Part shown: piece by piece, positions 1 through 64,000 of the stretch
Layout of the letters: every line of letters begins with the position of its first letter
Numbering within the stretch: the stretch's first letter is position 1
Assembly (NCBI GenBank): GCA_016177925.1
Contig: JACOUH010000133.1
Coordinates: 1 to 64,000 of the forward strand
Origin: Planctomycetota bacterium
GTDB taxonomy: Bacteria > Planctomycetota > Planctomycetia > Gemmatales > Gemmataceae
Direction: 5' to 3'
Length of the DNA stretch: 64,000 nucleotides
Notes under the pieces: model-generated
The model's input: only the letters and a program-made list of their open reading frames with translations
Databases searched by the model: none
What the model was told of the DNA's origin: nothing
Made by a program: the position numbers and the translations under genes

Positions 1-37
1 CTCACCGGCGGGCTGACGCCGCGCCGCTCGCCGAGCC

Positions 38-2560
38 GTGGAGGAGTTCCTTTCCGTGATGCCGCCAGAAGAACGGGGCCCGTCGCAGGCCGGGTCGGAA
101 CAGCCGGGCCCGGGCGAGGAGGCGAGACCGGCCACACGCGAACTGATCCTGCTGACCCCATTCCGCGTGCCCGCTCAGAGTGCTCTCTATCTCGGTAACG
201 AGGATGTCGCCTGCTTCCTCAACGGGTACATCGCCCTGTGGCACCCGGCCCTGCTGCTGCTCGCGGGTGGCCCGCCGCGCATCAGCTCGCCCTACGACCA
301 TGAGCAGCCGATCGCCGGCCACGTCTATGCCGTCCCCGAAAACCCACCGCTGATCCTGCCCGACGACTGGCAGGACCGCGTTGTCCACGCCGGCGCCGTC
401 GCCTTCCGTGCTTCCACCGACCGGGCAACCACCCTCGCCAATCTGCGCGATGCCCTCCGCCCGCTGCTGGAAGCCGAGGCGGCCGACGCTGAGCGCTTGT
501 CGGATGTACGCCAGGCGCTCGCTCTGCTGGATCTGCCACCCGGGCGCGTGGCGCCGTTCTTTGGCCTCGGCTTCGGCCACGTCCAGCTCGAGGCCCTGTT
601 CGAGGCGATGGACCACCAAAATCTGCTCGATACGCCCGAATTGTGGCAGGACCTGCAGGAGGCCGCCGGTGCCGAGAGCGACGAGGCCGCGCGTCCGCAT
701 CTCGAGTCGGCGGCCAACCGCCTGCTCACCGCCCGCGAGGTGCTCTACCCGGTCGCCGTCCACTTGCTCGACCTGCACCTGGTCACTGACGACAACCTCG
801 ACCAGCCCTTCCCGGCCTCGTTCGACCGCGACGTTCCGCTCAACCTGGCCGCGTCCGCGGCACGCCTGGAGCGCCTCGCGGTTTCGCATCCTGAACGGAT
901 GGAAAAACTGCGTGAACGCATCGCGGCCGGGACGGTCGAAGTGTGCGGCGGCTGCTACGCCGAGCGCGAGGACCCCCTGCTGCCGCTGGAGTCGCAACTG
1001 TGGAACCTGCGCAAGGGACTGGCCGTCAGCGAGGAACTGCTCGGCCAGCCGGTGCGCGTGTTCGCCCGCGGACGGTTCGGCTTCCATCCGCAGACCCCCT
1101 CCTTGCTGCAAGCAGTGGGCCTGACCAGGGCGGTCGTGCTCGCTTTCGACGAGGGCGTACTGCCCTCGCACCGGGCCTCGGTCGTCAACTGGTCGGCGAC
1201 CGACGGCAAGCAGGTCGATGCCTTTTGCCGCTCCCCGCGCGCCGCCGACAACCCGCAGACGTATTTTCACGTCGCCCACTATTTGCACGAGACGATCATG
1301 CAGGACCATGCGGCGACGCTGGTCCTGCTGCACGCGGGAGCGACGGCTCCGTGGTACGAGGACTGGCTGGAGCTGAGTCGCCTCGCCCCGGTGCTCGGCC
1401 AGTGGACCACCCTGTCGCGCTACTTCGACGACGTGACGGCCGGCGACTACACCTCGCCGGCGCCCGCCGATGAGTTCCACGCCGACTACCTCGGCGAGCG
1501 CACCGCCGATGCCGCGTCGCCCGAGGCCATGACCTACGCCTCCGGCCAGGAACCCAAGGTGAGGGCCTACCGCCCGACCGACGAGGCTCGCCGGCACCCG
1601 GTTAGCGCCTTCGCCGCCCACGCCCGCCACCGCCGCCAGCTCGACGCCGCCTGGACCTTCGCTGCCCTGTACCGCAGCCTCGCCGGCAAGGGCGACCCGC
1701 TACTCTTGGAGGACCGCCTCGCCGGGCTGGAGGACCAGGTCGAGGCGAGCGCGCCGGCCCTGCTGTCAGGCAGCGACCTCGGCGAGCGGCGCGGCGTCAG
1801 CCCGCCGGTGTCCGACGTGATGCAGGAGGCGGCCCAAACGCTGGGACAGCGACTGCTGGCGCGGGCCGAGCGCGAGGAGCCAGGTTATCTGCTGCTCAAC
1901 CCGTGCAGTTTTCCGCGGCGCGTCGTGATCGAGTTGGACGGCCTGACGGCGCCGCTGCCGGTCGAGGGGCCGGTCAAGTCGTGCCAGCTCGACGGAAGCG
2001 CGGCGAAATTGGTCGTCGAGGTGCCGGCGCTGGGCTTCGCCTGGGTGCCGAAGACGGCGGGCAAGCCGATGCAGTCACGAATGCGGCTGGCCGACGAGCG
2101 CTGCGTCCGCAACGAGTTCTTCGAGGCCGAGGTCGATCCACAGACCGGCGGCCTGCGCGGCATCCGCGATAACAAGACACGGATCAGCCGCCTCGGCCAG
2201 CAGATGGTCTTCAACCCCGGCAGCGTCATCCGGGTCAAGGAGATCAAGACGACATCGACCGGCCCGGCTTACGGCGAGATCGTCAGCGAGGGCGCCCTCC
2301 TCGACGAGCAGGGGCAGGTTCTCGGGACCTTCCGCCAGCGCTTCCGGGCCTGGCTCGGCCGGCCCGTCCTCGACCTGCGCCTGGAGGTCTTTCCCGAGCA
2401 AGCGCCGTCGGGCTATCCCTGGCACTCGTACTACGGCGCCCGCTTCGCCTGGCGCGACGAGCGAGCGGTCCTGTCACGGCGGACGCATGCTCGACGTGAT
2501 CCTGGTGCCGGAGGGCGAACAGCAGCAGACCTTCGACCTGGCGATCGGCCTGGACCGTGA
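38..2560 (+). CDS. GH38-like alpha-mannosidase-type protein, N-terminal part of a frameshifted gene
   Basis: Residues about 670-800 read like the beta-sandwich part of GH38 alpha-mannosidases (NEFFEAEVDPQTGGLRGI, then ARFAWRDERAVL). The central part carries ARGRFGFHPQTPSLLQ where true GH38 enzymes have the W-x-x-D-P-F-G nucleophile region, so the usual catalytic Asp is not evident and activity on mannosides is doubtful. After about 2475 the frame turns to nonsense (SRRTHARRDPGAGG) while the expected C-terminus continues in another frame at 2487-2972. There is an in-frame stop at 14, so the start lies in the window: GTG at 38, or ATG at 59, which also fits. Residues near 583 (GERRGVSPPV) are encoded by a dispersed palindrome arm at 1781-1810. 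Family assignment is moderately sure, function is not. Confidence 0.65.
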   Translation: MEEFLSVMPPEERGPSQAGSEQPGPGEEARPATRELILLTPFRVPAQSALYLGNEDVACFLNGYIALWHPALLLLAGGPPRISSPYDHEQPIAGHVYAVPENPPLILPDDWQDRVVHAGAVAFRASTDRATTLANLRDALRPLLEAEAADAERLSDVRQALALLDLPPGRVAPFFGLGFGHVQLEALFEAMDHQNLLDTPELWQDLQEAAGAESDEAARPHLESAANRLLTAREVLYPVAVHLLDLHLVTDDNLDQPFPASFDRDVPLNLAASAARLERLAVSHPERMEKLRERIAAGTVEVCGGCYAEREDPLLPLESQLWNLRKGLAVSEELLGQPVRVFARGRFGFHPQTPSLLQAVGLTRAVVLAFDEGVLPSHRASVVNWSATDGKQVDAFCRSPRAADNPQTYFHVAHYLHETIMQDHAATLVLLHAGATAPWYEDWLELSRLAPVLGQWTTLSRYFDDVTAGDYTSPAPADEFHADYLGERTADAASPEAMTYASGQEPKVRAYRPTDEARRHPVSAFAAHARHRRQLDAAWTFAALYRSLAGKGDPLLLEDRLAGLEDQVEASAPALLSGSDLGERRGVSPPVSDVMQEAAQTLGQRLLARAEREEPGYLLLNPCSFPRRVVIELDGLTAPLPVEGPVKSCQLDGSAAKLVVEVPALGFAWVPKTAGKPMQSRMRLADERCVRNEFFEAEVDPQTGGLRGIRDNKTRISRLGQQMVFNPGSVIRVKEIKTTSTGPAYGEIVSEGALLDEQGQVLGTFRQRFRAWLGRPVLDLRLEVFPEQAPSGYPWHSYYGARFAWRDERAVLSRRTHARRDPGAGGRTAADLRPGDRPGP

Positions 2561-2972
2561 CCACCCGATGCTGACCGCGTTTGGAATGGTTTCGCCGGTC
2601 GCGCTGGTGCCGTCGGCGAAGGGCCCACCCCACGTTGGCGCGACGGGCTGGCTGTTCCATCTCGATGCGCCAAACTTGCTGCTGACGAGCCTGCGTCCTG
2701 CGCCGGGCGGCGCCGATGGTGTGGTGGCACGGCTGGTAGAGGTCGGCAACCACAGCGGCCACTCGGAAATGCGCTGCGTGCGCGACCCGCAGCAAGTCCG
2801 CCAGGTGAACGCTCGCGGCGAGGTGCTGGCTGAGCTGGGCTACTCGGGCGACACGGTCTATCTCGACGTCGCCGAGGGGGAGCTGCTGCACCTGCGCATC
2901 GACTTCACCCGCGAGGAGGTGCCCGAGGAGCCTTCCGCTGACGTGGCACCCGAAGAAGCCACCTTCGATTGA
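2487..2972 (+). CDS. C-terminal part of the frameshifted GH38-like protein
   Basis: This frame holds the natural continuation of the upstream gene. It begins CHGGRMLDVILVPEGEQQQT and continues as a beta-sandwich-like tail ending EEVPEEPSADVAPEE. The ATG at 2487 has no convincing ribosome binding site and lies inside the coding overlap, so independent translation is unlikely. The join between the two frames falls at about 2470-2480. From memory of the family, the linking stretch between RDERAVL and the HGGRMLD motif seems shorter than usual, so a small deletion rather than a single-base slip is possible. It ends 21 bases before the MarR start. It could be a true mutation or an assembly error. 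Confidence 0.6.
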   Translation: MLDVILVPEGEQQQTFDLAIGLDRDHPMLTAFGMVSPVALVPSAKGPPHVGATGWLFHLDAPNLLLTSLRPAPGGADGVVARLVEVGNHSGHSEMRCVRDPQQVRQVNARGEVLAELGYSGDTVYLDVAEGELLHLRIDFTREEVPEEPSADVAPEEATFD

Positions 2973-2993
2973 CAGGGGCGATCGGCCGAAGCG

Positions 2994-3521
2994 ATGAGCA
3001 CGACCCCGGGGGACTCACGCGAGCAGCGTTTCGATTCGCTGGAGCAGGAAGCGTTCCTGAACCTCTGGCGGACGTACGACCGCATGCGCGCCATCGAGCA
3101 GGACTTGTTCGGGCGCTACGACCTGACGCCACAGCAGTACAACGCGCTGCGGCTGCTGCGGGCGGCACGACAGCGGCTCGGCGGCAAGTGGCCGGGACGG
3201 TTGGCAACGCTCGACCTGGCTTCGCGTCTCGTGTCGCGCGCCCCCGACATTACGCGCCTGCTCGACCCGTTAGAGCGACGCGGCCTGGTCGAGCGCGACC
3301 GTCCTGCCCACAACCGCCGTGTCGTCTGTGTCGGCATCACGGAGGCTGGCCTGGACCTACTGCGGGAGTTGGGCGAGCAGGTCCGCGCCTGTCACGCCCG
3401 TCAGTTCGGCCACCTGTCGGAGAAAGAACTGCGCGACCTGATCGTCCTGCTCCGCGCCGCCCGTCGACCGCACGAGGAGCCGGACAGCGCCTGGCTCGAC
3501 TCCGGCGAGCGGGGGGTGTGA
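2994..3521 (+). CDS. MarR-family transcriptional regulator
   Basis: A 175-residue winged-helix DNA-binding protein. The pattern is that of MarR: an N-terminal dimerisation helix (EAFLNLWRTYDRMRAIEQDL), LTPQQYNALRLLR, a recognition region (DLASRLVSRAPDITRLLDPL), then the wing (ERRGLVERDRPAHNRRVVCV) and a C-terminal helix. The ligand is unknown. Its last residues (GERGV) and its TGA stop are encoded by the left arm of a 61-bp palindrome (3504-3564), so the natural C-terminus was probably replaced when the palindrome arrived; the hairpin may also end transcription. It lies directly downstream of the GH38-like gene and upstream of two YfhO-type membrane proteins, which it might control. Confidence 0.85.
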   Translation: MSTTPGDSREQRFDSLEQEAFLNLWRTYDRMRAIEQDLFGRYDLTPQQYNALRLLRAARQRLGGKWPGRLATLDLASRLVSRAPDITRLLDPLERRGLVERDRPAHNRRVVCVGITEAGLDLLRELGEQVRACHARQFGHLSEKELRDLIVLLRAARRPHEEPDSAWLDSGERGV

Positions 3522-3564
3522 ACCCCCCGGTAAGCTACCGGGGGGTTCACACCCCCCGCTCGCC
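3504..3564. repeat. 61-bp dispersed palindrome, GGCGAGCGGGGGGTGTGAAC family
   Basis: Near-perfect inverted repeat with arms of about 28 bp around TAAGCT. The same arm begins the palindromes at 40506-40590 and, in degraded form, lies at 11985-12015. It supplies the stop codon of the MarR gene and can form a strong hairpin. Confidence 0.9.
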
Positions 3565-3652
3565 GGGCGGCTACGAGTCGCCCGCGGGACGTTTCCCCGA
3601 TAACATCAGAGGAGGGGCGCCCATTGGAAACGCCGCTGCGGAGAGGCTCGCC

Positions 3653-6058
3653 GTGCTGTCTCGCTGGGGCCCCGTACTGGTCCTGACGCTCCTCGCCCTG
3701 CTCTACTTTTTCCCCCTCGTTTTCCACCCGACGCAGGTCCTCTACGGCGAGGCGTCCGACCTCCTGGCGGAACACATCCCCTCGAAACGCTTCGTGGTGC
3801 GCTCGTTCCACGAGACCGGCGAGTTGCCGCTGTGGTGTCCGTGGCAGTTTGCGGGGACACCCGTCGTACATGACATCCAGCAAGCCCTCTTCTACCCGCC
3901 GCACTTCGTCTTCCTGGTGCTGTCGGAGGAGTGGGTCGGCCCTGTCGTCAGCTGGCTCATCGTCCTGCACGTCCTGCTCGCTGGCCTGCTGATGTTCGTC
4001 TACGTTCGCCACCGCGGACTTCTCCCGTTCCCGGCCACGGTCGCCGCGGCCGGCTACATGTTCGCGGGGCGATGGATGCTGCACCTGCTCGGCGGAGGGC
4101 ACTACATCACGATCGGCCTCGCCTGGCTGCCCCTCGTCCTGCTCTGCCTCGACCGCGCCATCCAGCGCGGCAGTCTACTCTGGGCCACCTGGGCGGGACT
4201 GGTATTTGCCCTGCTCGTCCTTTGTACGCAGCCGCAGTGGACCTTCTACGCGGGCCTGTTCGCGACATTCTCCACCCTCGGCACGGCCCTGGAGGAAGCG
4301 GGCTACCTCAATGGGACGGGGGAGCGCAGCCGTGGCCGAACGGCGCGGGCACTGGGGCGCTGGCTGGGTTTCGGCGCCTGGGCCGTGGGCCTTGCGGTTG
4401 CGCTCGCCGCGGTCCAGCTGCTGCCGACGCTCGAGGCCGCGCGCCACTCCACCCGCGCCGGCGGCGTGGCCCCCGAGGACCCCTACGAGAGCCTGCGCAC
4501 TCTCCTCTTCCTCGTCGGCCCCTCCCTTTTCGGACAGGGCCCCTACCTGATGTGGGAGGACCGCGGCGGACTCACCCTGCTCTGGGCGATCGCCGCCGTG
4601 CTCGCGCCTCTGCTCCGCGGTGGACAGGTTCGCTACCAGGCTGGCCTGTGCGCCGGCATGCTCCTGCTCGCCGTCTTCGGCGCGTTCGCCGGCCGTTGGC
4701 TGCCGGTCTTCAACCTGTTCCGCCAGCACCCGCGCATCCTCGTGGTCGCTTCGCTGCCGATCGCTTACCTCGTCGGCGTCACTACGCAGGCCCTCTTCGT
4801 CGACGCGCCCTCGCCACGACGGCGACGCCTTTGCTTCCGCGTCACGCTGGGACTCGGCGTCCTCGCCTTGCTCGCGACGGCCAGCTTCGTCGTGGCGCGT
4901 CTTGTTCGCGCTGAGGATCTGCGTTTCGATGTCTACTGGGTCTTCATGCCGGTCTTCTTCGTTCTGGCCCTGTGGCTGCTCCGCCCCGACCCGGTGGGGG
5001 AGGCTTCCAGCCTGCCGGAAAAAGGCAGGCTGGAAGCCTCCCCCACGGGACTGCGGCGGGCGCTGCCGTGGGCCGTTCTGCTATTGGCCGACCTGTGGGC
5101 GCTGACCTGGCCGCTGGTCGAAGTACGGCCGGAGGGGGAACTCTTTCGAGCCCCGGTCTCCATTCGCTACCTCGTTGACCACCGTCACAAGGGGCGCGTG
5201 ATGGACATCGAGTACCTGGACGAGGGTTCTCCCCTCGGCCAGGGAGCGCCTGCGGCGCTACTGCTCGACCTCCAGGCGGTGCGGGGTTTCAACCCCATCG
5301 ATGTCCGCTACTACCGCGAGTACCTGGCCTTCATCGCCGACGTGGGGCGGCCTCTCCGCGCGCTTGAGAGTGCGGTCACCCACCCCCTCCCGCTCTCCTT
5401 CCCCCTCGAGAATCGCCGGCTGCTCGATCTGCTCGGCGTCCGCTACCTGCTTCACCCCAGCGCTACGTCCCCGCCAGGCGACCGCTGGCAGGAGAAGGTC
5501 GTGGACAAGGCCCCCCTGGGCTACAGCCTCGTCGTCGGCGGGCTGGTTACTTTGCCTTCTTACACGATCTCCGAAAACCTGGATGTGTTCCCGCGTGCCT
5601 TCGTCGTACCGCGTGCCCGTCCGCTGCCTCCCCGCCTCGAGGTGCTGCACGCCATGAAGACCACCAATTTCAGGGAGATCGTCCTCCTCGACGGGTACGA
5701 CGGCACCGACGAAGCACTCTCCACCTCCGGGTTCCATCCCGCCGACATCCGCCGTTACGAGCCCAACCGCGTCGAGCTGGAAGTCCGTGGAGCGCCCGGC
5801 TTCCTGGTGCTGACCGACGTCTGGTATCCCGGCTGGACCGCCACGGTCGACGGCGAGCCGGTCGAGATCTATCGTGCCAACCACGCGTTCCGCGCCGTCG
5901 CCGTGTCGGCGGGGACGCACACGGTCGTCTTCCGGTTCGAGCCAGCCCCGTACTTTTTGGGCCGTCGCATCAGTCTCGTAGCGCTGGCGGCGGTGGCCGT
6001 GCTGCTCTTGATCCTGACGGCTTGCGCAACGTGGCGCCGTTCTCGTGCCGGGTCGTGA
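3653..6058 (+). CDS. YfhO-type multi-spanning membrane protein (copy 1)
   Basis: About 801 residues with a dozen or so hydrophobic helices and a C-terminal extracytoplasmic domain. YfhO-family hallmarks are visible: ELPLWCPWQFAGTPVVHD near the N-terminus, GGGHYITIGLAWLPLVLLCL, and the C-terminal block FLVLTDVWYPGWTATVDGEP followed by AGTHTVVFRFEPAPYFLGRR. Members are thought to act in cell-envelope glycosylation; the substrate here is unknown. The open frame runs back to 2969, but that part crosses the MarR gene. The GTG at 3653 has GGAGAGG six bases upstream; an ATT at 3623 behind AGGAGGGG is a rarer alternative. A 53-bp palindrome (4994-5046) adds about 18 residues (VGEASSLPEKGRLEASPT) absent from the sister copy. 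TGATG overlap with copy 2. Confidence 0.85.
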   Translation: MLSRWGPVLVLTLLALLYFFPLVFHPTQVLYGEASDLLAEHIPSKRFVVRSFHETGELPLWCPWQFAGTPVVHDIQQALFYPPHFVFLVLSEEWVGPVVSWLIVLHVLLAGLLMFVYVRHRGLLPFPATVAAAGYMFAGRWMLHLLGGGHYITIGLAWLPLVLLCLDRAIQRGSLLWATWAGLVFALLVLCTQPQWTFYAGLFATFSTLGTALEEAGYLNGTGERSRGRTARALGRWLGFGAWAVGLAVALAAVQLLPTLEAARHSTRAGGVAPEDPYESLRTLLFLVGPSLFGQGPYLMWEDRGGLTLLWAIAAVLAPLLRGGQVRYQAGLCAGMLLLAVFGAFAGRWLPVFNLFRQHPRILVVASLPIAYLVGVTTQALFVDAPSPRRRRLCFRVTLGLGVLALLATASFVVARLVRAEDLRFDVYWVFMPVFFVLALWLLRPDPVGEASSLPEKGRLEASPTGLRRALPWAVLLLADLWALTWPLVEVRPEGELFRAPVSIRYLVDHRHKGRVMDIEYLDEGSPLGQGAPAALLLDLQAVRGFNPIDVRYYREYLAFIADVGRPLRALESAVTHPLPLSFPLENRRLLDLLGVRYLLHPSATSPPGDRWQEKVVDKAPLGYSLVVGGLVTLPSYTISENLDVFPRAFVVPRARPLPPRLEVLHAMKTTNFREIVLLDGYDGTDEALSTSGFHPADIRRYEPNRVELEVRGAPGFLVLTDVWYPGWTATVDGEPVEIYRANHAFRAVAVSAGTHTVVFRFEPAPYFLGRRISLVALAAVAVLLLILTACATWRRSRAGS
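4994..5046. repeat. 53-bp palindrome inserted in frame in YfhO copy 1
   Basis: Arms of 23 bp (GTGGGGGAGGCTTCCAGCCT onward) around GGAAAAA. Aligning the two YfhO paralogues leaves this stretch as an unmatched block in copy 1 between ALWLLRPDP and LRRALPWAVLL, so it is an insertion. It reads open in the host frame. Confidence 0.92.
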
Positions 6059-6072
6059 TGGAGGCGCTGACC

Positions 6073-8454
6073 ATGTCGGCCACCGTTCGCGTGCTGCTCA
6101 TCCTCCCTGTGATGACGGTCTCCTTCTTCTCCCCCTTGGTGTACCACCCGGGACAGGTCCTTTACTCCGACCACTCGGACCTGTTGGCGGAGCACATCCC
6201 GGCGAAGCGGTTCCTGGTGCGGTCGTTCCAGGAGACAGGGGAATTGCCCTTATGGTGTCCGTGGCAGTTCGCCGGCACGCCGTTCGTCCATGACATCCAG
6301 GTGGCCATGTTCTACCCGCCGCACCTCGCCCTGTTGCTGGTGCCCGAGGACCAGGTCAGCTTCGCCGTCAGCTGGCTGGTTGTCCTCCACGTCCTGCTCG
6401 CCGGTTGGGCCATGTTCGCCTACACCTGCCACCGCGGCCTCTCTCCGCTCGGCGGAGCGGTCGCCGCGGTCGGCTACATGTTCGCCGGGCGCTGGATGAT
6501 GCACTTGCTGGGCGGGGGCCACTACATCACGATCGGCCTCGCCTGGCTGCCGCTCGTCCTGCTTTGTTTGGAGCGGGCCATCCGGTTGGGGAGTGTCGCC
6601 TGGGCCGTCGGAGCGGGGACCGCCTTCGCGCTGCTCACCCTCGCTACACAGCCGCAGTGGACCTTCTACGCGGGCCTGTTCGCCGCGGCGTGGACACTCG
6701 GCACGGTCCTCGAGGAGGCGAGCTTCCACGGTGGGACAAGGCGCGGGCTGCTGTGCTGGGCGGGGTACGGAGCGCTGGCCGTGGGACTGGCGCTGGCTCT
6801 GACTGCGATCCAGTTGCTGCCGACCCTCGAGGCAGCGGGGCAGTCGAGCCGCGCGGGCGGTGTCGGGACGGAGGCGATCCTCGAAGGTGGAGTGCGTGTC
6901 GTCCTCTTCCTCGTCGGCCCCGCCCTGACGGTCGAGCCCGCCAATCTGATGTGGGAGGACCGCGGCGGCCTAGCCCTGCTGTGGCTGTGTGCCGCCGTGC
7001 TCGCCCCGGTCCTCCGGAGCGGCCGGGTGCGCTACGAGGCGGCGGTCGGCGTCGGGCTGTTCTTGTTCGCCGCGGGTGGGGCGGTGCTGCTGCAACCGTT
7101 GCCCGGCTTCAACCTCTTCCGCCAGCCGGCCCGCATGATGGTGATCGCCTCCTTCCCGGTCGCCTGGCTCGCCGGTGTCTCGGCCCAGGCGCTGTTTCCC
7201 CCCGGCGGGCTGTCCGTGGAACAGCGGCGGCGCTGCCGCCGCTGGATGCTGCGCGTCGGCGCCGCGACCCTGCTGCTGTGCGGGGGCTTTGCCCTGCGCC
7301 AGCTCCTGCAAGGAGCGCCGCTCCGCTTCGACTTCTACTGGCTGTCGGCCCCCCTCCTGTTCGGTCTGGCGTTCCACCTGCTCGGTCGGGGGAGCCGCCC
7401 TTTCCTGCGCTGCCCGCCGGCGGCCGTCTGGGTGTTCCTGCTGGGGTTGGACCTGCTGGCGCTGGATAGTTCGCTGATCGGTGTGTGGCCCGAGCCAGAA
7501 CTCTACGACGTGCCACGGTGCGTGCGCTTCGTCGCCGAGAGGAGTGACGACCGGAGCCGAGTCCTGGAGGTGAACAACCAGGACGGGGGAGGACAGGCAG
7601 GGCCCCTGTGGACCGGCGCTGCGATGGCGCTAATCGGGCAGGTAGAAGCGGTGCGTGGCTACAGTCCGCTCGACGTGCTGCGTTATCGAGAGTTCCTGCA
7701 ATTCATCGCCGATCGCGACGACGCACTCGGCGCCCTGGACAGCACCTTTACCCACCCAGTGAGCGATAATTCCGATTTGAAAAATCGTTCTCTGCTGGAC
7801 CTGCTCGGTGTCCGCTACCTACTGCTGCCGGTCGGTGTAGATCCCCCAGGAGTCGGTTGGAAGGAGGTCAGCCGGCAGGATGAAGTCACCGTCTACGACT
7901 TCATCCTCGGCGGCTGGTGGAACGTGGGCGGGTACGTCGTCCACGAGAACGCGGCCGTCCTGCCCCGGGCGTTCGTCGTCCCTCATGCCGAGGGATTGCC
8001 GGAGGGGCCGGCCGTCCTGAGGACACTGAAGACAACGGACTTCCACCAGACGGTCCTGCTGGAGGACTACGATCCGCCCGCCGGGGCACCCGTGCCAGCG
8101 GGTCGCGGGGGCCAGCCGGGCACGGGGCACACGGTCCAGGTCCACTGCTACGAACCCAACCGCGTTGAGATGGAGGTGAAGGGCGCGGGTGGCTTCCTGG
8201 TGCTGACCGACGTCTGGTATCCCGGCTGGACCGCCACGGTCGACGGCGAGACGGTGCGCGCGTACCGGGCGAACTATGTCTTCCGGGCGGTCGAGGTGTC
8301 GGCCGGCCGGCACGAGGTGATCTTTCGTTTCGAGCCGGCCTCCTACCGGCGCGGCCGGCTGATGAGCCTGGGGACGCTCGCGGCGGTCGGGTTATTCGGA
8401 GTTGTCGTGCTGGTCCGGCGGCTTCGCTCGCGTTTTGGGGAGCGGGGGACGTGA
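6073..8454 (+). CDS. YfhO-type multi-spanning membrane protein (copy 2)
   Basis: About 793 residues, clearly a tandem duplicate of the preceding gene: the same SDLLAEHIPAKRFLVRSF, ELPLWCPWQFAGTPFVHD, GGGHYITIGLAWLPLVLLCL and FLVLTDVWYPGWTATVDGE blocks in the same order. The ATG at 6073 has GGAGG eight bases upstream; an ATG at 6058 overlaps the previous stop (TGATG) and is also possible. The two genes are surely co-transcribed. The substrate is unknown; polyprenyl-sugar-dependent envelope glycosylation is what is proposed for the family. Copy 2 lacks the palindrome seen in copy 1, which makes the pair a natural insertion/no-insertion comparison. Confidence 0.85.
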   Translation: MSATVRVLLILPVMTVSFFSPLVYHPGQVLYSDHSDLLAEHIPAKRFLVRSFQETGELPLWCPWQFAGTPFVHDIQVAMFYPPHLALLLVPEDQVSFAVSWLVVLHVLLAGWAMFAYTCHRGLSPLGGAVAAVGYMFAGRWMMHLLGGGHYITIGLAWLPLVLLCLERAIRLGSVAWAVGAGTAFALLTLATQPQWTFYAGLFAAAWTLGTVLEEASFHGGTRRGLLCWAGYGALAVGLALALTAIQLLPTLEAAGQSSRAGGVGTEAILEGGVRVVLFLVGPALTVEPANLMWEDRGGLALLWLCAAVLAPVLRSGRVRYEAAVGVGLFLFAAGGAVLLQPLPGFNLFRQPARMMVIASFPVAWLAGVSAQALFPPGGLSVEQRRRCRRWMLRVGAATLLLCGGFALRQLLQGAPLRFDFYWLSAPLLFGLAFHLLGRGSRPFLRCPPAAVWVFLLGLDLLALDSSLIGVWPEPELYDVPRCVRFVAERSDDRSRVLEVNNQDGGGQAGPLWTGAAMALIGQVEAVRGYSPLDVLRYREFLQFIADRDDALGALDSTFTHPVSDNSDLKNRSLLDLLGVRYLLLPVGVDPPGVGWKEVSRQDEVTVYDFILGGWWNVGGYVVHENAAVLPRAFVVPHAEGLPEGPAVLRTLKTTDFHQTVLLEDYDPPAGAPVPAGRGGQPGTGHTVQVHCYEPNRVEMEVKGAGGFLVLTDVWYPGWTATVDGETVRAYRANYVFRAVEVSAGRHEVIFRFEPASYRRGRLMSLGTLAAVGLFGVVVLVRRLRSRFGERGT

Positions 8455-8484
8455 GCTTCTTGAATGTGAAAAGCCGGACGCCTC

Positions 8485-9198
8485 TCACGGCGAGCGCAGG
8501 TTGGCGAGGCGCACCTCCCACGGCGGGTGCGACGAGAAGTAGCCCACCAACTCGCCCGGCATTGCGAAAAGCTGCCGCAATTTGTCGAGGAATCGCGGCC
8601 CTGCGGCGGGATCGAAACCCGCGCGCCGGGCGATCTCGGTGCCGAGGCGGTCGGCCTCCAGTTCCTGGTCCTGCGAGTAGCCCTGCTGCAAGAGAACGCT
8701 CATTAGCCCGGCCATCGGCCCGCGCAGCAGGCGGAACGGGTTCAGCCTCCCGACGGCGGCGCCGATCAGCGAGCGCGCGACCATACGCTCCATGACGTGC
8801 CCTCTCAGGACGTGCGCCATCTCGTGGCCCAGGACGAAAGCGAGATCGTCGTGGCTACCCTGGCAGAGTCGCAGCAGCGCACGACTGACGAAGATGAACC
8901 CGCCTGGCAGGGCGAAGGCGTTGGGCTCCGGCACCAGCAGCGAGCGAAAAGCGAAGGGACGCTCCTTCTGGCCAACGGCGGCGGCGAGCAATCCGCCGAC
9001 CTCCGCGAGCCAGTGGGCGACATCTGGGTCGGGATCGGCCTCAACCTGTCCGAGAACATCCCGGGCGAGGTCACGGCCGACCGCCTCTTCGGCCCGGACC
9101 GCCTCGGCCTCAGTGCCGGTCAGCGACCGGAAGGCCCAGTTGGCCTTGCGCGACTGGTTGCCGAGGAACCGACCCAGCCTGTAGAAGAAACCGCCCAA
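8485..9198 (-). CDS. M48-family metalloprotease
   Basis: A 237-residue zinc metallopeptidase. The HExxH motif is HEMAH at about residues 125-129 and the third zinc ligand is in ELEADRLG (about 180), the standard M48 pair. NAFALPGGFIFVSRALL precedes the active helix, as in HtpX/BepA-like proteins. Only one or two weakly hydrophobic stretches are visible and there is no clear signal peptide. It is oriented against the YfhO pair and follows the HtrA gene on the same strand across a palindrome. A role in protein quality control is likely from the family; the substrate is unknown. Confidence 0.88.
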   Translation of the reverse strand: MGGFFYRLGRFLGNQSRKANWAFRSLTGTEAEAVRAEEAVGRDLARDVLGQVEADPDPDVAHWLAEVGGLLAAAVGQKERPFAFRSLLVPEPNAFALPGGFIFVSRALLRLCQGSHDDLAFVLGHEMAHVLRGHVMERMVARSLIGAAVGRLNPFRLLRGPMAGLMSVLLQQGYSQDQELEADRLGTEIARRAGFDPAAGPRFLDKLRQLFAMPGELVGYFSSHPPWEVRLANLRSP

Positions 9199-9234
9199 GC
9201 TTCGCCCCTCGTGCCTCGCTCCCCCGTAACTCTT

Positions 9235-9299
9235 GGCGAGCGGCGCGGCGTCAGCCCGCCGGTTTCGGCTGCACCGGCGGGCTTACGCCGCGCCGCTCA
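9235..9299. repeat. 65-bp palindrome, GGCGAGCGGCGCGGCGTCAG family
   Basis: Left arm GGCGAGCGGCGCGGCGTCAG plus CCCGCCGGT, spacer TTCGGCTGC, then the complementary arm. Single arms of the same family lie at 4-32 (first bases of the window) and 1781-1810 (inside the GH38-like gene). The right arm overlaps the stop codon of the HtrA gene. Confidence 0.88.
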
Positions 9300-10796
9300 C
9301 GGCAAGGGAAGCGTGACGCGCTTCGAGTTACCGCCCTCGAGCAACGTCAGCTCAACCTCGTCCTTAGCGCGGGCCATCTCCTGGAGATACTCGGCGGGAC
9401 TATGGACACGGCGGCCATTGACGTGCGTGATGATCCGGTCGGGCTGGAGGCGAGCCTTGTCAGCAGCACTGCCGGGCACGATCTCGCGAATCAGCACGCC
9501 GTCGGGAATGCCCTCGGGATGCTCGCCGCCCACGCGCTGGACGTACACGCTGGCATGGTCGACGCGCAGCCCGCCGCGGGCCGGGGGTCGCTGCGAGGCG
9601 ATGAACGGCAGCGGGAGGTAATACTTGCTCAGTGTCACCGACACTTTCTCGGTGCCGCCGTCGCGCACCCGCTCCACCTCGACCGTCGAGCCGGCCAGGT
9701 TCAGACCCAGCGCCAGGAAGACATCGTCGAAGTGGCGCACCTTCATGCCGCCAATCGACACGAGGGAGTCGCCGGGGCTCAGCCCGGCCCGCTCGGCGCC
9801 CGAGCGCTTGATTATTTGCGCGATGCGGGCTCCGTCGCGCTGCGCCGGCTCGAAGCGGGCGCCGAGGAAGCCGTACTCCACCTCCTCGCCGCGTTTGAGC
9901 ACGTCGATGATCCGCCGCAGCGAGGCGTTCATCGGGATCGCGAATCCGCCGGGCGTCTCCACGCCCGTGAGGGCCGCCTTCGCCGTCGTCAGTCCGATCA
10001 GTTCCCCCTCGAGGTTCATGAGCGCCCCGCCGCTGCAGCCGGGATTCAGCCGCGCGTCAGTCTGGATGAGTGTCCCGAACTGGTGCAGGGAGAGCTTGCT
10101 GCGGTCGCCCTCGCTGGTGTAGCCGGGGGAGCGCCGCCGCAGGTTGCCGATGATGCCCCACGACGCGGTCGGGCTGCCGTCGTGGAAGCCGGCGGCGAAC
10201 GGGTTGGCCAGCGAGAGGACGAACTGCCCCTTGCGGGCTCGGTCACCGTTTCCCAGCGTGATCGGCTGCAGGTTGGCCGGGCGGTCGATGAGACGCAGGA
10301 CCGCAAGGTCACTGCGCGTGTCGAGGGCGTGGATGTCGGCATAGCTGCCCGCCCCGCCCGGCAAGCGGACGAACACCTTGGTAGCGCCGCGGACGACATG
10401 GGCGTTGGTGAGGATCAGCCCACTCCGGTCCAGGACGACCCCGCTGCCGTACGATTCCGGCGTGTTGTCCGGGTCGGACAGGTCCAGCGACTTGAGCAGT
10501 TTCCAGCGTTCTTCGTCCTTGTGCCAGGGCCCAGGAGGGAAACGGGGACGGTCGAAGCCGCCTAGCTGGCCGGAAACCCCCTCGGCCATGGCCGGGCGCG
10601 GCCGGTGCTCGAAGCGGCAATACAGTTCGCTCCGCGACACGAGGATGCAGACGACGCTCGGCTCCGCCTTCTTGACGGCCGCCTCGACGGCTCGCTCGAG
10701 GGCCAAAAGCGGAGCCTTCTCCTCCCCACCTGCCGCTGGAAGAGGCCAGCAGGCGAGCAGGGCGACCAGAGGCGCAGCGCAGCACGTGGGGCACAT
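9297..10796 (-). CDS. HtrA/DegP-like trypsin-family serine protease with PDZ domains
   Basis: About 499 residues. The start at 10796 has a strong AAGGAGG seven bases upstream and yields a short Cys-rich signal-like segment (MCPTCCAAPLVALLACWPLP). Catalytic residues are His133 (TNAHVV), Asp163 (RSDLAVL) and Ser255; the serine motif reads GCSGGA instead of the usual GNSGGA. The protease domain ends near 300. A first PDZ domain follows (FLGARFEPAQRDGARIAQII...GLSPGDSLVSIGG) and a second near the C-terminus (IVPGSAADKARLQPDRIITHVNG). Likely a periplasmic quality-control protease. It sits on the same strand as the M48 gene. Confidence 0.9.
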   Translation of the reverse strand: MCPTCCAAPLVALLACWPLPAAGGEEKAPLLALERAVEAAVKKAEPSVVCILVSRSELYCRFEHRPRPAMAEGVSGQLGGFDRPRFPPGPWHKDEERWKLLKSLDLSDPDNTPESYGSGVVLDRSGLILTNAHVVRGATKVFVRLPGGAGSYADIHALDTRSDLAVLRLIDRPANLQPITLGNGDRARKGQFVLSLANPFAAGFHDGSPTASWGIIGNLRRRSPGYTSEGDRSKLSLHQFGTLIQTDARLNPGCSGGALMNLEGELIGLTTAKAALTGVETPGGFAIPMNASLRRIIDVLKRGEEVEYGFLGARFEPAQRDGARIAQIIKRSGAERAGLSPGDSLVSIGGMKVRHFDDVFLALGLNLAGSTVEVERVRDGGTEKVSVTLSKYYLPLPFIASQRPPARGGLRVDHASVYVQRVGGEHPEGIPDGVLIREIVPGSAADKARLQPDRIITHVNGRRVHSPAEYLQEMARAKDEVELTLLEGGNSKRVTLPLP

Positions 10797-11092
10797 CAGC
10801 CATCCCCTCCTTGGCGGTCGCAGGGCGCCGACGGACGGCCTCGACAACCGGACGGTCCAGCAGGGTTGCGAGTCGGATCGAAACGTTCAGACAAAGTATG
10901 GAGGCCCGGCCCCGGTCGAGTCCTCGGGACCGTCCCAGCAGTCTCGTTGTACCCTCTCCAGGGAGGGATTTCCAGTACCTATGAGAATTTCATGAGAAAA
11001 CGGAACAGGAGCAAGCCGGCGGAACGAACAACGGAGCCATCTCGAGGCGCGTCAGGTCGGCATGAAGGGCCCATCGCCCCTCTGGGCGTCGC

Positions 11093-11581
11093 TCACCCCA
11101 CCACGACGGTTTCCACCGCGCCGCCGGGCAGGTCGAGGAGGACGAACGTCTTCGGGTCGGCGCGGTGCAGGGCGCCGGGGTTGATGACACGGGTCGGCCC
11201 GGTGTGGTGCTCCTCCGCCTTGTGCGTGTGGCCGTAGAAAAGGAAGTCGAAATCGCCGCTCTCCTCGATCTCCATCATCAGTTTCTTGTCGTGGCCGTGT
11301 ACGAAGGCAATCTGGACGCCCTCCCGTTCGACGCGGCCGTAGGGCCGGTGCAGTTCGCCGCCGATGCCGTAGACCGCCTGCTGGATGCTGAGCGGCTCCA
11401 GGACGTCGCAGTTGCCGAGGACGAAGTGGGCGGTGAAGCCGTGGAACAGCCAGACCGTGTCGGCGTCTTCGATATCGCCACAGTGCAGGACGAAGTTGAC
11501 GTTCCGCTGTTGCAGCAGCGCGACCGCCTTCTCCACGGTGTGGTAGCGGCTGTGCGTGTCGCTCAGGATTGCGATCTTCAT
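11093..11581 (-). CDS. YfcE/MJ0936-type metallophosphoesterase
   Basis: A 162-residue calcineurin-like phosphoesterase from MKIAILSDTHSRYHTV. Metal-binding motifs in order are SDTHS, CGDIEDAD, GNCD, VHGHD and YGHTHKAEE, the full set for this superfamily, and the size is normal for the YfcE group of phosphodiesterases. The start was chosen at 11581 because the upstream extension is not conserved-looking and the ATG falls one base after the GH88 stop, showing a two-gene operon. The substrate cannot be told from sequence. Confidence 0.9.
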   Translation of the reverse strand: MKIAILSDTHSRYHTVEKAVALLQQRNVNFVLHCGDIEDADTVWLFHGFTAHFVLGNCDVLEPLSIQQAVYGIGGELHRPYGRVEREGVQIAFVHGHDKKLMMEIEESGDFDFLFYGHTHKAEEHHTGPTRVINPGALHRADPKTFVLLDLPGGAVETVVVG

Positions 11582-11582
11582 C

Positions 11583-12740
11583 TCACCACCCCGCCTCGGA
11601 CGTGCCGGCGATGGCCTTGACCAGCGCCTCGACAAAGAAGTGGTCGCCCCAGGCGACCGATTCGTCGACGCCCAATCCCTTGTGGAAATGATAGACGCCG
11701 TGCATCAGGATACCCTCCCACTCGGGGCGTTGCAGCGGCAGGAATGCGTCGGTGCAGAGAGTCTGCAGGATGGCCAGCGCGGCAGAGCGGTAGCGTTGCT
11801 GCTCGCCGGTGTCGGACACCGCCTCGGACAGGTCCCACAGTCCGCTCGCCGTGATCGCCGCGGCGGAGCTGTCCCACAGGTGAGGGGCTTCGGGTGGCAA
11901 GTCGAAGTCCCAGGGCGGCACGAAGCTGGCCGGGACGCGCCGCAGATAGCAGTCGGCGCAGCGGCGGGCAACGTCCAGGAACTCACCGGGGGTTACACAA
12001 GACCCCCCGCTCGCCAGGCGATGGGCCGTGGTGAAGCCGTAGAGCGCCCAGGCCAGGCCGCGCGACCAGGTGCTGTCTGCACGCCAGCCCTGCTGAGTGC
12101 TCTGCCGCAGGAACTGCCCCGTCTCGACGTCGAAGATCCCCTCGTGGGCCGTGCTGCCATCGCCGCGCACCAGGTGACGGGCGGTCATGCGGCAGTGCTC
12201 CCGCGCGATCCGGAACAGGTCCTGGTCGCCCGTCTCGCGAGCGGCCCAGAAGACGAGACCGACGTTCATCATGATGTCGATGAACAGCGAGTGCGGACCG
12301 AGGAACGAGCACAGATAGCCGCCCTGTTGCCTCCGCAAAGCAAGGGTACGACCCGCCTGGATGAGGACGTTGCGCAGCTGCGGCTCGGCTGTGAGGTGAT
12401 ACTCGCGCAGATACGTCGAGAAGAAGAGGAAGCCGAGGTCATGGACAGCGCGGTCGTGCTGGCGCGGCTCGAGGCGACGGCTGAGGCTGCGGGCAGGACC
12501 GAGCCATGTTTCGTCGCCCGTGGCGCGGTGCAGCAGCCAGAGAATACCGGGGAAGAACCCCTCGCACCAGTGTGTCCAGCGCTCGCCCTCATGGCCCCAC
12601 TTGCCGCCGACGGTGTACATCGGCAGGTAGTTGGGATACCGTTCGAGGACGAGCCGTGCCCGGCCCGCCGCAAGATCGAGGGCCCGGCGCAGTTCAGGGA
12701 GCAGCGACTCGCGGGTCGGCGACGTGTCGGACGGATTCAC
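11583..12740 (-). CDS. GH88-like unsaturated glucuronyl/rhamnogalacturonyl hydrolase family protein
   Basis: About 385 residues with an (alpha/alpha)6-barrel-like pattern: WTHWCEGFFPGILWLLHRAT, HDLGFLFFSTYLREYHLT, DIMMNVGLVFWAAR, WRADSTWSRGLAWALYGF, WDSSAAAITASGLWDL and GVDESVAWGDHFFVEAL, all typical of GH88/GH105 proteins that open unsaturated uronide ends. GTG at 12740 is preferred because GGGAGGAG lies five bases before it; an upstream TTG/ATG frame runs to 12794. Residues about 243-252 (LASGGSCVTPG) come from a degraded palindrome arm (11985-12015). Probably acts on uronic-acid-containing polysaccharide fragments. Confidence 0.85.
   Translation of the reverse strand: MNPSDTSPTRESLLPELRRALDLAAGRARLVLERYPNYLPMYTVGGKWGHEGERWTHWCEGFFPGILWLLHRATGDETWLGPARSLSRRLEPRQHDRAVHDLGFLFFSTYLREYHLTAEPQLRNVLIQAGRTLALRRQQGGYLCSFLGPHSLFIDIMMNVGLVFWAARETGDQDLFRIAREHCRMTARHLVRGDGSTAHEGIFDVETGQFLRQSTQQGWRADSTWSRGLAWALYGFTTAHRLASGGSCVTPGEFLDVARRCADCYLRRVPASFVPPWDFDLPPEAPHLWDSSAAAITASGLWDLSEAVSDTGEQQRYRSAALAILQTLCTDAFLPLQRPEWEGILMHGVYHFHKGLGVDESVAWGDHFFVEALVKAIAGTSEAGW
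11985..12015. repeat. Degraded palindrome arm inside the GH88-like gene
   Basis: The minus strand reads GGCGAGCGGGGGGTCTTGTG then TAACCCCCGGT, the GGCGAGCGGGGGGT arm of the family at 3504-3564, with a short mirrored end. It is read in frame as part of LASGGSCVTPG. Confidence 0.7.
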
Positions 12741-12954
12741 AAAGGCTCCTCCCGTTGTTCGGGCTCGAGTCATTGTTATACGCGAGGATGCCATCGAAAA
12801 TCGATGCGCAGGCCGACCGACACCTCCCTCAAGCGTAGCCCTGGCCGCCTCGAACGAGTTGCGGTATTCTCGTGGTCATGGAGGCCCCCCACCGACTGCC
12901 CCCGCGGAGGCGCCGCCATCGTGGGGTTGCCCGAGGGGGAAAGGAGTTAATCCT

Positions 12955-14442
12955 GTGCGCCATGTTGAGATGCCCCAGGGCCTGTGCCAGCTTGGCATTG
13001 CCCGCTGCGACGTCACTCCGCCGGTCGGCATCTACCACCGCCTGTGGGGGGCAGCGACCCACGAGCGGGCCGCCGGTGTCCACCGCCCGCTGACCGCGAC
13101 CGCGTTGGTTTTTCGCGCCCACGGCCTGCCGGCGAGCCCCGACACCGAGCAGGTGGTCATCGCCGTGGACCACTGCCTGCTGTGGGCACGGGAGATGGAC
13201 GCGCTGCTGGCCTCGGTCTGCCCGCGGACCGGGCTGGCGCGAGAGCAACTCTCCGTCGCCTTTTCGCACACGCACGCGGGGGGACTGATGGACACCGGCC
13301 GCGTTCATCTGCCCGGCGGCGACCTGATCCCGCCTTACCTGGAGCAGCTGGCCGGCGACATCGCCAGGATCATCCACACGGCCCGTCAGTCGGTGCAGCC
13401 GGCCACGCTCGCCTACACGGCCGGGCGCTGCACCGTCGCCGGCAACCGCGATTTCTGGGACGAGGTGACCGGCCAGTTCGTGTGCGGTTTCAACCCGGAG
13501 GGACCGGCCGACGACACGGTCCTGGTAGTGCGCGCCACCGACGGTGAGGGCAAGGTCCTCGCCACGGTCGTCAACTATGCCTGCCACCCGACCACGCTGG
13601 CCTGGGAAAACACGTTGATCAGTCCTGACTACCCGGGGGCAATGCGAGACGTGGTCGAGAGGTCGACGGGGGCGCCGTGCGCGTTCCTGCAAGGAGCATC
13701 GGGCGACCTCGGGCCGTGCGAGGGGTTCGTCGGCGACACGGCGGTGGCGGACCGCAACGGCCGGCAACTGGGTTACGCGGTCCTCGCCGCCCTGGAGAGC
13801 TTATCGCCGCCCCTGACGCGCTTCGAGTACCAGGGACCAGTCGTGTCCGGTGCGACGCTCGGGGCCTGGGCACACGTCCCACTCGATGAGCGGGGCCGGC
13901 AGAGCAAGGCTCGCTGGCGGCTGCGGCGCTGGGTAGTGGACCTGCCCTACCGGCCCGAGTTGCCGACGGTCGAGCAGACGCAGGCCGAACGTGCCCGCTG
14001 GCAGGAGGGTGAGCGAGCCGCGCTCGCGGCCGGCGATGCGGCACGGGCGCGCGACTGCCACGCCCAGGTCGAGCGTCAGGACCGCTGGTTGACCCGCCTG
14101 GCGACGTTGCCGCCAGGCAAGACGTTTCCGCTTCCGGTTGCCCTGTGGCAGGTCGGGGACGGGTTCTGGCTGGCGGTCGAAGGGGAGCACTACCAGGTCT
14201 TGCAGCGCCATCTGCGGGAGGAGTTGCCCGGCGTGCCCCTCGTGGTGGCGACGGTGGTCAACGGCTCGCGGCCGACGTACCTGCCGCCGCGGGAGGCCTA
14301 CGGCAAGGGCCTCTACCAGGAGTCGGTCGCGGTCCTGGCACCCGGCAGCCTGGAACAGTTGATCCAGGCCATCGGCGAGCAGTTGCACTCCTGGTCGGCC
14401 GAACAATTGCGTACCTCCCCTCATCCGTGTCGTCTACACTAA
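12955..14442 (+). CDS. Neutral/alkaline ceramidase-like protein
   Basis: About 495 residues. N-terminal ARCDVTPPVG, then FSHTHAGG, a long central domain with VVNYACHPTTLAWENTLISPDYPGAM and FLQGASGDLGPCEGF match the neutral/alkaline non-lysosomal ceramidase domain; in that family the conserved histidines bind zinc. It lacks the full C-terminal immunoglobulin-like domain of true ceramidases, as do many planctomycete paralogues, so the substrate may be something else. The long open frame starts at 12631, but the GTG at 12955 has AAGGAG eight bases upstream and begins just before the conserved region. It is divergent from the GH88/phosphoesterase operon. Confidence 0.85.
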   Translation: MRHVEMPQGLCQLGIARCDVTPPVGIYHRLWGAATHERAAGVHRPLTATALVFRAHGLPASPDTEQVVIAVDHCLLWAREMDALLASVCPRTGLAREQLSVAFSHTHAGGLMDTGRVHLPGGDLIPPYLEQLAGDIARIIHTARQSVQPATLAYTAGRCTVAGNRDFWDEVTGQFVCGFNPEGPADDTVLVVRATDGEGKVLATVVNYACHPTTLAWENTLISPDYPGAMRDVVERSTGAPCAFLQGASGDLGPCEGFVGDTAVADRNGRQLGYAVLAALESLSPPLTRFEYQGPVVSGATLGAWAHVPLDERGRQSKARWRLRRWVVDLPYRPELPTVEQTQAERARWQEGERAALAAGDAARARDCHAQVERQDRWLTRLATLPPGKTFPLPVALWQVGDGFWLAVEGEHYQVLQRHLREELPGVPLVVATVVNGSRPTYLPPREAYGKGLYQESVAVLAPGSLEQLIQAIGEQLHSWSAEQLRTSPHPCRLH

Positions 14443-14470
14443 CCCCGAACGATCAATCGGGAGAAACGCA

Positions 14471-14842
14471 ATGTCCGATGAACGGGAGGAGCAGCTGCGC
14501 GAAGTAGCGGCAAAGCTGGGCGTGGGTGCCTATCACCGACACGTTTTTCTCTGCACCGGCCCGAACTGCTGCACGCCCGAGGTGGGTACGGCGGCGTGGG
14601 AGGTGCTCAAGCGCGAGATCAAGGAGAAGGGCCTTGGCGCTGGCGAACACGCGTGCTATCGCACCAAGGTCGGCTGTTTGCGCATCTGCTGCCACGGCCC
14701 GACGATGGTCGTCTACCCCGAAGGGACCTGGTATCACGGCATGACCGCAGAGCGCATTCCGCTGTTCGTGCAGCAGCACCTCGTCGAGGGCAAGCCGGTC
14801 GAGGAGTGGGTCTTCGCAAGGAACCCGCTGCCTCTTCCATAG
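14471..14842 (+). CDS. Thioredoxin-like [2Fe-2S] ferredoxin
   Basis: A 123-residue protein with HVFLCTGPNCCTPEVG and CYRTKVGCLRICCHGPTMVVYP, the four-cysteine pattern of thioredoxin-fold [2Fe-2S] ferredoxins, and a VQQHLVEGKPVEEW tail typical of them. Preceded by CGGGAGAAACGCA, a good ribosome binding site. The partner enzyme is unknown; small electron carrier in the cytoplasm. Its stop is followed at once by a short palindrome (14842-14861) and then by the remains of an ABC ATPase. Confidence 0.9.
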   Translation: MSDEREEQLREVAAKLGVGAYHRHVFLCTGPNCCTPEVGTAAWEVLKREIKEKGLGAGEHACYRTKVGCLRICCHGPTMVVYPEGTWYHGMTAERIPLFVQQHLVEGKPVEEWVFARNPLPLP

Positions 14843-14861
14843 GGCAGGCGGCTCGCCTGCC
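14842..14861. repeat. Short palindrome GGGCAGGCGGCTCGCCTGCC
   Basis: Arms GGCAGGCG/CGCCTGCC around GCT. It marks the 5' end of the truncated ABC ATPase fragment. A related core (ACAGGCGGCTCGCCTGT) sits in the palindrome at 56508-56571. Confidence 0.65.
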
Positions 14862-14871
14862 ACTCGCAGCG

Positions 14872-15306
14872 GGCCTCGACCCGCAGAACCGTGCCGGGCT
14901 GTGGAAGCACCTGGAGCGGCTGAACAAGGAGGAAGGACCGACGATCTTCCTGACGACGCACTACATGGAGGAAGCGGACCGGCTGTGCGACCGGCTGGCG
15001 ATCATCGACCACGGCCGCCTCATCGCCGAGGGCAGCCCGGCGAGCCTGAAAGGCCAGCTCGGCGGCGACGTCATCGCCCTGAACTTCAAGGAAGCGAGCG
15101 AACCAGCCAACGCGGAAAAGGAGCGAGCCACCGTACTGCTGCGTGGTCTGCCGCTGGTCCGCGACGTGACGGCGACCGACGAGGGCGTCAACGTGATCGT
15201 CCAGGATGGCGGGGCGGCGGTCCCGGAACTGCTGCGCGTCCTGGGCGAGGCGGGGCTCGGCGTCGCGCGGCTGTCGCTGACGAGCCGAGCAGCACGTTCA
15301 CGATAG
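14872..15306 (+). pseudogene. Truncated ABC transporter ATPase (DrrA-like), lacking both ends
   Basis: The frame begins in the middle of an ATPase: GLDPQNRAGLWKHLERLNKE continues as PTIFLTTHYMEEADRLCDRL and AIIDHGRLIAEGSPASLKGQ, the D-loop and H-loop half of DrrA-type exporters. The Walker A, Q-loop and signature motif are missing; the 5' break is at the short palindrome next to the ferredoxin stop. At the 3' end the usual tail after VARLSLTSR is replaced by AARSR and a stop, where the inverted two-gene cassette begins. No ATPase could be made from this. The matching permease follows at 16210. Confidence 0.85.
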
Positions 15307-15541
15307 CCCCGAGGACCGGAGGGAGCAGCGCCCAGCGCCTCTTGCCTGCTTCTTCCAGTTCCCGTTTCACCTCCTTGATCTCTTCACGGACCGCGTCCAG
15401 CCCCGCGACGAGAACCGGGATTACGACTACTGCCTGTTCCAGTTGCGTGATGTTGCCACGTGCAGTGTTCACCCGCTCCTGGAGGACGGCAACCTCGATC
15501 GAGAGGTCACGGATAATCTCGTCGTGAGTGGGCTTCGCCAC
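15188..15541 (-). CDS. Small coiled-coil protein with a hydrophobic segment (cassette gene 2)
   Basis: Unrecognised. 117 residues from a GTG with GAGGAG just upstream. The first about 90 residues form a plausible protein: HDEIIRDLSIEVAVLQERVN is a heptad-like helix, followed by a hydrophobic stretch (LEQAVVVIPVLVAGLDAV), a charged helix (REEIKEVKRELEEAGKRR) and a second hydrophobic end (WALLPPVLGAIVNVLLGS). The last 25 residues (ARRRAPPRPGRAAVPGPPPR) are antisense to the broken ABC gene, so the natural stop was probably lost at the insertion junction. It starts two bases after the stop of its partner at 15544-15876; the two form an operon opposite to the ABC genes. Confidence 0.6.
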   Translation of the reverse strand: MAKPTHDEIIRDLSIEVAVLQERVNTARGNITQLEQAVVVIPVLVAGLDAVREEIKEVKRELEEAGKRRWALLPPVLGAIVNVLLGSSATAARRRAPPRPGRAAVPGPPPRHPGRSR

Positions 15542-15543
15542 GG

Positions 15544-15876
15544 TTACTCCTCTTCCGCCAGGTATTGCAGCAGCCTTTTGATCCGCTTCTTCGATTGCAG
15601 TTGCAGGAGGTCATCCCACAAGTCGCGGAAGCGACTGCGCATGTGGTTTGGCTGCCCCAGTTCGTCGGGGGTGAAGGTCGCCGAAACCGCTTCCGTACCG
15701 TCCGAGAGTGTCAGAGAGTAGATAGGGTGCCCTCGCTGGTCCTGACTCCAATCCCACTGTGCGGAAAATTTCCCGAGGTCGGGGTTCACTATCTTTTCCA
15801 GGATCTTCGTTGCCTGCTCGAGCAGGAGGTGGTCCTCGGCCCTCTGCCTGGTCTGATCGTTGTAGGTGACGTTCAC
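15544..15876 (-). CDS. Small hypothetical protein (cassette gene 1)
   Basis: Unrecognised. 110 residues from GTG at 15876, chosen because TGAGGAGG lies six bases upstream; the open frame extends to 15903. The chain (NVTYNDQTRQRAEDHLLLEQ, then WDWSQDQRGHPIYSLTLSDG, EAVSATFTPDELGQPNHMRS) is a normal-looking soluble alpha/beta protein with no motif I know. Its GC content seems lower than that of the neighbours. With the following gene it makes a two-gene unit inserted, in inverted orientation, between the ATPase remnant and permease of an ABC exporter. Confidence 0.65.
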   Translation of the reverse strand: MNVTYNDQTRQRAEDHLLLEQATKILEKIVNPDLGKFSAQWDWSQDQRGHPIYSLTLSDGTEAVSATFTPDELGQPNHMRSRFRDLWDDLLQLQSKKRIKRLLQYLAEEE

Positions 15877-16097
15877 AATAAACCTCCTCAAGGTCGATTG
15901 CACTCAAGAGAGAGTACAGAAAAAAAGATGTCCCGCGCCAGCGCTTCTTCGCGAGCCCGTGCCGCCTCATTATACCCTCCTGGCATCGCCAGGGTATCCG
16001 AAACCCGGCTTCGCCAAACCGAACAAACCTTGAAGAGACGGCGAACAGAAGCGCGAATACAAAAGGCCCAGTATTACGCCGGCACGGATGTTCGTCA

Positions 16098-16154
16098 CAC
16101 ACTAACCCGAAGCGCCAGCGAGGGCCGCCCTCGCTGGCGCTTCGGGTTAGTGTG
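16098..16154. repeat. 57-bp palindrome, CGCCAGCGAGG family
   Basis: CACACTAACCCGAAGCGCCA plus GCGAGGGC, mirrored. The same core (CTTAGCCCGACGCGCCAGCG) is found at 23518-23574 and 60923-60976. It lies between the inverted cassette and the ABC permease. Confidence 0.88.
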
Positions 16155-16209
16155 GATCTTTCATGCCGGGGTAATAGCGAGGCCAAATCAGCTCGGCAGG
16201 AGAGAGACG

Positions 16210-17067
16210 ATGAGCACACAGCCGTCCGTTGACGTGATTCCCCGCGGTACCGCCGCTTTTGCTGCCGAGACGTTTGTCCTGTTCCGGCGCTCGTTCAGGA
16301 AGCTGCTGCGACGGCCGATCGCCATCTACTTCTCGCTGATCCAGCCGGTGATCTGGCTGCTGTTGTTCGGGCAGATTTTCAACGGCGTCGCCAAGCTGCC
16401 GACAGCCGCCGAGTATTTCGGCGGCAAGAGCTACTTCCAGTTCTTCGTCCCTGCCGTGCTGCTGCAGACGCTGCTGTTCAGCGCCCCGCAATCGGGTATT
16501 GGCATCATCAGTGACATGCAGAGTGGCTTCCTGAACAAACTGCTGACGACGCCGGTTCACCGCATGGCGATCCTGCTGGGACGAATATTTGGCGATCTGG
16601 TGCGAATGATCTTGCAGGGATTGATCATCGTCGTGCTGGCATGGCTGTTCGGCCAGCTGCAGGAAGACCCCGTGCGCTACGAGTACGGCATCCCCGGCAT
16701 GCTGGGAGCGCTGGCCATTGCGCTCTTGTTCGGCCTGGGGTTGGCGGGGTTCAACGTCTACATCGCCCTGCGGACGAAGAACACGGAATCGACGTTCCTG
16801 ATCGCCAACTTCCTGGCGCTGCCGTTGCTGTTCAGCAGCTCAGCCCAGCTGCCGCTGCCGTTACTGCCGAGCTGGCTGCAGCGGGTGGCGATGTTCAACC
16901 CGGTGACGTATGCCATCGACTCGATGCGGCTGCTGCTGAATGGGCCGCAGGCGGTGCGCGGGACTGAGCCGGGCCTGTTGCTGCTCAAGACAGTGCTGAT
17001 CCTGGGAGCGATCGCGGCGGTCACACTGACACTGGCGGTGCGCAGCTTCCGAAAAAGTGTACGATAG
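16210..17067 (+). CDS. ABC-2-type exporter permease (DrrB-like)
   Basis: A 285-residue integral membrane protein with six hydrophobic helices and the ABC-2 pattern: LLRRPIAIYFSLIQPVIWLLLF, a periplasmic loop with YFGGKSYFQFFVPAVLLQ, GIISDMQSGFLNKLLTTPV and the C-terminal FNPVTYAIDSMRLLL. ATG at 16210 has GGAGAGA upstream. Normally co-transcribed with a DrrA ATPase; here the ATPase gene (14872-15306) is broken and 900 bases away, so the exporter is likely dead unless another ATPase serves it. Confidence 0.88.
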   Translation: MSTQPSVDVIPRGTAAFAAETFVLFRRSFRKLLRRPIAIYFSLIQPVIWLLLFGQIFNGVAKLPTAAEYFGGKSYFQFFVPAVLLQTLLFSAPQSGIGIISDMQSGFLNKLLTTPVHRMAILLGRIFGDLVRMILQGLIIVVLAWLFGQLQEDPVRYEYGIPGMLGALAIALLFGLGLAGFNVYIALRTKNTESTFLIANFLALPLLFSSSAQLPLPLLPSWLQRVAMFNPVTYAIDSMRLLLNGPQAVRGTEPGLLLLKTVLILGAIAAVTLTLAVRSFRKSVR

Positions 17068-17100
17068 CCCTCCGCATCAGAGGGTAAAGGGAGGTGACTC

Positions 17101-18432
17101 GTGGGACGATGCCTGATACTCGCAACCTTCGTGGCCGTTTGTGCCGTACCGGTCCGTGCCGACGAACGGCCGGCCGATCACGCGGCGGTCACGAAGGCCT
17201 TCGTCGAGGCCCTGAAGAAGGCCGAGTTCGAGAAGGCGACGAAGGATTTCGACGCCACCATGCAGAAGGTGTCGGGCGCCGACAAGCTGGAGGAATTCTG
17301 GAAGATGCTCACTGGGCAGGTCGGCGCCCTGAAGAAGACGGGCACACTGCGCACCGAGAAGAAGGGGAAGTACAACTTCGTTTTCGTGCCCTGCGAGTTC
17401 GAGAAACGCAAGTTCGACCTGAAAGTGGTCTTCGACCTCGACGGCAAGATCACCGGCTTCGGCCTGGAATTGCCGCGTGGCGACCACGCCCTCAAGCCGC
17501 CGCCCTACGCCCGGCCGGAGTCGTTCCGCGAGCACGAGGTGACGGTAGGCGACGGCGAGTGGAAACTCCCGGGGACGCTGGCGCTGCCCAAGGGCGACGG
17601 TCCCTTCCCCGCCGCGGTGCTGGTGCATGGCTCCGGCCCACACGATCGCGACGAGACGATCGGTTCCAACAAGCCGTTGCGTGATCTGGCCTGGGGCCTT
17701 GCCTCGCGCGGCATCGCCGTCCTGCGCTATGAAAAGCGCACACACGCCCACGCCGAGAAGATGGTCAAAATCGTGGACAAGATCACCATCAAGGAAGAGG
17801 TCGTTGACGACGCGGTGGCCGCCGTGGCGCTGCTCCGCAAGACCGAGAAGATCGATCCGAAAAAGATATTTGTGATCGGTCACAGTCTCGGGGCGGGGGC
17901 GGCGCCGCGGGTTGCGGAGATCGAGCCGGCCGTCGCCGGCACCGTCCTGATGGCCGGCAACCAGCGTCCGCTGGAGGATGTGCTGCTGGACCAGGTGACG
18001 TACTTCTTCTCTCTTGAAAAGGAACTGACGGAGGCACGCAAGAAGAACCTGGAGGAATTCAAGAAGCAGGTGGCGCGGGTCAAGGACCCGAAGCTATCGC
18101 CGGACACGCCGAGGAAGGATTTGCCGTTCGGCTCGCCCGCCGCGTACTGGATGGCTCTGAACGCCTACGACCAGTCCGCGACGGCGGCGCGGCTGAAGCA
18201 GCCGGTGCTCGTGTTGCAGGGCGAGCGCGACTACCAGGTGACGATGGCCGATTTCGCAGGGTGGAAGAAAGTGCTGGCGGGCAAGAAGAATGCCCGGTTG
18301 AAGAGCTATGCCGATCTCAATCACCTGTTCATCGTCGGCAAGGGCAAGAGCAAGCCGGACGAGTACGAGAAGGCGGGGCACGTCGATGTTGTCGTCATCG
18401 AGGACATCGCGGCCTGGATCAAGGAGCATTGA
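17101..18432 (+). CDS. Secreted alpha/beta hydrolase with N-terminal DUF3887-like domain
   Basis: 443 residues. A signal peptide (MGRCLILATFVAVCAVPVRA) is followed by a domain of about 100 residues resembling the DUF3887 region found ahead of such hydrolases, then an alpha/beta hydrolase. Oxyanion region LVHGSGPHDRDE, nucleophile elbow GHSLGAG, acid in LQGERDYQV and His in ADLNHLF complete a Ser-Asp-His triad. The GTG at 17101 has GGGAGGTGA upstream. Similar to proteins annotated as dienelactone hydrolase or serine aminopeptidase; the substrate is unknown. The palindrome array at 18438-18542 follows its stop by five bases. Confidence 0.88.
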   Translation: MGRCLILATFVAVCAVPVRADERPADHAAVTKAFVEALKKAEFEKATKDFDATMQKVSGADKLEEFWKMLTGQVGALKKTGTLRTEKKGKYNFVFVPCEFEKRKFDLKVVFDLDGKITGFGLELPRGDHALKPPPYARPESFREHEVTVGDGEWKLPGTLALPKGDGPFPAAVLVHGSGPHDRDETIGSNKPLRDLAWGLASRGIAVLRYEKRTHAHAEKMVKIVDKITIKEEVVDDAVAAVALLRKTEKIDPKKIFVIGHSLGAGAAPRVAEIEPAVAGTVLMAGNQRPLEDVLLDQVTYFFSLEKELTEARKKNLEEFKKQVARVKDPKLSPDTPRKDLPFGSPAAYWMALNAYDQSATAARLKQPVLVLQGERDYQVTMADFAGWKKVLAGKKNARLKSYADLNHLFIVGKGKSKPDEYEKAGHVDVVVIEDIAAWIKEH

Positions 18433-18437
18433 ACCCC

Positions 18438-18542
18438 GTGGGGCAGGCTTCCAGCCTGCCGGGCCGAGGCAGGCTGGAAGCCTGCCGGGCCGAGGCAGGC
18501 TGGAAGCCTGCCGGGCCGAGGCAGGCTGGAAGCCTGCCCCAC
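18438..18542. repeat. 105-bp tandem palindrome array
   Basis: One arm GTGGGGCAGGCTTCCAGCCT, then three exact copies of a 26-bp unit (GGGCCGAGGCAGGCTGGAAG plus CCTGCC), ending GCCCCAC. The ends match the two-arm palindromes at 36912 and 58177, so this is that element with the spacer plus right arm multiplied. It lies between convergent genes. Confidence 0.92.
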
Positions 18543-18549
18543 GAAGGGT

Positions 18550-19779
18550 TCAGCCGTTGCGGCGGAGGGAGCCAATGCCGCCAGCGGTGGGACGCAGGCC
18601 AGGGTTGCTGCCGGTGCCGTTGACTCCCGGACGCAGCGCCGTGCCGTTGGCGCTGGAACCTGCCGCACGTACCATCGTTCCGTTGGAACTGCTGCCGGTG
18701 CCGCCCTGGCAGAAGCGGCGCAGCGGCACCGACACCGCCAGCGGGATCTGGTAGCGAGCCTCGGGCTGCTTGGCGACCATCTTGTGGAGAATCATCGCCA
18801 CCTCCTCGGGCACGTCAGGCCGCAGCGAGCAGATCGGCGGCGGCTCGGCCTGCTGGTGCTGGAGGATCTTCTGCATCAGTGACGAGCCGGGAAACGGCGG
18901 TTGGCCCGTCAGCAGGTAGTAGAACGTGCAACCCAGCGAGTAGATGTCGGCGCGGATGTCGACCAGGCGCGGGTCGCGCGCCTGCTCGGGGGCAATGTAG
19001 TCCGCCGTGCCAACCAGCATCCCCTCCTCGGTGCCGGCACTGACGGCGTCGGGCCCCTCCGCAACTCCCTGCAAGCGGGCCAAGCCCCAGTCGAGGATCT
19101 TGATGACGGGATCGGCGGGGCGTTTCCAGGTGATCCCGGGCGCCGGCTTGTCGTAACCGGGCGGCGTGATCAAGAACAGGTTCGCCGGCTTGATGTCGCG
19201 ATGGACCAGGCCCATCGTGTGGGCGTACTGCAGTCCCGAGGCAACCTGGCGGATGCAGTCGCAGGCATCGGCGACCGGCAGGGGGCCGGACAGTTGCACC
19301 ACCTTGCCGAGGTCGGTCCCCTCGACACACTCCATGGCGAAGTAGTGCGTGTTGCCGACGCGGTCGGCGTCGAAGGTGCGGACGATGTTCGGGTGCGCCA
19401 GCCGCGTGACCGCCTGCAGTTCGCGCTCGAACTGGCGGACGGCGTCGGGTTCGCAGCGCAGGTCCTGGCGCAGGACCTTCAGGGCGACATGGCGATTCTT
19501 GCGCACGTCCCAGGCCTTGTAGACCTCGCTGACCCCTCCCTCGCCCAGGCGATCGCGGATACAATAAGGACCGATGACCAGGTCCTGAGCGTGGTCCTCG
19601 AAGAGGTGGTTGATCTGGTAGACTGTCAGCCAGCCGAGTTGAACGAGGTACTTGGCGAGCGCCCGGGGACTGTCGAACTGGGCCAGGATCTCCTCCGTCA
19701 GCTGGGCGAGTTGGTCCTGCGCGAGCAGGTGCTCGTAGCGGAGGGCCTCGACCAGGGTGGTGACAGAGTCGATGGTCAT
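18550..19779 (-). CDS. Ser/Thr protein kinase
   Basis: 409 residues. A short alpha-helical N-terminal region of about 65 residues (LVQLGWLTVYQINHLFEDHA) of a type common in planctomycete kinases precedes a full kinase domain: GEGGVSEV loop (79-86), Lys101, HRDIKPAN (193-200), DWG at 230-232 in place of DFG, and YIAPEQARDP. The C-terminal 60 residues are low-complexity (GTGSSSNGTMVRAAGSSANG). No membrane segment. The DWG change is common in this group and keeps the metal-binding Asp. Convergent with the upstream hydrolase across the palindrome array. Target unknown. Confidence 0.9.
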   Translation of the reverse strand: MTIDSVTTLVEALRYEHLLAQDQLAQLTEEILAQFDSPRALAKYLVQLGWLTVYQINHLFEDHAQDLVIGPYCIRDRLGEGGVSEVYKAWDVRKNRHVALKVLRQDLRCEPDAVRQFERELQAVTRLAHPNIVRTFDADRVGNTHYFAMECVEGTDLGKVVQLSGPLPVADACDCIRQVASGLQYAHTMGLVHRDIKPANLFLITPPGYDKPAPGITWKRPADPVIKILDWGLARLQGVAEGPDAVSAGTEEGMLVGTADYIAPEQARDPRLVDIRADIYSLGCTFYYLLTGQPPFPGSSLMQKILQHQQAEPPPICSLRPDVPEEVAMILHKMVAKQPEARYQIPLAVSVPLRRFCQGGTGSSSNGTMVRAAGSSANGTALRPGVNGTGSNPGLRPTAGGIGSLRRNG

Positions 19780-19806
19780 GACGGAGTCCGGTTGGTCCCT
19801 CGATCA

Positions 19807-20088
19807 GGTGGTTCGGTGGTTGGGTGGTTAGAGCGGTTTGCATTTGCTCGTAGCACAGGCGTCTCGCCTGTGCGCTGTCGCGGTTCGGCACAGGCGAGAC
19901 GCCTGTGCTACGGCCGACTGCAAAACGCCTTGTGGCGTGCATCGCGAAGGATGGCCGCCCCCACGGCGAGACGCCTGTGCTACGGCCGACTGCAAAACGC
20001 TCTAGGTGGTTCGATGGGACTTGGCCTCGGGAATAATGCAGGGTCAGCGCCCTATCAACCACCCAACCACCGAACCACCCAACCACCT
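19807..20088. mobile_element. About 282-bp MITE-like composite element with 23-bp terminal inverted repeats
   Basis: Left end GGTGGTTCGGTGGTTGGGTG plus GTT at 19807-19829, perfect inverted copy at 20057-20079 and a further partial repeat to 20088. Inside lies a palindrome GTAGCACAGGCGTCTCGCCT mirrored at 19850-19911, and a second half of it at 19965-20002; the block CTACGGCCGACTGCAAAACG occurs twice. It has no coding capacity and fills the gap between the kinase and thiolase genes. Confidence 0.8.
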
Positions 20089-20223
20089 TGCTGAGCAAAT
20101 GTGCCCGGTATCTTCCGCAACGCCACCTCAAACGTAGCTCACGATTTCCTCTGGGGCGAAAGAAAGAACCGGGTCCCTCGCGTGCCCCGCCGCAAGCGGT
20201 AGGGCGTTCTTCGGAGGATTCTC

Positions 20224-21381
20224 ATGCGACATGCTGTCATCATCGAGGCCGTCCGCACGCCGATTGCCCGCGCTCACCCCGAGAAGGGGTATTACCGCGA
20301 CGTGCGCGCCGACGACCTCTCCGCCGACCTGATGAACGCCCTCCTGAAGAAGACAGGCGTGCCCGCGGCGGAGGTCGAAGACATCCAGTGGGGCTGCGTC
20401 AAACAGCAAGGCGAGCAGGGTTACGACATAGCTCGCATGGCGGCGCTGATCGCGGGGCTGCCTCTGGAGGTCGGCGGCGTGACGATCAACCGCAACTGCG
20501 GCTCGAGCCTGCAGGCGATCAACTCGGCGGCGGCGAGCATTGCGGCCAACGCCGAGGACGTGCAGATTGCTGGCGGCGTCGAGCACATGCACCACATCCC
20601 GATGGAGGCCGGTTTCGACGCCAGTCCCCGGCTCTACTATCGCCACAGTCCGGCGACGATGAACATGGGCCTGACCGCGGAGAACCTCGCCATCCGCTAC
20701 AAGATCAGCCGCAAGGAGCAGGACGACTTCGCCTTGCGCAGTCATCGCCGCTCTGCCGAGGCGACCGACAGCGGGGCGTTCGCCCGCGAGATCGTGCCGA
20801 CCTGGGGTCGCGACGAGGAAGGGCGGCGCAAGGTCATGCACGAGGACCAGGGCTTCCGCCGCGACACGAGCCTCGAAGCACTGTCGGCGCTGAAGCCGGC
20901 GTACATGCCGGAGGGTGGCACGGTGACGGCGGGCAACGCCAGCCAGATCAGCGTTGGCGCTGCAGCGGTGCTGATCATGTCGGAGGAACGGGCGAAGGAG
21001 CTGGGGCTGAAGCCACGTGCCCGGATTCGGGCGATGGCGGTGGCAGGCGTCGACCCCTCGGTGATGGGCATCGGCCCGGTGCCGGCGACGCACAAGGCAC
21101 TGCAACGTGCCGGCCTGAAGCTGGAGGACATCGACCTGATCGAGATCAACGAGGCGTTCGCGGCGCAGACGTTGGCGGTCGTGAAGCATCTGAAGGCCGA
21201 CCCGGAGAAGGTGAACGTGCGCGGCGGGGCAATCGCCCTGGGCCACCCGCTCGGCGCCAGCGGCGCCCGCCTGGCGACAACGCTGCTGCACGCGATGGAG
21301 GATCGCAAGGCGCGGTTCGGCCTGGCGACGATGTGCATCGGTGCCGGCCAGGGCATCGCCACCATTTTCGAGAGCGTCTGA
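20224..21381 (+). CDS. fadA: Acetyl-CoA acyltransferase (thiolase)
   Basis: 385 residues, normal length. Nucleophile Cys92 in NRNCGSSLQAIN, the INEAFAAQTL helix, GHPLGASGAR near 340 and the second catalytic Cys in MCIGAGQG near 372 are all present. The type fits degradative acetyl-CoA C-acyltransferases (last step of beta-oxidation), though an acetoacetyl-CoA biosynthetic role cannot be excluded from sequence alone. ATG at 20224 is preceded by CGGAGGATTCTC. No multifunctional FadB-type partner is present nearby. Confidence 0.88.
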   Translation: MRHAVIIEAVRTPIARAHPEKGYYRDVRADDLSADLMNALLKKTGVPAAEVEDIQWGCVKQQGEQGYDIARMAALIAGLPLEVGGVTINRNCGSSLQAINSAAASIAANAEDVQIAGGVEHMHHIPMEAGFDASPRLYYRHSPATMNMGLTAENLAIRYKISRKEQDDFALRSHRRSAEATDSGAFAREIVPTWGRDEEGRRKVMHEDQGFRRDTSLEALSALKPAYMPEGGTVTAGNASQISVGAAAVLIMSEERAKELGLKPRARIRAMAVAGVDPSVMGIGPVPATHKALQRAGLKLEDIDLIEINEAFAAQTLAVVKHLKADPEKVNVRGGAIALGHPLGASGARLATTLLHAMEDRKARFGLATMCIGAGQGIATIFESV

Positions 21382-21403
21382 GCGGGGGAGGGGAACGCAG
21401 GTG

Positions 21404-21715
21404 ATGAGGCTATCGACAAGCCCTTCTTCTCGGCAAATCACGGCGGAGACGCGGCCCCCACGGCTGCACAACGGGGACCGGCTGACGCGCGCGGAGTTCG
21501 AGCGCCCCTATGAGGCCTTGCCGGACCTCAAAAAGGCAGAGTTGATCGATGGCATCGTCTGCATCGCTGCGCCGGCCTGCAGCGCGCATGCGACGGCACA
21601 CGCCGCCTTCCGCCCAGTTCCAGCAGGCGGCGGCGCGGAAGCCGCCCCGCAAGCGCCGGCCGCGTCGCCCGAGTCCGTGACCTTCCCTGTCGTCCGGAGG
21701 GAACCTCTGGTATAG
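21404..21715 (+). pseudogene. Truncated Uma2-family (DUF820) nuclease-like remnant
   Basis: The first about 50 residues (HNGDRLTRAEFERPYEAL, PDLKKAELIDGIVCIAAP) match the N-terminus of Uma2 proteins, a PD-(D/E)xK-like family greatly expanded in planctomycetes and cyanobacteria. After that the frame becomes Ala/Pro-rich (AAFRPVPAGGGAEAAPQAPA) and stops; the catalytic core is absent. It looks like a remnant left after deletion or frameshift. The ATG at 21404 follows GGGAACGCAGGTG. Confidence 0.72.
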
Positions 21716-21783
21716 TATCCTCCGAACGACCCCCGGGCGCGGGTCGCTCCGGAACGGGGATCGTCCGCCGGAAGCAGCGACTC

Positions 21784-22665
21784 ATGGAACGCCTCAACAA
21801 ATACCTGGCCCACGCTGGCGTCAGCTCGCGGCGGCAGTGCGATGAGCTGATCGCCGGCGGCCACGTGAGCGTCGATGGGCAGACGGTGCGCGACCTCGGC
21901 ACGCGCGTCGACCCCGAGAAGCAGAAGGTCGCCGTCGATGGACAGGCGGTGCGCGCCGAGCGGTCCGTGTACTGGCTCGTCAACAAACCGCGCGGTTACC
22001 TGTGTACCAACTACGACCCGGCGGGCCGGCCGCGCGCCGTCGACCTGGTGCCACACGTCCGCCAGCGCGTCTACACCGTCGGCCGACTCGACGAGGACAG
22101 CGAGGGCCTGCTGCTGCTGACCAACGACGGCGAACTGGCAAATCGACTCATGCATCCCCGTTACGGAGTCGAAAAGACGTATCTCGTGCAGGTCGCGGGC
22201 AACCCCAACCACGACGACCTGCACCAGCTGCTCAAGGGTGTCTGGCTCAGTGATGGACACGTCCACGCTCGCCGTGTCAAGCGACTGCGCCACCAGGGCG
22301 ATAGTACCTGGCTGGAAATCGTCCTCAGCGAGGGCAAGAACCGCGAGGTTCGCCGCATGCTTGCCCGCCTCGGGCACAAGGTGATGCGGCTGCGGCGCAT
22401 CGCCCTGGGCCGCGTCCACCTCGGTCGACTCGGCCTCGGCAAGGCGCGGCCGCTGAAGGCTAACGAGTTGGAGAGCTTGCGCAGGGTCGCCGAGGGCGTT
22501 CGGCACCGCGACCAGCGCAAGACGGTCCGCGTCGGCGAAAAGGTCGACCAACGGCAGCGGCACGGGGCACCTGCGCCAGTTCGCTGCCCTCCCGCGACAG
22601 TGGGGCGGGCGGGCGGTCACGGCCGGGCACGGAATGGCCGGCGGGAGAAGAAGAAGCCACGATGA
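21784..22665 (+). CDS. Pseudouridine synthase, RsuA/RluB family
   Basis: 293 residues: an S4 RNA-binding domain (1-60, RLNKYLAHAGVSSRRQCDEL), then the synthase domain with GRLDEDSEGLLLLTNDG holding the catalytic Asp, EGKNREVRRMLARLGHKV and LRRIALG. It converts uridine to pseudouridine in rRNA, most likely 23S (RluB/E/F type). The last about 60 residues are a basic tail, part of which (APAPVRCPPATVGRAGG) corresponds to a degraded palindrome of the GCGCCAG..GCCCTCCCGCG family. Stop overlaps the next start (ATGA). Confidence 0.9.
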   Translation: MERLNKYLAHAGVSSRRQCDELIAGGHVSVDGQTVRDLGTRVDPEKQKVAVDGQAVRAERSVYWLVNKPRGYLCTNYDPAGRPRAVDLVPHVRQRVYTVGRLDEDSEGLLLLTNDGELANRLMHPRYGVEKTYLVQVAGNPNHDDLHQLLKGVWLSDGHVHARRVKRLRHQGDSTWLEIVLSEGKNREVRRMLARLGHKVMRLRRIALGRVHLGRLGLGKARPLKANELESLRRVAEGVRHRDQRKTVRVGEKVDQRQRHGAPAPVRCPPATVGRAGGHGRARNGRREKKKPR

Positions 22666-23492
22666 CGAGCCTGGTCCACGCTACCGTGCCGGTGGGCGAG
22701 AACGTCCGCCTGGCCCGCGACACTTACCGCATCCGCCTCGACTGCCCCGACCTGGCCCGTGCCATCCGGCCGGGACAGTTCCTCATGGTACGTCTGCCCG
22801 GCAGTACCGACCCACTGCTGGGCCGTCCCTTCGCCCTGTACGACACCATCCTCGATGGGACAGGGCAACCTGCCGGTGTCGATGTCGTTTATCTCGTCGT
22901 CGGCAAGCTAACAGGACTGCTGAAGGAGGTGCGGGCCAGCGAGTCGGTGACCGTCTGGGGCCCGCTCGGCAACGGCTTCCCCGATCTTCCGCCCCTCGAA
23001 CAGGTCGGCCTTGTTGCGGGCGGCATTGGACAGACTCCCTTCCTGGCCCACATTCGCGAGTTACTCGGTGGCCGCGGCTACGGCGGGCGGCCGGCGCAGC
23101 AGACTGCCCAGCGCGTGTCGCTGTTCTACGGCGTGCGGACGGCGGACCTGGCGGCGGGGGTCGACGACTTCCGCGCGGCCGGGGCGGACGTCCACCTGGC
23201 GAGCGACGATGGCAGCGTGGGCTTTCGTGGCTTCGTGACGCAGCGGCTGCAACAGCACGTACCGCGGCCGGCGCACCTGGTCGGCTGCGGGCCCGAGCCG
23301 ATGCTGAAAGCACTGGCGGAACTGGCGTGCGAGTGGGGCGTGCCCTGTCATCTGTCGCTGGAGACGCCGATGGCCTGCGGGCTGGGCGTCTGCTTCAGCT
23401 GCGTGACGAAAGTCCGCACGGCCGCCGGCTGGGACTATCGCCGCGTCTGCGTCGACGGCCCCGTCTTTGATGTCCAGGCGCTCTGCTGGTAG
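22662..23492 (+). CDS. PyrK-like dihydroorotate dehydrogenase electron-transfer subunit
   Basis: 276 residues with an FAD-binding ferredoxin-reductase fold: RPGQFLMVRLPGSTDPLLGR, PFALYDT, a VWGPLGNGF turn, VAGGIGQTPFLAHI for nucleotide binding, and a C-terminal [2Fe-2S] cluster motif CGLGVCFSCVTKV with a last Cys in YRRVCVDGP. This is the layout of PyrK, which couples PyrD to NAD. No pyrD is adjacent; translationally coupled (ATGA) to the pseudouridine synthase. Confidence 0.88.
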   Translation: MTSLVHATVPVGENVRLARDTYRIRLDCPDLARAIRPGQFLMVRLPGSTDPLLGRPFALYDTILDGTGQPAGVDVVYLVVGKLTGLLKEVRASESVTVWGPLGNGFPDLPPLEQVGLVAGGIGQTPFLAHIRELLGGRGYGGRPAQQTAQRVSLFYGVRTADLAAGVDDFRAAGADVHLASDDGSVGFRGFVTQRLQQHVPRPAHLVGCGPEPMLKALAELACEWGVPCHLSLETPMACGLGVCFSCVTKVRTAAGWDYRRVCVDGPVFDVQALCW

Positions 23493-23517
23493 CAACGAAT
23501 ACGCGCCGGGGGGCCGC

Positions 23518-23574
23518 CTTAGCCCGACGCGCCAGCGAGGTTCACAGTGAACCTCGCTGGCGCGTCGGGCTAAG
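23518..23574. repeat. 57-bp palindrome, CTTAGCCCGACGCGCCAGCG family
   Basis: Arms of 26 bp around ACAG. It contains the TGA stop and last residues (SPTRQRGSL) of the PAP2 gene on the minus strand, and can form a hairpin between the convergent pyrK-like and PAP2 genes. Confidence 0.9.
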
Positions 23575-24264
23575 CCGCATACGGACGCTCTCGAAGGCGG
23601 TCACGCACGCCGTCAGCCAGGCGGCGCCGATGCAATAGCCACCCACGACGTCGCTGAAGTAATGAGCGCCAAGGTAGACGCGGCTGAAGCCGATCGCCAG
23701 GATCAGCACGACCGCCCCGGCGAAAAGGATGACACGCACCACCCGGCGCGGGCAGGTCCGCACCGCCACGTAGGCCAGGAAGCCGAGCAGGACGATCGAT
23801 GCGGATGAGTGCCCGCTCGGGAAGCTTTCGTTCGCCTCGTAGACCCACGAGTCTTTCCAGGGCGGCCGCGGCCGGCCAAAGGAATGCTTCAACGCCGTGT
23901 TGATCAGGGAGCTGCCGGTCCCCGCGAGGAGCCAGACGACCGCAAGCAGCCGTCGATGGCACAGCCAGAAGCCCACTCCCCCGATCGGCACCAGGACGAG
24001 CAGTACGTCGGAGGCGCCCAGCAGCGTCAGACCGATCAGAACGGCACGCACCACCGGCCCCGACGCCCGGTGCTCCGCGAGCCGCTGTCCCACCGCGGCA
24101 TCAACCTCGGTCAGCGCACCAGCCGTGTCCACCTGCCGCGCGACCAGGGCGAAGGCCACCGCCATCATGACGCTGAGCAGCAGCCCCACTGCCAGGTGCA
24201 ACCCCAGGTAATCCTTGCGGGACAATCGCCGCGCCAGAAATTCCCTCATCCTTTGCCACACCAT
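23542..24264 (-). CDS. PAP2-family phosphatase, membrane-bound
   Basis: About 240 residues with five to six hydrophobic helices. The three phosphatase motifs are KHSFGRPRPP, SFPSGHSSAS and SRVYLGAHYFSDV, giving the conserved Arg and two His of lipid phosphatases (phosphatidate or undecaprenyl-pyrophosphate type). The ATG at 24264 is used; a TTG at 24282 lies only three bases after AAGGAGG, which is too close for a usual site. The C-terminal nine residues (SPTRQRGSL) are encoded by a palindrome and are unlikely to be original. Confidence 0.87.
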   Translation of the reverse strand: MVWQRMREFLARRLSRKDYLGLHLAVGLLLSVMMAVAFALVARQVDTAGALTEVDAAVGQRLAEHRASGPVVRAVLIGLTLLGASDVLLVLVPIGGVGFWLCHRRLLAVVWLLAGTGSSLINTALKHSFGRPRPPWKDSWVYEANESFPSGHSSASIVLLGFLAYVAVRTCPRRVVRVILFAGAVVLILAIGFSRVYLGAHYFSDVVGGYCIGAAWLTACVTAFESVRMRLSPTRQRGSL

Positions 24265-24403
24265 GGCCGTGTCCCTCGCCAAGTCCCTCCTTCGCCGGTG
24301 CGGGCGGTGCTCATGGCAGCGACCAGCGACGAGACGGCAGAATCCGCGAATCGACTTCTCAAGATTTTAGGCGGTGTCCAGGGAAGAGCCAGTCAGGAAG
24401 AAA

Positions 24404-24478
24404 GGGGTCAGGGGTCAGGGGTCAGGGAAGAAGAGCCTTTGTCTTTGCTGACCCCTGACCCCTGACCCCTGACCCCTG
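24404..24478. repeat. Inverted array of the heptamer GGGGTCA
   Basis: Three and a half copies of GGGGTCA, a 22-base spacer (GAAGAAGAGCCTTTGTCTTT), then four copies of the complement TGACCCC. It lies in the 340-bp gap before the second kinase, which holds nothing else recognisable. Confidence 0.9.
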
Positions 24479-24601
24479 CGAAGCCGCTGATCCCGGGCAA
24501 ATGTGCTCGACACCTGTCTGCACCCCCGATAGAGTGAAATATTCTCATTTACCCTCCCCGGGTCAGTGCGCCCGGGAACGGCCGACGCGAGGGACTCCCT
24601 C

Positions 24602-26638
24602 ATGACTCCCGACGCCCTCCTCCGGCAGCGGCAGCTGCTCCAGGAACAGCTCCAACGACGAGAGATCGACCAGGCGACCTACGACCGTATGCTCGCCTTC
24701 TTCCAGGCGCTCGAAGGTTCGCCCTCGGCAGCGACGCCCTCGAACGAAACGCCGACGATGCCGACCGCGACGCCGGCCAAGACGGCAGGCGACGCGACCC
24801 CGGCCACGCTGTTTCCCTCGACGGCGCCGCTGCCCGGGGGCGAACGGCCGCGACCGGGACTGCAGGTCGGCGACTACCGGCTGGACGTCCCTCTCGGCGC
24901 CGGCGGCATGGGCGAGGTCTGGAAGGCCTGGGACCTTGTCGGCGAACGGCCCGTCGTCCTCAAGTTCCTCGTCGCCGAGTTCCAGCACAATGATGCCGAG
25001 ATGGCCCGGGTCAAGCAGACGTTCCAGCGCGTCTACGCCTTGCAGCACCAGCACATCTGCCCCGTCCTCCACCTTGGCCAGGACGCTCGCCTGGGCTACT
25101 TCGTCGTCATGAAGTTCATCGCCGGCAAGACGCTCTCCACTCATCGCGCCGCCGCCGGCGAACCGCTGACCCTGGAAGAACTGGTGCGGCTGCTGCGCCC
25201 GGTTGCCGACGCCTTGGACTACGCGCACCGCCAACGCATCGTCCATCGCGACATCAAGCCGTCCAACATCATGGTGAGTCCCGACGGGCAGGACGTCCAG
25301 GTGATCGACTTCGGCCTCGCCGCCGAGGTGCGAACCAGCGCCACGCGCATCAGCCGGGTCAGCATGGACGTCTCGGGCACCTACCCGTACATGGCCCCGG
25401 AACAATGGCGCGGCCAGTTCCAGGATGGCCGCACCGATCAGTACGCCCTGGCCGTGGTCGTCTACGAAATGCTGGCCGGCCGTGTGCCGTTCGAGGCGCC
25501 CGATCCGATGGTACTGGCTCGCATCGTCCTCGAGGAGCCGGTGCCGCCCATCGAGGGCCATCCGCCGCAGGTCAACGCGGCGCTGGCGCGGGCGCTGGCC
25601 AAGAAACGCGAGGATCGCTTCGCCACCTGCCGCGAGTTTGTCGAGGCGCTGGTCCGGCCGCTGGACCCTGTCGAGGCGGACATCCAGGCCGGCATCGCCG
25701 ACGTGGACGGGGCCATCGCTCGCCTGCCGCAGGCGCCGGGGTCGGCCCGCCTGGCACACGTCTGCGAGACAGTCGGAGTCGCCATCTCGCACGGGGCGCC
25801 GGTCTACAACCTGGGTATCCGCGACCCCGGGCGCCGCTTCGCCTGCTACGGCGGCTGTGCGCGGATCTATCTGCACACGGCACGGCAGCTCCTCGGCTGG
25901 CTGGAGCGCACCGCCCCCGCCGACCTGCCGGACCTCGCCGTCGCCCGTCGTGGCCTCTCCCGGCCGGTCGACGAGTTCGGGGACGTGACCGAGGACAACG
26001 CAGAGGACTTCGCCTGGGCCCTGCGCGGCGCGTTCGACCTGACGCTGTACGTCGACGTTCTCGACCAGGCACTCGGTGGGCTGCGAGCCTCCGGGCGAGC
26101 ATTGGGACTCAGCGTCGTGCAGCAGATGGCGCAGGCGGTACTCGAGCGCGGAGCCGCCCTGATCCAGACCCGGTCGCTGAGCGGCTGCGCCGAGCTGTTC
26201 CTGCACATCGCCCGCGGCTTGCTGCGGCTGGTCGAGGTGGGCAAGCCGGACGGTGCCGTCGTGGCCGCCCTCGCCGGGCTGGCCGCAGTGGTCCGCGACA
26301 ACCCGCAGATCAGCGAGGCCACCGTTGCCCCGCTGGTAAGACATCTTCTGGCCGAGTACCAGACACTGGCGCAGGGGTCGCGCCAGCCCGCGGAAGGACC
26401 AGCGGAGCGACCCGAAGCGGCCGGCAACGAGGAGGAACTCGAAGAAGATCTGAAACATGCACAGGAGATGCTGAAAGTCCGCAAGCGGCGCCTGCGCGTC
26501 CTGGAACTGCAGGAAGCGAAGGAAGGCGCGAACACTCCGGCCGAGCTGATCATCGAACTGGAAGACTTGCGTGCCGAGATCGCCGCCCTACAGGAAAGGA
26601 TCACGGGGCTGGAGCGCCGCCTCGGCCGGCGACGGTAA
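24602..26638 (+). CDS. Ser/Thr protein kinase with long helical C-terminal region
   Basis: 678 residues. The N-terminal 30 residues form a helix-hairpin (LLRQRQLLQEQLQRREIDQA), followed by a Pro/Thr-rich linker and a kinase domain at about 92-370: GAGGMGEV (99-106), Lys121, HRDIKPSN (215-222), DFG 236-238, PYMAPEQW. After the kinase, about 230 residues of an unassigned helical domain contain YGGCARIYLHTARQLLGWLE and repeated ALF/LLRLVE helices, and the last 70 residues are a charged coiled coil (EELEEDLKHAQEMLKVRKRR). No membrane segment. ATG at 24602 follows GAGGGACTCCCTC. Confidence 0.9.
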   Translation: MTPDALLRQRQLLQEQLQRREIDQATYDRMLAFFQALEGSPSAATPSNETPTMPTATPAKTAGDATPATLFPSTAPLPGGERPRPGLQVGDYRLDVPLGAGGMGEVWKAWDLVGERPVVLKFLVAEFQHNDAEMARVKQTFQRVYALQHQHICPVLHLGQDARLGYFVVMKFIAGKTLSTHRAAAGEPLTLEELVRLLRPVADALDYAHRQRIVHRDIKPSNIMVSPDGQDVQVIDFGLAAEVRTSATRISRVSMDVSGTYPYMAPEQWRGQFQDGRTDQYALAVVVYEMLAGRVPFEAPDPMVLARIVLEEPVPPIEGHPPQVNAALARALAKKREDRFATCREFVEALVRPLDPVEADIQAGIADVDGAIARLPQAPGSARLAHVCETVGVAISHGAPVYNLGIRDPGRRFACYGGCARIYLHTARQLLGWLERTAPADLPDLAVARRGLSRPVDEFGDVTEDNAEDFAWALRGAFDLTLYVDVLDQALGGLRASGRALGLSVVQQMAQAVLERGAALIQTRSLSGCAELFLHIARGLLRLVEVGKPDGAVVAALAGLAAVVRDNPQISEATVAPLVRHLLAEYQTLAQGSRQPAEGPAERPEAAGNEEELEEDLKHAQEMLKVRKRRLRVLELQEAKEGANTPAELIIELEDLRAEIAALQERITGLERRLGRRR

Positions 26639-26751
26639 ACCGTCCCGCCCGGAACAGCGTGAAACAACACGCTCTGTCCGGCATTCTTCCCGCACACGAG
26701 AGCCTCGGCACGACGCCCTGGGAACGAGAGGGAAGACATGGCGAAACAGAA

Positions 26752-27804
26752 TCAGGAGTGAGCCGCCACGTTGCGCAGGTCCTTCAAGAACGCCTCGACG
26801 TCTTGCGGCTCGGTGTCCCACGAGCCCATAAGGCGCTCGCCGCCCGCGATCGTGTAGAAGTGCCAGCCACGGCGGTGCAGTTCCTCGACCCAGCGCGGCG
26901 GCATCTGCACGAACACGGCGTTGGCCTGCACTGGATAGAGGATGCTGACGCCGTCCACACCGCGCAGTCCGGTCTCCAGTTCGCGGGCCATCGCGTTGGC
27001 GTGTTCGGCGTTTCGCAACCACGCACCCGATTCCAGCATCGCTGCCCACGGCGCGGCGACGTAGCGCATCTTGGCGAGCAGATGCCCAGCTTGCTTGCGA
27101 ATGTACTCGAACCCCTCGGCCAGCGCCCCATCGAAGAAGACCACCGCGTCGCCAAAGGCCATGCCGTTCTTCGTTCCGCCGAACGACAGCACGTCGACGC
27201 CTGCCTGCCAGGTCAGGGCCTTCGGCGGCAGGCGCAGGCTCGCGACGGCGTTGGCGAAACGGGCGCCGTCGACATGGAGGCGCAGTCTCAGGGCGCGGGC
27301 CGCCTCGCCAAGCGCTCGCAGTTCCTGGACTGTGTAGACGGTGCCTGCCTCGGTTGCCTGGCTGAGGCTCAGCACGCCCGGCTTGTGACTGTGAACATCG
27401 CGGCGCTTGCTGGCGGCCTCGCGCACGAGGTCCGGCGTGAGCTTCCCTTCAGCGCCCGGCACCGGGACGATCTTAATGCCGCCGGCGGCGTGCTCCGGCG
27501 CCCCGCACTCGTCGGTCTGAATGTGTGCGTCAGCATGACAGAGGACGCTGTGATAGGAGCGGCACAGGGCGGCCAGCGCGAGGGCATTCGCTGCGGTCCC
27601 TGTCGGCACGAAGAAGACGGCGCAGTCCGTCTCGAAAAGGTCGCGCAGCAGCGCCGTCGCCCGTGCCGTCCACGGATCATCGCCGTAGGCCGGCGCGTGG
27701 CCCTCGTTGGCACGCGCCAGCGCCTCGAGGGCCTCGGGACAAATGCCGGCGTAGGTGTCGCTGGCGAACTGTGGAGGAGGGTGCCGGTCCGCGTTGTTGT
27801 TCAT
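26752..27804 (-). CDS. Low-specificity threonine aldolase family protein
   Basis: 350 residues of a fold-type I PLP enzyme. The PLP lysine is in SFGGTKNGMAFGD; FFVPTGTAANALALAAL, HADAHIQTDECGAPEHAAGG, LSLSQATEAGTVYT and LHVDGARFANA match threonine aldolases, which cleave L-threonine to glycine and acetaldehyde. The ORF extends to 27858 but MNNNADRHPPPQFASD at 27804 starts closest to the conserved FASDTYAGI. Stands alone, convergent with the kinase. Confidence 0.88.
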   Translation of the reverse strand: MNNNADRHPPPQFASDTYAGICPEALEALARANEGHAPAYGDDPWTARATALLRDLFETDCAVFFVPTGTAANALALAALCRSYHSVLCHADAHIQTDECGAPEHAAGGIKIVPVPGAEGKLTPDLVREAASKRRDVHSHKPGVLSLSQATEAGTVYTVQELRALGEAARALRLRLHVDGARFANAVASLRLPPKALTWQAGVDVLSFGGTKNGMAFGDAVVFFDGALAEGFEYIRKQAGHLLAKMRYVAAPWAAMLESGAWLRNAEHANAMARELETGLRGVDGVSILYPVQANAVFVQMPPRWVEELHRRGWHFYTIAGGERLMGSWDTEPQDVEAFLKDLRNVAAHS

Positions 27805-27829
27805 GGCGGCGCGATGGTCAGAGGGATAA

Positions 27830-29362
27830 TCAACAGGAGGGCAACAGGCAGCCGTCACAGTCCTTGCCGCGGGCGCCGCTCAGGATACAGAGCAAGGAAG
27901 ACGCCGACCAGGGGAGGAACGGGGGTAGCTCCACAAGAGGCTCCAGGACAGTGCATCGCGGACGGGAGAGACGTGGGCGGAGGCCCGTCGCCTGGTCGCC
28001 GGTCCGCCGCCGGGTCTCCGGAAGGTCAGCCTGCCAGGCAGCCTGCCAACTCACGCCCCCTCGTGGCAGGCTGCCCCGTCGCCGCAACCGCCTTGATCCA
28101 CAAGGAGTTGCGGCAGGCGAATCGAGCAGCGTGCCAACCTGCCACGGTGTCTCGGGAGGAGGTGCCTGCTCAGGCACGCGACCGGTCTGCCCGCATGGGG
28201 GACTTTCTGTCGCCTTCCGCCTGCTCGACGACGTTGCTGTCTTCGCCCCGCCGCAGGAGGCGGCCCACGCGGAGCCGGCGGCGAAGGACTTCGCCGCGTT
28301 CCGCTTGACCCGCTGCATGCCGCAGTGCAGCATCAGGGGCGGGACGATCTGTGCAAGAATGCGCATTGGCTCTTCGACAACGGGTTGTGGACGCTCAGCG
28401 ATGACTGCAAGGTGGTGGTCGCCGTCGGACAGTTCACGGAGCACAGTCCTGACCAGAAGGCCCTCTCCGCGTACCACGGCTGCCAGATCGGCGGGGCCCG
28501 ATTCCTCCTCTTCCTTCGGCTGACGCTTTATCTTCAGCGTCTCGCCGAGGATGGAGGCGGTGAACGCTCCCTCGGCCATCGTCAGGTGCAGGTCGGGCAG
28601 ATCCTCGGTCTTCTCGTGTACCTGGGCGAGGAGCGCTTGGATGGGAGTGTGGACGTAGAGCTGAAGAAACCGGCTGAGTGTCGTTCCGGCCAGCGAGTCG
28701 AAGTGCTTCCAGGCGTCCCGGCCGATGTGTACCTCGCCGCCCTCGGCGAGGAACTTCCGCTTCAGCTCGTCGAGCTTCGGATTCGGGGTCGGGTCGAGCA
28801 CCACGAGAACGGGGACATAGCCGCTGAATTTGCAGTCCGTGGGGAAGTCCAGCTCCTCCCTCCAGCGGCCCTGACCCGACGCGGCAATCGTGACCCGGAT
28901 CTTGATTTCGTACGCCCTCTTCTCCAGCACGCAATCGCACTGGCGGCCCTTCCTCAGCGCTTTGGGGACGATCGTCCCGAACTGGAGGAGCCCGCGAGGC
29001 CCGACCTGATCGATGGTCGGCACGGGCTGGGTCTGCAGGATGCGGGCGTACTTCAGGCGGGTCTTGTGGAGGGTCGCGAGGCAGGAAAAGTACGTGTCGG
29101 CGTTCGCGTCGAGACCGACGAGCCGCTCGAACATCGCGACGAAATCGACCGAGGGGATCACGAGGCCCTCCAACGAACCGGAACTGAAGAACTTCGGCAC
29201 GCGCTTCGGCAGTTCCGGGAATTGCTTCAGAAGGTTGAGGTCGCGCGCGATGACGCCGACGAGGAAGGCGCAGGCCCCGTCGCTGAGGGCGACCCCCTGC
29301 TTGCCTCCACCCACTGCGCGGGCCTTGGAGAGGATCGTCCGCTGCACCTGTGTCAGTCCCAT
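27830..29362 (-). CDS. Putative type II restriction endonuclease with aberrant C-terminus
   Basis: 510 residues in the open frame, but only about the first 290 look natural. ATG at 29362 overlaps the end of the methyltransferase gene by 10 bases. A likely PD-(D/E)xK core is D143...YEIK at 151-154, continued as IRVTIAASGQGRWREELDFP and VPVLVVLDPTPNPKLDELKR. No named restriction family is claimed. From about residue 291 the reading frame is antisense to an HNH-nuclease remnant on the plus strand (28325-28489) and turns to Arg/Ser/Pro-rich sequence, so the original 3' end was lost and translation runs on. Function inferred from the neighbour methyltransferase. Confidence 0.65.
   Translation of the reverse strand: MGLTQVQRTILSKARAVGGGKQGVALSDGACAFLVGVIARDLNLLKQFPELPKRVPKFFSSGSLEGLVIPSVDFVAMFERLVGLDANADTYFSCLATLHKTRLKYARILQTQPVPTIDQVGPRGLLQFGTIVPKALRKGRQCDCVLEKRAYEIKIRVTIAASGQGRWREELDFPTDCKFSGYVPVLVVLDPTPNPKLDELKRKFLAEGGEVHIGRDAWKHFDSLAGTTLSRFLQLYVHTPIQALLAQVHEKTEDLPDLHLTMAEGAFTASILGETLKIKRQPKEEEESGPADLAAVVRGEGLLVRTVLRELSDGDHHLAVIAERPQPVVEEPMRILAQIVPPLMLHCGMQRVKRNAAKSFAAGSAWAASCGGAKTATSSSRRKATESPPCGQTGRVPEQAPPPETPWQVGTLLDSPAATPCGSRRLRRRGSLPRGGVSWQAAWQADLPETRRRTGDQATGLRPRLSRPRCTVLEPLVELPPFLPWSASSLLCILSGARGKDCDGCLLPSC
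27859..28324. other. Gap with no convincing gene
   Basis: Between the threonine aldolase start and the HNH remnant nothing is recognisable except the run-on end of the restriction gene on the minus strand. The plus-strand stretch around 28195-28305 (GGLSVAFRLLDDVAVFAPPQ) might be a decayed coding fragment but is not identifiable. Confidence 0.5.
28325..28489 (+). pseudogene. HNH endonuclease C-terminal remnant
   Basis: 55 codons read DDLCKNAHWLFDNGLWTLSD followed by KVVVAVGQFTEHSPDQKALS and AYHGCQI, the strand-helix end of HNH nucleases in which LCKNAHWLFDNGLW carries the catalytic and metal-binding residues. Upstream the frame is not like HNH proteins, and downstream it becomes antisense to the restriction gene. 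It is a fragment with no plausible start site. Confidence 0.7.
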
Positions 29363-30618
29363 AGCAGCGTTTCCTTCGGCGTCTGCTTCTTCAGGAACGT
29401 GGCCCGTACCCGCTGCGTCACCCGCTCCAGCGCCGGGCTCTTGCCGTTGGAGAGCGTGGGGACGAAGCTGAGGAGCTGACCGTTTCCGGCCTGGGCGACG
29501 GCATTTTCCAGGTCCTTCAGCAGCGTCTCGCCAATCACTTTCGCCAGCAGCACCGGAACCGCATTGCCGATGAGGAGGGCCTGTTCGGAAACGGTCCCGC
29601 TGAACAGGAAGTCGTCGGGAAACGTCTGCACCCTCGCACACTCCCGCAGCGTGAGGTTCCGGTGCTCGGTCGGGTGAAGGAACTCGGACAGCGCCCCTCC
29701 GGTGATCGCCTTGCAGGGCTGATCGGGCTCCAGCCGCCGGACGCCAGACGGGGGGCCGCCACGCCGCTCTGTCGGGGTCCCGTCCATCACCCGCCGATAG
29801 GCACGGCGGCGGTAGCTATCGTGCCACAGCCCCTCGGGCAGGTCCCGCATCCTCTGCCCGGGTTTCAGAGCCTTCGCCCGCTCCAGATCGACGCCCACCA
29901 GCGGGCGGAAGAAGTGCCCCGGCGGGGTCCCCGGCTCCTCCGTGGAAGGCTCGGGGAGCCCCGCCAGGGATTCCTCCAGCGTCGGCGTTCTGGGGTACCC
30001 GTTGCCGGCCAGCCTCGCCCCGGGCGCGCCGTAGGCGGAGTGCGTCGGCTCAGGGAAGCCCGGGTCCCAGCCGAGCCCGCCGATGGCGAGGACGCGCTTT
30101 CGATGTTGGGGGACGCCGAAGTTCGCCGCGTTCACCTTGCGGAGGTGGATGCGGTACCCGGTCTCCACGAGCGGCGAGAGAAGATCCATCACGTAGGCGC
30201 CGTCTTCACTCGTGAGGAACCCTTCGACGTTCTCGAACACAAACGCGAGAGGCCGCCGCCGGGCTACTATTCTGGCGAAGCACGTCACGAGCGTATTGCG
30301 CTGATCCCCCTGTCGGCGCAGCCCCGCCGAGGAGAACCCCTGACAAGGCGGGCCGCCGGCGATTACGTCGGCGTCGGGGAGGTCGGTCTCTTCCGAAATG
30401 CTCTCTTCCCTGCAGTGCTGGCCGAAGTTCTCCCGGTAAGTCTGGACGGCCGCCTTGCTGTTGTCCACGGCGGAGAGGAGTTCAAAGCCGGCGAGTTTCA
30501 GGCCCAGCGACAGGCCACCGGCGCCGCAGAAGAGATCGACGCACCTCGGAACGAAACGGAACGGCAGAGATGCTGCCACGTTCTCCTGGCAAGCCATGTT
30601 CTTCCGCTTACGAGACAT
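29353..30618 (-). CDS. dcm: DNA (cytosine-5-)-methyltransferase
   Basis: 421 residues with all landmark motifs: I (CVDLFCGAGGLSLGL), IV with the catalytic Cys (GGPPCQGFSSAG), VI (VFENVEGF), VIII (GVPQHRKRVLAIGG), a target-recognition region at about 190-310, IX (LTLRECARVQTFPDDF) and X (LIGNAVPVLLAKVI). It methylates cytosine at C5 in a sequence that cannot be told from here. Its 3' end overlaps the start of the putative restriction gene by 10 bases, so the two are a type II restriction-modification pair. Confidence 0.95.
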   Translation of the reverse strand: MSRKRKNMACQENVAASLPFRFVPRCVDLFCGAGGLSLGLKLAGFELLSAVDNSKAAVQTYRENFGQHCREESISEETDLPDADVIAGGPPCQGFSSAGLRRQGDQRNTLVTCFARIVARRRPLAFVFENVEGFLTSEDGAYVMDLLSPLVETGYRIHLRKVNAANFGVPQHRKRVLAIGGLGWDPGFPEPTHSAYGAPGARLAGNGYPRTPTLEESLAGLPEPSTEEPGTPPGHFFRPLVGVDLERAKALKPGQRMRDLPEGLWHDSYRRRAYRRVMDGTPTERRGGPPSGVRRLEPDQPCKAITGGALSEFLHPTEHRNLTLRECARVQTFPDDFLFSGTVSEQALLIGNAVPVLLAKVIGETLLKDLENAVAQAGNGQLLSFVPTLSNGKSPALERVTQRVRATFLKKQTPKETLLWD

Positions 30619-30981
30619 CCCGGCACCCGCTCATATCTCAGAGAGCGACCCGCGCGTAGCGGACGGCTTACTATACGCACGGACATTATTACCTGGCGCA
30701 GGTGTTGATTCCAGAGTAACTTGCGCGGTTTGCGTAAGTGCGCGCAGCCCTTGCACTTATCGTCAATTGGGGAGATGGGAGTGAGGAAATTGCAGCGCAT
30801 GCTGCCTTCGTCGTCGCCGTCCGGAGTCTGAGGATCTGAGCCCCTCCAGCCGCGACAGCGGGTACAATGGGGCGCGGCCCCCGGACGCAAGCCGGTGTGG
30901 CAGAGGCGACGCTGCTGCCGCTGCATGCATTGGTCACAGCCAGAGCGGAGTTCCGAGGAGATGGGGCTCTGGCGGTGTCGC
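30619..30981. other. AT-richer intergenic stretch
   Basis: No gene is supported. It holds the upstream region of the methyltransferase, a run of TTACTATACGCACGGACATT type lower-GC sequence, and a degraded arm (CCAGCCGCGACAGCGGGTAC) of a dispersed palindrome near 30848. It separates the two halves of the defence island. Confidence 0.5.
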
Positions 30982-32064
30982 TTATGCCTGGGAGTCGATC
31001 CAGAACGCGAATCTCCGCGCGGCATCTAGAAAGCGCTGGGCATGTGGTCTCTCGCAATAGATGTCCTTGCCCAGGCTGTCATCATGGTAGTAGCAGTCGG
31101 CCTCATGCTGCGTGTTGCGGGCTCTATAGAGATGCAGCAAGTCTTGAAGCCCGGCACGATCCACCGTGACGTAGAGCGGCCGGCTGCCCTGCTGCAAGAC
31201 CGTTTCGATCTTCTGATCGAAGGGAAGATGCTTAGGCGGGAAGGACACACCCCACTCAGCGCAATAGAAGCGGAGGGCGGCGTCGACCGCCGAGCCGGCT
31301 GAGCGGATGCAGTCCTTGACGTCGCCCCGCTGCAGAGCTTCTTCAGCTCTCCTCAACTCGTCTTTAGAGCCGTAGTGGGTCTTGAGTGCTTTTGCGCGCT
31401 TTCTGATTGCGGTGTCGTCGGTGACGGGATTTGTGCGGCTGGGGAAGGAAAATGCCTGGCTCCACACGAGACCGAGGGTATGTAGCGCGGGGCCTGCCTC
31501 CGTGAATCCGAACCCTGCGAGTGATGCATGGCCCGGCCCCCGAGGTTCTCCGCAGTCGGCGTTCACGTACTTGCCGGGTGCCGGGACCGGATTGCAGACG
31601 AAATCAAGGCCTGGCGTCCAGTAGCCATAACGGTAGCCGTCTCTGCTTAGCAGCTGGTCGGTCAGCGCTTTCACTTCGGGGAGATCAAAGATTTCAAAGC
31701 CAACGAGCGTGCGCATCCTTTGGAGGATGTCACACTCCGCTGCCGTGTCGAGGGTATCCGCCTTCACGTCCGCGCTGAAGCTGGCAAGTGCATATGAAGG
31801 CCAGCGGATCTCGGCATAGGGATCTACCCATTGGACCGCACCGATCGATGGGCCGTCCTGGCTCTCCCAGGGATGCGCGTAATTTGGGCGCACCTTGGTG
31901 CTTTCAGCGGCGCCGGTGAGGAGCGGCGCACCGAACTGGACCTTGAGATAGCCGTCCAGGGATAGGCCGCCCTTCGTGATCAGGACGGCTTTGGGCAGCG
32001 CAAGGTCTTCGCGGGTAAAGGACCGCGAAAAGAACTGGACGGCACGAAGTTGGAGCGTTTGCAT
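30982..32064 (-). CDS. Hypothetical protein with HEPN-like C-terminal helices
   Basis: 360 residues, unrecognised as a whole. The N-terminal about 215 residues are alpha/beta, with FSRSFTREDLALPKAVLITK and YAHPWESQDGPSIGAVQWVD but no motif I know. The C-terminal about 130 residues have the helical pattern of HEPN-like domains (EEALQRGDVKDCIRSAGSAV, DAALRFYCAEWG, LQDLLHLYRARNTQHEADCY); a catalytic R-x4-6-H is not certain, though RNTQH might serve. Lower GC than the surrounding genes suggests transfer. Position inside the restriction island suggests a defence role; this is inference. Confidence 0.6.
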   Translation of the reverse strand: MQTLQLRAVQFFSRSFTREDLALPKAVLITKGGLSLDGYLKVQFGAPLLTGAAESTKVRPNYAHPWESQDGPSIGAVQWVDPYAEIRWPSYALASFSADVKADTLDTAAECDILQRMRTLVGFEIFDLPEVKALTDQLLSRDGYRYGYWTPGLDFVCNPVPAPGKYVNADCGEPRGPGHASLAGFGFTEAGPALHTLGLVWSQAFSFPSRTNPVTDDTAIRKRAKALKTHYGSKDELRRAEEALQRGDVKDCIRSAGSAVDAALRFYCAEWGVSFPPKHLPFDQKIETVLQQGSRPLYVTVDRAGLQDLLHLYRARNTQHEADCYYHDDSLGKDIYCERPHAQRFLDAARRFAFWIDSQA

Positions 32065-32281
32065 GGAGAGTCATTCCGCAGGGCAAAGCCGGTCGCTGCC
32101 ACCACAAGGCATTGTAGCGTGAGAGCAGGAGGCGACTAATCACCAGGACACGCGGCGGAACGAAAAGGTTTGCACGTGGCACGCCTGATTGCCAGCCAGA
32201 CGCGCAAGCGCTAGATCTGCTCGATCTGGTGCCGCCGCTCCTCTTCGTCCCCCCTCCGGAGCAGAATCCACGCGCTGATGA

Positions 32282-32392
32282 GTTGGGACGCGCCAGCGCC
32301 TCGAAGGACGGCCCGTCCTATCGCTCGATGTCTTCGACCCGCCCGAGGGCGCGACCTCGCAAGGCCAGCCACGGAAGGACGGCCATGAATGA
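32282..32392 (+). pseudogene. Possible remnant of a gene upstream of the dndD-like fragment
   Basis: The frame ending PVLSLDVFDPPEGATSQGQP then RKDGHE stops at 32390-32392, overlapping the dndD-like ATG as ATGA, the usual coupling of genes in one operon. No longer homology can be named and a stop precedes it at about 32276, so this may be the tail of a lost gene. Confidence 0.35.
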
Positions 32393-32478
32393 TCCTCGAC
32401 AAGCTGACGCTGCGCAACTTCTGCCTGTTCCACGGCAAACAGCTTCTCGACCTGTCGCCCGGCAGGCGGAACGGCAAG
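32389..32478 (+). pseudogene. dndD-like SMC-type ATPase, N-terminal fragment
   Basis: Thirty codons, MILDKLTLRNFCLFHGKQLL then DLSPGRRNGK, are the usual first strand and turn of DndD-like ATPases, which continue into a Walker A segment. After GRRNGK the frame turns to CCALLRAGAEPRGGG and stops at 32577 without a Walker A. The middle of the same type of gene reappears at 35073. Confidence 0.7.
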
Positions 32479-32602
32479 GGGCGGCGCTGCTGCGCACTGC
32501 TCAGAGCCGGAGCTGAGCCCCGAGGAGGTGGGGTCTGTCACGGCTCTTCCGGAGATGGGGGCAAGCGAGCAGATTGAAGCGGCGGGTGGGAGACGGCTTT
32601 CG

Positions 32603-32630
32603 TTGAAAACAGCGGATCGCCGGGTAGAAT
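32603..32630 (+). promoter_or_regulatory. Sigma70-type promoter of the second methyltransferase
   Basis: -35 TTGAAA at 32603-32608, 16-bp spacer, -10 TAGAAT at 32625-32630. It lies about 50 bases before the methyltransferase ATG, with an inverted repeat (32628-32645) on its downstream edge. Confidence 0.65.
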
Positions 32631-32645
32631 ATACAGACGTATATT
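32628..32645. promoter_or_regulatory. Candidate operator palindrome AATATACAGACGTATATT
   Basis: Perfect 7-bp arms AATATAC/GTATATT around AGAC, overlapping the -10 element. AT-rich against a GC-rich background. It is placed as expected for autoregulation of a restriction-modification operon by the methyltransferase or a small controller protein; no controller gene is visible nearby. Confidence 0.6.
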
Positions 32646-32680
32646 GAGCCGGCCGCTGGTCCTTGCTGCAGGTGCGTGGG

Positions 32681-34024
32681 ATGGCGAGGAAGAAGACACG
32701 AGCCCATTCTGGTCCTTCCCTGTTCCCGGAGGAAGAACTGCGGAACGGGCATTCAAATGGCGTCCACCGGAAAGTCCCGGTGGAGCGGCTGCCAACGAAC
32801 ACCACGACGCACCAGCATCCGATCCATCGCTGGTTTAACTGCATCGCGGGTTTTTCTCCTGAGTTTGTCCATGAATGCTGCGAGGAGGTCGCCCATCAGG
32901 AGCATCCCGTTAGCTTTCTTGATCCCTTCGCGGGATGCGCGACAGGACCGCTGGTCGCCTGCCAGCGGGGGATGCGAGCGATTGGCTATGAGCCGCACCC
33001 CTTCTTCTTCCGGATCGCAAAAGCCAAGCTCCCTGGCCCGGAGGCGATTCCGCAGCTTGATCAGATCGAGCGGGTGCTCGCCAAAGGGTTCCTCCAGCCA
33101 AAACCTCTCTCGCTGTTGCCGGAAGCGCCGGCAATCTTCCTGCACAAGCTGTTCCCAGAGAACTCCCTCGAGTCCCTGCTCGGGGCACGGGAAGCATTGT
33201 TCTCTGCGGAACTACGGGACAATGACCTCGCCTTCCTCGTGCTGTCACGAGTGTTGGACAAGAGTTCGCATTCGCAGACGGACGGCATCTACAAGGCTCC
33301 TACCTCTCGGAAAGGAGCCACGTCTCCTCTCGCAGCTTTTCACGGATCGGTGCGGGCGATCCGGTCCGATCTAGAGACGGCCAAGGGTCGCGATTACAGG
33401 AGCCTTGCGCTCATCAACCAGGCCTCCGCCGAGCGAATGCAGGCCGTTGCCGCCGATTCGGTGTCGCTGATCGTGACGTCTCCGCCTTATCTGAATAATT
33501 TCGACTTTGCGGAAATGACAAGGATGTATCTGTATTTCTGGGGGATGGCAACGACGTGGGGAGACATTACCGACCGGGTGCGAAGCAAGCTGATTGTGAA
33601 TACCACGACCGCTCTCAAGGGGCACAAAGCTCGCCAGGAAGAATACCGAGCTAACGTCCCCCTTCGACTGCGCCCTGACCTTGATTCGCTCGTGAAGGAG
33701 CTGGCGAATCGACGGACCACCAAGGCGGGGAAGAAAGAGTACGACTTCCTCGTTTATCCGTACTTCTCACAGATGACCACTGTGCTGAGGGAGTGCTTGC
33801 GTTGTCTGCGCCGGGGGGCGGGGATTCACCTCATGGTTGCAGATGCGGCACTCTACGGTGTTCACATCAGCACGCCGCAGGTGCTGTGCGAAACGCTCAG
33901 GGAGGTTGGGTTTCGCAATACCTCCTGCTCGTTGGTGAGGAAACGCGGTCACCGCTGGATTCTGTCTAAGCGGGAGGGATCTCAACAGGGGCTCGGCGAG
34001 TACCACGTATCGGCAATCAAATAG
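32681..34024 (+). CDS. DNA methyltransferase (amino-group, TSPPY type)
   Basis: 447 residues from ATG at 32681 (a TTG at 32663 opens the frame but lies nearer the promoter). Motif I is FLDPFAGCATGPLVA at about 82 and the catalytic motif IV is VTSPPYLNNFDFAEM at about 268, so AdoMet-binding precedes the catalytic block. TSPPY is most usual in N4-cytosine enzymes, but N6-adenine activity is possible. The N-terminal HPIHRWFNCIAGFSPEFV is shared with similar orphan and type II methyltransferases. GC content is clearly lower than outside the island. Followed after 18 bases by a putative nuclease gene. Confidence 0.85.
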   Translation: MARKKTRAHSGPSLFPEEELRNGHSNGVHRKVPVERLPTNTTTHQHPIHRWFNCIAGFSPEFVHECCEEVAHQEHPVSFLDPFAGCATGPLVACQRGMRAIGYEPHPFFFRIAKAKLPGPEAIPQLDQIERVLAKGFLQPKPLSLLPEAPAIFLHKLFPENSLESLLGAREALFSAELRDNDLAFLVLSRVLDKSSHSQTDGIYKAPTSRKGATSPLAAFHGSVRAIRSDLETAKGRDYRSLALINQASAERMQAVAADSVSLIVTSPPYLNNFDFAEMTRMYLYFWGMATTWGDITDRVRSKLIVNTTTALKGHKARQEEYRANVPLRLRPDLDSLVKELANRRTTKAGKKEYDFLVYPYFSQMTTVLRECLRCLRRGAGIHLMVADAALYGVHISTPQVLCETLREVGFRNTSCSLVRKRGHRWILSKREGSQQGLGEYHVSAIK

Positions 34025-34042
34025 CAGGGTGGGGTGGTTACG

Positions 34043-35071
34043 ATGGCTGAACCTGAATCGACCCTGTATCAGGTAGCCGACGCCGAGATTCGGTCCTGCA
34101 TTGACGTATATCTTCAGCTGATGCGGGCGACGAAGGGACTGAGCGACATGAAGCCCGAGCACCTCCAAGAGGAGCGGGCACGGATCATTTTGCTGGCCGG
34201 GCTGGCGATTCAGCAGTTCCAGTACACTCCCGAACAGGCAGTGGAGGAGTGGAAGAGGCGGCAGGCCATCCCGTTTGACCTGGAGGCGGCGGTTACCTTC
34301 GGCGTCTACAGAAACATCAGGCAGTGTGGTGTCCGGTTTCTCGACAACGTGGAGAAGATGACGAAGGGGTTCACCGAGTTCGAGCCTGATTTCATCCAGC
34401 AGAACCCCTACTTGCTCCCCATCCTTCAGCACTTGGCTGGCATCTTCAGCAAGTCCGCGTTGAAGAAGAAGGTGGGCAGTGTTTCCGACACTGCCATTTC
34501 AAAGCCGGCGTCCAAGCGACTTTCGGAGTTGTTGAAAGAGCGGGTTGATCCAAAATCGGTCAACAAAGGAGAGATTCTCCAACGACTTGAATCAACGCTG
34601 GAGGGCATCGTTCGCGATCTCGTCGGTCGGGTCCTGCTCGAATCGATCGTGGCGAGCGCACTCCAGGTCCAGGCCGTGCCCTTCAAACGAGAGGACGAGT
34701 ACGAGGCTCTGCCGGGAGTTGTGTATGACTTCCGAGCGGACTTTGTCATGCCCGACCCGGACAAACCGATGGCATTCATCGAGGTAAGAAAGTCTTCCGC
34801 CCGACACGCATCCCTCTATGCCAAGGACAAGATGTTCTCGGCGATCAATTGGAAAGGGAAGAATCCGCAGCTGCTGGCCGTTCTCGTTATTGACGGGGAG
34901 TGGACTGGAGAAACCCTTCGCGTGATGGCGAACGTCTTCGACTACGTCGTCCCGATCGGACGTGTCCCAGAACTCGTTGAGACCATCAAGGCGTACCTCG
35001 CCGGTGACAAGACAAAGCTGAAGTGGCTCATCCACTTCAAGATTACCGCAGCAGAGCCTCCAAAGGCATAA
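34043..35071 (+). CDS. Putative restriction endonuclease partner
   Basis: 342 residues. No named family is recognised. The N-terminal two thirds are helical (YLQLMRATKGLSDMKPEHLQ, FLDNVEKMTKGFTEFEPDFI). A likely nuclease core follows: YDFRADFVMPDPDKPMAFIE then VRKSSARHASLYAKDKMFSA; the active-site run reads E-V-R-K rather than a clean E-x-K, so the assignment is tentative. ATG at 34043 has GGGGTGG upstream; GTG at 34034 is possible. Directly behind the methyltransferase on the same strand, and its stop codon abuts the dndD-like remnant. Confidence 0.65.
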   Translation: MAEPESTLYQVADAEIRSCIDVYLQLMRATKGLSDMKPEHLQEERARIILLAGLAIQQFQYTPEQAVEEWKRRQAIPFDLEAAVTFGVYRNIRQCGVRFLDNVEKMTKGFTEFEPDFIQQNPYLLPILQHLAGIFSKSALKKKVGSVSDTAISKPASKRLSELLKERVDPKSVNKGEILQRLESTLEGIVRDLVGRVLLESIVASALQVQAVPFKREDEYEALPGVVYDFRADFVMPDPDKPMAFIEVRKSSARHASLYAKDKMFSAINWKGKNPQLLAVLVIDGEWTGETLRVMANVFDYVVPIGRVPELVETIKAYLAGDKTKLKWLIHFKITAAEPPKA

Positions 35072-35072
35072 G

Positions 35073-35673
35073 GGACCGCTTGCTCCGCGACGCCGGTGCC
35101 AAGACCGACCTGCTCCGGCGCGTGGCCGAGCACCTCGACCGCGACCGGCAGAAACGCATCGTCGCGGCCTACCCTGGCTGGCGGCTGGGACTCTCCGAGG
35201 CGGCGCGCGCCCTGCTGCATCACCTGCGCGGGCAACGCCTCGCCGAGTTCGACGCCGAGGTGCGCGGCCTGCTCGACAAGCTGGCGCACGTCGGGCAGGA
35301 GCGCGAGGACCGGGAGCGAGCCCTCGCGGCGACGCCCAGCGAGGCGGACATCGCCGCCGTCGTCGAGCGCTTCCGCAAGGCGACCGAGAACCTCACCCTG
35401 CTGAACGAGACGGCGGTTCGCCTCGATGGTCAGCTCAACGCCCGCAAGGTCGAGGCCGAGTTCGTCATGAAGAAGCTGGAGCAGCTCTGGGAGGCGACGG
35501 CGAAGGATGAGGCCGAGCGCGAGGATCGCCAGCGCATGGTCGGGCTGGCCTCCCGCACCCGCGAGACGATGCAGGTCTTCCTGCGGCGGGCGACGGAACG
35601 CAAGATCGCTCGCCTGTCGCGGCTGATCACGGAGTCGTTCCGCTTCCTGCTGCGCAAGCAGAAGGGAATCTGA
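35073..35673 (+). pseudogene. dndD-like ATPase, middle fragment (coiled coil)
   Basis: The frame begins RDRLLRDAGAKTDLLRRVAE one base after the nuclease stop and continues as a long charged coiled coil (VERFRKATENLTLLNETAVR, LDGQLNARKVEAEFVMKKLE) ending ATERKIARLSRLITESFRFL then LRKQKGI. This resembles the coiled-coil region of DndD before its C-terminal ATPase half, which is missing. No start site. Together with 32389-32478 it brackets the methyltransferase/nuclease pair, as if that pair had landed in a dndD gene, with deletion on both sides. Confidence 0.7.
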
Positions 35674-35896
35674 AGCGCAAGGTCAGGCACTTCCCGTAGC
35701 GGATCGGCTCGCGCCAGCCGCCGGCCAGAAAAACGAAGTGGACCCGGGGACCTTGTTGACAGCCCTCCCCACCCCTGCTATGTTTGTCGTCACCAAGCCA
35801 TTGATCGTTTCGCCTCAAGGAGATACGGCCTCGCCCTCTTCGCAACGGAGGCCCCACGGGACGGGGAGGGCAGGATCGCCAACGGAGGTCGCGGGC

Positions 35897-36907
35897 GTGC
35901 TGATTCGTAGAAACTGGCGCGAGCACCTGCCCTGGATCATCGTCATCCTGGCCATCTCGGTGGTGTCCATCTACTGGTACGGCGTCCTCGCCGCCGAGAC
36001 GCCCTGGGACCGCCGGCCCAAGGGCAGCGACCTCGCCCTGTTCGTGTTCGGCATCGCCGGCGGCAGTATCTGCTTGTTCGAGTTCCTTCTCTGGCCGCGC
36101 AAACGCTGGCGCGTCCTGCGCCTGGGGCCGACCAAGGTCTGGATGCGCGCCCACATCTGGCTCGGCCTGCTCGCCGTGCCGCTCCTGATCCTGCACAGCG
36201 GCTTCTACTTCCGCAACTTCGAGGCGACGCTCCTGCTCGTCCTGTTCTTGATCGTCATCCTTAGCGGCGTGTGGGGGTTGATCCTGCAGCAGATCATCCC
36301 GCAACGCATGCTTGCCGAGGTGCCCGCCGAGACGATCTATTCGCAGATCGAGCATGTCTCCAACCTGCTCGTCGAGGAGGGCGACCGGCTGGTGATCGCC
36401 ACCTGCGGCGTGACGAAAGCGACCGAGGCCGAGCCGGCGACCGCCCTCATCACCGCCCGCGAGGAGGAGGCGCTGCTGGCCGCCGCGGCCGCCAGCACGC
36501 ACTACACGGTCGGCGCCGTCCGGCAGGTCGGCGGCGTCCAGGGCATGGTCCTCGAGTCCAAGCCGGCCCTGCAGCCGGTGCCCAACTCGGAGCCGCTGCG
36601 CGACTTCTTCAACCAGACGGCCGCCCGCTACCTCAAGCGCGGCGCCGAGTCCCGCTCGCCGCTGGTCGACCCGACCCAGGCCCGCATCCTGTTCAGCGAC
36701 CTGCGCCTGGCCCTCGATCCGGCCGCCCACGAGGCCGTCGCCGCCCTGGAGAACCTCTGCGACCAGCGCCGCCAGTTCGACCGCCAAGCCAAGCTGCACT
36801 ACTGGCTGCACAACTGGCTGTGGGTCCACCTGCCGCTGTCGCTGGCCCTGATCCTTCTGATGTTCGTCCACATCTACAAGACCCTGCAATACTGGTGGCC
36901 GGGCTGA
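35897..36907 (+). CDS. Haem-b-like membrane electron-transfer protein
   Basis: 336 residues from GTG at 35897, which has GGAGG eight bases upstream. Five hydrophobic helices: four near the N-terminus (HLPWIIVILAISVVSIYWYG, DLALFVFGIAGGSICLFEFL, HIWLGLLAVPLLILHSGFYF, TLLLVLFLIVILSGVWGLIL) and one at the end (WVHLPLSLALILLMFVHIYK), with a soluble loop of about 170 residues between. Histidines in helix 3 (two, about 13 apart) and helix 5 (two, about 14 apart) could bind two b haems, as in cytochrome b561-like and ferric-reductase proteins. First gene of the redox operon, so probably the quinone- or membrane-side partner of the decaheme cytochrome. Confidence 0.75.
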   Translation: MLIRRNWREHLPWIIVILAISVVSIYWYGVLAAETPWDRRPKGSDLALFVFGIAGGSICLFEFLLWPRKRWRVLRLGPTKVWMRAHIWLGLLAVPLLILHSGFYFRNFEATLLLVLFLIVILSGVWGLILQQIIPQRMLAEVPAETIYSQIEHVSNLLVEEGDRLVIATCGVTKATEAEPATALITAREEEALLAAAAASTHYTVGAVRQVGGVQGMVLESKPALQPVPNSEPLRDFFNQTAARYLKRGAESRSPLVDPTQARILFSDLRLALDPAAHEAVAALENLCDQRRQFDRQAKLHYWLHNWLWVHLPLSLALILLMFVHIYKTLQYWWPG

Positions 36908-36911
36908 CCCG

Positions 36912-36965
36912 GTGGGGCAGGCATCTTGCCTGCCTCTGTCGTGGCAGGCTAGAAGCCTGCCCCAC
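36912..36965. repeat. 54-bp palindrome, GTGGGGCAGGC family
   Basis: Imperfect arms (GTGGGGCAGGCATCTTGCCT and GGCAGGCTAGAAGCCTGCCC plus CAC) in the gap between the first two genes of the redox operon. Confidence 0.88.
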
Positions 36966-37020
36966 GGACGGAAGGCATTGATCTCTCATCTGGGACTCGA
37001 GCAGCGGGAACGGCACTCCC

Positions 37021-38664
37021 ATGCCAATCACTGAAGGCAAACAGCGGGCGTCGCGCATCCCCCTGGATTATTACAAGCACCCCGACCCGCTGGTGCGCTG
37101 GAAGCGTCTGCTCGCCTGGGGGCTGAGCGGCCTGACCGTCGTCTGGATCGCCTCGGCCCTCCTCGGCGGCGACAAGGGTATTCTCGGCCAGCGCCGCTTC
37201 TCGCACGGTGCCGTCGCCGTCGCCCACAAGCCGATCGAACACGACTGTGCCGCCTGCCACGCCAGCTTCGGCCTGCTCGCTGGCAAGGAGAGCGTCGACG
37301 CGAAGTGCCAGACGTGCCACCTGGAATCTCCACGAGACTTCCATCACGATCAGAAGGAGTCAATGACGCCCAACTGCGGGCGCTGTCACTCCGACCACCA
37401 CGGCCTCGACTTCAACCTGGTCCGCACCACCGACCGCGACTGCATCGTCTGCCACAAGAACCTGCCCGGCTCGACGGACAAATCGCAGCTCGACTACATG
37501 GCGAAGATCAGTTCCTTCAGCGACGACCATCCCGAGTTCAAACTGCTCCGCGACAAGGAACCGGACCCGGGCAAGCTCAAGTTCAACCACAAGTACCACA
37601 TGACCGAGGGCATCGTCCTGGCCAAGGGCGGCAAAGTGATCACGGTCGGCGACATTGTCTCCGGCGAGCAGCAAAGTCGCTTCGGCAACAGCCGCAAGAA
37701 GACCGATGCCGTCAAGCTCGAGTGCGCCAACTGCCACGAGACGGAAACTCGCACCGAGCCCAGCAAGGACGACTGGCCCAATCCCGACCAGGATCGCAAG
37801 GGCTGGGAGGAAGCCGTCCGCAAGTATTACGCGGCGAAGCAGGATGCTCGCGGGCGCCTCCCCTCGGGGGAACTGCTGCCGCCGCGCAAGACCGGCAAGT
37901 ACATGAAGCCGATCAACTATGATAATCACTGTGCCGGTTGCCACCCGCTCAACTTCGACCCGAAGATCGACCGGCCCGTCGAACACGGCCTGCCGCTCAT
38001 GTCGGCGAAAGAGCAGGATCGCACGCTGCGCAAGGAGCTGACGAGGATCTACGAGGCCGAGTACGAGAAGGCCCCGACCAGCCTCGTGACGCGGTCGCCG
38101 TCGTTCCTGCCCCTGCCCGGCAAGCGGCGGGACGTCGAGGAGCCCAACCGCAGCCTGATCCCCGAGAAGGTCGACGAGGCGATGCGATCACTGCTGGCGG
38201 GCAAGCGGGCCTGCGGCGAATGCCACACCGACCGCGAGGGCAACGACCTGACCCTTGCGAGCACGGGCATCGCCAAACCGGACCTCCCCGTGATCTGGCT
38301 GAAACACGCTCGCTTCGACCACGCTGCCCACGACACGCGCGGCATCGATTGCGCCGTCTGCCACAAGGACGCTTATCCAAGCACCGAGAAGGACCTTCTC
38401 GATGCCTACGCCAGCCCGCGCAAGGGAGCGGAGAAGGTCCTGATTGAGGGCATCAACAACTGCAAGCAGTGTCACTCGTCGTCGCCCAAGCCGGAGTTCG
38501 CCGACCGCGGCTGGCAGGCCAAGCAGGACTGCACCGAGTGCCACTCGTATCACCAGGGCAAAGCGGGAACAGCGACCGCGCACCGTCCAGGCGGCGGCTT
38601 CCACGCCCAGCGGACGCGACATCTCGAGGAGTTGTTAGGACAACCGCTTAGCCCGAAGCGCTAG
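37021..38664 (+). CDS. Membrane-anchored decaheme cytochrome c
   Basis: 547 residues with ten CxxCH haem-binding motifs in order: CAACH, CQTCH, CGRCH, CIVCH, CANCH, CAGCH, CGECH, CAVCH, CKQCH and CTECH. One N-terminal membrane segment (LLAWGLSGLTVVWIASALLG, about residues 30-49) follows a basic stretch and has no cleavage site, so the haem domain is held to the membrane on the periplasmic side. Extra histidines (HSDHHG, FNHKYHM, HARFDHAAHD) could be distal ligands. The first four haems resemble the NapC/NrfH-type cytochrome c3-like spacing. Last residues (LSPKR) border a palindrome-like TTAGCCCGAAGCGC. Likely passes electrons between the haem-b-like protein and an outside acceptor. Confidence 0.9.
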   Translation: MPITEGKQRASRIPLDYYKHPDPLVRWKRLLAWGLSGLTVVWIASALLGGDKGILGQRRFSHGAVAVAHKPIEHDCAACHASFGLLAGKESVDAKCQTCHLESPRDFHHDQKESMTPNCGRCHSDHHGLDFNLVRTTDRDCIVCHKNLPGSTDKSQLDYMAKISSFSDDHPEFKLLRDKEPDPGKLKFNHKYHMTEGIVLAKGGKVITVGDIVSGEQQSRFGNSRKKTDAVKLECANCHETETRTEPSKDDWPNPDQDRKGWEEAVRKYYAAKQDARGRLPSGELLPPRKTGKYMKPINYDNHCAGCHPLNFDPKIDRPVEHGLPLMSAKEQDRTLRKELTRIYEAEYEKAPTSLVTRSPSFLPLPGKRRDVEEPNRSLIPEKVDEAMRSLLAGKRACGECHTDREGNDLTLASTGIAKPDLPVIWLKHARFDHAAHDTRGIDCAVCHKDAYPSTEKDLLDAYASPRKGAEKVLIEGINNCKQCHSSSPKPEFADRGWQAKQDCTECHSYHQGKAGTATAHRPGGGFHAQRTRHLEELLGQPLSPKR

Positions 38665-38671
38665 CAAGAGT

Positions 38672-38734
38672 TGTAGGACGGATTTCCAATCCGTCCGGGC
38701 GTCACGCCGGGACGGATTTCCAATCCGTCCTACA
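38672..38734. repeat. 63-bp palindrome, GGACGGATTTCCAATCCGTC family
   Basis: TGTAGGACGGATTTCCAATC plus CGTCC, spacer GGGCGTCACGCC, and its mirror. Each arm is itself palindromic. A second copy is at 62184-62243. It lies between the cytochrome and nuoEF-like genes. Confidence 0.92.
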
Positions 38735-38765
38735 GAAGGCGAGGGACAGAAGAGGAACAGCATCC

Positions 38766-40481
38766 ATGATCGTTCAAGAGTTGCGTCACATCCAGGAGCG
38801 CCTGGGCTGGCTGCCCAAGGAGGAGATGAAGGCCCTTGCCGAGCGCCTCGGCGTCCCGCTGCACCGCGTTCACGAGGTCGCCAGCTTCTATCCGTTGTAC
38901 AAGCTCTCGCCCCCCAAGGGCGTCGAAGTCAAGGTCTGCCGCGATATGGCCTGCCACCTCCGTGGAGCGCCACGGCTGCGCCAGACCCTTGAGGCGTTCG
39001 CCCAGGAAATTAGCCGTCCCGGTTGCCAGGTGACTGTCGAGGGTGTTTCGTGCCTGGGCCAGTGCGACCGGGCCATCGCCGTCTCGATCGAGGACCACTA
39101 CATCTACAAGGGTCTGCCCGAGTCCCAGCTCAAGCTGTGCATCGAGACGGCGGTCAAGAAGGGCAAGATGCCCTATCGCAAGGCCGGCCGCGAGCCGCTG
39201 GGCTGGAAGATCGACGTCTACAACGGCACGCCGCACTACGAGGCGGTCGGCCGCTTCATCCGCGGCGATCTCAACGCCGAAAAGGTCATTGCCGCCCTGA
39301 AGGCCTCCGGCCTGCGCGGCCTCGGCGGCGCCGGCTTCCCGACCTTCCGCAAGTGGGACACCGTCCGCCGCACCGCCGAAACTGTCAAGTACATTGTCTG
39401 CAATGCGGACGAGAGCGAGCCGGGGACCTTCAAGGATCGCGAATTGATGCGGCGCACCCCCTGGCTGGTGATCGAGGGAATGGTGCTCGCGTCCCTGGTA
39501 ACCGGGGCCGAGAAGGGCTACCTGTACCTGCGCCACGAGTACCCCGACGAGGAGGAGGCCCTCGCCGAGGCCCTGCGCGAGGCGCGGGGGAAATACCAGG
39601 TCATCGGCGATAGCATCCTGGGCAGCAACCGCAAGTTCGACCTTGAACTGTTCATCAGCCCCGGCGGCTATGTGCAGGGCGAGGAGTCGTCGCTGCTCGA
39701 GGCGATCGAGGACAAGCGCGGCGAGCCGCGCAACAAGCCGCCGTTCCCCGTCTTCCAGGGACTGTTCGGCAAGCCGACGGTCATCAACAACGTCGAGACG
39801 CTGTCGTGGACGCCCGGCATCGTGCTCAACGGCGGGGACTGGTACGCCAAGGGCGGGGTCAACGGCGCCAACGGCATGCGCTTCATTTCCATCTCCGGCG
39901 ATGTCGCCAAGCCGGGCGTCTACGAGGCGCCCTTCGGACTGACCGTGCGCGACCTGATTTACAAGTATTCCGGCGGCATGCGCGACGGCCAGCAACTGCT
40001 GGCGATCGCCCCCTCGGGCCCCTCGGGCGGCTTCCTCCCCGCCGTCCTCCGGCGCGAGAACCTGCCCGAAAAGTTCGTCGAGCAGAAAATGAAGGGCGCG
40101 AACATCTACGACGTGCTCGACCTGACGCTGGATAACGGCACGTTGTCGCTGGCCGGCTCGATGCTCGGCGCGGCCTTCGTCGTCTACGGCGACCGGGCCA
40201 ACATCGTCGAGCAGGCGCTCAACTGCGTCGAGTTCTACCGCAACGAATCGTGCGGCAAGTGCGTGCCGTGCCGCACCGGCTCGCAGAAGCTGGTCAACAT
40301 GATCCAGGAACTACTGGCCGGCAAGTCGAGCCGCGAGAGAATGAGCCTGGTCGGCGACCTGTCCGATACCATGATCCTGACGTCGATCTGCGGCCTCGGT
40401 CAGGTCGCCTCCAATCCGATCGCCTCGGTCCTGCGGCACTTCCGCCCCGATGTCGAGAAGTATCTCGCGGCCGGTCGCTGA
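38766..40481 (+). CDS. NuoE-NuoF fusion, NADH-dehydrogenase-type flavoprotein
   Basis: 571 residues. The NuoE part (1-140) has the [2Fe-2S] cysteines C58, C63, C96 and C100 (CRDMAC...SCLGQC). The NuoF part carries the FMN/NADH site (GLRGLGGAGFPTFRKWD, NADESEPGTFKDRELM), the SLBB-like segment (GDVAKPGVYEAPFGLTVRDL) and the 4Fe-4S motif ESCGKCVPCRTG near 493 with its last Cys in TSICGLGQV. Such fusions occur in hydrogenase and formate-dehydrogenase diaphorases; no Nuo membrane arm, hydrogenase or FdhA is in the window, so it must feed the iron-sulfur protein next door. Reaction: NAD(P)H oxidation or its reverse. Confidence 0.93.
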   Translation: MIVQELRHIQERLGWLPKEEMKALAERLGVPLHRVHEVASFYPLYKLSPPKGVEVKVCRDMACHLRGAPRLRQTLEAFAQEISRPGCQVTVEGVSCLGQCDRAIAVSIEDHYIYKGLPESQLKLCIETAVKKGKMPYRKAGREPLGWKIDVYNGTPHYEAVGRFIRGDLNAEKVIAALKASGLRGLGGAGFPTFRKWDTVRRTAETVKYIVCNADESEPGTFKDRELMRRTPWLVIEGMVLASLVTGAEKGYLYLRHEYPDEEEALAEALREARGKYQVIGDSILGSNRKFDLELFISPGGYVQGEESSLLEAIEDKRGEPRNKPPFPVFQGLFGKPTVINNVETLSWTPGIVLNGGDWYAKGGVNGANGMRFISISGDVAKPGVYEAPFGLTVRDLIYKYSGGMRDGQQLLAIAPSGPSGGFLPAVLRRENLPEKFVEQKMKGANIYDVLDLTLDNGTLSLAGSMLGAAFVVYGDRANIVEQALNCVEFYRNESCGKCVPCRTGSQKLVNMIQELLAGKSSRERMSLVGDLSDTMILTSICGLGQVASNPIASVLRHFRPDVEKYLAAGR

Positions 40482-40505
40482 GGCTGCTACAGTAAGAAGA
40501 TTCAC

Positions 40506-40590
40506 GGCGAGCGGGGGGTGTGAACCCCCTGATAAAGTCATCATCGCCAGAAAGATAAAGTCATCAGGGGGCTCACGCCCCCCGCTCGCC
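40506..40590. repeat. 85-bp palindrome, GGCGAGCGGGGGGTGTGAAC family
   Basis: Arms GGCGAGCGGGGGGTGTGAAC plus CCCCTGATAAAGTCATC and GATAAAGTCATCAGGGGG with GCTCACGCCCCCCGCTCGCC, around ATCGCCAGAAA. It contains a direct repeat of GATAAAGTCATC. Located between the nuoEF-like gene and the next gene. Confidence 0.9.
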
Positions 40591-40630
40591 AGAAAGTTCC
40601 GTCCCGCTCGCTTACTCATAAGGACCTCTC

Positions 40631-43030
40631 ATGGCCGCCGATAGTCCCCAGCAGAATGTCTTCGCCGCCATCATCGACGAGCACTACATCGAAGAGCCGA
40701 AGCTGGTCCAGCTCCTCAGCGCTCCGCCCGCCAAGATCACGATCGATGGCAAGGAAATTACGATTAAGCGGACCGCTTATGCCACCGACCCGGTGACCGG
40801 CAAGCCGTTCGCGCGACCGACGACGATCTACGACGCGGCGCTCCAGCTGGGGATCAACATCCCCATCCTGTGCCACCGTGAGCACATGACGCCGGTGGCC
40901 GTCTGCCGCTTTTGCGTCGTCGAGTTGGAGGGGCAGTATCGCCTGGCTCCCGCCTGCCAGCGCCAGGTCGAGGCCGGCATGGTGGTCAAGACAATCGCCA
41001 CCAGCGACCGCGTCAAGAACGCCGTCAAGATCCTGACGGAGTTGCTGCTGGCCGACCACGACACGCCGCGCGAGGCGCACAAGGAGTACGGCGAGAACGA
41101 GCTGCGTGTCATCGCCCGGCAACTCAACCTCGACCCGCACTCGTCGCGCTTCCCGCGCACCGCCCGCGACCGCGGTCACGACGAGTCGTCGATCGTGATC
41201 GCCGTCGACCACAACGCCTGCATCCTGTGCGACCGCTGCATCCGTGGCTGCGGCGAGATCCGCAACAACCAGATCATCGGCCGCATGAACAAGGGCTATC
41301 GCGCCCGCATCGCCTTCGACCTCAACGAGCCGATGGGCGAGTCCAACTGCGTCTCGTGCGGCGAGTGCATGGTGTCGTGCCCGACCGGCGCCCTGACCAA
41401 CCGCAAGTTTGTCCTGCCGCAGGTGACCGAGCGGCAGACCAACGTGCAGCGGATCACCGTCGAGGAACTGGCCCCGCATCCCCTCTTCCAGGGCGTGTCG
41501 AAGCAGTTCCTCGGCTGGAACGAGGGCGCCATCGTGCGCCGCCGTTTCAAGGCGGGCGAAATGATCTGCCGGGAAGGCGAATTCGGCAACAGCGCGTTCA
41601 TCATCGAGTCGGGCCAGCTCGAAGTCTTCATCGCCGCCCCCATGAAGCACGTCAAGGCCCGCAAGAACCGGGGCAAGGGCGACAAGGTCAACCGCGGTCT
41701 GTTCGGCCTGGTGCGCCGCTTCACCAGCAGCCTCGTCAGCACCAAGGACGACCGGATCGACCATCGCGACGGCGGCGCGTCGGGCCACCCCCAGCGCTAC
41801 ATCCCCATCGACGCCCCGGTCTCGCTCAACTTCGACGACCCGGTCGCAACGCTGACCGCCGACGACCTGATCTTCGGCGAAATGTCGTGCATGAACAACT
41901 ACCCGCGCTCGGCCAGCGTGCGCGCCAAGACCGACGTCGTCGTGCTGGAGATCCTGCGCAATGTCCTGTACATCCTGCAGCGCAACAAGAAGTCGAAGGC
42001 GATGCTCGACGAGGTCTATCGCCGCCGCTCCATCGAGGGGCACTTGCGCAGCGTGCCGATGTTCTCGAACCTGATGCGCGACGAGGACCGCTTCCGCCAG
42101 TTCCTCGAGGACTTCCGCGAGCGGATGACGCTGGTGCGGCTGAACCCCGGCGAGGTGATCTTCCGCCAGGGCGACGCAGCCGACAACTTCTATCTCGTCA
42201 AGTTCGGCTTCGTGAAAGTGTCGCAGAAGCAGCCCGGCGGCGAGCACGTCCTCAGCTACGTCGGGCCCGGCGGCTACATCGGCGAGATCGGCCTGTTGTC
42301 GGAGATCCCCGAGATCGCGGCGCTGGCTCCGCCGGGACGTCGCGTCGCCACCTGTCAGGCGCTGGACCACGTCGACCTGGTCAAGATCACCGGCGCCGCC
42401 TTCCAGGAGATCCTCGCCAAGTTCCCCGAGGTCCGCGAGCAGCTGGTGCAGGTCGCGCTGGACCGCCTGCACGAGAACGAGGTCAGCCGGCAGCGCGCCG
42501 AAACGACATCGATGGGCGAGTTCGTGCGGCAGGGCCTGATGAACGCCCAGAGCCTGCTGGTACTCGACCTGACCAAGTGTACGCGCTGCGACGAGTGTAC
42601 CAAGGCGTGCGCCGACGCCCACGACGGCGTGACGCGGCTGATCCGCGACGGTCTGCGCTTCGAGAACTGGCTGGTAGCGTCGTCGTGCCGGTCGTGCCTG
42701 GACCCGTACTGCATGGCCGGCTGCCCGGTCGACGCCATCCACCGCAAGAAGACGCGCGAGATGGTCATCGAGGACTGGTGCATTGGCTGCGGCAACTGCG
42801 CCAAGAACTGCCCCTACGGCAACATCAACATGCACGGCTTCGAGGTACAGGAAGAGGACCCGAACCACCCCGGTCATCAGATGGCGGTCGTCAAGCAGAA
42901 GGCGACCATGTGCGACCTCTGTTCGGAGCTGGACGGCAAGCCGAGCTGCGTCTACGCCTGTCCGCACGACGCCGCCCACCGCTACTCCGGCGACGAGTTC
43001 CGCAAGATCGTCGAGGGCCGGCAGCGCTAG
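40631..43030 (+). CDS. Multidomain iron-sulfur protein with two cyclic-nucleotide-binding domains
   Basis: 799 residues with an unusual layout. Residues 35-115: plant-type [2Fe-2S] domain (ILCHREHMTPVAVCRFCVVE, PACQRQ) as at the start of NuoG. 120-280: NuoG-like His-Cys stretch then two 4Fe-4S clusters (CILCDRCIRGC, CVSCGECMVSC). 290-460: first cyclic-nucleotide-binding domain (RFKAGEMICREGEFGNSAFI, then after an about 100-residue insert LIFGEMSCMNNYPRSASV). 470-620: second one (LNPGEVIFRQGDAADNFYLV, GGYIGEIGLL). 640-790: four-cluster ferredoxin of the HybA/NrfC/DmsB kind (CTRCDECTKAC, CRSCLDPYCMAGC, CIGCGNCAKNC, CDLCSELDGKPSC). The molybdenum domain of NuoG is absent. Probably an electron hub between NuoEF-like and membrane partners, gated by a nucleotide; the gating is inference. 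Confidence 0.92.
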   Translation: MAADSPQQNVFAAIIDEHYIEEPKLVQLLSAPPAKITIDGKEITIKRTAYATDPVTGKPFARPTTIYDAALQLGINIPILCHREHMTPVAVCRFCVVELEGQYRLAPACQRQVEAGMVVKTIATSDRVKNAVKILTELLLADHDTPREAHKEYGENELRVIARQLNLDPHSSRFPRTARDRGHDESSIVIAVDHNACILCDRCIRGCGEIRNNQIIGRMNKGYRARIAFDLNEPMGESNCVSCGECMVSCPTGALTNRKFVLPQVTERQTNVQRITVEELAPHPLFQGVSKQFLGWNEGAIVRRRFKAGEMICREGEFGNSAFIIESGQLEVFIAAPMKHVKARKNRGKGDKVNRGLFGLVRRFTSSLVSTKDDRIDHRDGGASGHPQRYIPIDAPVSLNFDDPVATLTADDLIFGEMSCMNNYPRSASVRAKTDVVVLEILRNVLYILQRNKKSKAMLDEVYRRRSIEGHLRSVPMFSNLMRDEDRFRQFLEDFRERMTLVRLNPGEVIFRQGDAADNFYLVKFGFVKVSQKQPGGEHVLSYVGPGGYIGEIGLLSEIPEIAALAPPGRRVATCQALDHVDLVKITGAAFQEILAKFPEVREQLVQVALDRLHENEVSRQRAETTSMGEFVRQGLMNAQSLLVLDLTKCTRCDECTKACADAHDGVTRLIRDGLRFENWLVASSCRSCLDPYCMAGCPVDAIHRKKTREMVIEDWCIGCGNCAKNCPYGNINMHGFEVQEEDPNHPGHQMAVVKQKATMCDLCSELDGKPSCVYACPHDAAHRYSGDEFRKIVEGRQR

Positions 43031-43035
43031 GCGAC

Positions 43036-43095
43036 CCCGCCGCTTGCGGCTTAGTATCTCCGGCCGCGCCGGGCTGCTAAGCCGCAAGCGGCGGG
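43036..43095. repeat. 60-bp palindrome, CCGCTTGCGGCTTAG family
   Basis: CCCGCCGCTTGCGGCTTAG at 43036 and its mirror CTAAGCCGCAAGCGGCGGG at 43077. A second copy is at 47882-47926. It fills the gap between the iron-sulfur gene and the SthA-like gene. Confidence 0.92.
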
Positions 43096-43114
43096 TTGCG
43101 GGAGGGGCACGGTC

Positions 43115-44647
43115 ATGGGGGAAGGGCCCTGTCATGAGTTCGACCTCGTCGTGATCGGCTCGGGGCCGGCCGGCGAGAAGGGAGCGGCCGCGGCCGCGTA
43201 TTTCGGCAAGCGCGTCGCCTTGATCGAGAAGGACGATCACTACGGCGGCGCCGCGGCCAACACCGGCACCCTGCCCTCCAAGACGCTGCGCGAGACCGCC
43301 CTCATCCTGTCGGGGCTGCGGCAGCGGCAGATCTTCGGCCTGAAGTTCGGCCTGGAGGGCAACCTCCGCATCCAGGACTTCCTGTCCCACGAACGCCGCG
43401 TCAAGGATTACGAGCGATTCCGTATCCGCAACAACCTCAAGTATCACGGCGTCACCGTCTTTGCAGGCCGCGCCTCCTTCGTCGACGATCACACCGTCCA
43501 GGTCACGCCGCAGCGGTCGAAACCCGATCGGTTACGAGGCGAGAAGATCCTGATCGCCACCGGTTCCTATCCTTTTCGGCCGAAGGAATTGTTCCCGTTC
43601 ACCAGCACGCGCGTCTTCGACTCGGACACGATCCTGTCCCTGTACGAAATCCCCAAGTCGCTGCTCGTCGTTGGCGGTGGCGTGATCGGATGCGAATATG
43701 CTTGCATGTTCGCGGCGCTGGGGGTGGCGGTGACGATGGTCGAGAAGCGCGGCGGGCTGCTCGGCGGCGTTGACCGCGAGATTGCCGAGTCGCTCCACGA
43801 GCAGATGAGCGACGCCGGCATGGAAATCATCCTCCAGGACGAGGTCGCCGAGATCCGCAATCACCCGGCGCCGCGCGTCCCGCTCGGGCAGCGCGGCGGG
43901 ACGCCGCCCGAGCCCGACGCCCCTCTGGAAGCCGAGTTGAAGTCCGGCCGCGTGCTGCACCCCGCCGCCATCCTCGTCTCGTCGGGCCGCAGCGGGCAGA
44001 CGGCGGGGCTGGAGCTGGACCGGATCGGCATCGAGGTCAACGAACGCGGCCACATCAAGGTTGACTCGAAGACGTTTCAGACGAACGTGCCGCACATCTA
44101 CGCGGCCGGCGACGTCATCGGCAACCCGGCCCTGGCGTCGACGGCGATGGCGCAGGCGCGCATGGCCGTCGCCCATGCCTTCAACTTGCCCTTCAACACC
44201 GGCCTGGCCGAGATGCTGCCGGCCGGCATCTTCACGATCCCCGAGTGCTCCAGCGTCGGCGAGACGGAAGAGTCGCTGAAGAAGAAGGACATCGGCTACG
44301 TCGCCGGGCGAGCGTTCTATGCCGGCAATGCCCGCGGCCAGATCATCGGCGATAGCAAGGGCTTCCTCAAACTGCTCTTTCATCAGGACGACCTCGCCCT
44401 GCTCGGCATCCACGTGATCGGCGAGCAGGCTACCGAACTGGTCCACATCGGCCTGACCGCCCTGCTGATGAAGGCTAAGGCCGACTTGTTCATCCACACT
44501 TGCTACAACTACCCGACGTTGTCGGAGCTGTACAAGTACGCAGCGTATGACGCCCTGGGGAAGTGGCAGAAACTGCGCTGCGAGGGCGACGCCGAAGCGG
44601 GGATCGCAGAGCAGGTGCTCCAGGCCGAGCCGACGAAAGCTGTGTGA
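43115..44647 (+). CDS. sthA: SthA-like FAD/NAD(P)-binding oxidoreductase (soluble transhydrogenase-like)
   Basis: 510 residues of the dihydrolipoamide-dehydrogenase-like family. FAD motif VVIGSGPAGEKGAAAA, second nucleotide motif LLVVGGGVIGCEYACMFAALG, FAD-binding IYAAGDVIGNPALAS and the dimerisation tail (HTCYNYPTLSELYKYAAYDA) are present. The redox-active pair is absent: the segment reads GGAAANTGTLPSKTLRE, with no cysteine, as expected for transhydrogenases that use FAD alone. Predicted reaction: hydride transfer between NADPH and NAD. A small palindrome (GCGTCCCGC...GCGGGACGC, 43876-43905) is read in frame near residue 257. Belongs to the redox operon. Confidence 0.88.
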   Translation: MGEGPCHEFDLVVIGSGPAGEKGAAAAAYFGKRVALIEKDDHYGGAAANTGTLPSKTLRETALILSGLRQRQIFGLKFGLEGNLRIQDFLSHERRVKDYERFRIRNNLKYHGVTVFAGRASFVDDHTVQVTPQRSKPDRLRGEKILIATGSYPFRPKELFPFTSTRVFDSDTILSLYEIPKSLLVVGGGVIGCEYACMFAALGVAVTMVEKRGGLLGGVDREIAESLHEQMSDAGMEIILQDEVAEIRNHPAPRVPLGQRGGTPPEPDAPLEAELKSGRVLHPAAILVSSGRSGQTAGLELDRIGIEVNERGHIKVDSKTFQTNVPHIYAAGDVIGNPALASTAMAQARMAVAHAFNLPFNTGLAEMLPAGIFTIPECSSVGETEESLKKKDIGYVAGRAFYAGNARGQIIGDSKGFLKLLFHQDDLALLGIHVIGEQATELVHIGLTALLMKAKADLFIHTCYNYPTLSELYKYAAYDALGKWQKLRCEGDAEAGIAEQVLQAEPTKAV

Positions 44648-44703
44648 ACATTCTTCTCCCCTTTCCCCCGAGGGGAGCGGGGGAAGAAGACGGGAGGAAC
44701 GCA

Positions 44704-44796
44704 ATGGTTTGGGACGCCATCCTGACGGGGGCCGTCGTCGTGGCAGTGGTCGGGCTTCTGCTCTGGCTCTTGCCGCGCCTGGGCAAGGGCGGCTGA
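44704..44796 (+). CDS. 30-residue single-helix membrane peptide ending the redox operon
   Basis: ATG at 44704 has GGGAGG six bases upstream. The peptide MVWDAILTGAVVVAVVGLLL then WLLPRLGKGG is one hydrophobic helix of about 18 residues with a basic end, 57 bases behind the sthA-like gene. Small subunits of this kind often accompany membrane redox complexes; the role is inference. Confidence 0.6.
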   Translation: MVWDAILTGAVVVAVVGLLLWLLPRLGKGG

Positions 44797-45095
44797 GGCC
44801 CGCGCGGGTGCTCCGGCACCTCCGGCCCGTCGGGCCGTTCCGCAGAGCCGGTGTCTCGCCCTGACGAGATGGCAGACCGGCCCCCCGATTTCTGAGCCGC
44901 CCGCGCGGAATTTCCAAAAAAGTCATCGTCTTCGATTTGACCGCCCCTCAACTTCTGTTCTAGATTTCCTTTAGCAGCGCAATTTGCCCCTGCCTTTTCG
45001 CCTCGGGCGCAACGGCTCGGAGGAAACCATCCTTCGTCCCGGTCGACTCGCATCCTGGGGGCAAGCCGCTCATTCTCCCGGAGGATTTCACGTCG
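44797..45095. other. Regulatory gap before the two-component genes
   Basis: Noncoding. It carries a promoter-like pair (44937-44966) and a stretch of lower GC just before the histidine kinase gene; otherwise nothing is recognised. Confidence 0.5.
44937..44966 (+). promoter_or_regulatory. Sigma70-type promoter candidate for the histidine kinase operon
   Basis: -35 TTGACC at 44937-44942, 18-bp spacer, -10 TAGATT at 44961-44966, in a locally AT-rich stretch 130 bases before the kinase start. Confidence 0.5.
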
Positions 45096-46811
45096 ATGGC
45101 AGCGATCAACCACGCCCCCGGGACCTCCCCGAGTGATCGCAGCCGCGCCGTGCTGGAGTTGATTCACGGCTGGCTGAGCCAGCCAGGAGCGGAGCGTTCC
45201 TCCCTTGTCGACCTGGTCCGCGATTTGGCAGAGGCATTCGCCGCCAGCGCCGCCGGGGTCGCCGTCCTGACCGACGGCGCTGTGCTGGTGCGCGAGGCGG
45301 TCGGAGCCGGTCCGGAATCTCAAGGGGCCCTGCCGTGGGTTGAGCAGCCTGGGCTCCTGGCCGAAGTGCGCCGCAGCGTGTCGGCGCTCTCCGTGCCGTC
45401 GCGTCAGGGCCGGATGTTTTTGTGTACAGCCGTCCAACCGCGTGGGGCTTGCGGATGGCTCTTCTGGGTCGAGGCGGAGGCGGGTCGAACGTGGAGTCCC
45501 GCTGAGTCGGCGGCCCTGGCGCTGGCGGGACAGGCGGCTGTCCGCTGGCTGGAGGCACAAGACGCGGGGCCTGCGTGGGCTCATCAGCTGGAGCACGCCG
45601 CCCAGCAGCGCCGGCTCGAGGACGCCGCCGTGTGGACGCGGCGCCTGGCCCATGACTACGGCAACGTGTTAACCAGCATCCTCGGCTTCACCGAGCTGAG
45701 CCTGTCCCAGCTTTCCGACAGTTCCCCGCTCCGGCGTTACCTGAGCGAGGTCCACCGCGGGGCTCAGCAGGGGGCCCTTCTGACCGAGCGTCTGCGTCTG
45801 TTCGCGCGGCGGCCGGCGTCGTCGGGACAGGCCACGTTCCTGGGACACGTTCTCGCCCAGCAGCGGGAACGATTTGCGAACGAGGGCCCCGCTGTCGAAT
45901 TGCGGTTGGACCTCCCCGCCAACCTGCCGCCGGTGGCCCTCGGCTCGGACGCCTTGCAGGACGTCTTGGGGCCGCTGCTCGACAACGCCCGGGAGGCGAT
46001 CGCCCAGAAGGGTCGCGTGACGGTAACGGCACAGTTCGTGCAGCTATCCTCTGTTGACTGCCTTGCGCTGTGGGGCAGCCCCGGACCGGGCCCCCAGGTG
46101 TGCGTCGAGATCAGCGACACGGGTTGTGGCCTGACCGCCGACGCCGAGGCGAAACTGTTCCGCGAGCCGTTCTTTACGAACAAGCCGCGCCACCGCGGCC
46201 TCGGCCTGGCAACCGTCTATGGCGTGCTGGTGTCCAACCGCAGCGGTTTCGCCCTGCTGCCGGGCCCGCAGGGCGGCGTGATCGCCCGCGTGTACTTGCC
46301 CATCGCGGCAGGGGCCCTTCTCCCGGCGCGACCCGCTGGCGCGGGCGGGGCCCCTGCGCCAGCTCGGTGCCCTCCCGCGCCAGCGGGTCGCGCCGGCACG
46401 GAGGGGAAGATCCTCGTCGTTGATGACGACCCTGGTGTTCTGGAAATGGTCAGCGATACGCTCCGCCAGGTGGGCTATCGGGTGCAGACGGCCGCCAGCG
46501 CTGCCGAGGCGGTGGCGCTGGTTGGGGCCTCGCGGATGCAGCCGTTCAACCTGGTGCTGTCCGATATCGTCATGGAGCCGACCTCGGGCGTGGAACTCGC
46601 CCGCCAGCTGCTCTGCCGCGACGCCAACCTGCGTCTGCTGTTCATGAGCGGGGAGGTGTCGCAGGAATCCCTGCGGGGCGACCTTGGCGGGCAGCCGTTC
46701 GAGCTGCTGGCCAAGCCGTTCCGCGTCGACGGCCTGCTGCGGGCCGTGCATAAGGCACTGCAAGACCCGCCGCGGCCCGACCCGCTCGCGCGGGTGCCCT
46801 TGAAGACCTGA
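45096..46811 (+). CDS. Histidine kinase fused to a receiver domain
   Basis: 571 residues, cytoplasmic, no membrane helix. A GAF-like N-terminal sensor (about 25-170) precedes the HisKA helix with the phosphorylated His in RRLAHDYGNVLTSILGF (near 189), the ATPase domain (LLDNAREAIAQKG, ISDTGCGL, FFTNKPRHRGLGLATVYG) and a C-terminal receiver (KILVVDDDPGVLEMVSDTLR, LVLSDIVM, LLAKPFR). Residues 410-434 between ATPase and receiver (ARPAGAGGAPAPARCPPAPA) are encoded by a 74-bp palindrome, so a repeat forms the interdomain linker. GGAGG lies upstream of the ATG. Probably pairs with the next gene. Confidence 0.92.
   Translation: MAAINHAPGTSPSDRSRAVLELIHGWLSQPGAERSSLVDLVRDLAEAFAASAAGVAVLTDGAVLVREAVGAGPESQGALPWVEQPGLLAEVRRSVSALSVPSRQGRMFLCTAVQPRGACGWLFWVEAEAGRTWSPAESAALALAGQAAVRWLEAQDAGPAWAHQLEHAAQQRRLEDAAVWTRRLAHDYGNVLTSILGFTELSLSQLSDSSPLRRYLSEVHRGAQQGALLTERLRLFARRPASSGQATFLGHVLAQQRERFANEGPAVELRLDLPANLPPVALGSDALQDVLGPLLDNAREAIAQKGRVTVTAQFVQLSSVDCLALWGSPGPGPQVCVEISDTGCGLTADAEAKLFREPFFTNKPRHRGLGLATVYGVLVSNRSGFALLPGPQGGVIARVYLPIAAGALLPARPAGAGGAPAPARCPPAPAGRAGTEGKILVVDDDPGVLEMVSDTLRQVGYRVQTAASAAEAVALVGASRMQPFNLVLSDIVMEPTSGVELARQLLCRDANLRLLFMSGEVSQESLRGDLGGQPFELLAKPFRVDGLLRAVHKALQDPPRPDPLARVPLKT
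46323..46396. repeat. 74-bp palindrome encoding the kinase-receiver linker
   Basis: CCGGCGCGACCCGCTGGCGC plus GGG and its mirror around GCGGGGCCCCTGCGCCAGCT. It is read through in frame. Relatives are at 46895-47000 and, as half copies, near 46776 and 22568. Confidence 0.88.
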
Positions 46812-46854
46812 ACCCCCCGACCCAGACGTCGGGCAATCGAAGGAGATCCTAGCG

Positions 46855-47655
46855 GTGAGTTTTCGCGTACCCAATAACGTCTCGACTGTGAACACGGCTC
46901 GACCCGCTCTCGCGGGTGCCCCGAATGCCCACGAGGCTCCGCTCGATAGCCGGGGCATCTGCGCCAACTCGGTGCCCTCCCGCGACAGCGGGTCGGGCCG
47001 GCCGCGCAACGCGGAGCCGGCGACCGAGTCTTCCGGCCTGTACTGCTCCGGCGAGGTGCGCATCCTCGTCCTGGATGACGACGACCAGGTCGGCCGCATG
47101 ATCCGCGAGGCGCTGGAGGGCAAGGGCTTTCACGTCGACGTCGTCTCCGACACGCGCCAGATCGGGGCGCAGCTGCGCCAGCAGCCGTACCACCTCATCA
47201 TTCTCGACTATGTGCTGCCGGGCCTCGACTCCGAGCAGGTGCTCGACTGGATCAAGGAGCATCAGGCCGACGCCAGCATCATCGTGGTGACGGCGTACCC
47301 GTCGGTCGACAGCGCCCTGAGCTGCCTGCGGGCGCGCACCTACGACTACCTGACCAAGCCGTTCCAGATCACGCACCTGCAAGGGGTGGTGACGCGCTGC
47401 CTGGAGAGCAAGGGCCTGCTGCGACTGTCGGAGGACGCTCTGAAAGTGGCCCTGGGGGCTGCGATCCGCGAACGCCGCAAGGGCCTCGGCCTGACGCTGG
47501 CCCAGATGGCGCAGCGGACCAGCGTGTCGCTGGGTTACCTGTCGCAGATCGAACTGGGCAAGAACTCGGCGTCGATCGAGACGCTCTACCGCATCTCGCT
47601 GGGACTTGGCATCCGCATGAGCGATCTGTTCCAGGCGGTGCAGGCCGCGCTGTAG
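46855..47655 (+). CDS. Response regulator with receiver and XRE-type DNA-binding domains
   Basis: 266 residues. The GTG at 46855 has AAGGAG upstream. Residues 14-49 (RPALAGAPNAHEAPLDSRGI) are encoded by a palindromic repeat. The receiver spans about 66-185 (RILVLDDDDQVGRMIREALE, phospho-Asp in LIILDYVLPG, VVTAYPS, YLTKPFQ). The C-terminal domain is an XRE-type helix-turn-helix (GLTLAQMAQRTSVSLGYLSQ then IELGKNSASIETLYRISLGL). Receiver plus XRE is a less usual pairing than OmpR, NarL or NtrC types. Likely output partner of the kinase 43 bases upstream. Confidence 0.92.
   Translation: MSFRVPNNVSTVNTARPALAGAPNAHEAPLDSRGICANSVPSRDSGSGRPRNAEPATESSGLYCSGEVRILVLDDDDQVGRMIREALEGKGFHVDVVSDTRQIGAQLRQQPYHLIILDYVLPGLDSEQVLDWIKEHQADASIIVVTAYPSVDSALSCLRARTYDYLTKPFQITHLQGVVTRCLESKGLLRLSEDALKVALGAAIRERRKGLGLTLAQMAQRTSVSLGYLSQIELGKNSASIETLYRISLGLGIRMSDLFQAVQAAL
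46895..47000. repeat. Palindromic repeat at the 5' end of the response regulator gene
   Basis: CGGCTCGACCCGCTCTCGCG plus GGTGCC at the left, complementary CCCGCGACAGCGGGTCGGGC plus CG at the right, with a longer spacer. Read in frame as residues 14-49. Confidence 0.8.
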
Positions 47656-47675
47656 AGCATTTTGCCAACGCGTGT

Positions 47676-47749
47676 GGCGAGCGGGGTCCGTAATGACCCC
47701 GGTTTGCTGCTGGTTGTTCGTACCGGGGTCATTACGGACCCCGCTCGCC
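47676..47749. repeat. 74-bp palindrome, GGCGAGCGGGGTCCGTAATG family
   Basis: Arms GGCGAGCGGGGTCCGTAATG plus ACCCCGG, spacer TTTGCTGCTGGTTGTTCGTA. It shares the GGCGAGCGGGG tip with the family at 3504. It lies between the convergent response regulator and selD genes. Confidence 0.92.
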
Positions 47750-47751
47750 AG

Positions 47752-47796
47752 GGATGAAAAAAGGGCCGGCAGATGCAGCACGTCTGCCGGCCCGTA
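47752..47796 (-). terminator. Rho-independent terminator downstream of selD
   Basis: Hairpin GGGCCGGCAGA...TCTGCCGGCCC with the loop TGCAGCACG. On the minus strand it is followed by CTTTTTTCAT, a proper U-run, so it serves transcripts coming from selD. Confidence 0.75.
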
Positions 47797-47881
47797 AAAG
47801 GACCTCCCCAGGCGAGGAGTCCTCTCCTTGTCTCGAAAGGAGAGACGTCCGAGGGGAAGCGATTATTCACGGCGATTCGCC

Positions 47882-47926
47882 TTGCCGCTTGCGGCTTAGC
47901 ATCCCGTGCTAAGCCGCAAGCGGCAA
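47882..47926. repeat. 45-bp palindrome, CCGCTTGCGGCTTAG family
   Basis: TTGCCGCTTGCGGCTTAGCA and its mirror around TCCCG, two bases from the selD stop codon. It matches the copy at 43036-43095. Confidence 0.9.
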
Positions 47927-47927
47927 A

Positions 47928-48992
47928 TCACGGCCGGAGCAGGAGAGCCAGCCCGGGACGCGGTCGCTCGAGCACCTCGCCAATGATGCAGGTTCGGCTC
48001 GCGCTGCGCTTGCGGGCCGCCTCGACGAGGACGTCGGCTTTCTCGGCCTCGATACTCACCAGTAAGCCGCCCGACGTCTGGGCGTCGTAGAAGACCTCCA
48101 GCCGCACCGGATCGGGCTTGCCCTCGACTTGCAGGCCATCGGCGACATACTCGCGGTTGGTGGCACTGGCCCGCGTCAGGTGTCGGCGCTGGACGAGCGG
48201 CTCGACGTCGGGCAAGAGCGGCAAACGCGACAGGTCGATCGCCAGCGTCACGCCGCTGCCCTCGGCCATCTCGAAGGCGTGGCCGGCGAGGCCGAAACCC
48301 GTCACGTCGGTGACGGAGTGAGCGCCGCCGACCTCGACGACGGCGGCGCGGCCGATGGCGTTCAACTGCACCATGCTGGCACAGGCGGCCTCGAGCGTCT
48401 CTTCGGGACAGTCGTTGGCCTTGTGGGCAGTGGTGACGAAGCCGGTGCCAAGCGGCTTGGTCAGCACGAGCCGATCGCCCGGGCGGGCGGTGGCGTTGGT
48501 CCAGATCTTTTGCGGGTGGACAAGGCCGGTCACGGACAGACCGAACTTGATCTCGGCATCGCGCACCGTGTGCCCGCCCAGGACGACGGCGCCGGCCTCC
48601 GTGCAGCGCTCGGCCCCGCCGCGCAGGATCTCGCCGAGCCAGTCGAGGCTGAGCTTATCGTCGGGGTAGCCGACGAGGTTGAGGGCGGTCTTCGGGATAC
48701 CGCCCATCGCGTAGACGTCGGACAGCGCATTCGCCGCGGCAATCTGCCCGTAGACAAACGGGTCGTTGACCACCGGCGGAAAGAAGTCGAGCGTCTGGAC
48801 GAGGGCGATCTCGTCGGTCAGCCGATAGACGCCGGCGTCGTCGTGCGTCTCGGTGCCGACAAGCAGGTTGGGGTCGTTCAGGCGGGTGATGTTGCGCAAG
48901 ACTTGCGCAATGCCCTGCGGGGGCAATTTGCCCGCTCAGCCGGCGCAGGAGGCGTAATCGATCAAACGTTTCTTGCGGCCGAAGAAGAGCAT
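47928..48992 (-). CDS. selD: Selenide, water dikinase, itself a selenoprotein (Sec19)
   Basis: Reading through one in-frame TGA gives a 354-residue SelD. ATG at 48992 has AAAGGA seven bases upstream; the N-terminus reads MLFFGRKKRLIDYASCAG-U-AGKLPPQGIAQ, where the TGA at 48938-48936 sits exactly at the active-site Cys/Sec position of SelD and C16 is the partner Cys. ATP-binding features follow (THDDAGVYRL, TLDFFPPVVNDPFVYGQIAA, GGHTVRDAEIKFGLSVTG, FYDAQTSGGLL). It makes selenophosphate from selenide and ATP for Sec-tRNA. Straight ORF calling begins after the TGA at 48926. A hairpin-forming stretch just after the TGA (GCGGGCAAATTGCCCCCGC) could be the bacterial SECIS. Ends in a terminator at 47752. 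Confidence 0.93.
48917..48938 (-). promoter_or_regulatory. Candidate bacterial SECIS element of selD
   Basis: On the minus strand TGA is followed at once by GCGGGCAAATTGCCCCCGC, which can pair GCGGG with CCCGC, and inside it GGGCAA with TTGCCC. A stem-loop right after the UGA is what SelB needs in bacteria. Confidence 0.6.
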
Positions 48993-49083
48993 GGAACGGT
49001 CCTTTCTCCCACCCCGGTTCCATCCCAGCGCGGGAGAAAAGACCGGACGGCCGAGTCGACCTGGGTGGAGGCGGCGCGGCCGC

Positions 49084-49323
49084 TTACTTGTTCGCGCGAG
49101 CCTCGAGGGTGTCGACCACCCACTGCTCGTCGGGGAACGTACCGGTTTCGAGCTTCGAGTAGACCAGCTTGCCGTTGACGGTCACCTCGAAGCACCCGCC
49201 GCTGGATGGGATCAATTCGAGAGCCTTGATCTTCTGCTTGAAGTTAGTCAACAGTGTGGACGTCAAACTGACGGCCTTCGGTTCGTAGCCTCACATCGAG
49301 CAATACTTGATTGCCACCTTCAT
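49084..49323 (-). CDS. SelW-like (Rdx family) selenoprotein with CxxU motif
   Basis: A 79-residue protein when the TGA at 49293-49291 is read as selenocysteine: MKVAIKYCSM-U-GYEPKAVSLTSTLLTNF, then KALELIPSSGGCFEVTVNGK, YSKLETGTFPDEQWVVDTLE. The CxxU pair (C8, U11) at the end of the first strand and the later GGCFEV and G-x-F-P segments are those of Rdx/SelW proteins, thiol-redox proteins of thioredoxin-like fold. ATG at 49323 has AAAGGAGAGG upstream. It lies 91 bases upstream of selD on the same strand, so the two are likely one operon. Ordinary ORF calling finds only the part after the TGA. Confidence 0.9.
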
Positions 49324-49426
49324 GGCCTCTCCTTTGTCGGAAAAAGAGGACCGTGTCCCCCTCTCCCTCATGGTAGCGGCGCCGACTCGGCGCAACAAGA
49401 CCCGCCCCGTTCCACCCCGCCCGCCC

Positions 49427-49456
49427 TTGACTGTGTACTTGCGTTCACTCTATGAT
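49427..49456 (+). promoter_or_regulatory. Strong sigma70-type promoter of the Y-family polymerase gene
   Basis: -35 TTGACT at 49427-49432, 18-bp spacer, -10 TATGAT at 49451-49456. The ATG at 49452 lies inside the -10 element and cannot be the start codon of a transcript made here. Confidence 0.75.
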
Positions 49457-49502
49457 TGACTGGAGCCTATCTCCCAGCGGTAGGCCAGCGGTGGGGTTGG
49501 GC

Positions 49503-50729
49503 ATGGGCGTTCCTGCGGCGGTGGGCCACCTCGACGCCGACTGTTTCTACATCTCGGCGGAGCGGGTGCGCAACACTTTCCTCCTTGGCAAGCCGGTGGG
49601 CGTCCTGGGCAACCAGGGCGCCTTCGTCATTGCCAAGAGCTACGAGATGAAGGCGGCCGGCGTCAAGACCGGCGACCCCATCTGGGAGGCGATCGTCAAG
49701 TGCCCCCACGGCGTCTACCTGAAGCGCGACTTCCGCTGGTACGAAGTCCTTTCCCGCCTGATGCTCGACGTCGTCCGTGAATTTTCCCCCGAGGTCGAGT
49801 ACTACTCGATCGACGAGTTCTTCTTCCGCGTCCCGAGCGACAGCGAGCGCTCGCTGCAGGAGACTGCCGAAGTGATGCGCCACCGCATCCTGCAGCAGGT
49901 GCGCGTGCCGGTGACGGTCGGCATCGCGCGGAGCAAAACGCTGGCCAAGCTGATCTCCGACCAGGCCAAGCCGTTCGGCGCCCTGGCGCTGGTCGATCCC
50001 GAGGCCGAGCGGGCGCTGCTCGACCGGACGGCGGTGCAGGAAATCTGTGGCATCGGCGAACGGCGAGCGAAGCGCCTCGCCGAGTACAAGGTTTTCACGG
50101 CGCTGGACCTGGCGCTGGCTAATCGCAAACTCATCCGCTCTCTTTTGACGGCTGTCGGCGAGGCACTCTGGTTCGAGCTGAACGGCGACCCGGTGCTGCC
50201 GTTGTACAGTCAGCGTCCGCCGCACAAGATGCTGTCGCGCGGCGGGGCGATCGGCAAGCCGAGCGCCGACTTCAATTACATCTGGGGTTGGCTGGTGCGC
50301 AGCCTGGAGCGACTGATCGAGGAGCTGGAGTACCACCGCGTCTGCGCCGGGCGGCTGGAGACGTGGGTGATGCATTACGATGGGCAGGTCGGCGTCGGCA
50401 AGGTGGAACTGAACGGCCCGACCGATCGCTTCGACCTGTTGCTGGAAGCGGCTCGCCTCGGGTTGCGCAGGGCGTGGCTGCCGCGCCGGACGGTGGCGCG
50501 GCTGAACCTGGTGGCGACGCATTTGCAGTGGCCCGGCTCGGTGCAGCGGGGGCTGTTCGACCCGCCGGCAGAGCGGGCCGAGACCCTGGCGCGGCTGAAG
50601 CGCGAGGTCAACGACCGCTGCGGCCGATTCGCGCTGCGCAGCGGGGCGACCTTGTTCGTCAACGAGTTCTACAAGGACGAGGCGTACTCTTACGAGGTCT
50701 GCGACGTCCGCGGCAAGATATGCTTCTAA
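49503..50729 (+). CDS. Y-family (DinB/UmuC-type) translesion DNA polymerase
   Basis: 408 residues from ATG at 49503. The first catalytic motif is HLDADCFYISAERVRN, the second YYSIDEFFF with the paired acidic residues, and a helix-hairpin-helix part reads VQEICGIGERRAKRLAEYKV; the little-finger domain follows at about 250-370. The longer frame from 49452 is rejected because that ATG is part of the -10 promoter element. Copies DNA across lesions with low fidelity; PolIV/UmuC-like rather than the inactive ImuB type, since the catalytic acids are kept. The next gene on the same strand is its likely companion. Confidence 0.9.
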   Translation: MGVPAAVGHLDADCFYISAERVRNTFLLGKPVGVLGNQGAFVIAKSYEMKAAGVKTGDPIWEAIVKCPHGVYLKRDFRWYEVLSRLMLDVVREFSPEVEYYSIDEFFFRVPSDSERSLQETAEVMRHRILQQVRVPVTVGIARSKTLAKLISDQAKPFGALALVDPEAERALLDRTAVQEICGIGERRAKRLAEYKVFTALDLALANRKLIRSLLTAVGEALWFELNGDPVLPLYSQRPPHKMLSRGGAIGKPSADFNYIWGWLVRSLERLIEELEYHRVCAGRLETWVMHYDGQVGVGKVELNGPTDRFDLLLEAARLGLRRAWLPRRTVARLNLVATHLQWPGSVQRGLFDPPAERAETLARLKREVNDRCGRFALRSGATLFVNEFYKDEAYSYEVCDVRGKICF

Positions 50730-50738
50730 AAGAAATTG

Positions 50739-50878
50739 GCCACAGATGAACACAGATAAACACAGATAGAAGAGAAGATGGAGAGAAGGAGGGTCAAAAG
50801 GTGTTGGCGGAGACCGCTGCCCTTCTACCCTTTTTAGTCCTCTTTCTTCATCTGTGTTTATCTGTGTTCATCTGTGGC
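50739..50878. repeat. 140-bp inverted repeat with CACAGATGAACACAGATAAA arms
   Basis: GCCACAGATGAACACAGATA plus AACACAGAT at the left and the complement ATCTGTGTTTATCTGTGTTC plus ATCTGTGGC at the right, about 80 bases apart. Arms consist of an internal direct repeat ACACAGATRAAC. Much richer in A/T than the rest; no coding potential. Confidence 0.92.
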
Positions 50879-50902
50879 TCATTCTTCTTTTTCAGAGGGG
50901 CC

Positions 50903-51370
50903 ATGTTCGGCGGGATTGCACTATCCTGGAGCGCGTTGCCGCTCGAGGTGCTCGAGCAGGACGAGCTGCGCCGCCGCGTCCACGAACGCGGCGGCGAACG
51001 TGAGGTCCAGTTCCTGTTCCGCGACTACGCGCCGATCCTGCCGGTCTGGCACGAGGGACAGCTGCGGTTGGTAACGTGGGGCAACCGCCGCCGCGACAGC
51101 CGGCGTCTGCCCTGCACCGGCTGGACCTGGCTGGCGACCGTCGAGGCCGGCGGCTGGAGCCGCTGCGACGCCGAGCCGATCGACATCCCGGCGACGATGG
51201 GCCTGGAAAACGGCGTCTGGTATCAGGTCCGCCAGGGCATCCGCGGTCTGCTCGTCCGCGACGAACACGGCGCGGCGCGCGTCTACATGATCTGCGAACC
51301 CGCCAGCTACTACTACCGCGTCATGACGCGCAGTCACTGGATGCCCGTCCTGATCGGCGAGCGTTTCTGA
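50903..51370 (+). CDS. Conserved-looking hypothetical protein next to the polymerase
   Basis: 155 residues from ATG at 50903 (AGAGGGG just before). Not firmly recognised. The string FRDYAPILPVWHEGQLRLVT then WGNRRR, TGWTWLATVEAGGW and the last residues VMTRSHWMPVLIGERF recall the order of blocks in SRAP/HMCES proteins (YedK), which protect abasic sites, but the N-terminal catalytic Cys at position 2 is missing (MFGG), so that link is weak. Location after a translesion polymerase supports a DNA-damage role by inference. Confidence 0.6.
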   Translation: MFGGIALSWSALPLEVLEQDELRRRVHERGGEREVQFLFRDYAPILPVWHEGQLRLVTWGNRRRDSRRLPCTGWTWLATVEAGGWSRCDAEPIDIPATMGLENGVWYQVRQGIRGLLVRDEHGAARVYMICEPASYYYRVMTRSHWMPVLIGERF

Positions 51371-51428
51371 TTGCGACGACCGGAGAAAGGCAACCGTATA
51401 TTCCGTGGTTGTCCTTCTTGGTGTTGCG

Positions 51429-54400
51429 TCAGTCCCAGCGCTTGATCTCCTCGAGCAGGTGCAGCACGTCGTTGCGGCGCTTCTCGAACAGGGCAAACAG
51501 CGCCAGGATCGCGCTGCCCAGGACGATCCCCGACACGTACCACACCCACGTCTGCGTGCGGTCGACCGCCGCGTGCCAGATCATGGCGAAGACGTCCAGG
51601 CACAGGAACGTCAGTCCCATGAACAGGAACGCCCGCACCCGCAGCTGGATGCCCGCCAGCACGCCGAGGACCGACAGCACCGCCAGCACCACCGGCCACA
51701 CCGCCGAATTGCCGACGCCGGCGATGAACAGGTCCGCGGTCGACGACACGTACAGCATGCTCAGCCCGACGTAGCGAAGCGTCAAGCTCTGCTCGCGGCT
51801 GAGCCGGTCCCGGTTGATCTGCTCCGACACGAGCACAATCAGCGCCAGCGGAATGAGCCACATCTGCGGGTGAAGCAGGAACGCGACGTCGAAGTGCAGC
51901 AGCAGCGTCCACAGGCCGAAGTTAGCCGCCAGCGCCGCCAGCAACGCGTAACGGAACGACCGCCGCGACAGGGCGACCAGGATGTACAGGACACTCAGCA
52001 GGAACCACAACAGCGAGTGCCGGTCGTAAGCCGGCGGCAGCTTGCGGAGGTAGTCCAGCAAGGGAGCCAGGCCGGGCGCGGCGCTCTCGGCGGCGTGCGT
52101 CAGGGCCAGCGGCGGGCGCAGCCAGAAGACCAGGATCGGCAGCAGCGGCAGGAACAGGCCGGTCCGCTGCAGGGGGCCCGCCAGCACGCGCAGCCCGCGG
52201 CGCTGGAAGAGTTCGCCCAGGCCGACGCCGACGTACGCCAGAGCCATCACCAGCAGCGTCCAGTATTTCGCGCCCCACTCTCCGAACAGCCCCGGTACAT
52301 TCAGCTTGAGGTGGACGAACAGCAGCACCAGCAGCAACTCGCTCCCGTAGACGTAGAGCGTCCGCCCGTGGGGCAGGTTGCCAACCTGCCTGGGAGAAGA
52401 AGGCAGGTTGGCAACCTGCCCCACGGCGGAGCGAAGGGCGAGGACGATGAGCGCCACAACGGCGAGGACTACCAGCAGCACTTCCAGGACGGTCAGGGGC
52501 GTCTGCTTGCTCACCTTGTCGTAGAGCAGAAACTCCTGGCCGAGTAGTACCAGAAGGACCAGCGGCGCGAGGGCGGCGAGGACCGCGGACGTGCGGACGA
52601 AACAGCCCTGCCAGGCACTCGCCGGCGGGAGCAATCGCCCGAGAAGATCGCGATACGCCACGGCCAGCAGCGTCAGCACGGTCAGGCACGCGGCGCTATG
52701 ATGCAGCCAGCCGGACGCCCCCGGCGCGAGCGGCACCCAGCTCGCCTCGACGCAGCCCACAACGCCCAGGACGAGCGCCGCGTAGCGCAGTTCCGTGACC
52801 CACCGCGGCGGCGCCCGGTCCGCCAGGAAGAAGCACGCGGGCAGGAGCAGGGCGACGGCGACGGGGCCGGCTACACGTCCGCCGGCAGTGGCGAACGACA
52901 GGCACACCCACAGGCTCACGGTCAGGGCGATGCTGGCGAGCGCGGCGACCGTGTGGCGGAACCAGTCGCGCGGGGGCTCCTCATAGAGGCTTGTGGGGAG
53001 TCGGAGGGTTCGCAGAAGGTCGGACAGCCGGGGGACGGCCCAGGCAGCCGCCGTGGTCAGGACGAGGTAACCGGCCAGCGTCAGGCAGGCGGCACGGACA
53101 AACTCCGTGGCGCCCAGCGGCAATGCTTGCAGCAACAACGCGGCGGCCAGCAGCCCCGCGGCGAACAGACCGGCCGGGGCAAACCGCGCCTCCCGATCCC
53201 ACAGGGCCGCGCCCAGGGCCGCCACCGTCAGCAGCAGGGCCGCCCATGCCAGCGCGCCGCCGGCCCGGAAGCTCTCTTCCGCAAAGACCGCTGCGACACC
53301 GGACGCGACCACCGCGCCGACCACCCCCAACGCCAGCCGCACGGCCACGTGCTGGAAGGAGAGCGAGAGCCCCCGGACACGGAAGGGTGGGACGCGCCCC
53401 GACAGCAGGTCCACCAGCGTCCAGGCGAGCGCGCCGAGGGCGAGCGACAGGGCGACGGTCAGGGCCAGCGTGTCCGGCGTGCCTGTGCCCCACGCGACCC
53501 AGACAAGGACACCCGCCAGAGTGAGCAAGATTCCGGAGAGGTAAACGTATCGTTGCTGGCGCAGGCCCAGCGCCAGCCCGGCCGCCATCAGCATCGCCAC
53601 ACACACGGGGCCAGCAGAGGCATACGGGCGAAGCGGGTCGTCCAAGCCGACGCGCAATCCCAGCAGGACCAGTGCCAGCCCAAGTCCCACCGCCCAGTGC
53701 CGCAGGGCAGGCATCGACCACAAGCGGGCGCGGACATCCGTGGCCGCGCGCCGGGCCTGCTCGCGGAGTGCCAGCAGGGCCCGGATGGTTGCCGCAGAGC
53801 CGAGTATGCCCCAGCAGACCGTCAGGACGTGGTAGGGCAACCACCCCGTCGACCAGCGGTTCGCCACGCACGCCGCCAGTACGCCGAGCGAAAGACAGCC
53901 GGTTCCCAGGGCGCTGACGAAGAGTCGCGGCACCCGGCGGGCGCTGAACCAGAGCGCGGCCACGGTCGCGAGCAGGCACGCAGCCCAGCCGATAGGCTCG
54001 CCGAAGCGCGACAAGTGAATCGCCAGCGGGTGACCCGGGGCGAGCACCAGCGCCATCAGCGGGACCGACAGCAGCAGAGCGTTGCCGGCGAGGCCCGCCA
54101 GGGACTGGACACCCAGCAGAGGGATTTTCTCCCTGTGCCAGGACTCCCACACGGAGAAGCGCCGGTCCGCCAGCAGCCAGAGCAGGGCGACCGCGGCAGA
54201 CGCGAGGACGTTGGCCTGGACGAGGACGATCCACAGGCCCGGATTCGCCAGACCCTCCAGGTGGCAGACAGCGAGAGAGGCCGCCAGGTTGACGCCGAAT
54301 CCCGCCGTGAACGCCCAGCGCTCCCGCCGCAGCCAGAAGGCCATGCACGCCCCCGCCGCACTGGCCAGCCCGACCGTCCCTGACGCCCACAGCCAGTCGC

Positions 54401-57400
54401 CGTGAACGAACGCGGCCTTCAGGGCGAGCAGGACCGCCGACAGGCCGAGGCCCGCCACCCAGGCGGACGCCGTCTCCGCCGGCGGGAATGGCGCAAGCAC
54501 GCGGAGCCGCAAGGGCCGGCGTTCGATGAATTGACCCAGCGACCAGAGCAGCGCCTGCCCGGCCAACCCCAGCAGGAAGACGCGGTAGCCCCAGCCGGGG
54601 AAGAGACGCTCGGCGGTGCAGCCGAGCAACCCGGCCGTCACAGCGCCGCCCAGCCCGACACCGTGCCAAGACAGGCATTCGCCCCGTCGCACAAGCCGCA
54701 GAGGTGGGGCGGTCAGTGCGGCGAGCAGGGCCAGCCAGCCGAGCAGGGAGCCGGTTTCCGTCGTCAGCGGTCCCGGCTCACGGGCTGGCGCGGCCAGGAC
54801 CAGCGGAACCAGGCCCAGGCAGAGGACGAGGGCAATCCCGCCGAGTGCCAGGCCGAGCTGGGCGAGCATCAGCGGTCGGGCCGTCTTCGTGGCCGGCATC
54901 TCGCGCCAGGCAGATGTCCACGGGTAGGCGAGCAGCCATGCCAGCGCCCACAGCCCAGCCGCCAGGCTGCCCAGCTGCACAAGGCGCACCGATTGCACCT
55001 CGTCGAGGCGGCCGCCGCCCGTCACCACGGCCAGGGCGTAGCCTCCCACCAGGGCGACGTTCGCCACCAGCCCGCCCGAGAAGGCGTAGCCAGGCGAGCG
55101 CTCGCGCAAGGCGTGTCCGACCAGCCCGAGACAGAGCAAGGCGAGAGGCGTCACGTTACTCGCCACCCAGCCCAGCCGGCGGAACAACGATCCGACGGCG
55201 GGGCCCGATGGGCTCTCTCCCGCGAAACCCAGCGCGGCAACCACTGCGGTCAACAGCAGGACGGGAGCGACCGTGCCGCTGACCACGAGGGCGCGCGTCC
55301 AGCGGCTTACCGGCAGGGCCGTCGGCGCTTCGATGCCCAGCCGGCCCGCCAAGCGTCCGGCCGGCTCGCGCAACCAGAGCAGCGCCGAACAGGCGAGCAG
55401 CGCCAGGCCGAGTCCCCAGCGCACGGCCGTCGCCGTCGCCAACTCGCCGTCCCAGCGGGCCGCCGCGAGGACAGGGACCGTCAGCGCCACGGTCGCCAGG
55501 CCGAGTACGCCGAGCGCGATGCGGTCCCACAGCGTTGCCACCAGCACGAACGCCAGCACGCCGAGGAGCAGCCAGCCGCCGGGGCCTGCGGCGACTCCCC
55601 CGGCGTCGACATCGAGAGGCAGCCCGCGTGGAGTCAACTCGCGCACGATCCCCGGCCACGTCTCCCCGACTGCCAGGACAAGCTGACCGAGTACCACCCC
55701 GGCCAGCACCAGCCGGTCCCACGCCGGCCACGGCGGTTCCAGGAGCGGACGAGCCCGCTCCTGACCACGCAGCGCCAGCCGCAGCCCGACCCACACCAAC
55801 CCGAGCAGCCCCAGCCCCACTCCAAGGGCCTGCAGCGTGCGCGGGTCGCCCAGATCGGCCGGCCCGGTGCCCCACGGCTGGGCCTCGACCCAGCCCGCGG
55901 CGGCCAGCAGCGCTGCCGTACTGAGGGCCGCCTGGAAGGCGGTGAACCACCCCGGCGAGGACTCCATGCAGGAGAACGCCAGCCAGAGCACGGCCAGCCA
56001 CGTCACGTAGCCAGCCAGGACAAGGGGCTCTCCCCATGCGGACGCTCCCATGACTGGAATGCTGATCAGAGAGGTCAGCAAGCCCGCCCGCCCGAGCGGG
56101 CCTCGGAACAGCATATCGATCCGGTCAGGATTCGTGGGGCAGGTTGCCAACCTGCCTGGGAGAAGAGGCAGGTTGGCAACCTGCCCCACGAAGGCGAGAA
56201 ACAGCCGCGCGAGCATCAGGAGGGTTACATGTCCGAGCAAGGCCACCAGCCCGGGGCGCGCGACCCACCCCTCGGGAATGTCCCACACCAGTGCGTGGGT
56301 CAGCCCGGCCCAGAGGAACGCGGCGCCGACCCAGGTGCCGAAGGACCAGCCGTTGACCCACACCAGGAGCCAGGTCGCTGCCGCGAGGATGAACACGGTC
56401 AGCGTGTGACCGGTGCCTTCGGGGAAACCCGGGGCGGACAGGTCGAATAGCAGCGCCAGGGACCCGGCGACCCAAGCGAGGTCGTGACAGGGGGCTGTCA
56501 GCACCTCGTAGCGACAGGCGGCTCGCCTGTCGGGCTGTCGGACTGGGACAGCCGAGCCGGCTGTCCCTACGAGCCCGTGCCACACGGCCAGCGCCGCCAG
56601 GCCCAGCGCCTCGAGGGCCAGCACTACTCCCCACAAGGGCGGTCGCCCCGGCCAGCCCGCGAGCAGTGCCCACAGCGTCGCGGTGAGGAACAGCCCCTGC
56701 CCGGCATAGCTCAGGCTGATGCGCTGCCAGCGCACGTTCGCCAGCAGGGCCGTGACCGCGTACAGCCCACAGACGAGAGCTGCCCGTCCCGGCTCCGAGA
56801 GGCCCTCCGCGCTCACCAGCCAGAGGCTCAGCCCGGCCACCGCGGCGCTCCCCAGCGCCTGGGCGACCGCGTGCTCGCGAAGTCCCCTGCGGGCCAGCAG
56901 TTCAGCCGTCCCGCTCAGCAGCACCACGAGTACCGCCAGGACCGCACCGCTCGCGCCCGAGAAGAGTTCCGCCGCCAGCCTCACGCCGTCTCCGCGCGAC
57001 AGGGCCAGGTTGCCCACGGCGAGGTGGAAGGCGGTCAGGGAGCCCAGGACGAGGCACGGCAGGGCGGCGGCGTGCGCGAGCGGCATGTGCTGGCGGAAGG
57101 CGAGGTAGGTCAGCACCGCCGCGTCGACGGCGCAGACGGCCAGGAGCACGCCCGGGTCAGGCCAGGCCAACGTCACGGCCCCGAGCAGGACTAACATCCC
57201 GGCCAGGGCGACAGCCGTGGACACGGTCCGCAGTCCGCCCAGCGAGGGACTCTCGTCTCCGAAATGGGAGGGCGAGGCTCCTGCCGAGTCGGCAATCGGC
57301 TCGGCAGGAGCCTCGCCCTCCCCTCCGAGGCGTCGTTGCAGCAGCAGCCCGGCCGACAGGACCGGCACGCCGGACACAGCCAGCGGCAGCGCCAGGTACT

Positions 57401-58757
57401 GGAGGGCTATCCGCATGTCGGCGGCCCGAGACAGGAGGAAGCCCAGGGGGACCGCCAGCGCGAACGTACACAGCCCGAGGAAGAGCAGGATGCGATAAAC
57501 CTCTCCCTCGCCGAGCGCTTCGTGGGGCAGGTTGCTAACCTGCCTGGGAGAAGAGGCAGGTTGAAAACCTGCCCCACGAAGAAGGCGGAGGCGCCATCCG
57601 ATCGCCGTCAGCTGACAGCCGACCGCCAGGCAGGCCGGCAGGGCGAAGAGCCACGCGCCAGGTGGGTCGGGAAGACGCGGCACCAGAAGCTGCGTCGACG
57701 CGGCCCCCGCCACGCCGAGCGCCAGCAACCAGCGCGCCCTGGCCGCGAGCACGCGCCCCGCGCTGGCGACCACGGCCACGGACAGCATCAGGCCTGCCGC
57801 CATCGTCGCCGTCTCGGCCAGTCCTCCTTCCCGGCCGCGCAAGCGTCCGGCCAGCACCAGCAGATTGAGCGGAATCAGCAGCGTGGCGATGACCAGCAGG
57901 CCGCGGCTGGTCGACTCCAGTTTCCAGTGGTGCAGCGTGTAGTGGCCAGCCCCGAACAGGGCGAGGGTGATGCTGGAGAAGACGACGAAGGGAAAATAGG
58001 GGATCTGCTCCAGTGTCTGCCAGAGTGTGATGACCAGGGCGACGGAGCAGCCGACGATCAGCAGCCCGCCGACCAACTCGCCCCAGAGGATGTTGCGCTC
58101 CTCCATGAACCCGGCCAGCACATCGGTCCAGGATCGCCGCGGCCGTGCGGGCATCGGGGGAGATGCCTCGACCGGCGTGGGGCAGGCTTCCAGCCTGCCT
58201 TGGCCTGGCAGGCTGGAAGCCTGCCCCACGGGAAGAGGATGGGCGGGAGGCGGAGGGGGCTTTTGCTCGGCCGATTCCAGCAGGGGGAGGGCGACGGGAA
58301 TTTCCTCGCGGGGCGTTTCTGGCAGTTCGGGCCGCACGGCATCCGCTCTTGCGACCTCGGAGGGTACGGGCTCCGCGCGTCGGGGCACGCGGGCGGGGGA
58401 CCTGGCGCGGCCCAGCAAGGTGTCGCGCCGGCGGGCAAGGCACCGCAGCAGCCGGCCTGCCGTTTCCTCGTCCAGGTCGCCCTGCCGCGCCAGCCGGTGA
58501 ACGTTGCGCTCGGTGACTTCCAGCTCGCGAAACTCGTCCGAGTCCGCGCCGCGGGCGAGGCCACAGTTCGGACAGACACGCATCCAGGACCGAAGCCGTT
58601 GCCCGCACTCGGCACAGGGCGCCGCCTGTTGAATCGTTCCCCGGCCGCCCTCTCCACCAAGCAGGCCACGAAAGAGCGTGCCGAACAACACCCACAGGCC
58701 GTGGCCCAGGAGGGTGATCAGCCCCACCACCAGCGCGAGGTAGAAGAGGATCTCCAC
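51429..58757 (-). CDS. Giant polytopic membrane protein with N-terminal zinc ribbon, carrying six palindrome insertions
   Basis: About 2442 residues. One hydrophobic helix, then a zinc ribbon (CAECGQRLRSWMRVCPNCG, about 45-65), a helical linker (NVHRLARQGDLDEETAGRLL), a Pro-rich part and dozens of hydrophobic helices to the C-terminus, with no known catalytic motif. GTG at 58757 is used because the first helix begins there; a TTG at 58778 is possible. The open frame is unbroken over 7.3 kb although six palindromes lie in it (58177, 57522, 57266, 56508, 56134, 52368). Leu/Ala/Gly bias and high GC match the neighbours. Function unknown; large repetitive membrane proteins of this type are found in planctomycetes. 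Confidence 0.85.
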   Translation of the reverse strand: MEILFYLALVVGLITLLGHGLWVLFGTLFRGLLGGEGGRGTIQQAAPCAECGQRLRSWMRVCPNCGLARGADSDEFRELEVTERNVHRLARQGDLDEETAGRLLRCLARRRDTLLGRARSPARVPRRAEPVPSEVARADAVRPELPETPREEIPVALPLLESAEQKPPPPPAHPLPVGQASSLPGQGRLEACPTPVEASPPMPARPRRSWTDVLAGFMEERNILWGELVGGLLIVGCSVALVITLWQTLEQIPYFPFVVFSSITLALFGAGHYTLHHWKLESTSRGLLVIATLLIPLNLLVLAGRLRGREGGLAETATMAAGLMLSVAVVASAGRVLAARARWLLALGVAGAASTQLLVPRLPDPPGAWLFALPACLAVGCQLTAIGWRLRLLRGAGFQPASSPRQVSNLPHEALGEGEVYRILLFLGLCTFALAVPLGFLLSRAADMRIALQYLALPLAVSGVPVLSAGLLLQRRLGGEGEAPAEPIADSAGASPSHFGDESPSLGGLRTVSTAVALAGMLVLLGAVTLAWPDPGVLLAVCAVDAAVLTYLAFRQHMPLAHAAALPCLVLGSLTAFHLAVGNLALSRGDGVRLAAELFSGASGAVLAVLVVLLSGTAELLARRGLREHAVAQALGSAAVAGLSLWLVSAEGLSEPGRAALVCGLYAVTALLANVRWQRISLSYAGQGLFLTATLWALLAGWPGRPPLWGVVLALEALGLAALAVWHGLVGTAGSAVPVRQPDRRAACRYEVLTAPCHDLAWVAGSLALLFDLSAPGFPEGTGHTLTVFILAAATWLLVWVNGWSFGTWVGAAFLWAGLTHALVWDIPEGWVARPGLVALLGHVTLLMLARLFLAFVGQVANLPLLPGRLATCPTNPDRIDMLFRGPLGRAGLLTSLISIPVMGASAWGEPLVLAGYVTWLAVLWLAFSCMESSPGWFTAFQAALSTAALLAAAGWVEAQPWGTGPADLGDPRTLQALGVGLGLLGLVWVGLRLALRGQERARPLLEPPWPAWDRLVLAGVVLGQLVLAVGETWPGIVRELTPRGLPLDVDAGGVAAGPGGWLLLGVLAFVLVATLWDRIALGVLGLATVALTVPVLAAARWDGELATATAVRWGLGLALLACSALLWLREPAGRLAGRLGIEAPTALPVSRWTRALVVSGTVAPVLLLTAVVAALGFAGESPSGPAVGSLFRRLGWVASNVTPLALLCLGLVGHALRERSPGYAFSGGLVANVALVGGYALAVVTGGGRLDEVQSVRLVQLGSLAAGLWALAWLLAYPWTSAWREMPATKTARPLMLAQLGLALGGIALVLCLGLVPLVLAAPAREPGPLTTETGSLLGWLALLAALTAPPLRLVRRGECLSWHGVGLGGAVTAGLLGCTAERLFPGWGYRVFLLGLAGQALLWSLGQFIERRPLRLRVLAPFPPAETASAWVAGLGLSAVLLALKAAFVHGDWLWASGTVGLASAAGACMAFWLRRERWAFTAGFGVNLAASLAVCHLEGLANPGLWIVLVQANVLASAAVALLWLLADRRFSVWESWHREKIPLLGVQSLAGLAGNALLLSVPLMALVLAPGHPLAIHLSRFGEPIGWAACLLATVAALWFSARRVPRLFVSALGTGCLSLGVLAACVANRWSTGWLPYHVLTVCWGILGSAATIRALLALREQARRAATDVRARLWSMPALRHWAVGLGLALVLLGLRVGLDDPLRPYASAGPVCVAMLMAAGLALGLRQQRYVYLSGILLTLAGVLVWVAWGTGTPDTLALTVALSLALGALAWTLVDLLSGRVPPFRVRGLSLSFQHVAVRLALGVVGAVVASGVAAVFAEESFRAGGALAWAALLLTVAALGAALWDREARFAPAGLFAAGLLAAALLLQALPLGATEFVRAACLTLAGYLVLTTAAAWAVPRLSDLLRTLRLPTSLYEEPPRDWFRHTVAALASIALTVSLWVCLSFATAGGRVAGPVAVALLLPACFFLADRAPPRWVTELRYAALVLGVVGCVEASWVPLAPGASGWLHHSAACLTVLTLLAVAYRDLLGRLLPPASAWQGCFVRTSAVLAALAPLVLLVLLGQEFLLYDKVSKQTPLTVLEVLLVVLAVVALIVLALRSAVGQVANLPSSPRQVGNLPHGRTLYVYGSELLLVLLFVHLKLNVPGLFGEWGAKYWTLLVMALAYVGVGLGELFQRRGLRVLAGPLQRTGLFLPLLPILVFWLRPPLALTHAAESAAPGLAPLLDYLRKLPPAYDRHSLLWFLLSVLYILVALSRRSFRYALLAALAANFGLWTLLLHFDVAFLLHPQMWLIPLALIVLVSEQINRDRLSREQSLTLRYVGLSMLYVSSTADLFIAGVGNSAVWPVVLAVLSVLGVLAGIQLRVRAFLFMGLTFLCLDVFAMIWHAAVDRTQTWVWYVSGIVLGSAILALFALFEKRRNDVLHLLEEIKRWD
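52368..52424. repeat. 57-bp in-frame palindrome (giant protein, copy 6)
   Basis: GTGGGGCAGGTTGCCAACCT plus GCC and mirror around TGGGAGAAGAA. Read as AVGQVANLPSSPRQVGNLPH on the minus strand. Confidence 0.92.
56134..56189. repeat. 56-bp in-frame palindrome (giant protein, copy 5)
   Basis: Same sequence as 52368-52424 with a shorter spacer (TGGGAGAAGA). Read in a different frame as FVGQVANLPLLPGRLATCPT. Confidence 0.92.
56508..56571. repeat. 64-bp in-frame palindrome (giant protein, copy 4)
   Basis: GTAGCGACAGGCGGCTCGCC plus TGTCGG facing GGGACAGCCGAGCCGGCTGT plus CCCTAC. Imperfect arms. Read as SAVPVRQPDRRAACRYE. Confidence 0.8.
57266..57322. repeat. 57-bp in-frame palindrome (giant protein, copy 3)
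   Basis: GGGAGGGCGAGGCTCCTGCC plus GAG, spacer TCGGCAATCGG, mirror. A family not seen elsewhere in the window. Read as GGEGEAPAEPIADSAGASPS. Confidence 0.9.
57522..57577. repeat. 56-bp in-frame palindrome (giant protein, copy 2)
   Basis: GTGGGGCAGGTTGCTAACCT plus GCC, spacer TGGGAGAAGA, right arm with two mismatches (GGCAGGTTGAAAACCTGCCC). Read as GAGFQPASSPRQVSNLPHEA with the flanks. Confidence 0.92.
58177..58229. repeat. 53-bp in-frame palindrome (giant protein, copy 1)
   Basis: GTGGGGCAGGCTTCCAGCCT plus GCC and perfect mirror around TTGGCCT. Read as VGQASSLPGQGRLEACPTPV. Nearly the same arms as 18438 and 4994. Confidence 0.92.
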
Positions 58758-58918
58758 GCGGCGGCCCTCGGACGGCAAGAAACGTGCCCCGCCACGGCCC
58801 TCCCGAGGCTGGCGGGATCGAAAGAATGATCCCGGCCCAGGAGAATTATTCCCGCCAGGGCACCGTGACTCCCCTCATGAAAGGCCCGCTGGGAGCAATC
58901 GCGTCACGGCCGCGCAAG

Positions 58919-58988
58919 AAAAGAAGAAGGGCAACCACGGAATACACGATGGGTGCCCGCCGTGTGTTCCGTGGTGGCCCTTCTTCGT
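58919..58988 (-). terminator. Long hairpin after the hydroxyacid dehydrogenase gene
   Basis: GAAGAAGGGCAACCACGGAA plus TACAC pairs with GTGTTCCGTGGTGGCCCTTC plus TTC; on the minus strand it lies right behind the dehydrogenase stop. A degraded related half (GGCAACCGTATATTCCGTGG) sits at 51388-51416, so it may be a repeat family used as a terminator. Confidence 0.6.
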
Positions 58989-58989
58989 T

Positions 58990-59976
58990 TTACCACTTAA
59001 AGCGATCGCGGACAGCGGGGTTGACCACCTTCTCCGCCGGCCACTCGCCGCGGCTCAACGAAATCACCGCCTGCGCCGCTGACAGTGCCATGTCATCGCG
59101 TGACTGCAGGTCGGTCCCGGCGGCGTGCGGCGTCACCACCACGTTGTCCAAATCGCACAGCTCCAACTTTCCCGGCGGCGGCTCCTGCTCGAACACGTCC
59201 AGGCCGGCGCCCGCGAGACGCTTGGCCCGCAGCGCCTCCAGCAGGTCCGCTTCGTTGACCAGCGAGCCGCGCGACAGGTTGAGGAGAAAAGCGGTCGGCT
59301 TCATCAGCGCCAGCGTCCGGTGGTTGATCAGGTGTTTCGTCTCCGGTGTCGCCGGCAGGTGCAGCGACAGGTAGTCGGACTCGGCCGCCAGCTGCTCGAA
59401 GGTCGGCACAAACCTGACGCCATGAGCCTGGGCAAAGGCGTTGTCGGGGACCGGATCGTAGGCGACCAGTCGCATGCCGAAGGCCTTGCCGCGCAGGGCG
59501 ACCGCCTTGCCGATGCGGCCCAGCCCCGCCACCCCCAGGATGCGGCCGCGCAACGGCAGCGTTGCTCGTCGCGGCCAGCCGCCCTCTTTCATCGCACAGT
59601 GCTGCGGCACCAGGTCCTTCGCCAGCGCCAGCAGCAGCGCGAAGGTCTGCTCCGCGACCGCCTCCTGGTTGGTGTTCGGGGCGATCGTCACCGCGATGCC
59701 CGCTGCCGTCGCCGCCTCCACGTCGACGGCATCGTAGCCGACGCCAACCCGAGCGATCACCCGCAGCTGGGGGTGTGCTTTGATCACCCGCGCCGTGTAC
59801 GGCTCCGACCCCGCAACGCTCGCCTTGATGCCCTTCAGATGCCCGAGCAACTCGTCCTCGAGCAGTTGATGGGCGACCGGCGGATAGACCAGCTCGAACC
59901 CCGCTGCGCGGAGCACCCGCACCCACTCGCCGTCGAGCCCTGCCAAGGTCATGGGCCCAATCAGGACTTTCTCCAT
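58990..59976 (-). CDS. D-isomer-specific 2-hydroxyacid dehydrogenase (phosphoglycerate-dehydrogenase-like)
   Basis: 328 residues. NAD-binding fold with GVAGLGRIGKAVALRGKAFG at about 148; catalytic Arg in NLSRGSLVNEADL, Glu in VFEQEPPPGKL and His in VVVTPHAAGTD, the complete set. IARVGVGYDAVDVEAATAAG is typical of SerA-like members, but no ACT or other C-terminal regulatory domain is present, so it may reduce or oxidise another 2-hydroxyacid. Its start lies six bases behind the PxpC-like stop, in one operon. Confidence 0.9.
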   Translation of the reverse strand: MEKVLIGPMTLAGLDGEWVRVLRAAGFELVYPPVAHQLLEDELLGHLKGIKASVAGSEPYTARVIKAHPQLRVIARVGVGYDAVDVEAATAAGIAVTIAPNTNQEAVAEQTFALLLALAKDLVPQHCAMKEGGWPRRATLPLRGRILGVAGLGRIGKAVALRGKAFGMRLVAYDPVPDNAFAQAHGVRFVPTFEQLAAESDYLSLHLPATPETKHLINHRTLALMKPTAFLLNLSRGSLVNEADLLEALRAKRLAGAGLDVFEQEPPPGKLELCDLDNVVVTPHAAGTDLQSRDDMALSAAQAVISLSRGEWPAEKVVNPAVRDRFKW

Positions 59977-59982
59977 CGATTT

Positions 59983-60906
59983 TCACCTTTCCTTCCGCCG
60001 TTCCGCAACGTACAACCGGACCAGCCACTCCTGCAGCTCGCGCCGCTTGCGCCGGTAGAGATCCTCCGCCTCCTCGACGCTCACGCGCCGGAAACGGGCC
60101 CGTTCGCCCGGCCGAAGTTGGCCGAGTTTGTCGAGATCGGCGGCGATCACCTGTGCAATCTTGGGATAGCCACCGATGGTCTGCCCGTCCACCCCCAGGA
60201 CGATGCACTGCCCGTCGCGCGTCACCTGCACGCTGCCGGGACAGACCGGCTCCGACACGATCTCGCGCTCGGATGAACCCAGCGGCTCGGCATGCAGTCG
60301 CAGTCCCATGCGGTTGCTCGCCGGCGTGATCGTGAACTCCTGTCCCGTCAAGCGATCTTCGCTGAACCACTCCGCTTGCGCCCCCGGCAGGAAGCGCAGC
60401 ACCCCCGGCTCGGCGTTCCACTCGAAGGATGAACGAAGGAAGCGTGACATGATCGTCCCGCGGCGGCAGGGCAGTTCGGCACCAGCGACGACCGGCTGCA
60501 GCGACGATCGGCTGCCCAGGACCTCGGGACCATCGATCCCCCCGCCGATGCACAGGTAGGCGCGTGCCCGCTCGGACGTGCCGTGAATCGACAATTCCTC
60601 TCCAGCGAGGAGGGTAAAGGTCTTGCCGGCGGCGAGGCGGCGCCCGCCCGCATTCAACTCGAACGGTGCCCCGAACAGGACGCAGGCCAGGTCCTCGTCG
60701 GCGCACAGGACCGGACCGCTCAGGCAGACCTCGAGGGCGGGGGCGTCGGGCGGGTTGCCAACCAGGGCGTTGCCGAGCGCGAGGGAGAACGCATCCGCGG
60801 CGCCGCCGACCGGGACACCCAGGCTGCGCGTGCGCGGCCGGCCGCGGTCGACCAGCAGCGTATACAGGCCAGGCGACAGGATCGTTAGCGTGGCAATGGC
60901 AGGCAC
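59983..60906 (-). CDS. PxpC/KipA-like biotin-dependent carboxyltransferase-family protein
   Basis: About 307 residues. ILSPGLYTLLVDRGRP, GVPVGGAADAFSLALGNALV, IGGGIDGPEVLGSRSS, ASNRMGLRLHAEP, VCPGSVQVTRDGQCIVLGVD and QTIGGYPKIAQVI are the conserved order of 5-oxoprolinase subunit C/KipA. The usual partners PxpA and PxpB are not adjacent, so oxoprolinase activity is uncertain. The GTG at 60906 starts right before conserved sequence and after a palindrome (60923-60976); the open frame beyond is repeat-derived. Confidence 0.87.
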   Translation of the reverse strand: MPAIATLTILSPGLYTLLVDRGRPRTRSLGVPVGGAADAFSLALGNALVGNPPDAPALEVCLSGPVLCADEDLACVLFGAPFELNAGGRRLAAGKTFTLLAGEELSIHGTSERARAYLCIGGGIDGPEVLGSRSSLQPVVAGAELPCRRGTIMSRFLRSSFEWNAEPGVLRFLPGAQAEWFSEDRLTGQEFTITPASNRMGLRLHAEPLGSSEREIVSEPVCPGSVQVTRDGQCIVLGVDGQTIGGYPKIAQVIAADLDKLGQLRPGERARFRRVSVEEAEDLYRRKRRELQEWLVRLYVAERRKER

Positions 60907-60922
60907 CGGGTGGTTGCCGACG

Positions 60923-60976
60923 AGCCCGAAGCGTGAGCGAGGGGAGAGAAGAAAACCCTCGCTGGCGCGTCGGGCT
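60923..60976. repeat. 54-bp palindrome, CGCCAGCGAGG family, imperfect
   Basis: AGCCCGAAGCGTGAGCGAGG plus G and CCCTCGCTGGCGCGTCGGGC plus T around a purine-rich spacer. It lies between the DHH and PxpC-like genes. Confidence 0.8.
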
Positions 60977-60994
60977 AAGCAACCACCCCACCAC

Positions 60995-62083
60995 TCAGCT
61001 TTGCAGGTTCTGGAGCATCTCGCGGCGCGATACCAGGCGATGGCCGCGACACTCGTCAATGTGCAGGGCCTTCAGCAACCGGCGACGCAACTCTCCTTGC
61101 AGGCCCTCGATGGCGCTGGCCGCCGTCGACGACAGCGGGATCGTCCCGCCGGCGCGACGGTCGTGCCCGCCGGCGCGGCCCAGGTCGCCGACCACCTGCT
61201 TGAGCATGTCGCCGACGTTCGCGTTCTCCACGGCTGCCCGCACCGACAGAATCAGCTTGTCGTTGAAGACACCAGCGCAGACCGCCCAGTCGACCTCCTC
61301 GAAGCGAATCAGGAAGTCGACCACCTCGGCCGCCAGCTCCGGCTGCGGTAGTTCGTTGACCCAGCTGATGATCAGCCGGTCGTAGATGAACGAACTCTGC
61401 AGCGCTTGCAGCATGCACTCGAAATGGCTCTGCGGCAGGCGGGCGTTGCGAATGCGCGCCAGCAGGTCCTTGTCGGCCAGCGGGTAGAGGAACAAAAGCG
61501 CCCGGTCGTCCAGGCCGCTCGCCTCGCGCGGATAGCCGCTCACTTCCGTCTCGATGCCGTACAGCAGGCCCGTCGCCAGCCGCGGCGGGACGGCAACGTC
61601 CTGCTCGATCAGGTAACTGGTGACCAGGGAGCAGGTCGCTCCCAGGCTGCGGCGGACGTCGACGAAGGGAATGCCCTCCAGATCGCCCTTGGTGTCGTGA
61701 TGGTCGATCACCCCGTACAGGGGGACCGCCGGGTCGAGCGAGTGCCGGCCGGTGTTCGGCTGGCTGTCGACCATGACGAGGGCCTCGCCCTCTTGCCACT
61801 CGATCTGGCTGATCGGCACCAGGTCGAGGTTGAGCAATTCGACCATCGCCTTGTTCTCGGCCCGGCTGATCAGGCCGTCGCGGGTCATCCGCGTGGGGAT
61901 GCCGAGGTTCGTCTCGACCAGGTGGGCCAGCCCCATCATGCTGCCGAGGCCGTCCGGGTCGGGGTGAACATGCGAAACGAATGTTACGGCAGTCACATGC
62001 GCCAGGCCGTCCAGGAAGCGCTCCGAACGCCGGGTCAAGGTTGATCTGCCATCGATTGCCGTCTCGGCGCTTCGCCGCGCCAT
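60995..62083 (-). CDS. DHH-family phosphoesterase (NrnA-like)
   Basis: 362 residues from ATG at 62083 (GGAGGG nine bases upstream). HVHPDPDGLGSMMGLAHLVE gives motif I, the second Asp lies in VMVDSQPNTG, and VIDHHDTKGDLEG is the DHH motif; the C-terminal DHHA1-like part contains AGGHDRRAGGTIPL. Such enzymes degrade oligoribonucleotides, pAp or cyclic dinucleotide products (NrnA/GdpP relatives). No membrane or PAS part is present, so the NrnA type is favoured. Manganese-dependent in the family. Confidence 0.88.
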   Translation of the reverse strand: MARRSAETAIDGRSTLTRRSERFLDGLAHVTAVTFVSHVHPDPDGLGSMMGLAHLVETNLGIPTRMTRDGLISRAENKAMVELLNLDLVPISQIEWQEGEALVMVDSQPNTGRHSLDPAVPLYGVIDHHDTKGDLEGIPFVDVRRSLGATCSLVTSYLIEQDVAVPPRLATGLLYGIETEVSGYPREASGLDDRALLFLYPLADKDLLARIRNARLPQSHFECMLQALQSSFIYDRLIISWVNELPQPELAAEVVDFLIRFEEVDWAVCAGVFNDKLILSVRAAVENANVGDMLKQVVGDLGRAGGHDRRAGGTIPLSSTAASAIEGLQGELRRRLLKALHIDECRGHRLVSRREMLQNLQS

Positions 62084-62183
62084 GGCTTGCAGCCCTCCAA
62101 CAGACTCGGGGATCGCCCTCCTGGCACTGTACAAATTTTACGGACCCGCTCGACTTCCGCCAAGAGGCTCCCGACCCCTGCCC

Positions 62184-62243
62184 TGTGGGACGGATTTCCA
62201 ATCCGTCCGGGCCGAAGAGGACGGATTGGAAATCCGTCCTACA
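62184..62243. repeat. 60-bp palindrome, GGACGGATTTCCAATCCGTC family
   Basis: TGTGGGACGGATTTCCAATC plus CGTCC, spacer GGGCCGAAGA, mirror ending CGTCCTACA. Same family as 38672-38734. It lies between the EVE and DHH genes. Confidence 0.92.
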
Positions 62244-62262
62244 CGGCTCGCTCCGTGGTTGA

Positions 62263-62691
62263 CTATTCCGCACGTCCTGTGCCGCTCAATTCCTCCACGC
62301 GCTGCCATTGCGCTCGTGTAACCGGCACGACTGACAGGCGCGGCAAGCGCACCAGGTCCCAGTCGCCCAGCAGGGCATCCGCCTTGATCTGTTCCAGGGT
62401 AACGGAAAGCAGCCGGCGGACTGGCGCGACCTCCACGACAACGTGTCTTTCTCCGTCGGAGGCCGGCCGTGGCCCAGCCACGACTACCATCTCACCGACC
62501 ACCGCCTTCTGCTTGCCCGTGTGGTAGAACAGGATGCGATCGCCCACGCGGACCTGTCGAAGGTTCTTTTGCGCCAGACTGTTGGTCACGCCGTCCCAGA
62601 CCGTTCGGCCGTCCCGCTCCAGGTCGGCGTAGCTGTAGCACTCCGGCTCTTGCTTGAACAACCAATACCCTGTTTTCTCATCGCCCGCCAT
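62263..62691 (-). CDS. EVE-domain protein
   Basis: 142 residues: GYWLFKQEPECYSYADLERD then WDGVTNSLAQKNLRQVRVGD and ILFYHTGKQKAVVGEMVVVA are typical of EVE (PUA-like) domains, which bind modified bases in DNA or RNA. ATG at 62691 has GAGGGTGG upstream; the longer frame to 62793 is less likely. Single-domain, full length for the family. Such proteins often go along with modification-dependent defence, but the immediate neighbours here are metabolic. Confidence 0.9.
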   Translation of the reverse strand: MAGDEKTGYWLFKQEPECYSYADLERDGRTVWDGVTNSLAQKNLRQVRVGDRILFYHTGKQKAVVGEMVVVAGPRPASDGERHVVVEVAPVRRLLSVTLEQIKADALLGDWDLVRLPRLSVVPVTRAQWQRVEELSGTGRAE

Positions 62692-63055
62692 CAGGGCCAC
62701 CCTCTCGCGCGCCCGGGAACATCCTCTCCCGGACAAACAACCGTCGCAACACTGCCGCCCCCCGGCAGGGGCCGCATCTTCTCCGGGCGTCAAAGTTTAT
62801 CCGCGACGGAGTGAAAAAAAGTGCAGCAGCGCAGCCCGCGAGCCGTTGCCTGCTTCGGGGCTGCGTAGAATGATGGGGCCGATCGATGACGCTGGTTTCG
62901 GTCCGGCAACCCTCTCGTGACGACACCCTGACAGCCGGAACCAGCGTCTCCTTTCTCCATGACTTTCCCCCGACGGGCGCAAGGGCGATCCTCCCGGAGC
63001 GTTCAAGGGGGACTCCTGTCTGCGAGTCTGCGTGTACCTTTCAGCGGGAGGCCTT
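62692..63055. other. Divergent intergenic region
   Basis: No gene is supported between the EVE start and the small ORF at 63056. It presumably contains promoters in both directions, but no clear -35/-10 pair is visible. Confidence 0.4.
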
Positions 63056-63256
63056 ATGACGGCTCTACAGGTCCTTCGTTTCGAGGCAGCACTGTGGGGG
63101 ATGGCCGAGGAAGCTGCGTTCGCCGGGGAGCCGCGTCCCGGCCGCACCGACCCGCCTCTCGCCGCAGAAACAGCGTCCCCCAACGAGAAGCCGGCCTCCG
63201 CGAGCGGCTACCGTGCCGGGTGCGATCTGCAGCGCTGGCTTGATCTCTGTGCCTGA
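63056..63256 (+). CDS. Small hypothetical protein upstream of the UspA gene
   Basis: 66 residues (MTALQVLRFEAALWGMAEEA, AFAGEPRPGRTDPPLAAETA, ending GCDLQRWLDLCA). GGGAGG lies four bases before the ATG, and the two ends are amphipathic helices with a polar, Pro-rich middle. Not recognised. It stands alone between the EVE and UspA genes; reality is probable but not certain. Confidence 0.5.
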   Translation: MTALQVLRFEAALWGMAEEAAFAGEPRPGRTDPPLAAETASPNEKPASASGYRAGCDLQRWLDLCA

Positions 63257-63552
63257 ATCGGAGGGGAACATCCGTCCCCTCCTGTCTCCTTCTCTTTCCC
63301 CACTATCCTACCCCGGAAGGAGTCTGTTCGCAAGGGCCACCGCCGACGCGCGGGTGCCCTCCTGCTCGCCAATACCGAGCGGTTGGGCGTTTGCGGAGAG
63401 TGTTTGGCTCTTCCTGGCGCAACTGGTAACATGGGAGTGAAGGACGGTCCCGCGGGGGGACCGCCCGCGCGCGGGTGCGGCCGGCATTGTTCTCCCCTGG
63501 TTCTCCGCCAGCCGGTCCCGCTTCCCGCTGGAGGCCGCAGGAGGTTCAGGAG
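63257..63552. other. Leader region of the UspA gene
   Basis: Noncoding. It includes GCGCGGGTGCCCTCCTGCTC near 63350 and CGCGCGCGGGTGCGG near 63465, echoes of the GCGGGTGCCC repeat family, and GGAGG shortly before the UspA ATG. Confidence 0.4.
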
Positions 63553-64000
63553 CATGATTCACATCAAGAAGATTCTTTACCCGACCGACTTCTCGTCGTA
63601 CTCGAACCAGGCGTACTTTCACGCCGTCGCCCTGGCGGAGAACCACGGCGCCAGCCTGACGGTCCTGTTCGTCCACACGCCCGACTTCACCGCCCCGGAC
63701 CGGCCGCAGGACGCTGCCGCAGCGCAGAGCTTCTGGCAGAGCCAGCTTGAGCAGATCCGTCCGCTGAACCCCGACATCCCTGTCCAGCACATCTTCCTCG
63801 CGGGCGATCCGGCCTCCGCCATCGTCGGCTACGCGCGCGATGCGGCCATGGACCTGATCGTCATGGGCACTCACGGACGGACCGGCCTGGACCGCCTGCT
63901 GCTAGGCAGCGTCGCCGAGAAGGTGCTGCGCGATGCCCCGTGCTCGGTCCTGGTGGCCAAGTTGCCCAAGGGCATCCCGGCAGCCCAGAAAGCGGACGTC
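63553..64000 (+). CDS. Universal stress protein, UspA family (cut by window end)
   Basis: ATG at 63553 preceded by AGGAG; 149 codons are visible and the frame is still open at the edge. IHIKKILYPTDFSSYSNQAY is the N-terminal strand with its conserved Asp, and DLIVMGTHGRTGLDRLLLGS then VAEKVLRDAPCSVLV contains the G-x2-G-x9-G-S ATP-binding pattern. It is thus an ATP-binding Usp, a cytoplasmic stress protein; a second domain may follow beyond the window. Confidence 0.92.

Follow-up and report, generated by a model that had tools for sequence, protein, structure and literature searches.

Tandem YfhO genes and a palindrome in the first copy

The window, by which we mean the whole stretch of 64,000 nucleotides analysed here from a Planctomycetota bacterium, contains two tandem genes of the YfhO family on the forward strand: copy 1 at 3626–6058, for which the start codon is provisional, and copy 2 at 6058–8454, with a putative start codon at 6058. 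Both match Pfam family PF09586 and they can be aligned along their whole length at about 56% amino acid identity, which bears out the full-length alignment reported in a preliminary description of this locus. The same description drew attention to a 53 bp palindrome at 4994–5046 within copy 1, and this palindrome is real. It reads GTGGGGGAGGCTTCCAGCCTGCC-ggaaaaa-GGCAGGCTGGAAGCCTCCCCCAC, with two perfect 23 nt arms around a 7 nt spacer, and is translated in frame as VGEASSLPEKGRLEASPT within the open frame of the gene. When folded as single-stranded DNA, it reaches −32.5 kcal/mol against a mean of −9.9 kcal/mol for shuffled sequences (z = −11), so chance is excluded. An Rfam search of the window returned no match.

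Its sequence identifies the palindrome as a REPIN, made up of a pair of 23 nt REPs in inverted orientation, each consisting of a GTGG tag, an 8 bp stem and a 3 nt loop. The left REP (4994–5016, plus strand) and the right REP (5024–5046, minus strand) are separated by a spacer (5017–5023) that differs between copies of the element. Relative to the genome-wide consensus, a single arm position differs, C7→G, and this change is present in both arms, where it introduces one mismatch into the 8 bp consensus stem. Each short hairpin is thereby disrupted, while the long hairpin stays intact.

The element belongs to a family with the traits of REPINs, namely a GTGG tag and hairpin, an inverted REP pair with a short spacer and many dispersed copies. 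Together, the sequence sampled and the sites fetched contain approximately 44 full copies of the form GTGGGGCAGGCTTCCAGCCTGCC-n-inverted, mostly 53 bp; the REPIN statistics cover about 0.75 Mb of the genome plus the copies listed by the search. The 53 bp sequence of the window matches this genome-wide family at about 93–95%, and both arms are perfect in 31 of 40 short copies. Among 120 sites picked by their left ten bases alone, GTGGGGCAGG, nearly all feature the complete hairpin, with compensatory changes at the inner two pairs of the stem (CT/AG, CA/TG, TT/AA and TC/GA). A comparison of 20 distinct REPs, three of which were picked for intact stems and so lean slightly towards pairing, showed that 94% of cells pair and that 15 cells are changed on both sides, compared with 4.2 in shuffles; none of 500 shuffles reached 15. 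GTAG-tagged REP families are also present in the same genome. Elsewhere in the window, a GTGG REPIN of 54 bp at 36912–36965 is not spanned by any long open reading frame.

Other palindromes occur alongside this family. Several REPINs (at loci L058, L061, L062, L064, L070 and L071) are centred in an outer palindrome, TTTCAAAAAC...GTTTTTGAAA, half of which is also present at a GTAGGTCAGGC-type REPIN (L157:11043); no unoccupied copies of the outer palindrome were found in about 0.75 Mb. In the window itself, a palindrome of another family (GGCGAGCGGGGGGTGTGAACCCCCCGGTA) at 3502–3566 overlaps the stop codon of a MarR-like gene (2994–3521), and a related palindrome flanks the RAYT at locus L013 on both sides.

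REPINs in the loops of membrane proteins

Orthologues were collected by searching the copy 1 protein against relatives of the same family, order and class, of which the nearest is only 50% identical. In the resulting alignment, no insert is present at this place in the paralogue or in any orthologue but one, that of genome G036. Between a common Tyr anchor and a common Trp anchor lie 44 residues in copy 1, compared with 30 in copy 2, 25–29 in insert-free orthologues from family and order relatives, and 43 in the G036 orthologue, which carries an insert of its own. Against most orthologues, copy 1 has therefore a net gain of 15–19 residues. Copy 2 reads AFHLLGRGS-RPFLR-CPPAAVWVFLL at this spot, so that the five residues RPFLR face 19 residues (18 plus G) in copy 1 and the net gain over the paralogue is 14, rather than the 18 extra residues matching the palindrome exactly that had been described. 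For the same reason copy 2 is not a base-exact empty site, and its loop is too diverged, and different in length, to represent the pre-insertion state that it had been taken for. A search of genome contigs for close relatives gave two remote matches only and hence no base-exact empty site either.

The insertion may have comprised 54 nt, the 53 bp element together with one flanking base pair. Removal of a unit running from GTGG to CCAC plus one G would leave the earlier codons R-P-D-P-G-L-R, and copy 1 without these 54 nt has 26 residues between the anchors. This number falls in the orthologue range of 25–29, which makes a gain of 18 residues plausible, not proven. The proposal in the preliminary description that 53 plus 1 nucleotides restore the frame thus fits the copy at 4994–5046, but it fails for some of the other copies found inside genes.

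Four of these other copies lie in frame in a single open reading frame of 2481 residues on the minus strand (51432–58874), which resembles a membrane protein and had no match in a Pfam search. A 57 bp GTGG REPIN of the TTGCCAA type (52368–52424) replaces a loop of 13–14 residues that is common to relatives, so that the net gain is limited to about 6 residues. A second TTGCCAA-type GTGG REPIN is located at 56134–56189, a 56 bp GTGG REPIN of the TTGCTAA type at 57522–57577 has a net gain of about 16 residues, and a 53 bp GTGG REPIN of the CTTCCAG type is located at 58177–58229. Outside the window, a 54 bp REPIN in an acyl-CoA carboxylase gene (L154:15803) adds 21 residues relative to orthologues with identities of up to 81%. 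Net gains at these other in-gene copies are thus not constant, ranging from about +6 to +21 residues, which indicates that entry was not always clean or that the loops have changed since.

The insert of the G036 orthologue (locus L026, G036:C239:16154-18784; a frame of 980 residues) lies in the same loop as that of copy 1. It is composed of GTGGGCCGCTCGCTCCGCGAGCGGC-n-GCCGACTCGCGGAGCGAGTCGGCCAC, its GTGG tag lying no more than about 4 nt from the aligned position, and belongs to a separate GTGG family that has dozens of matches in G036, including three further REPINs that stand one after another in the same gene, between residues 228 and 229. The G036 loop REPIN is best read as an independent entry into a tolerant loop, and it suggests that REPINs can enter membrane-protein loops repeatedly. 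Such repeated occupancy, at almost the same position and at a further site in the same gene, is what might be expected if the inserted peptide had been recruited for protein function, as a selected loop extension that is more than tolerated. We consider this very unlikely, as the length of the loop varies among orthologues (25–29 residues), REPINs land in many unrelated genes and the encoded peptide depends on the reading frame. Tolerance of the element in the loop of copy 1 is accordingly preferred. A broader proposition, that GTGG REPINs in this bacterial family act as recurrent frame-keeping loop cassettes, with entry at CC, a unit of about 54 nt and a loop filled independently in two genera, and that they shape loop evolution beyond mere tolerance, is doubtful at present.

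Flanking bases, a candidate transposase and related systems

The bases adjoining the elements were compared across 53 GTGG REPINs. The base at −1 is C in 44 of these and the base at +1 is G in an equal number (44/53); CC stands on the left at 42% of REPINs and GG on the right at 52%, compared with a window background of about 10%. None of 48 short copies lacks both the C at −1 and the G at +1, where about one would be expected, a difference that is not significant. The element at 4994–5046 is followed by GG, which reads CC on the opposite strand, and is preceded by G. In vitro, changing the tag from GTAG to GTGG shifted cleavage by TnpA_REP to CC (PMC8266576). Since GTGG directs cleavage to CC in that system, the REPIN flanks described here fit the guide rule, and a genome in which C precedes GTGG and CC is enriched as this rule predicts is suited to tests of target choice by RAYTs. 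The rule for the −1 base is not general over all GTAG and GTGG families: a link between the third tag base (A or G) and the preceding base (T or C) was considered for REP families as a whole and rejected, being partial and family-dependent.

The preliminary description had also anticipated a target duplication of one base or more. None was seen across the 53 GTGG REPINs, where identical flanks of 2–6 bases occur in 0–1 copies, about as often as in shuffles, and single-base identity of the flanks (10 copies, 8.4 expected) is not above chance.

A search of the genome for Y1_Tnp domains identified nine loci, and several of the RAYTs in the genome are flanked by palindromes of their own kind. The most relevant candidate, a protein of 237 residues encoded at G000:C349:10369-11079 (L144/L246), was found by a search with another RAYT. 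It matches NF047646, the REP-associated tyrosine transposase family, with 90.7 bits (cut-off 80), as well as the TnpA_REP structure PDB 4er8 (E = 2.9e-8). A GTGGGGCAGGTCGCTGACCTGCC REPIN is located at or just 5′ of its start, and the same REP forms an array 3′ of its stop. These flanking REPs have the GTGG tag and the outer stem GGCAGG/CCTGCC in common with the window element, and differ from it in the inner stem and loop, which read TCGCTGA at the RAYT and CTTCCAG in the window-type REP. The nearest relatives of this RAYT, in genomes of other genera (G026, G039, G021 and G030), lie next to GTGG REPs whose stems differ, and more distant RAYTs adjoin REPs with GTAG, GGAG and also GTGG tags. The assembly is 83% complete, and none of the RAYTs found has the exact CTTCCAG REP as its direct neighbour. 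The common tag and outer stem are consistent with the G000:C349 RAYT being the probable mover of the CTTCCAG subtype, including the window element.

RAYT domains were also observed within longer reading frames. At G020:C72 (L140:2705-6685), the frame of a DUF1156 methylase gene of 1326 residues includes a Y1_Tnp RAYT domain as well as REP arrays that are also read in frame, and a Y1_Tnp domain is present in an open frame of 1316 residues at G049:C2 (L253). A whole RAYT inserted in frame would be unusual.

An element that is short, dispersed and bounded by inverted repeats, with some copies inside longer outer palindromes, could in principle be a MITE of a DDE-type insertion sequence. This origin is very unlikely given that target duplication is not found in 53 copies, that the elements have a tag-plus-hairpin structure with compensatory stems and that a RAYT is flanked by REPs with the same tag and outer stem. 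The assignment as a REPIN also agrees with known systems. GTAG-type REPs were described in 2013 with Planctomycetes among their hosts, as were REPs inside open reading frames and inside other palindromes (Di Nocera, PMC3733652), and a 2018 study described subclasses of TnpA_REP with GT[AG]G REPs on their flanks (Quentin, PMC6006769). The GTAG superfamily likewise features a GT[AG]G tag, a hairpin, inverted pairs and a high copy number, and its RAYTs are flanked by cognate REPs, whereas here the flanking REPs have the same tag and outer stem. The window element further differs from these REPs in having its own sequence family, GTGGGGCAGG(N7)CCTGCC, for which no name appears in the consulted parts of the two papers, and in the many copies that lie in frame in long genes.

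The REPtron Sm of Stenotrophomonas maltophilia (PMC8266576) has the same geometry, with a 23 nt REP, a perfect 8 bp stem and a 3 nt loop; there the tag is GTAG and cleavage occurs at CT, whereas here the tag is GTGG and the flanks are CC, the predicted site. The Rickettsia palindromic elements are likewise described as lying in frame in many protein genes (PMC3733652); they belong to different bacteria, whereas the element here is linked to a candidate RAYT. The element at 4994–5046 is therefore a clear example of a known process and no new kind of element.

Order of duplication and insertion

A maximum likelihood tree placed YfhO copies 1 and 2 as sisters (support 95/93), adjoining the gene of G023 (support 97/95). 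Because the orthologues lack the insert and the two copies are sisters, the comparison supports a gain of the palindrome by copy 1 after the tandem duplication and disfavours a loss from copy 2. The state of the element points to the same order, as a near-pristine REPIN in genes that are only 56% alike is younger than the duplication that produced them. The preliminary description had proposed an insertion after the duplication, and this is upheld by the insert-free orthologues of other genera, the sister relationship and the approximately 44 near-identical copies in the genome.

Were copy 1 instead the old state, an ancestral palindromic segment would have been lost from copy 2 and the orthologues. 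The one observation in favour of this is that the G036 orthologue (L026) has a palindrome in that loop. According to the preliminary description, an insertion would be refuted if all single-copy orthologues carried the palindrome at this site; one was found in G036 only, where it represents a REPIN family that is distinct and independent and has many copies in that genome. The remaining orthologues are without any insert, and an element near-identical to about 44 copies elsewhere in the genome cannot match the age of genes that are 56% alike, which together make an ancestral palindrome highly improbable.

Collectively, we assign a probability of about 0.9 to the palindrome being a REPIN that was moved or copied by a RAYT, entered YfhO copy 1 after the duplication and has been tolerated in frame. 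As a non-autonomous element, the REPIN would be copied or moved by the RAYT (TnpA_REP), presumably as single-stranded DNA, and would have landed in a variable loop of copy 1 once the tandem pair existed. It may have survived there because its conserved part is free of stop codons and the frame was maintained by the net gain. With a paralogue, orthologues, a donor family and a candidate transposase all at hand, this entry of a REPIN into a coding gene is well resolved.

Template switching within the gene, which would have made the palindrome on the spot and is suggested by the same C7→G change in both arms, is refuted by the match of about 93–95% between the 53 bp sequence and the genome-wide family, as this indicates that the palindrome came from elsewhere; at most, template switching accounts for the paired change. 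The REPIN at L151:864 has a paired change too, at position 13, and the sequences of these two elements suggest that one arm may be corrected against the other.

Follow-up and report, generated by a model that had tools for sequence, protein, structure and literature searches.

A conserved gene module joining an NADH diaphorase and an iron-sulfur protein with tandem CNB domains to putative membrane cytochromes

The window (the whole stretch of 64,000 nucleotides of planctomycete DNA that we analysed) carries six co-oriented genes between positions 35897 and 44796 of the forward strand, and their predicted contents, from a NuoE-NuoF fusion to a ten-haem cytochrome, raise the question of whether the products work as one redox machine and, if they do, what that machine would be for. 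An earlier note on this DNA had read the six as a single, self-contained complex leading from NAD(P)H to a multihaem cytochrome. All six open reading frames are indeed found where it placed them and with the contents it described. What survives of the complex is one module that joins an NADH diaphorase, an iron-sulfur hub with cyclic-nucleotide-binding (CNB) domains, a b-type membrane protein and a decahaem cytochrome; its extent is four genes rather than six. The term 'self-contained' claims too much for a route whose final acceptor is still a matter of conjecture.

The conserved unit and its accessories

We counted gene content over the 80 best named loci. The four core genes (cytb, decahaem, NuoEF and hub) lie together in 64 of these, while six of the remaining 16 have neither cytb nor the decahaem gene despite room for them and ten are cut by contig ends. 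The hosts belong to Planctomycetota, Acidobacteriota, Rokubacteria and other groups, and two gene orders occur. The earlier note had named, as the outcome that would speak against it, a gene order conserved in no relative; the core order is clearly kept across phyla. With gene starts set at the first possible codon, NuoEF and hub are separated by 30 bp or less in 67 of 78 pairs, and hub and cytb in 42 of 47. Such conservation of gene order and of predicted cofactor ligands, read from sequences of several phyla, is more than chance. The relatives' four-gene loci thus argue that the module is real and undescribed, and a search of freely accessible journal papers on terms for the system, judged on titles and the openings of abstracts, turned up no description of it. 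The note's suggestion of a candidate undescribed complex therefore stands within that literature, and the combination of NADH diaphorase, CNB hub, b-type protein and decahaem appears to be an undescribed machine.

The two downstream genes stand apart from this core. The SthA-like protein (43115..44647) was correctly named, passing the NCBIfam model NF003585 for the Si-specific NAD(P)+ transhydrogenase at 518.9 bits (cut-off 465); as a soluble enzyme whose gene comes next to hub at relatively few loci, a minority found mostly in planctomycetes, it is accessory to the four-gene module. The last frame (44704..44796), an ORF call that the note took for a 30-residue membrane peptide, does encode a hydrophobic stretch but is not conserved: the 11 further loci with SthA that were tested all lack it after that gene, so that within this set it is private to the window, and it probably lies outside the system. 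On these two grounds we reject a six-gene unit. Upstream of the six genes the sole promoter-like match is a sigma-70-like one at 35756..35784 on the forward strand (TTGACA-17-TATGTT, with TG before the -10), a match to consensus only; the interval 35500-45200 holds two such matches against 0.7 expected in shuffles, the other lying at 44937, beyond the operon.

Pfam and NCBIfam profiles detect no domain of a hydrogenase, a formate dehydrogenase or the Nuo membrane arm among the proteins of the locus, as the note had said. The window's genome does have genes for complex I away from this locus (NuoH on contigs C264 and C289, NuoE on C289), and NuoH was present in 20 of 20 host genomes tested out of the 80. 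Since the hosts also have complex I, the module would be an extra outlet for NADH.

Comparison of divergent loci reveals that the NADH module is exchangeable by non-orthologous replacement. In these loci the NuoEF/NuoG part is absent or is replaced by an unrelated FNR-type NAD(P)H reductase, while hub, cytb and decahaem stay. Four of them (L129-L132) are without NuoEF, and an FNR-type FAD/NAD/2Fe-2S reductase, recognised by Pfam for L129 and L131 and by tblastn for L130 and L132, adjoins the other three genes. Loci of type B, with a short hub, have neither NuoEF nor the FNR-type reductase, nor any recognised NADH module alongside, which leaves room for donors other than NADH. FHA domains are found on the hub, the decahaem protein or the FNR partner in L127 and L131.

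Predicted cofactor sites of the core proteins

The NuoE-NuoF fusion (38766..40481) holds, in one reading frame as the note described, a thioredoxin-like 2Fe-2S domain, the FMN/NADH domain, an SLBB domain and an N3-type 4Fe-4S domain (Pfam 2Fe-2S_thioredx, Complex1_51K, SLBB and NADH_4Fe-4S). Its cysteine ligands C58, C63, C96, C100, C496, C499, C502 and C542 are invariant in 14 of 14 sequences, and its residues 2-562 align with 7e5z_B, the NAD-dependent formate dehydrogenase FDH1 of Methylorubrum.

The hub (40631..43030) begins with a HoxU/HydA-type module of one 2Fe-2S and two 4Fe-4S clusters, continues with two CNB domains (CNB-A and CNB-B) and ends in a ferredoxin domain with ligands for 4x4Fe-4S; Pfam returns Fer2_4, 4Fe-4S pairs, cNMP_binding (117.7 bits) and the C-terminal 4Fe-4S ferredoxin. 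We aligned the window's hub with 85 of 86 candidate rows (alignment A5). The row that was dropped, L031 (G024:C15), was rejected as a hub: it carries a molybdopterin domain and is the alpha subunit of a formate dehydrogenase. Pfam finds no such domain in the window's hub. The cysteines that would bind the Fe-S clusters are invariant in the alignment. Where the note had seen a NuoG start fused to two CNB domains and a ferredoxin, the domain layout holds, while the N-terminus is nearest to HydA (with a match to 7vw6_A), HoxU and the alpha subunits of NAD-dependent formate dehydrogenases, and not to NuoG in particular. Inspection of the alignment by eye gave no NuoG-type His/Cys motif for cluster N5. 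The best match to FeFe_hydrog_A6 spans no more of that 571-position profile than positions 15-232 and scores 178.5 bits, short of its cut-off of 765.

Both CNB domains are candidate cyclic-nucleotide sites, for cAMP or cGMP, on the strength of their sequence motifs. The cassette of CNB-A (41831..41914, around G416-E417 to R426-S427-A428) has E417, R426 and A428 invariant in 86 of 86 hubs and is kept in 32 of 32 across three module types. In the cassette of CNB-B (42269..42349, around G551-E552 to R571-A573) the same 86-hub alignment has E552 and A573 invariant and R571 in at least 90%; the four type C loci have lost its Glu/Arg. The pair matches the tandem CNB fold of PKA regulatory subunits.

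The product of cytb (35897..36907, GTG start, 336 aa) has no Pfam or NCBIfam match. Structure models were made of single chains and read for confidence and secondary structure, and the AF2 model of this protein (pLDDT 90) predicts five long membrane-type helices. Four histidines are invariant in 70 of 70 aligned rows, and the pairs H86/H311 and H100/H325 are candidate ligands of two b haems in a diheme-b-like arrangement. The haem-b-like character that the note proposed is thus consistent with both observations; the invariant histidines and the predicted helices are what suggest a cytochrome b. Searches of solved structures by profile and by fold returned nothing beyond weak hits or helical bundles, with no b-type cytochrome among those listed; for the model, Foldseek found nothing at E 0.001 or better and the VIA-align rows were helical bundles. 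Among residues that would not bind haem, G124, G127, Q131 and E145 are invariant and H305 nearly so.

The decahaem c-type cytochrome (37021..38664, 547 aa) has exactly ten CXXCH motifs and an N-terminal hydrophobic anchor, in agreement with the ten-haem membrane cytochrome of the note. Exactly ten motifs also occur in 68 of 72 homologues, and all 13 divergent loci that have a decahaem ORF likewise show ten. Its profile matches are Cytochrome_C7 and MtrC/F-like, and it falls below the curated cut-offs for GSU2203 (32.6 bits; cut-off 325) and DmsE (21.6; cut-off 192.2).

Cyclases, electron flow and gating

Of the 80 loci, 11 have a gene for a class III adenylate/guanylate cyclase no more than 1 kb from the module, where 0.71 would be expected, and 14 have one no more than 5 kb away, where 0.98 would be, a statistic that ignores the relatedness of the loci. 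The problem of kinship is answered in part by the variety of these cyclases, which differ in architecture (CHASE2, GAF, FHA-GAF or nothing recognised) and in position (upstream, between or downstream). In L029, L059 and L071 the cyclase gene sits between core genes, and in seven genomes the only class III cyclase detected by Pfam is within 6.1 kb of the module. Most loci are without an adjoining cyclase, the window's among them; the 13 cyclase matches of its genome are on other contigs. Across 59 relatives, a cyclase occurs in 18 of 18 genomes with a hub and 29 of 41 others (Fisher 0.012), a comparison confounded by kinship, so that it ties hub to cyclase only weakly. Other frequent neighbours, at loci elsewhere, are a C554-type tetrahaem cytochrome and a large nonahaem protein.

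Drawing these strands together, we think it probable, with some reserve, that the module is a membrane-bound NAD(P)H:multihaem-cytochrome c oxidoreductase with tandem CNB domains in its Fe-S hub. NADH would reduce FMN in the NuoEF subunit, SthA could feed in electrons from NADPH, and electrons would pass from the N3-type 4Fe-4S cluster to the hub's N-terminal 2Fe-2S and 4Fe-4S clusters and on to its C-terminal ferredoxin domain. From there they would cross the membrane by two b haems to the anchored decahaem on the periplasmic side, and be handed to multihaem carriers in the periplasm, for instance the C554-type protein often encoded alongside. The CNB domains, placed between the hub's two Fe-S modules, would bind cyclic nucleotide from a class III cyclase and thereby open or close the electron link. 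Such outward flow would be aided by the inside-negative membrane potential and would conserve no energy, which is why a gate would be needed. Whether this amounts to a new class of respiratory complex we regard as evenly balanced: a valve gated by cAMP or cGMP that sends NAD(P)H electrons to periplasmic or extracellular multihaem cytochromes, draws them from an exchangeable donor module (NuoEF/NuoG-like, FNR-like or other), can have phosphothreonine input through FHA domains, often comes with a dedicated cyclase gene and is present at least in Planctomycetota and Acidobacteriota.

The same parts could be wired otherwise. Pairs of cytochrome b and multihaem c often contact the quinone pool, and quinol:multihaem systems occur in metal reducers, so the hub might deliver to a cytochrome b with a quinone site, with the decahaem as quinol-side outlet and a net NADH:quinone or quinol:cytochrome c reaction. 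The conserved cytb residues G124, G127, Q131, E145 and H305 could line such a pocket; however, Q131 and H305 are not retained in type C loci, profile and fold searches recognise no quinone-site family and the hosts already have complex I, and we find this rather doubtful. If the flow were instead reversed, periplasmic donors would reduce NAD+ by way of decahaem, cytochrome b and hub, a lithotrophic or anammox-like supply of NAD(P)H in keeping with the C554-type and other multihaem proteins encoded beside many loci and with the NAD(P)H synthesis proposed for the anammox complexes that combine Rieske protein and cytochrome b with NAD(P) oxidoreductases (PMC12954380). Inward flow to NAD+ would, however, oppose both redox and membrane potential unless a coupling site were present, and the module has no Rieske or bifurcating part, making this direction distinctly unlikely.

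It is also conceivable that the clusters and haems sense redox state and that the CNB domains, or elsewhere FHA domains, relay it as a signal. The FHA domains of L127 and L131 and the cyclases adjoining some loci would suit a transducer of this kind, yet the loci preserve every cofactor step between the NAD(P)H site and the ten haems, beyond what a sensor needs, and Pfam finds no output domain in the four core proteins; we hold this to be very improbable. The gated oxidoreductase, if correct, would mean direct rather than transcriptional control of transmembrane electron flow by a second messenger, and another way out for NADH electrons alongside complex I, perhaps leading to acceptors outside the cell, in Acidobacteriota and Planctomycetota, which are abundant and poorly understood bacteria of soil and water. 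It is open to testing, as a named strain, Tautonia sociabilis GM2012 (L050), carries the full five-gene operon.

Relation to known systems

We know of no respiratory or electron-transfer complex with a cyclic-nucleotide sensor in its electron path. At the membrane, a putative diheme b protein paired with a multihaem c protein resembles the CbcL-like exits of metal reducers, which draw their electrons from quinol, whereas the module has a cytoplasmic NADH/Fe-S part attached. Like the PKA and PKG regulatory subunits, the hub has a tandem CNB fold with the Glu and Arg of the phosphate-binding cassette; unlike them, it has the pair fused between Fe-S modules and has no kinase partner.

The anammox complexes Kuste4569-4574 and Kustd1480-1485 of Kuenenia, as described in PMC12954380, contain Rieske proteins, a b6-like cytochrome b and FAD oxidoreductase subunits, and their c-type cytochromes are hexa- or octahaem. 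They combine a membrane b-type cytochrome, a multihaem c protein and a cytoplasmic NAD(P) oxidoreductase in one complex, as the module would, and differ from it in that the module has a decahaem, a NuoEF or FNR-type flavoprotein, tandem CNB domains and a b-type protein outside known families; among the six gene products Pfam and NCBIfam match no Rieske or bc1/b6-type cytochrome b family.

On the cytoplasmic side, the FMN/NADH site and first Fe-S clusters resemble the N-module of complex I (NuoEFG), while the hub shows no N5 motif by eye and the locus has no Q-module or membrane arm. FDH1 of Methylorubrum and the HydABC and Hox diaphorase modules share with it the NuoE-NuoF part and the Fe-S module at the hub's N-terminus; in place of their catalytic Mo/W or H-cluster domain, the module has a CNB-CNB-ferredoxin segment that would lead to a membrane cytochrome.

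The operon and its surroundings

The operon lies on contig C471 of a draft genome of 7.35 Mb in 484 contigs, and the ORF map of the window bears out the six co-oriented genes that the earlier note had placed at 35897-44796: all six ORFs are present, in the same orientation. Pfam and NCBIfam matches bear out four of its proposed identities, namely a decahaem cytochrome c (37021-38664), a NuoE-NuoF fusion (EF, 38766-40481), an iron-sulfur 'hub' with Fer2, 4Fe-4S, two CNB and further 4Fe-4S domains (40631-43030), and an SthA-type transhydrogenase (43115-44647). The first gene, which encodes a diheme-b-like membrane protein (cytb), and the ORF with the 30-residue peptide have no Pfam or NCBIfam match. 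A sequence scan places one promoter-like site at 35756-35784 and a second at 44937, past the operon end, with no others in the scanned region. The intergenic gaps (84-149 bp) are longer than in relatives, and three of them contain palindromic repeats.

REP-like palindromes of the form GGGGCAGGC..GCCTGCC match the window 12 times versus 0.03 expected (4996-5044, 14841-14861, 18440-18540, 36914-36963, 57524-57544 and 58179-58227); one pair separates cytb from the decahaem gene, and further palindromes are seen by eye between EF and hub (about 40510-40590) and between hub and SthA. Upstream, 32663-35673 holds a DNA-methylase-like ORF (TSPPY motif, by eye) and another with a weak, below cut-off DndD-like match, possibly a defence or modification locus. 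Downstream, judged from translations, 45096-48926 holds what look like a histidine kinase with a receiver domain, a response regulator with an HTH and, on the opposite strand, a selenophosphate synthase.

Conservation of the four core genes and their cofactor ligands

The closest relatives of the window's hub, in a tree of 102 hub C-terminal parts, come from Gemmatales/Gemmataceae and other planctomycete MAGs. Of 59 related genomes, counting the window's own, 18 contain the hub at E <= 1e-60, as do 23 of 294 genomes sampled across the phylum. Twelve of the first 14 relative stretches examined carry cytb, decahaem cytochrome, EF and hub (together, the module), and one locus, L027, carries EF and hub only. 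Locus L031 was rejected as a hub locus since it is a formate dehydrogenase; its 9370-12162 encodes an NAD-type alpha subunit whose N-terminal Fe-S part shares 55% identity with that of the hub, in a genome (G024) that has the module too.

A hub profile search of genome contigs confirmed at least 541 relatives, and the best 80 of these were kept, labelled Planctomycetota, Acidobacteriota, Rokubacteria, Methylomirabilota and Actinobacteria. The search for the same gene order in relatives, which the earlier note had suggested, finds all four core genes co-located in 64 of these best 80, in the order cytb-deca-EF-hub in many planctomycetes and EF-hub-cytb-deca in Acidobacteriota. As we read these loci, cytb and decahaem are absent despite room in six of the same 80 (L046, L047, L048, L052, L056, L108), and ten are too short or cut by a contig end (L039, L040, L049, L053, L058, L075, L083, L084, L094, L097). 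Gaps of at most 30 bp separate EF from hub in 67 of 78 pairs, hub from cytb in 42 of 47 and cytb from deca in 51 of 65, lengths that use the first possible start codon and may overstate overlaps. Three MAGs (L044, L078, L084) are labelled Candidatus Kuenenia stuttgartiensis; their hubs cluster with other planctomycetes, and the labels look wrong.

The predicted cofactor ligands are strongly conserved. Cys 58, 63, 96 and 100 of NuoE and Cys 496, 499, 502 and 542 of NuoF are invariant in 14 of 14 sequences; across 86 hub sequences the 2Fe-2S cysteines (81, 92, 95, 109) and those of both N-terminal 4Fe-4S clusters never vary, and the cysteines of the four C-terminal clusters are either invariant or at least 90% conserved. 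Decahaem homologues have exactly ten CXXCH motifs in 68 of 72 cases, three others having nine and one having eight (a few loci in this set being one contig represented twice), and exactly ten in each of the 13 divergent loci where a decahaem ORF is present; L022, where a frameshift splits the gene, is left out of the count. In cytb, H86, H100, H311 and H325 are invariant (70/70), and an AF2 model (pLDDT 90) gives membrane-type helices at 7-34, 46-63, 79-101, 108-141 and 302-333, of which 302-333 belongs to a longer helix. The third and fifth of these carry the His pairs. A basic segment preceding helix 3 points to a cytoplasmic location for the N-terminus and the 142-300 domain, in which case H86/H311 would lie close to the cytoplasm and H100/H325 close to the periplasm.

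Probable electron donor and predicted cyclic-nucleotide sites

In sixteen further, divergent loci we find that the NADH module of the hub-cytb-decahaem core is exchangeable. EF and the hub's N-terminal Fe-S part are absent from the short-hub loci L120, L121 and L123-L128 and from L135, which retain hub, cytb and decahaem; cytb/decahaem were not found at L122 and L134, and L133 keeps both EF and a complete hub. At L129-L132 (type C) an FNR-type reductase gene with FAD, NAD and 2Fe-2S domains, recognised by Pfam in L129 and L131 and by tblastn in L130 and L132, adjoins hub, cytb and decahaem. Type C forms one clade (support 100), and type labels change 3 times on the hub tree versus 14.6 with shuffled labels, in a tree built by a quick method with SH-aLRT support only and several long branches. 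Because two unrelated NAD(P)H-oxidising flavoproteins attach to the same core, NAD(P)H is the probable donor, and we consider this the strongest argument for it that sequence offers. FHA domains occur in the L131 short hub (8550-10565) and reductase (6899-8515), the L127 decahaem cytochrome (3572-5983) and the ORF before the L127 hub. Their presence suggests that this electron route also takes phosphothreonine input.

Both CNB domains have the phosphate-binding-cassette Glu and Arg: E417/R426 of CNB-A are invariant in 86 of 86 hubs, and in CNB-B E552 never varies and R571 is kept in at least 90%. The hub model (pLDDT 84) matches formate dehydrogenase/HydA and also tandem-CNB PKA/PKG regulatory subunits. 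Across module types the CNB-A pair is kept in 32 of 32 rows (the window, the 16 divergent-locus sequences and every sixth homologue of the hub alignment), and the CNB-B pair is gone in the four type C rows.

Of 94 loci searched with a cyclase profile, 18 have a class III cyclase, which in 12 of them is no more than 1 kb from a core gene and in three sits between core genes; Pfam confirms Guanylate_cyc in seven of seven tested (L056, L059, L066, L071, L078, L080, L104), with CHASE2, GAF, FHA-GAF or no recognised partner domains. Counted over whole genomes, the best 80 of at least 541 have a median of two cyclases each; in 11 a cyclase lies within 1 kb of the module versus 0.71 expected and in 14 within 5 kb versus 0.98, kinship being ignored. 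In seven genomes (L061, L066, L079, L081, L091, L104, L111) the sole Pfam cyclase match, paired with the module by coordinates, is near it. In the window's own genome, all 13 cyclase matches fall on contigs other than the window's.

In the route we propose, NADH would reduce the FMN and 2Fe-2S/4Fe-4S clusters of EF, from which electrons would pass through the hub's 2Fe-2S and two 4Fe-4S clusters to its four C-terminal 4Fe-4S clusters, and on through two b haems to ten c haems. Electrons moving outward from NADH would run downhill in both redox and membrane potential, and the chain offers no site for pumping; left ungated, it would therefore waste both NADH and potential. The CNB pair would make sense as a second-messenger gate on the chain that prevents this waste.

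Neighbours and known systems

Among the best 80 of at least 541, a C554-type tetrahaem cytochrome is close to 57 modules, and a protein of ~1250 residues with about nine CXXCH motifs and LVIVD repeats (for example L082 14465-18223) is near 26. The window's locus has neither; C554 homologues lie on contigs C112 and C7 of its genome. Complex I is also present: NuoH is found in 56 of 59 relatives, and all 20 module hosts tested from the best 80 have it. NuoH was not found at E 1e-20 in G019 (L023/L036), a 99% complete genome with the module, which may rely on other NADH dehydrogenases.

The earlier note's candidate for an undescribed complex holds up against the known complexes tried, and no published description of the module was found in the literature searched by system terms. 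The nearest published analogue found is in anammox bacteria, whose Rieske/cytochrome b complexes include NAD(P) oxidoreductases (PMC12954380). Set against complex I, hydrogenase, formate dehydrogenase and the anammox-type complex, the module fails a defining feature of each, and by its architecture it appears new in kind, with a function that is predicted.

Follow-up and report, generated by a model that had tools for sequence, protein, structure and literature searches.

The selD gene of the window, the whole stretch of 64,000 nucleotides analysed here, very probably encodes selenophosphate synthetase (SelD) in its selenoprotein form, with the UGA at codon 19 decoded as selenocysteine (Sec) by SelA, SelB and tRNA-Sec with the aid of a hairpin at 48910-48892; the upstream gene rdx is very probably decoded likewise. 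Sec-containing SelD is among the commonest bacterial selenoproteins. Bacteria with this arrangement in selD are already known, Sec machinery has been reported from Gemmata before, and the window is a well-supported further example. The least ordinary points are side findings, namely the recurrent rdx-selD pair, the UxxU type of Rdx in three relatives, two divergent tRNA-Sec genes in one genome and a Cys-type flavoprotein-SelD fusion in some Gemmataceae. The features of the region are listed in Table 1.

Table 1. Features of the rdx-selD region, with positions in the window
Feature	Position	Strand	Basis
selD, selenophosphate synthetase, Sec at residue 19, 354 residues	47928..48992	-	TIGR00476 374.9 bits, single in-frame TGA
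Sec codon UGA of selD (codon 19), catalytic Cys position in solved SelD structures	48936..48938	-	frame, codon column, structure-sequence alignment
Ribosome-binding site AAAGGA of selD	49000..49005	-	sequence; 7 nt before ATG 48992
SECIS-like hairpin of selD, 8-bp stem TTGCGCAA/TTGCGCAA, loop GUC (48902-48900)	48892..48910	-	33 nt after UGA
20-bp palindrome directly after the selD stop, copy of a REP-like repeat	47882..47926	-	genome-wide half-site count
rdx, SelT/SelW/SelH (Rdx) family, 79 residues, motif C-S-M-U	49084..49323	-	TIGR02174 75.9 bits, Pfam Rdx 79.8 bits
Sec codon UGA of rdx (codon 11)	49291..49293	-	frame, relatives
Ribosome-binding site AAAGGAG of rdx	49329..49335	-	sequence
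SECIS-like hairpin of rdx, loop GUU 22 nt after UGA	49259..49275	-	folding, relatives

Reading frame of selD and its codon 19

Read on the minus strand from the ATG at 48992 to the TGA stop at 47930-47928, selD has codon 19 as its sole internal in-frame TGA, and the product begins MLFFGRKKRLIDYASCAG-U-AGKLPPQGIAQVLRN, U being codon 19. The read-through protein belongs to the SelD family by its score against the TIGR00476 selD profile, which lies above the curated cut-off of 125 bits, and since the match begins at residue 9, upstream of the TGA, the SelD homology spans that codon. U19 aligns with the Cys of GAGCGCK in structure 3u0o and of SSGCAAK in structure 2yye; the motif found here, CAG-U-AGK, carries Sec in the catalytic position, with the conserved Lys after it. 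A preliminary description of the window had proposed a UGA-containing selenoprotein gene with SelD-like sequence on both sides of the TGA and a good start with a ribosome-binding site upstream. These details were borne out, and the proposal as a whole is supported, at the level of sequence, by the frame, the codon column, the hairpin and the machinery genes.

The same description expected automatic annotation to start at 48926 and to lose the catalytic residue, and a plain table-11 ORF caller does so, calling a 332 aa product from the TTG at that position. Taken at face value, this call would make the TGA the real stop of a short leader and the enzyme a SelD that works without its Sec/Cys loop. 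Such a product is highly improbable, as a proper ATG with a ribosome site lies upstream, DYASCAG-U-AGK, which flanks the TGA on both sides, is conserved in loci down to about 50% identity, and in the Cys relatives the frame continues unbroken across this codon.

Related loci for the comparison came from 59 genomes of relatives and from scanning 84,980 species genomes. The best named SelD matches were from Planctomycetota MAGs, several of them labelled Gemmatales or Gemmataceae, at 65-77% identity. Among 69 non-redundant related loci, with the window left out, the codon-19 column holds TGA (57), TGC (9) and TGT (3) and no other codon (0), and TGA or TGC/TGT is kept in the exact column in loci down to about 41% identity. 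The earlier remark that many SelD enzymes carry Sec or Cys at exactly this place agrees with these counts (57 TGA and 12 Cys codons in 69 loci). Judged from the aligned genes, the conservation pattern is far beyond chance, and a column restricted to TGA or a Cys codon favours Sec/Cys over Trp, Gly or random stops.

The SECIS-like hairpin of selD

From each TGA, 57 nt were folded, the T of TGA being numbered 1. A single hairpin recurs in the Sec selD genes: it spans nt 29-47, and its loop is formed by the three bases 37-39. A stem of at least 5 bp was found in 27 of 34 planctomycete Sec selD genes versus 0 of 6 Cys genes. The mean stem at loop position 37 is 5.59 bp, versus 2.33 ± 0.29 bp after synonymous recoding (0/1000 as long), and the mean hairpin energy is -8.26 kcal/mol, versus -2.75 kcal/mol after protein-preserving synonymous recoding (0/200); the Cys selD genes (n=6) have a mean stem of 1.17 bp, with no excess over recoding. 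Double changes occur in 7 of the 8 stem pairs, with a covariation of 0.321 versus 0.141 when shuffled (0/500) and at most 0.103 when slid. Across 32 planctomycete selD genes the hairpin is kept through compensatory changes, and its inner six pairs were recovered independently by RNAalifold. The two marks of a SECIS, compensatory change and absence where Sec is replaced by Cys, are thus both seen in the selD hairpin.

Published constraints for bacterial SECIS elements are a loop of 3-9 nt, a stem of 4-16 bp, a G in the first two loop positions, a spacing of 16-37 nt and an energy of -7.5 kcal/mol or lower (PMC13188914). The hairpin of the window falls within them (loop 3 nt with G first, stem 8 bp, spacing 33 nt, -9.4 kcal/mol). 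Taken alone, its excess over synonymous recoding is modest (p about 0.03-0.04); the gene of the window is only mildly unusual, and the strength of the case therefore comes from the set of relatives. Bacterial SECIS elements in Sec-SelD genes have also been recovered by RNAz (PMC4561486).

A stem-loop had been proposed earlier to form right after the TGA. A small local stem can indeed form there, but the conserved hairpin lies further on; the stem next to the TGA was rejected as the SECIS because conservation is found only at nt 29-47. A search of the whole window with Rfam at gathering thresholds gave no matches, which is not counted against a SECIS since bacterial SECIS elements are too variable for such a test. 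The palindrome that follows the selD stop, examined as a possible second SECIS, was instead classed as a REP-like repeat: its half-site, GCCGCTTGCGGCTTAGC, has 48 exact copies in the genome versus 0 for a reversed control pattern, and it is probably unrelated to Sec. A further REP-like palindrome copy lies at 43039-43092.

The genome is fragmented, and a sequencing or assembly error with TGC or TGT misread as TGA, or a pseudogene, could be suspected on that ground. The probability of such an artefact is negligible, given that the same TGA recurs in dozens of assemblies made independently and spanning several phyla, that the SECIS hairpin is conserved in TGA genes only and that the remaining selD frame is intact.

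Selenocysteine machinery of the genome

The accepted bacterial route to Sec employs SerRS, SelA with selenophosphate, and SelB with a SECIS. The genes selA, selB and selC, whose absence the preliminary description had regarded as fatal to its proposal, are all present in the genome of the window (7.35 Mb, 484 contigs, 83% complete). selB and selA adjoin on contig C393, with profile scores of 578 bits for SelA and 391 bits for SelB, the latter having GTPase, beta-barrel and C-terminal winged helix (SelB-wing_3) domains. Two tRNA-Sec genes with anticodon TCA are located on contigs C322 and C15. The set that defines the Sec-decoding trait, selA, selB, selC and selD, thus occurs in one genome, and nearly all relatives with Sec-SelD also carry selA. 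Two other matches to the tRNA-Sec model in this genome (L003, L004) are tRNA-Ser, and extra tRNA-Sec-like matches in relatives (L162, L163) are tRNA-Cys. One relative, G017 (loci L026 and L103, assembly 95% complete), has Sec-SelD and Sec-Rdx but lacks a selA match and any strong match to tRNA-Sec, probably owing to missing contigs.

In the proposed mechanism, tRNA-Sec would first be charged with serine, and SelA would then turn it into Sec-tRNA with selenophosphate that SelD produces. SelB would bring the Sec-tRNA to the ribosome and, by its putative binding to the hairpin at 48910-48892, allow UGA codon 19 to be read as Sec. Sec19 is expected to sit in the mobile N-terminal loop of SelD and to act in the predicted synthesis of selenophosphate from selenide and ATP. 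SelD would then both supply the selenium donor for Sec and itself need Sec.

A genome-wide use of TGA as a sense codon, for example for Trp or Gly as in codes 4 and 25, would in a single gene produce the same open frame through TGA. It is extremely unlikely here: the homologous position holds Cys or TGA and never Trp or Gly, selD itself terminates with TGA, selA, selB and other long genes of the genome have no in-frame TGA, and selection maintains a specific hairpin downstream of the Sec TGA. A different genetic code, which had been named beforehand as a finding that would overturn the proposal, is accordingly disfavoured by the Sec/Cys column and the TGA stop. It is also quite unlikely that UGA is decoded mostly as Cys, or through near-cognate readthrough when selenium is limiting, to give an enzyme mixture. 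Cys SelDs do work in nature and a Cys codon is found in 12 of the 69 loci; the complete Sec machinery and the conserved SECIS speak for Sec as the product under selection. Some mixture of forms may still arise at low selenium.

The two tRNA-Sec genes (L159:1630-1725 on C322 and L160:4989-5084 on C15) differ at 17 of 96 bases. The copy on C322 abuts an ORF of the phage integrase family, and the copy on C15 is followed 76 nt downstream by an 18-nt repeat of its own 3' part; the two observations together suggest that tRNA-Sec genes are used as an integration site. The presence of more than one tRNA-Sec gene in a genome has precedent (PMC5330540).

Formate dehydrogenase-like candidates in the genome were checked as further selenoproteins and contain no in-frame TGA. 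This fits the proposal that Sec-SelD may maintain the Sec trait where Sec-FdhA is lacking (PMC1794560).

In nine Gemmataceae genomes (G003, G007, G011, G013, G018, G022, G027, G028 and G036; loci L164 and L166-L173) the only strong SelD match is a fusion of 630-870 aa between an NADH dehydrogenase-like portion and a Cys-SelD. All nine have selA, and all but G007 have a Sec-Rdx match. Such fusions are named 'fusion_not_SelD' by the NCBI model TIGR04369; the flavoprotein-SelD fusion type is known and predicted to be active (PMC4561486). By sequence, the Cys-type fusion looks like the only selenophosphate source in these Gemmataceae.

The rdx gene and comparison with known systems

Upstream of selD on the same strand lies rdx, a gene absent from the preliminary description. 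Its product carries the CxxU motif and exceeds the cut-offs of both family models (TIGR02174, 34.2 bits; Pfam Rdx, 22.6 bits), which places it among the Rdx/SelW-like redox proteins. Codon 11 is TGA in 21 of 21 non-redundant neighbours compared. The rdx hairpin of the window has a 5-bp core and two outer pairs beyond a mismatch, and at -7.5 kcal/mol it is borderline with respect to the bacterial SECIS constraints. The mean rdx stem is 5.5 bp, versus 1.82 ± 0.45 bp after synonymous recoding (0/1000); its covariation is weaker than that of selD because the rdx sequences are close to one another.

Of the 26 closest SelD loci (L023-L048, a set that includes that of the window), 17 have an rdx gene near selD, and in the whole set rdx is upstream and on the same strand in 25 of the 26 loci having it. 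The pair is kept in three of six Cys-SelD relatives (L037, L045, L046). From this gene order, rdx and selD probably form a co-transcribed operon, and the UGA of rdx would be decoded as that of selD. Divergent from the pair, an ORF at 49452-50729 on the plus strand resembles a Y-family polymerase of the DinB/UmuC type on reading of its translation.

In three Rdx/SelW-like proteins of relatives (L204, which is the L055 locus, L203 and L205; genomes G256, G273 and G013) the motif is UxxU rather than CxxU, encoded with two in-frame TGAs, and the SECIS-like hairpin is kept. Only CxxU is given for the family in PMC2398784 and PMC13188914.

Selenoproteins of the SelD and SelW-like families are well established (PMC1794560, PMC2398784, PMC4561486, PMC13188914), and SelW-like proteins are among the commonest selenoproteins of marine bacteria (PMC2398784). 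Compared with known Sec-containing SelD (TIGR00476), the gene of the window shares the family, the Sec/Cys position and the kind of SECIS inside the coding sequence; only sequence and host differ, and the hairpin is near the far end of the spacing range (33 nt in 16-37). The upstream gene shares the CxxU motif and family scores of SelW-like/Rdx proteins (PF10262), and in this clade it is coupled to selD in strand and order, with UxxU versions in the three relatives. In the available part of PMC4807772, Sec genes are reported in several planctomycetes, and full Sec-insertion gene sets without 2-selenouridine synthase in Gemmata obscuriglobus and Isosphaera pallida. The genome of the window likewise has no match to the gene for this enzyme (ybbB). 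The rdx-selD pair is not described for these two species in that part of the source.

The analysis corrects the start and the active-site residue of a selD gene that a plain ORF caller shortens, and the relatives supply natural pairs of Sec and Cys genes where loss of the Sec codon goes with loss of the SECIS hairpin. A dedicated partnership, in which Sec-Rdx reduces the selenium substrate or hands selenium to SelD, is a tentative and rather unlikely proposal drawn from adjacency, and three of six Cys-SelD relatives keep the pair as well; if true, it would address the question of the selenium form used by SelD inside the cell. A pair of selenoprotein genes is added for Gemmatales, and the recurrent rdx-selD pair offers a lead on the delivery of selenium to SelD.

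Follow-up and report, generated by a model that had tools for sequence, protein, structure and literature searches.

A predicted SelW-like selenoprotein gene beside selD in a Gemmataceae-type planctomycete, with relatives that carry a UxxU motif

A 64,000-nucleotide stretch of planctomycete DNA (hereafter, the window) contains, next to selD, a gene that almost certainly encodes a bacterial SelW-like selenoprotein, in which the UGA at codon 11 would be read as selenocysteine (Sec) and which is probably carried on one transcript with selD. We infer Sec insertion itself, co-transcription and a redox role from computed features, namely the reading frame, homology, the conserved TGA, a covarying hairpin, the Sec machinery, the predicted fold and the selW–selD gene order. 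A SelW-like selenoprotein beside selD had been proposed by a first-pass annotation of the same DNA, and family, CxxU motif, Sec TGA of selD, covarying SECIS-type hairpin and full Sec machinery all agree with that proposal; its coordinates, 49084–49323, were correct, and the strand, which it left unstated, is minus (Table 1).

Table 1 Features of the selW–selD locus and of the UxxU relatives
Feature	Position	Strand	Description
selW-like gene (Rdx family)	49084..49323	-	79 codons; redox motif CxxU = C8-S9-M10-U11
selW-like Sec codon TGA	49291..49293	-	codon 11; TGA in 106/107 distinct homologues compared
Ribosome binding site AAAGGAGAGG	49326..49335	-	read from sequence
selW-like SECIS-type hairpin	49258..49276	-	GGCCGUC-AGUUU-GACGUCC, one C.U mismatch; pentaloop starts 21 nt after TGA
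selD, selenophosphate synthase, Sec-containing (ASCAG-U-AGK)	47928..48992	-	TIGR00476 2.8e-112
selD Sec codon TGA	48936..48938	-	codon 19; most selD relatives above 60% identity also have TGA
selD SECIS-type hairpin	48892..48910	-	UUGCGCA-AGUCU-UGCGCAA; pentaloop starts 32 nt after TGA
UxxU loci	G036/L129:3001-3237; G037/L026 and L218; G066/L152:3001-3237		two in-frame TGA, one shared SECIS-type hairpin

Reading frame, family and predicted fold

Translated with TGA as Sec, the minus strand from 49323 to 49084 reads MKVAIKYCSMUGYEPKAVSLTS...EARANK*, a product of 79 residues with a single in-frame TGA and a TAA stop. The complete Rdx protein claimed by the annotation is borne out by this translation and by matches above cut-off to PF10262 (Rdx; E = 1.7e-22, 79.8 bits, cut-off 22.6) and TIGR02174 (SelT/SelW/SelH; 2.2e-21, 75.9 bits, cut-off 34.2). 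The CxxU hallmark on which the annotation relied is formed by the in-frame TGA and placed after strand 1, and the ribosome site that it had seen, AAAGGAGAGG, lies two bases ahead of the ATG at 49323. Because of the Rdx match and the in-frame-TGA homologues found in most genomes of the family, the SelW-like reading of this stretch is, as judged from sequence, far beyond chance. Under the standard code the locus yields only a 60-residue ORF, which starts at a TTG at 49266 and loses the CxxU motif, and standard gene calling would miss or shorten the gene. The window copy is the sole Rdx gene found in its genome.

An AlphaFold model built with a 31-sequence alignment (pLDDT 91.7) adopts the thioredoxin-like fold of SelW type, with the predicted order strand-helix-strand-strand-strand-helix and the CxxU motif following strand 1. 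Foldseek aligned this model at a TM score of about 0.9 with the SelW-related crystal structures 2obk, 2fa8 and 2p0g, and its matches also included 3dex and mouse SelW (2npb, TM 0.70).

Conservation of the TGA and the covarying hairpin

Homologues in sister genomes with a true stop at this codon and no conservation upstream had been named in the annotation as evidence that would count against Sec; we found the opposite, as codons 1–10, which lie 5′ of the TGA, are conserved across homologues and the TGA is almost invariant. The conservation of these ten codons indicates that translation passes through the TGA. A homology search with the Sec-containing translation, which the annotation had recommended, recovered selW-like homologues from 75 of 95 family genomes, and nearly all of these have a single in-frame TGA. 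Matches, again mostly with one TGA, were obtained from 146 of 397 genomes at the class level and 47 of 392 at the phylum level; named relatives include Gemmata, other Gemmataceae, Pirellulaceae and further Planctomycetota, and beyond the phylum homologues occur in Poribacteria, Acidobacteriota, Verrucomicrobiota, Gemmatimonadota and Bacillota. The 107 distinct genes that we compared comprise 103 with CxxU, three with UxxU and one with CxxC.

Sec has been lost in the CxxC gene (L184:3001-3234), which retains a recognisable hairpin, and in a CxxG gene (L213, genome G005). Some family genomes (L085, L086, L093, L094, L095, L097) encode a divergent second SelW-like selenoprotein with the motif YCTSUGYR, and these genes have their own compensated hairpin, for example GCCACC-AGUUU-GGUGG.

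SECIS prediction downstream of the TGA, likewise recommended, gave a covarying hairpin at a permitted distance. Its family consensus, GCCGUC-AGUUU-GACGGC, starts directly after codon 16 and places the loop 21 nt past the TGA. Across 40 diverse sequences the five pairs are formed in 89% of cells, three of them with changes on both sides, and the covariation score is 0.200 versus 0.130 ± 0.009 for shuffled alignments, with none of 500 shuffles reaching it; sliding the partner strand lowers the score to 0.104 or less, and a 101-sequence alignment gives the same picture. The loops are mostly AGUUU, AGUCU and GGUCU, plus a few others. Codon choice follows the same element: Ser19 is encoded by AGT in 92 of the 94 genes with Ser at this residue, whereas at other positions of those genes AGT accounts for just 30 of 438 Ser codons, and the codons for Ala17 and Val18 are almost confined to stem-forming ones. 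In the window, a hairpin of the SECIS kind stands behind only 2% of TGA triplets.

The published bSECIS rules call for a loop of 3–9 nt with G in the first two positions, a stem of 4–16 bp, a distance of 16–37 nt from the UGA and an MFE of −7.5 or below (PMC13188914). The selW-like hairpin agrees with them in spacing, loop G, stem length and, barely, free energy (−7.5 kcal/mol, just at the limit). Folded alone, the window hairpin, whose stem has one mismatch, is not unusually stable compared with shuffles (z −0.85, 31 nt), so the case for a SECIS is carried by the covariation. An Rfam scan of the whole window returned no match.

The selD neighbour, Sec machinery and alternative readings

The annotation had argued that Sec codons in two neighbouring genes strengthen each other as real, and selD, 91 nt downstream of the selW-like gene on the same strand, does have an in-frame TGA at codon 19 with a hairpin behind it, in keeping with a SelD equivalog (TIGR00476) that carries Sec at the catalytic position. 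Most selD relatives have an RGUNY-loop hairpin at a fixed 32 nt from the TGA, of the same class as the selW-like hairpin, and the selD hairpin also fits the published bSECIS rules. The aligned, covarying SECIS elements of the two genes could be used to find further ones.

In this Gemmataceae-type family the genes for SelW-like protein and Sec-containing SelD form a conserved pair: in 29 family genomes, including that of the window, selW and selD share a contig and a strand and are no more than about 250 nt apart. The largest genus group (g7) has a more distant form of selD, located elsewhere. A terminator-like site between the two window genes was looked for and not found; gene order and the lack of an intervening terminator suggest that they are probably co-transcribed. 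Within our incomplete coverage of the literature we found no paper describing the pair, the GOS survey giving only Prx/SelW neighbours (PMC2398784), and the adjacency in 29 family genomes appears to be less known.

Two long inverted repeats (window about 47677–47750 and 47880–47930) lie between the end of selD and a regulator gene at 46855–47655. A palindromic repeat, GACCCGCTNNNGCGGGTGCCC, occurs in the window at 46779–46799, 46901–46921 and 8084–8104, the copies at 46779 and 46901 being within predicted genes; it is found at 220 places in the genome, versus 4 for a reversed control.

The genome of the window, that of a Gemmataceae-type planctomycete (assembly 83% complete, 484 contigs), contains selA, selB, selD and tRNA-Sec(UCA). 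The genes selA (2e-173) and selB (over cut-off) lie side by side on one contig, and there are two distinct tRNA-Sec(UCA) genes, both over cut-off. These two (L001:1501-1594 and L002:1501-1594; G000 C322 and C15) show compensating differences in the D and acceptor stems; two tRNA-Sec genes are likewise present in G001 and G052, and other genomes are known to have several with compensating changes (PMC5330540).

An in-frame TGA might also mark a decayed Cys form, in which TGC had turned into a nonsense codon and left a pseudogene, and one relative (G087) is truly frameshifted. The TGA, however, is present in 106 of 107 distinct genes from many genera and several phyla, coding sequence is conserved on both sides of it and it is the Cys form that is rare, being confined to L184; the conservation of the TGA already refutes decay, to which we assign almost no probability. 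We are just as reluctant to take the 60-residue ORF from TTG 49266 for the true product and the similarity upstream for incidental, although this ORF is what the standard code yields: strand 1 and CxxU lie upstream of it, conserved together with M1, Y7 and C8, the ribosome site precedes ATG 49323, and the TTG itself falls within the conserved hairpin. As for the residue inserted, recoding of the UGA as Trp or Cys, or low-level readthrough without Sec, has no sequence evidence in its favour and is highly improbable: the genome has selA, selB, selD and tRNA-Sec, selD and many homologues end in TGA as an ordinary stop, and the covarying hairpin belongs to the SelB-binding type.

Under the preferred reading as Sec, a ribosome starting at ATG 49323 would meet the UGA at codon 11, SelB and Sec-tRNA(UCA) would bind the hairpin with its AGUUU pentaloop 21 nt downstream, and Sec would be inserted in place of termination. 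The product would be a 79-residue oxidoreductase of thioredoxin-like fold in which strand 1 ends with CxxU, and this motif may form a selenenyl-sulfide and act in thiol-dependent reduction, a role taken from the family. SelD, a Sec protein too, would supply selenophosphate for both products.

UxxU relatives and comparison with known selenoproteins

The UxxU motif occurs in three species of two lineages. G036 and G037, which belong to one genus, have YUAMUGYE, codons 8 and 11 both being TGA, and G066 has YUSMUGYE; both lineages have CxxU sisters, G038 and G039 in the first genus and G062 in that of G066. The first UGA of these genes is 30 nt from the loop, inside the allowed 16–37. It is likely that they encode a SelW-like UxxU form with two Sec, in which two UGA codons 9 nt apart depend on one SECIS hairpin and the two residues possibly form a diselenide centre. 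Between G036 and G037 about 15% of sites differ (about 85% DNA identity), and dN 0.076 and dS 0.51 reflect purifying selection on the selW-like gene. Because two species so far diverged share the double TGA under such selection, decay and sequencing error are both unlikely sources of it in G036 and G037; in G066 a sequencing error may be the source.

Compared with G062 (L152 versus L137, around 2867–3030), the G066 gene is identical in DNA after codon 11 over the stretch compared, but its first nine codons and the intergenic DNA over about 125 nt ahead of them differ; the comparison suggests that its 5′ end may derive from another allele by recombination. A tree based on few columns separates the two UxxU groups and implies a total of three state changes. 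Outside the family, two genes listed with two TGA (G139 and G588) had their terminal stop counted and are not UxxU, and in another order of the class only single-TGA selW-like genes were found. The presence of UxxU in two lineages, each with CxxU sisters, suggests that a working redox motif can acquire a second Sec codon. Together with their close CxxU sisters, the UxxU relatives offer a natural comparison for the role of a second selenium in a redox motif, and they also bear on the decoding of two UGA codons through a single SECIS.

Sec-containing SelD is a well-known selenoprotein (PMC1794560), and the window copy shows nothing different. Reviews catalogue SELENOW-like proteins as CxxU with one Sec and give UxxU for other families only (PMC13188914, PMC9312934), and the double-Sec UxxU form of SelW-like protein is apparently undescribed. 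The known UxxU families (Prx-like thiol:disulfide oxidoreductase, putative mercuric reductase/metal-binding protein and FmdB-like regulator) are other protein families; the G036, G037 and G066 variants resemble them in having two Sec in one redox motif, whereas the window gene itself is CxxU. SelW-like proteins are among the most abundant selenoproteins of ocean metagenomes (PMC2398784), and the window gene is a further example of this already known bacterial CxxU family: it shares the domain (PF10262/TIGR02174) and the CxxU motif with Sec at the second position, and its predicted fold lies within about 1 Å of bacterial SELENOW-like members over 69–78 columns. It differs from that family in adjoining a Sec-containing selD and in having relatives some of which carry UxxU.
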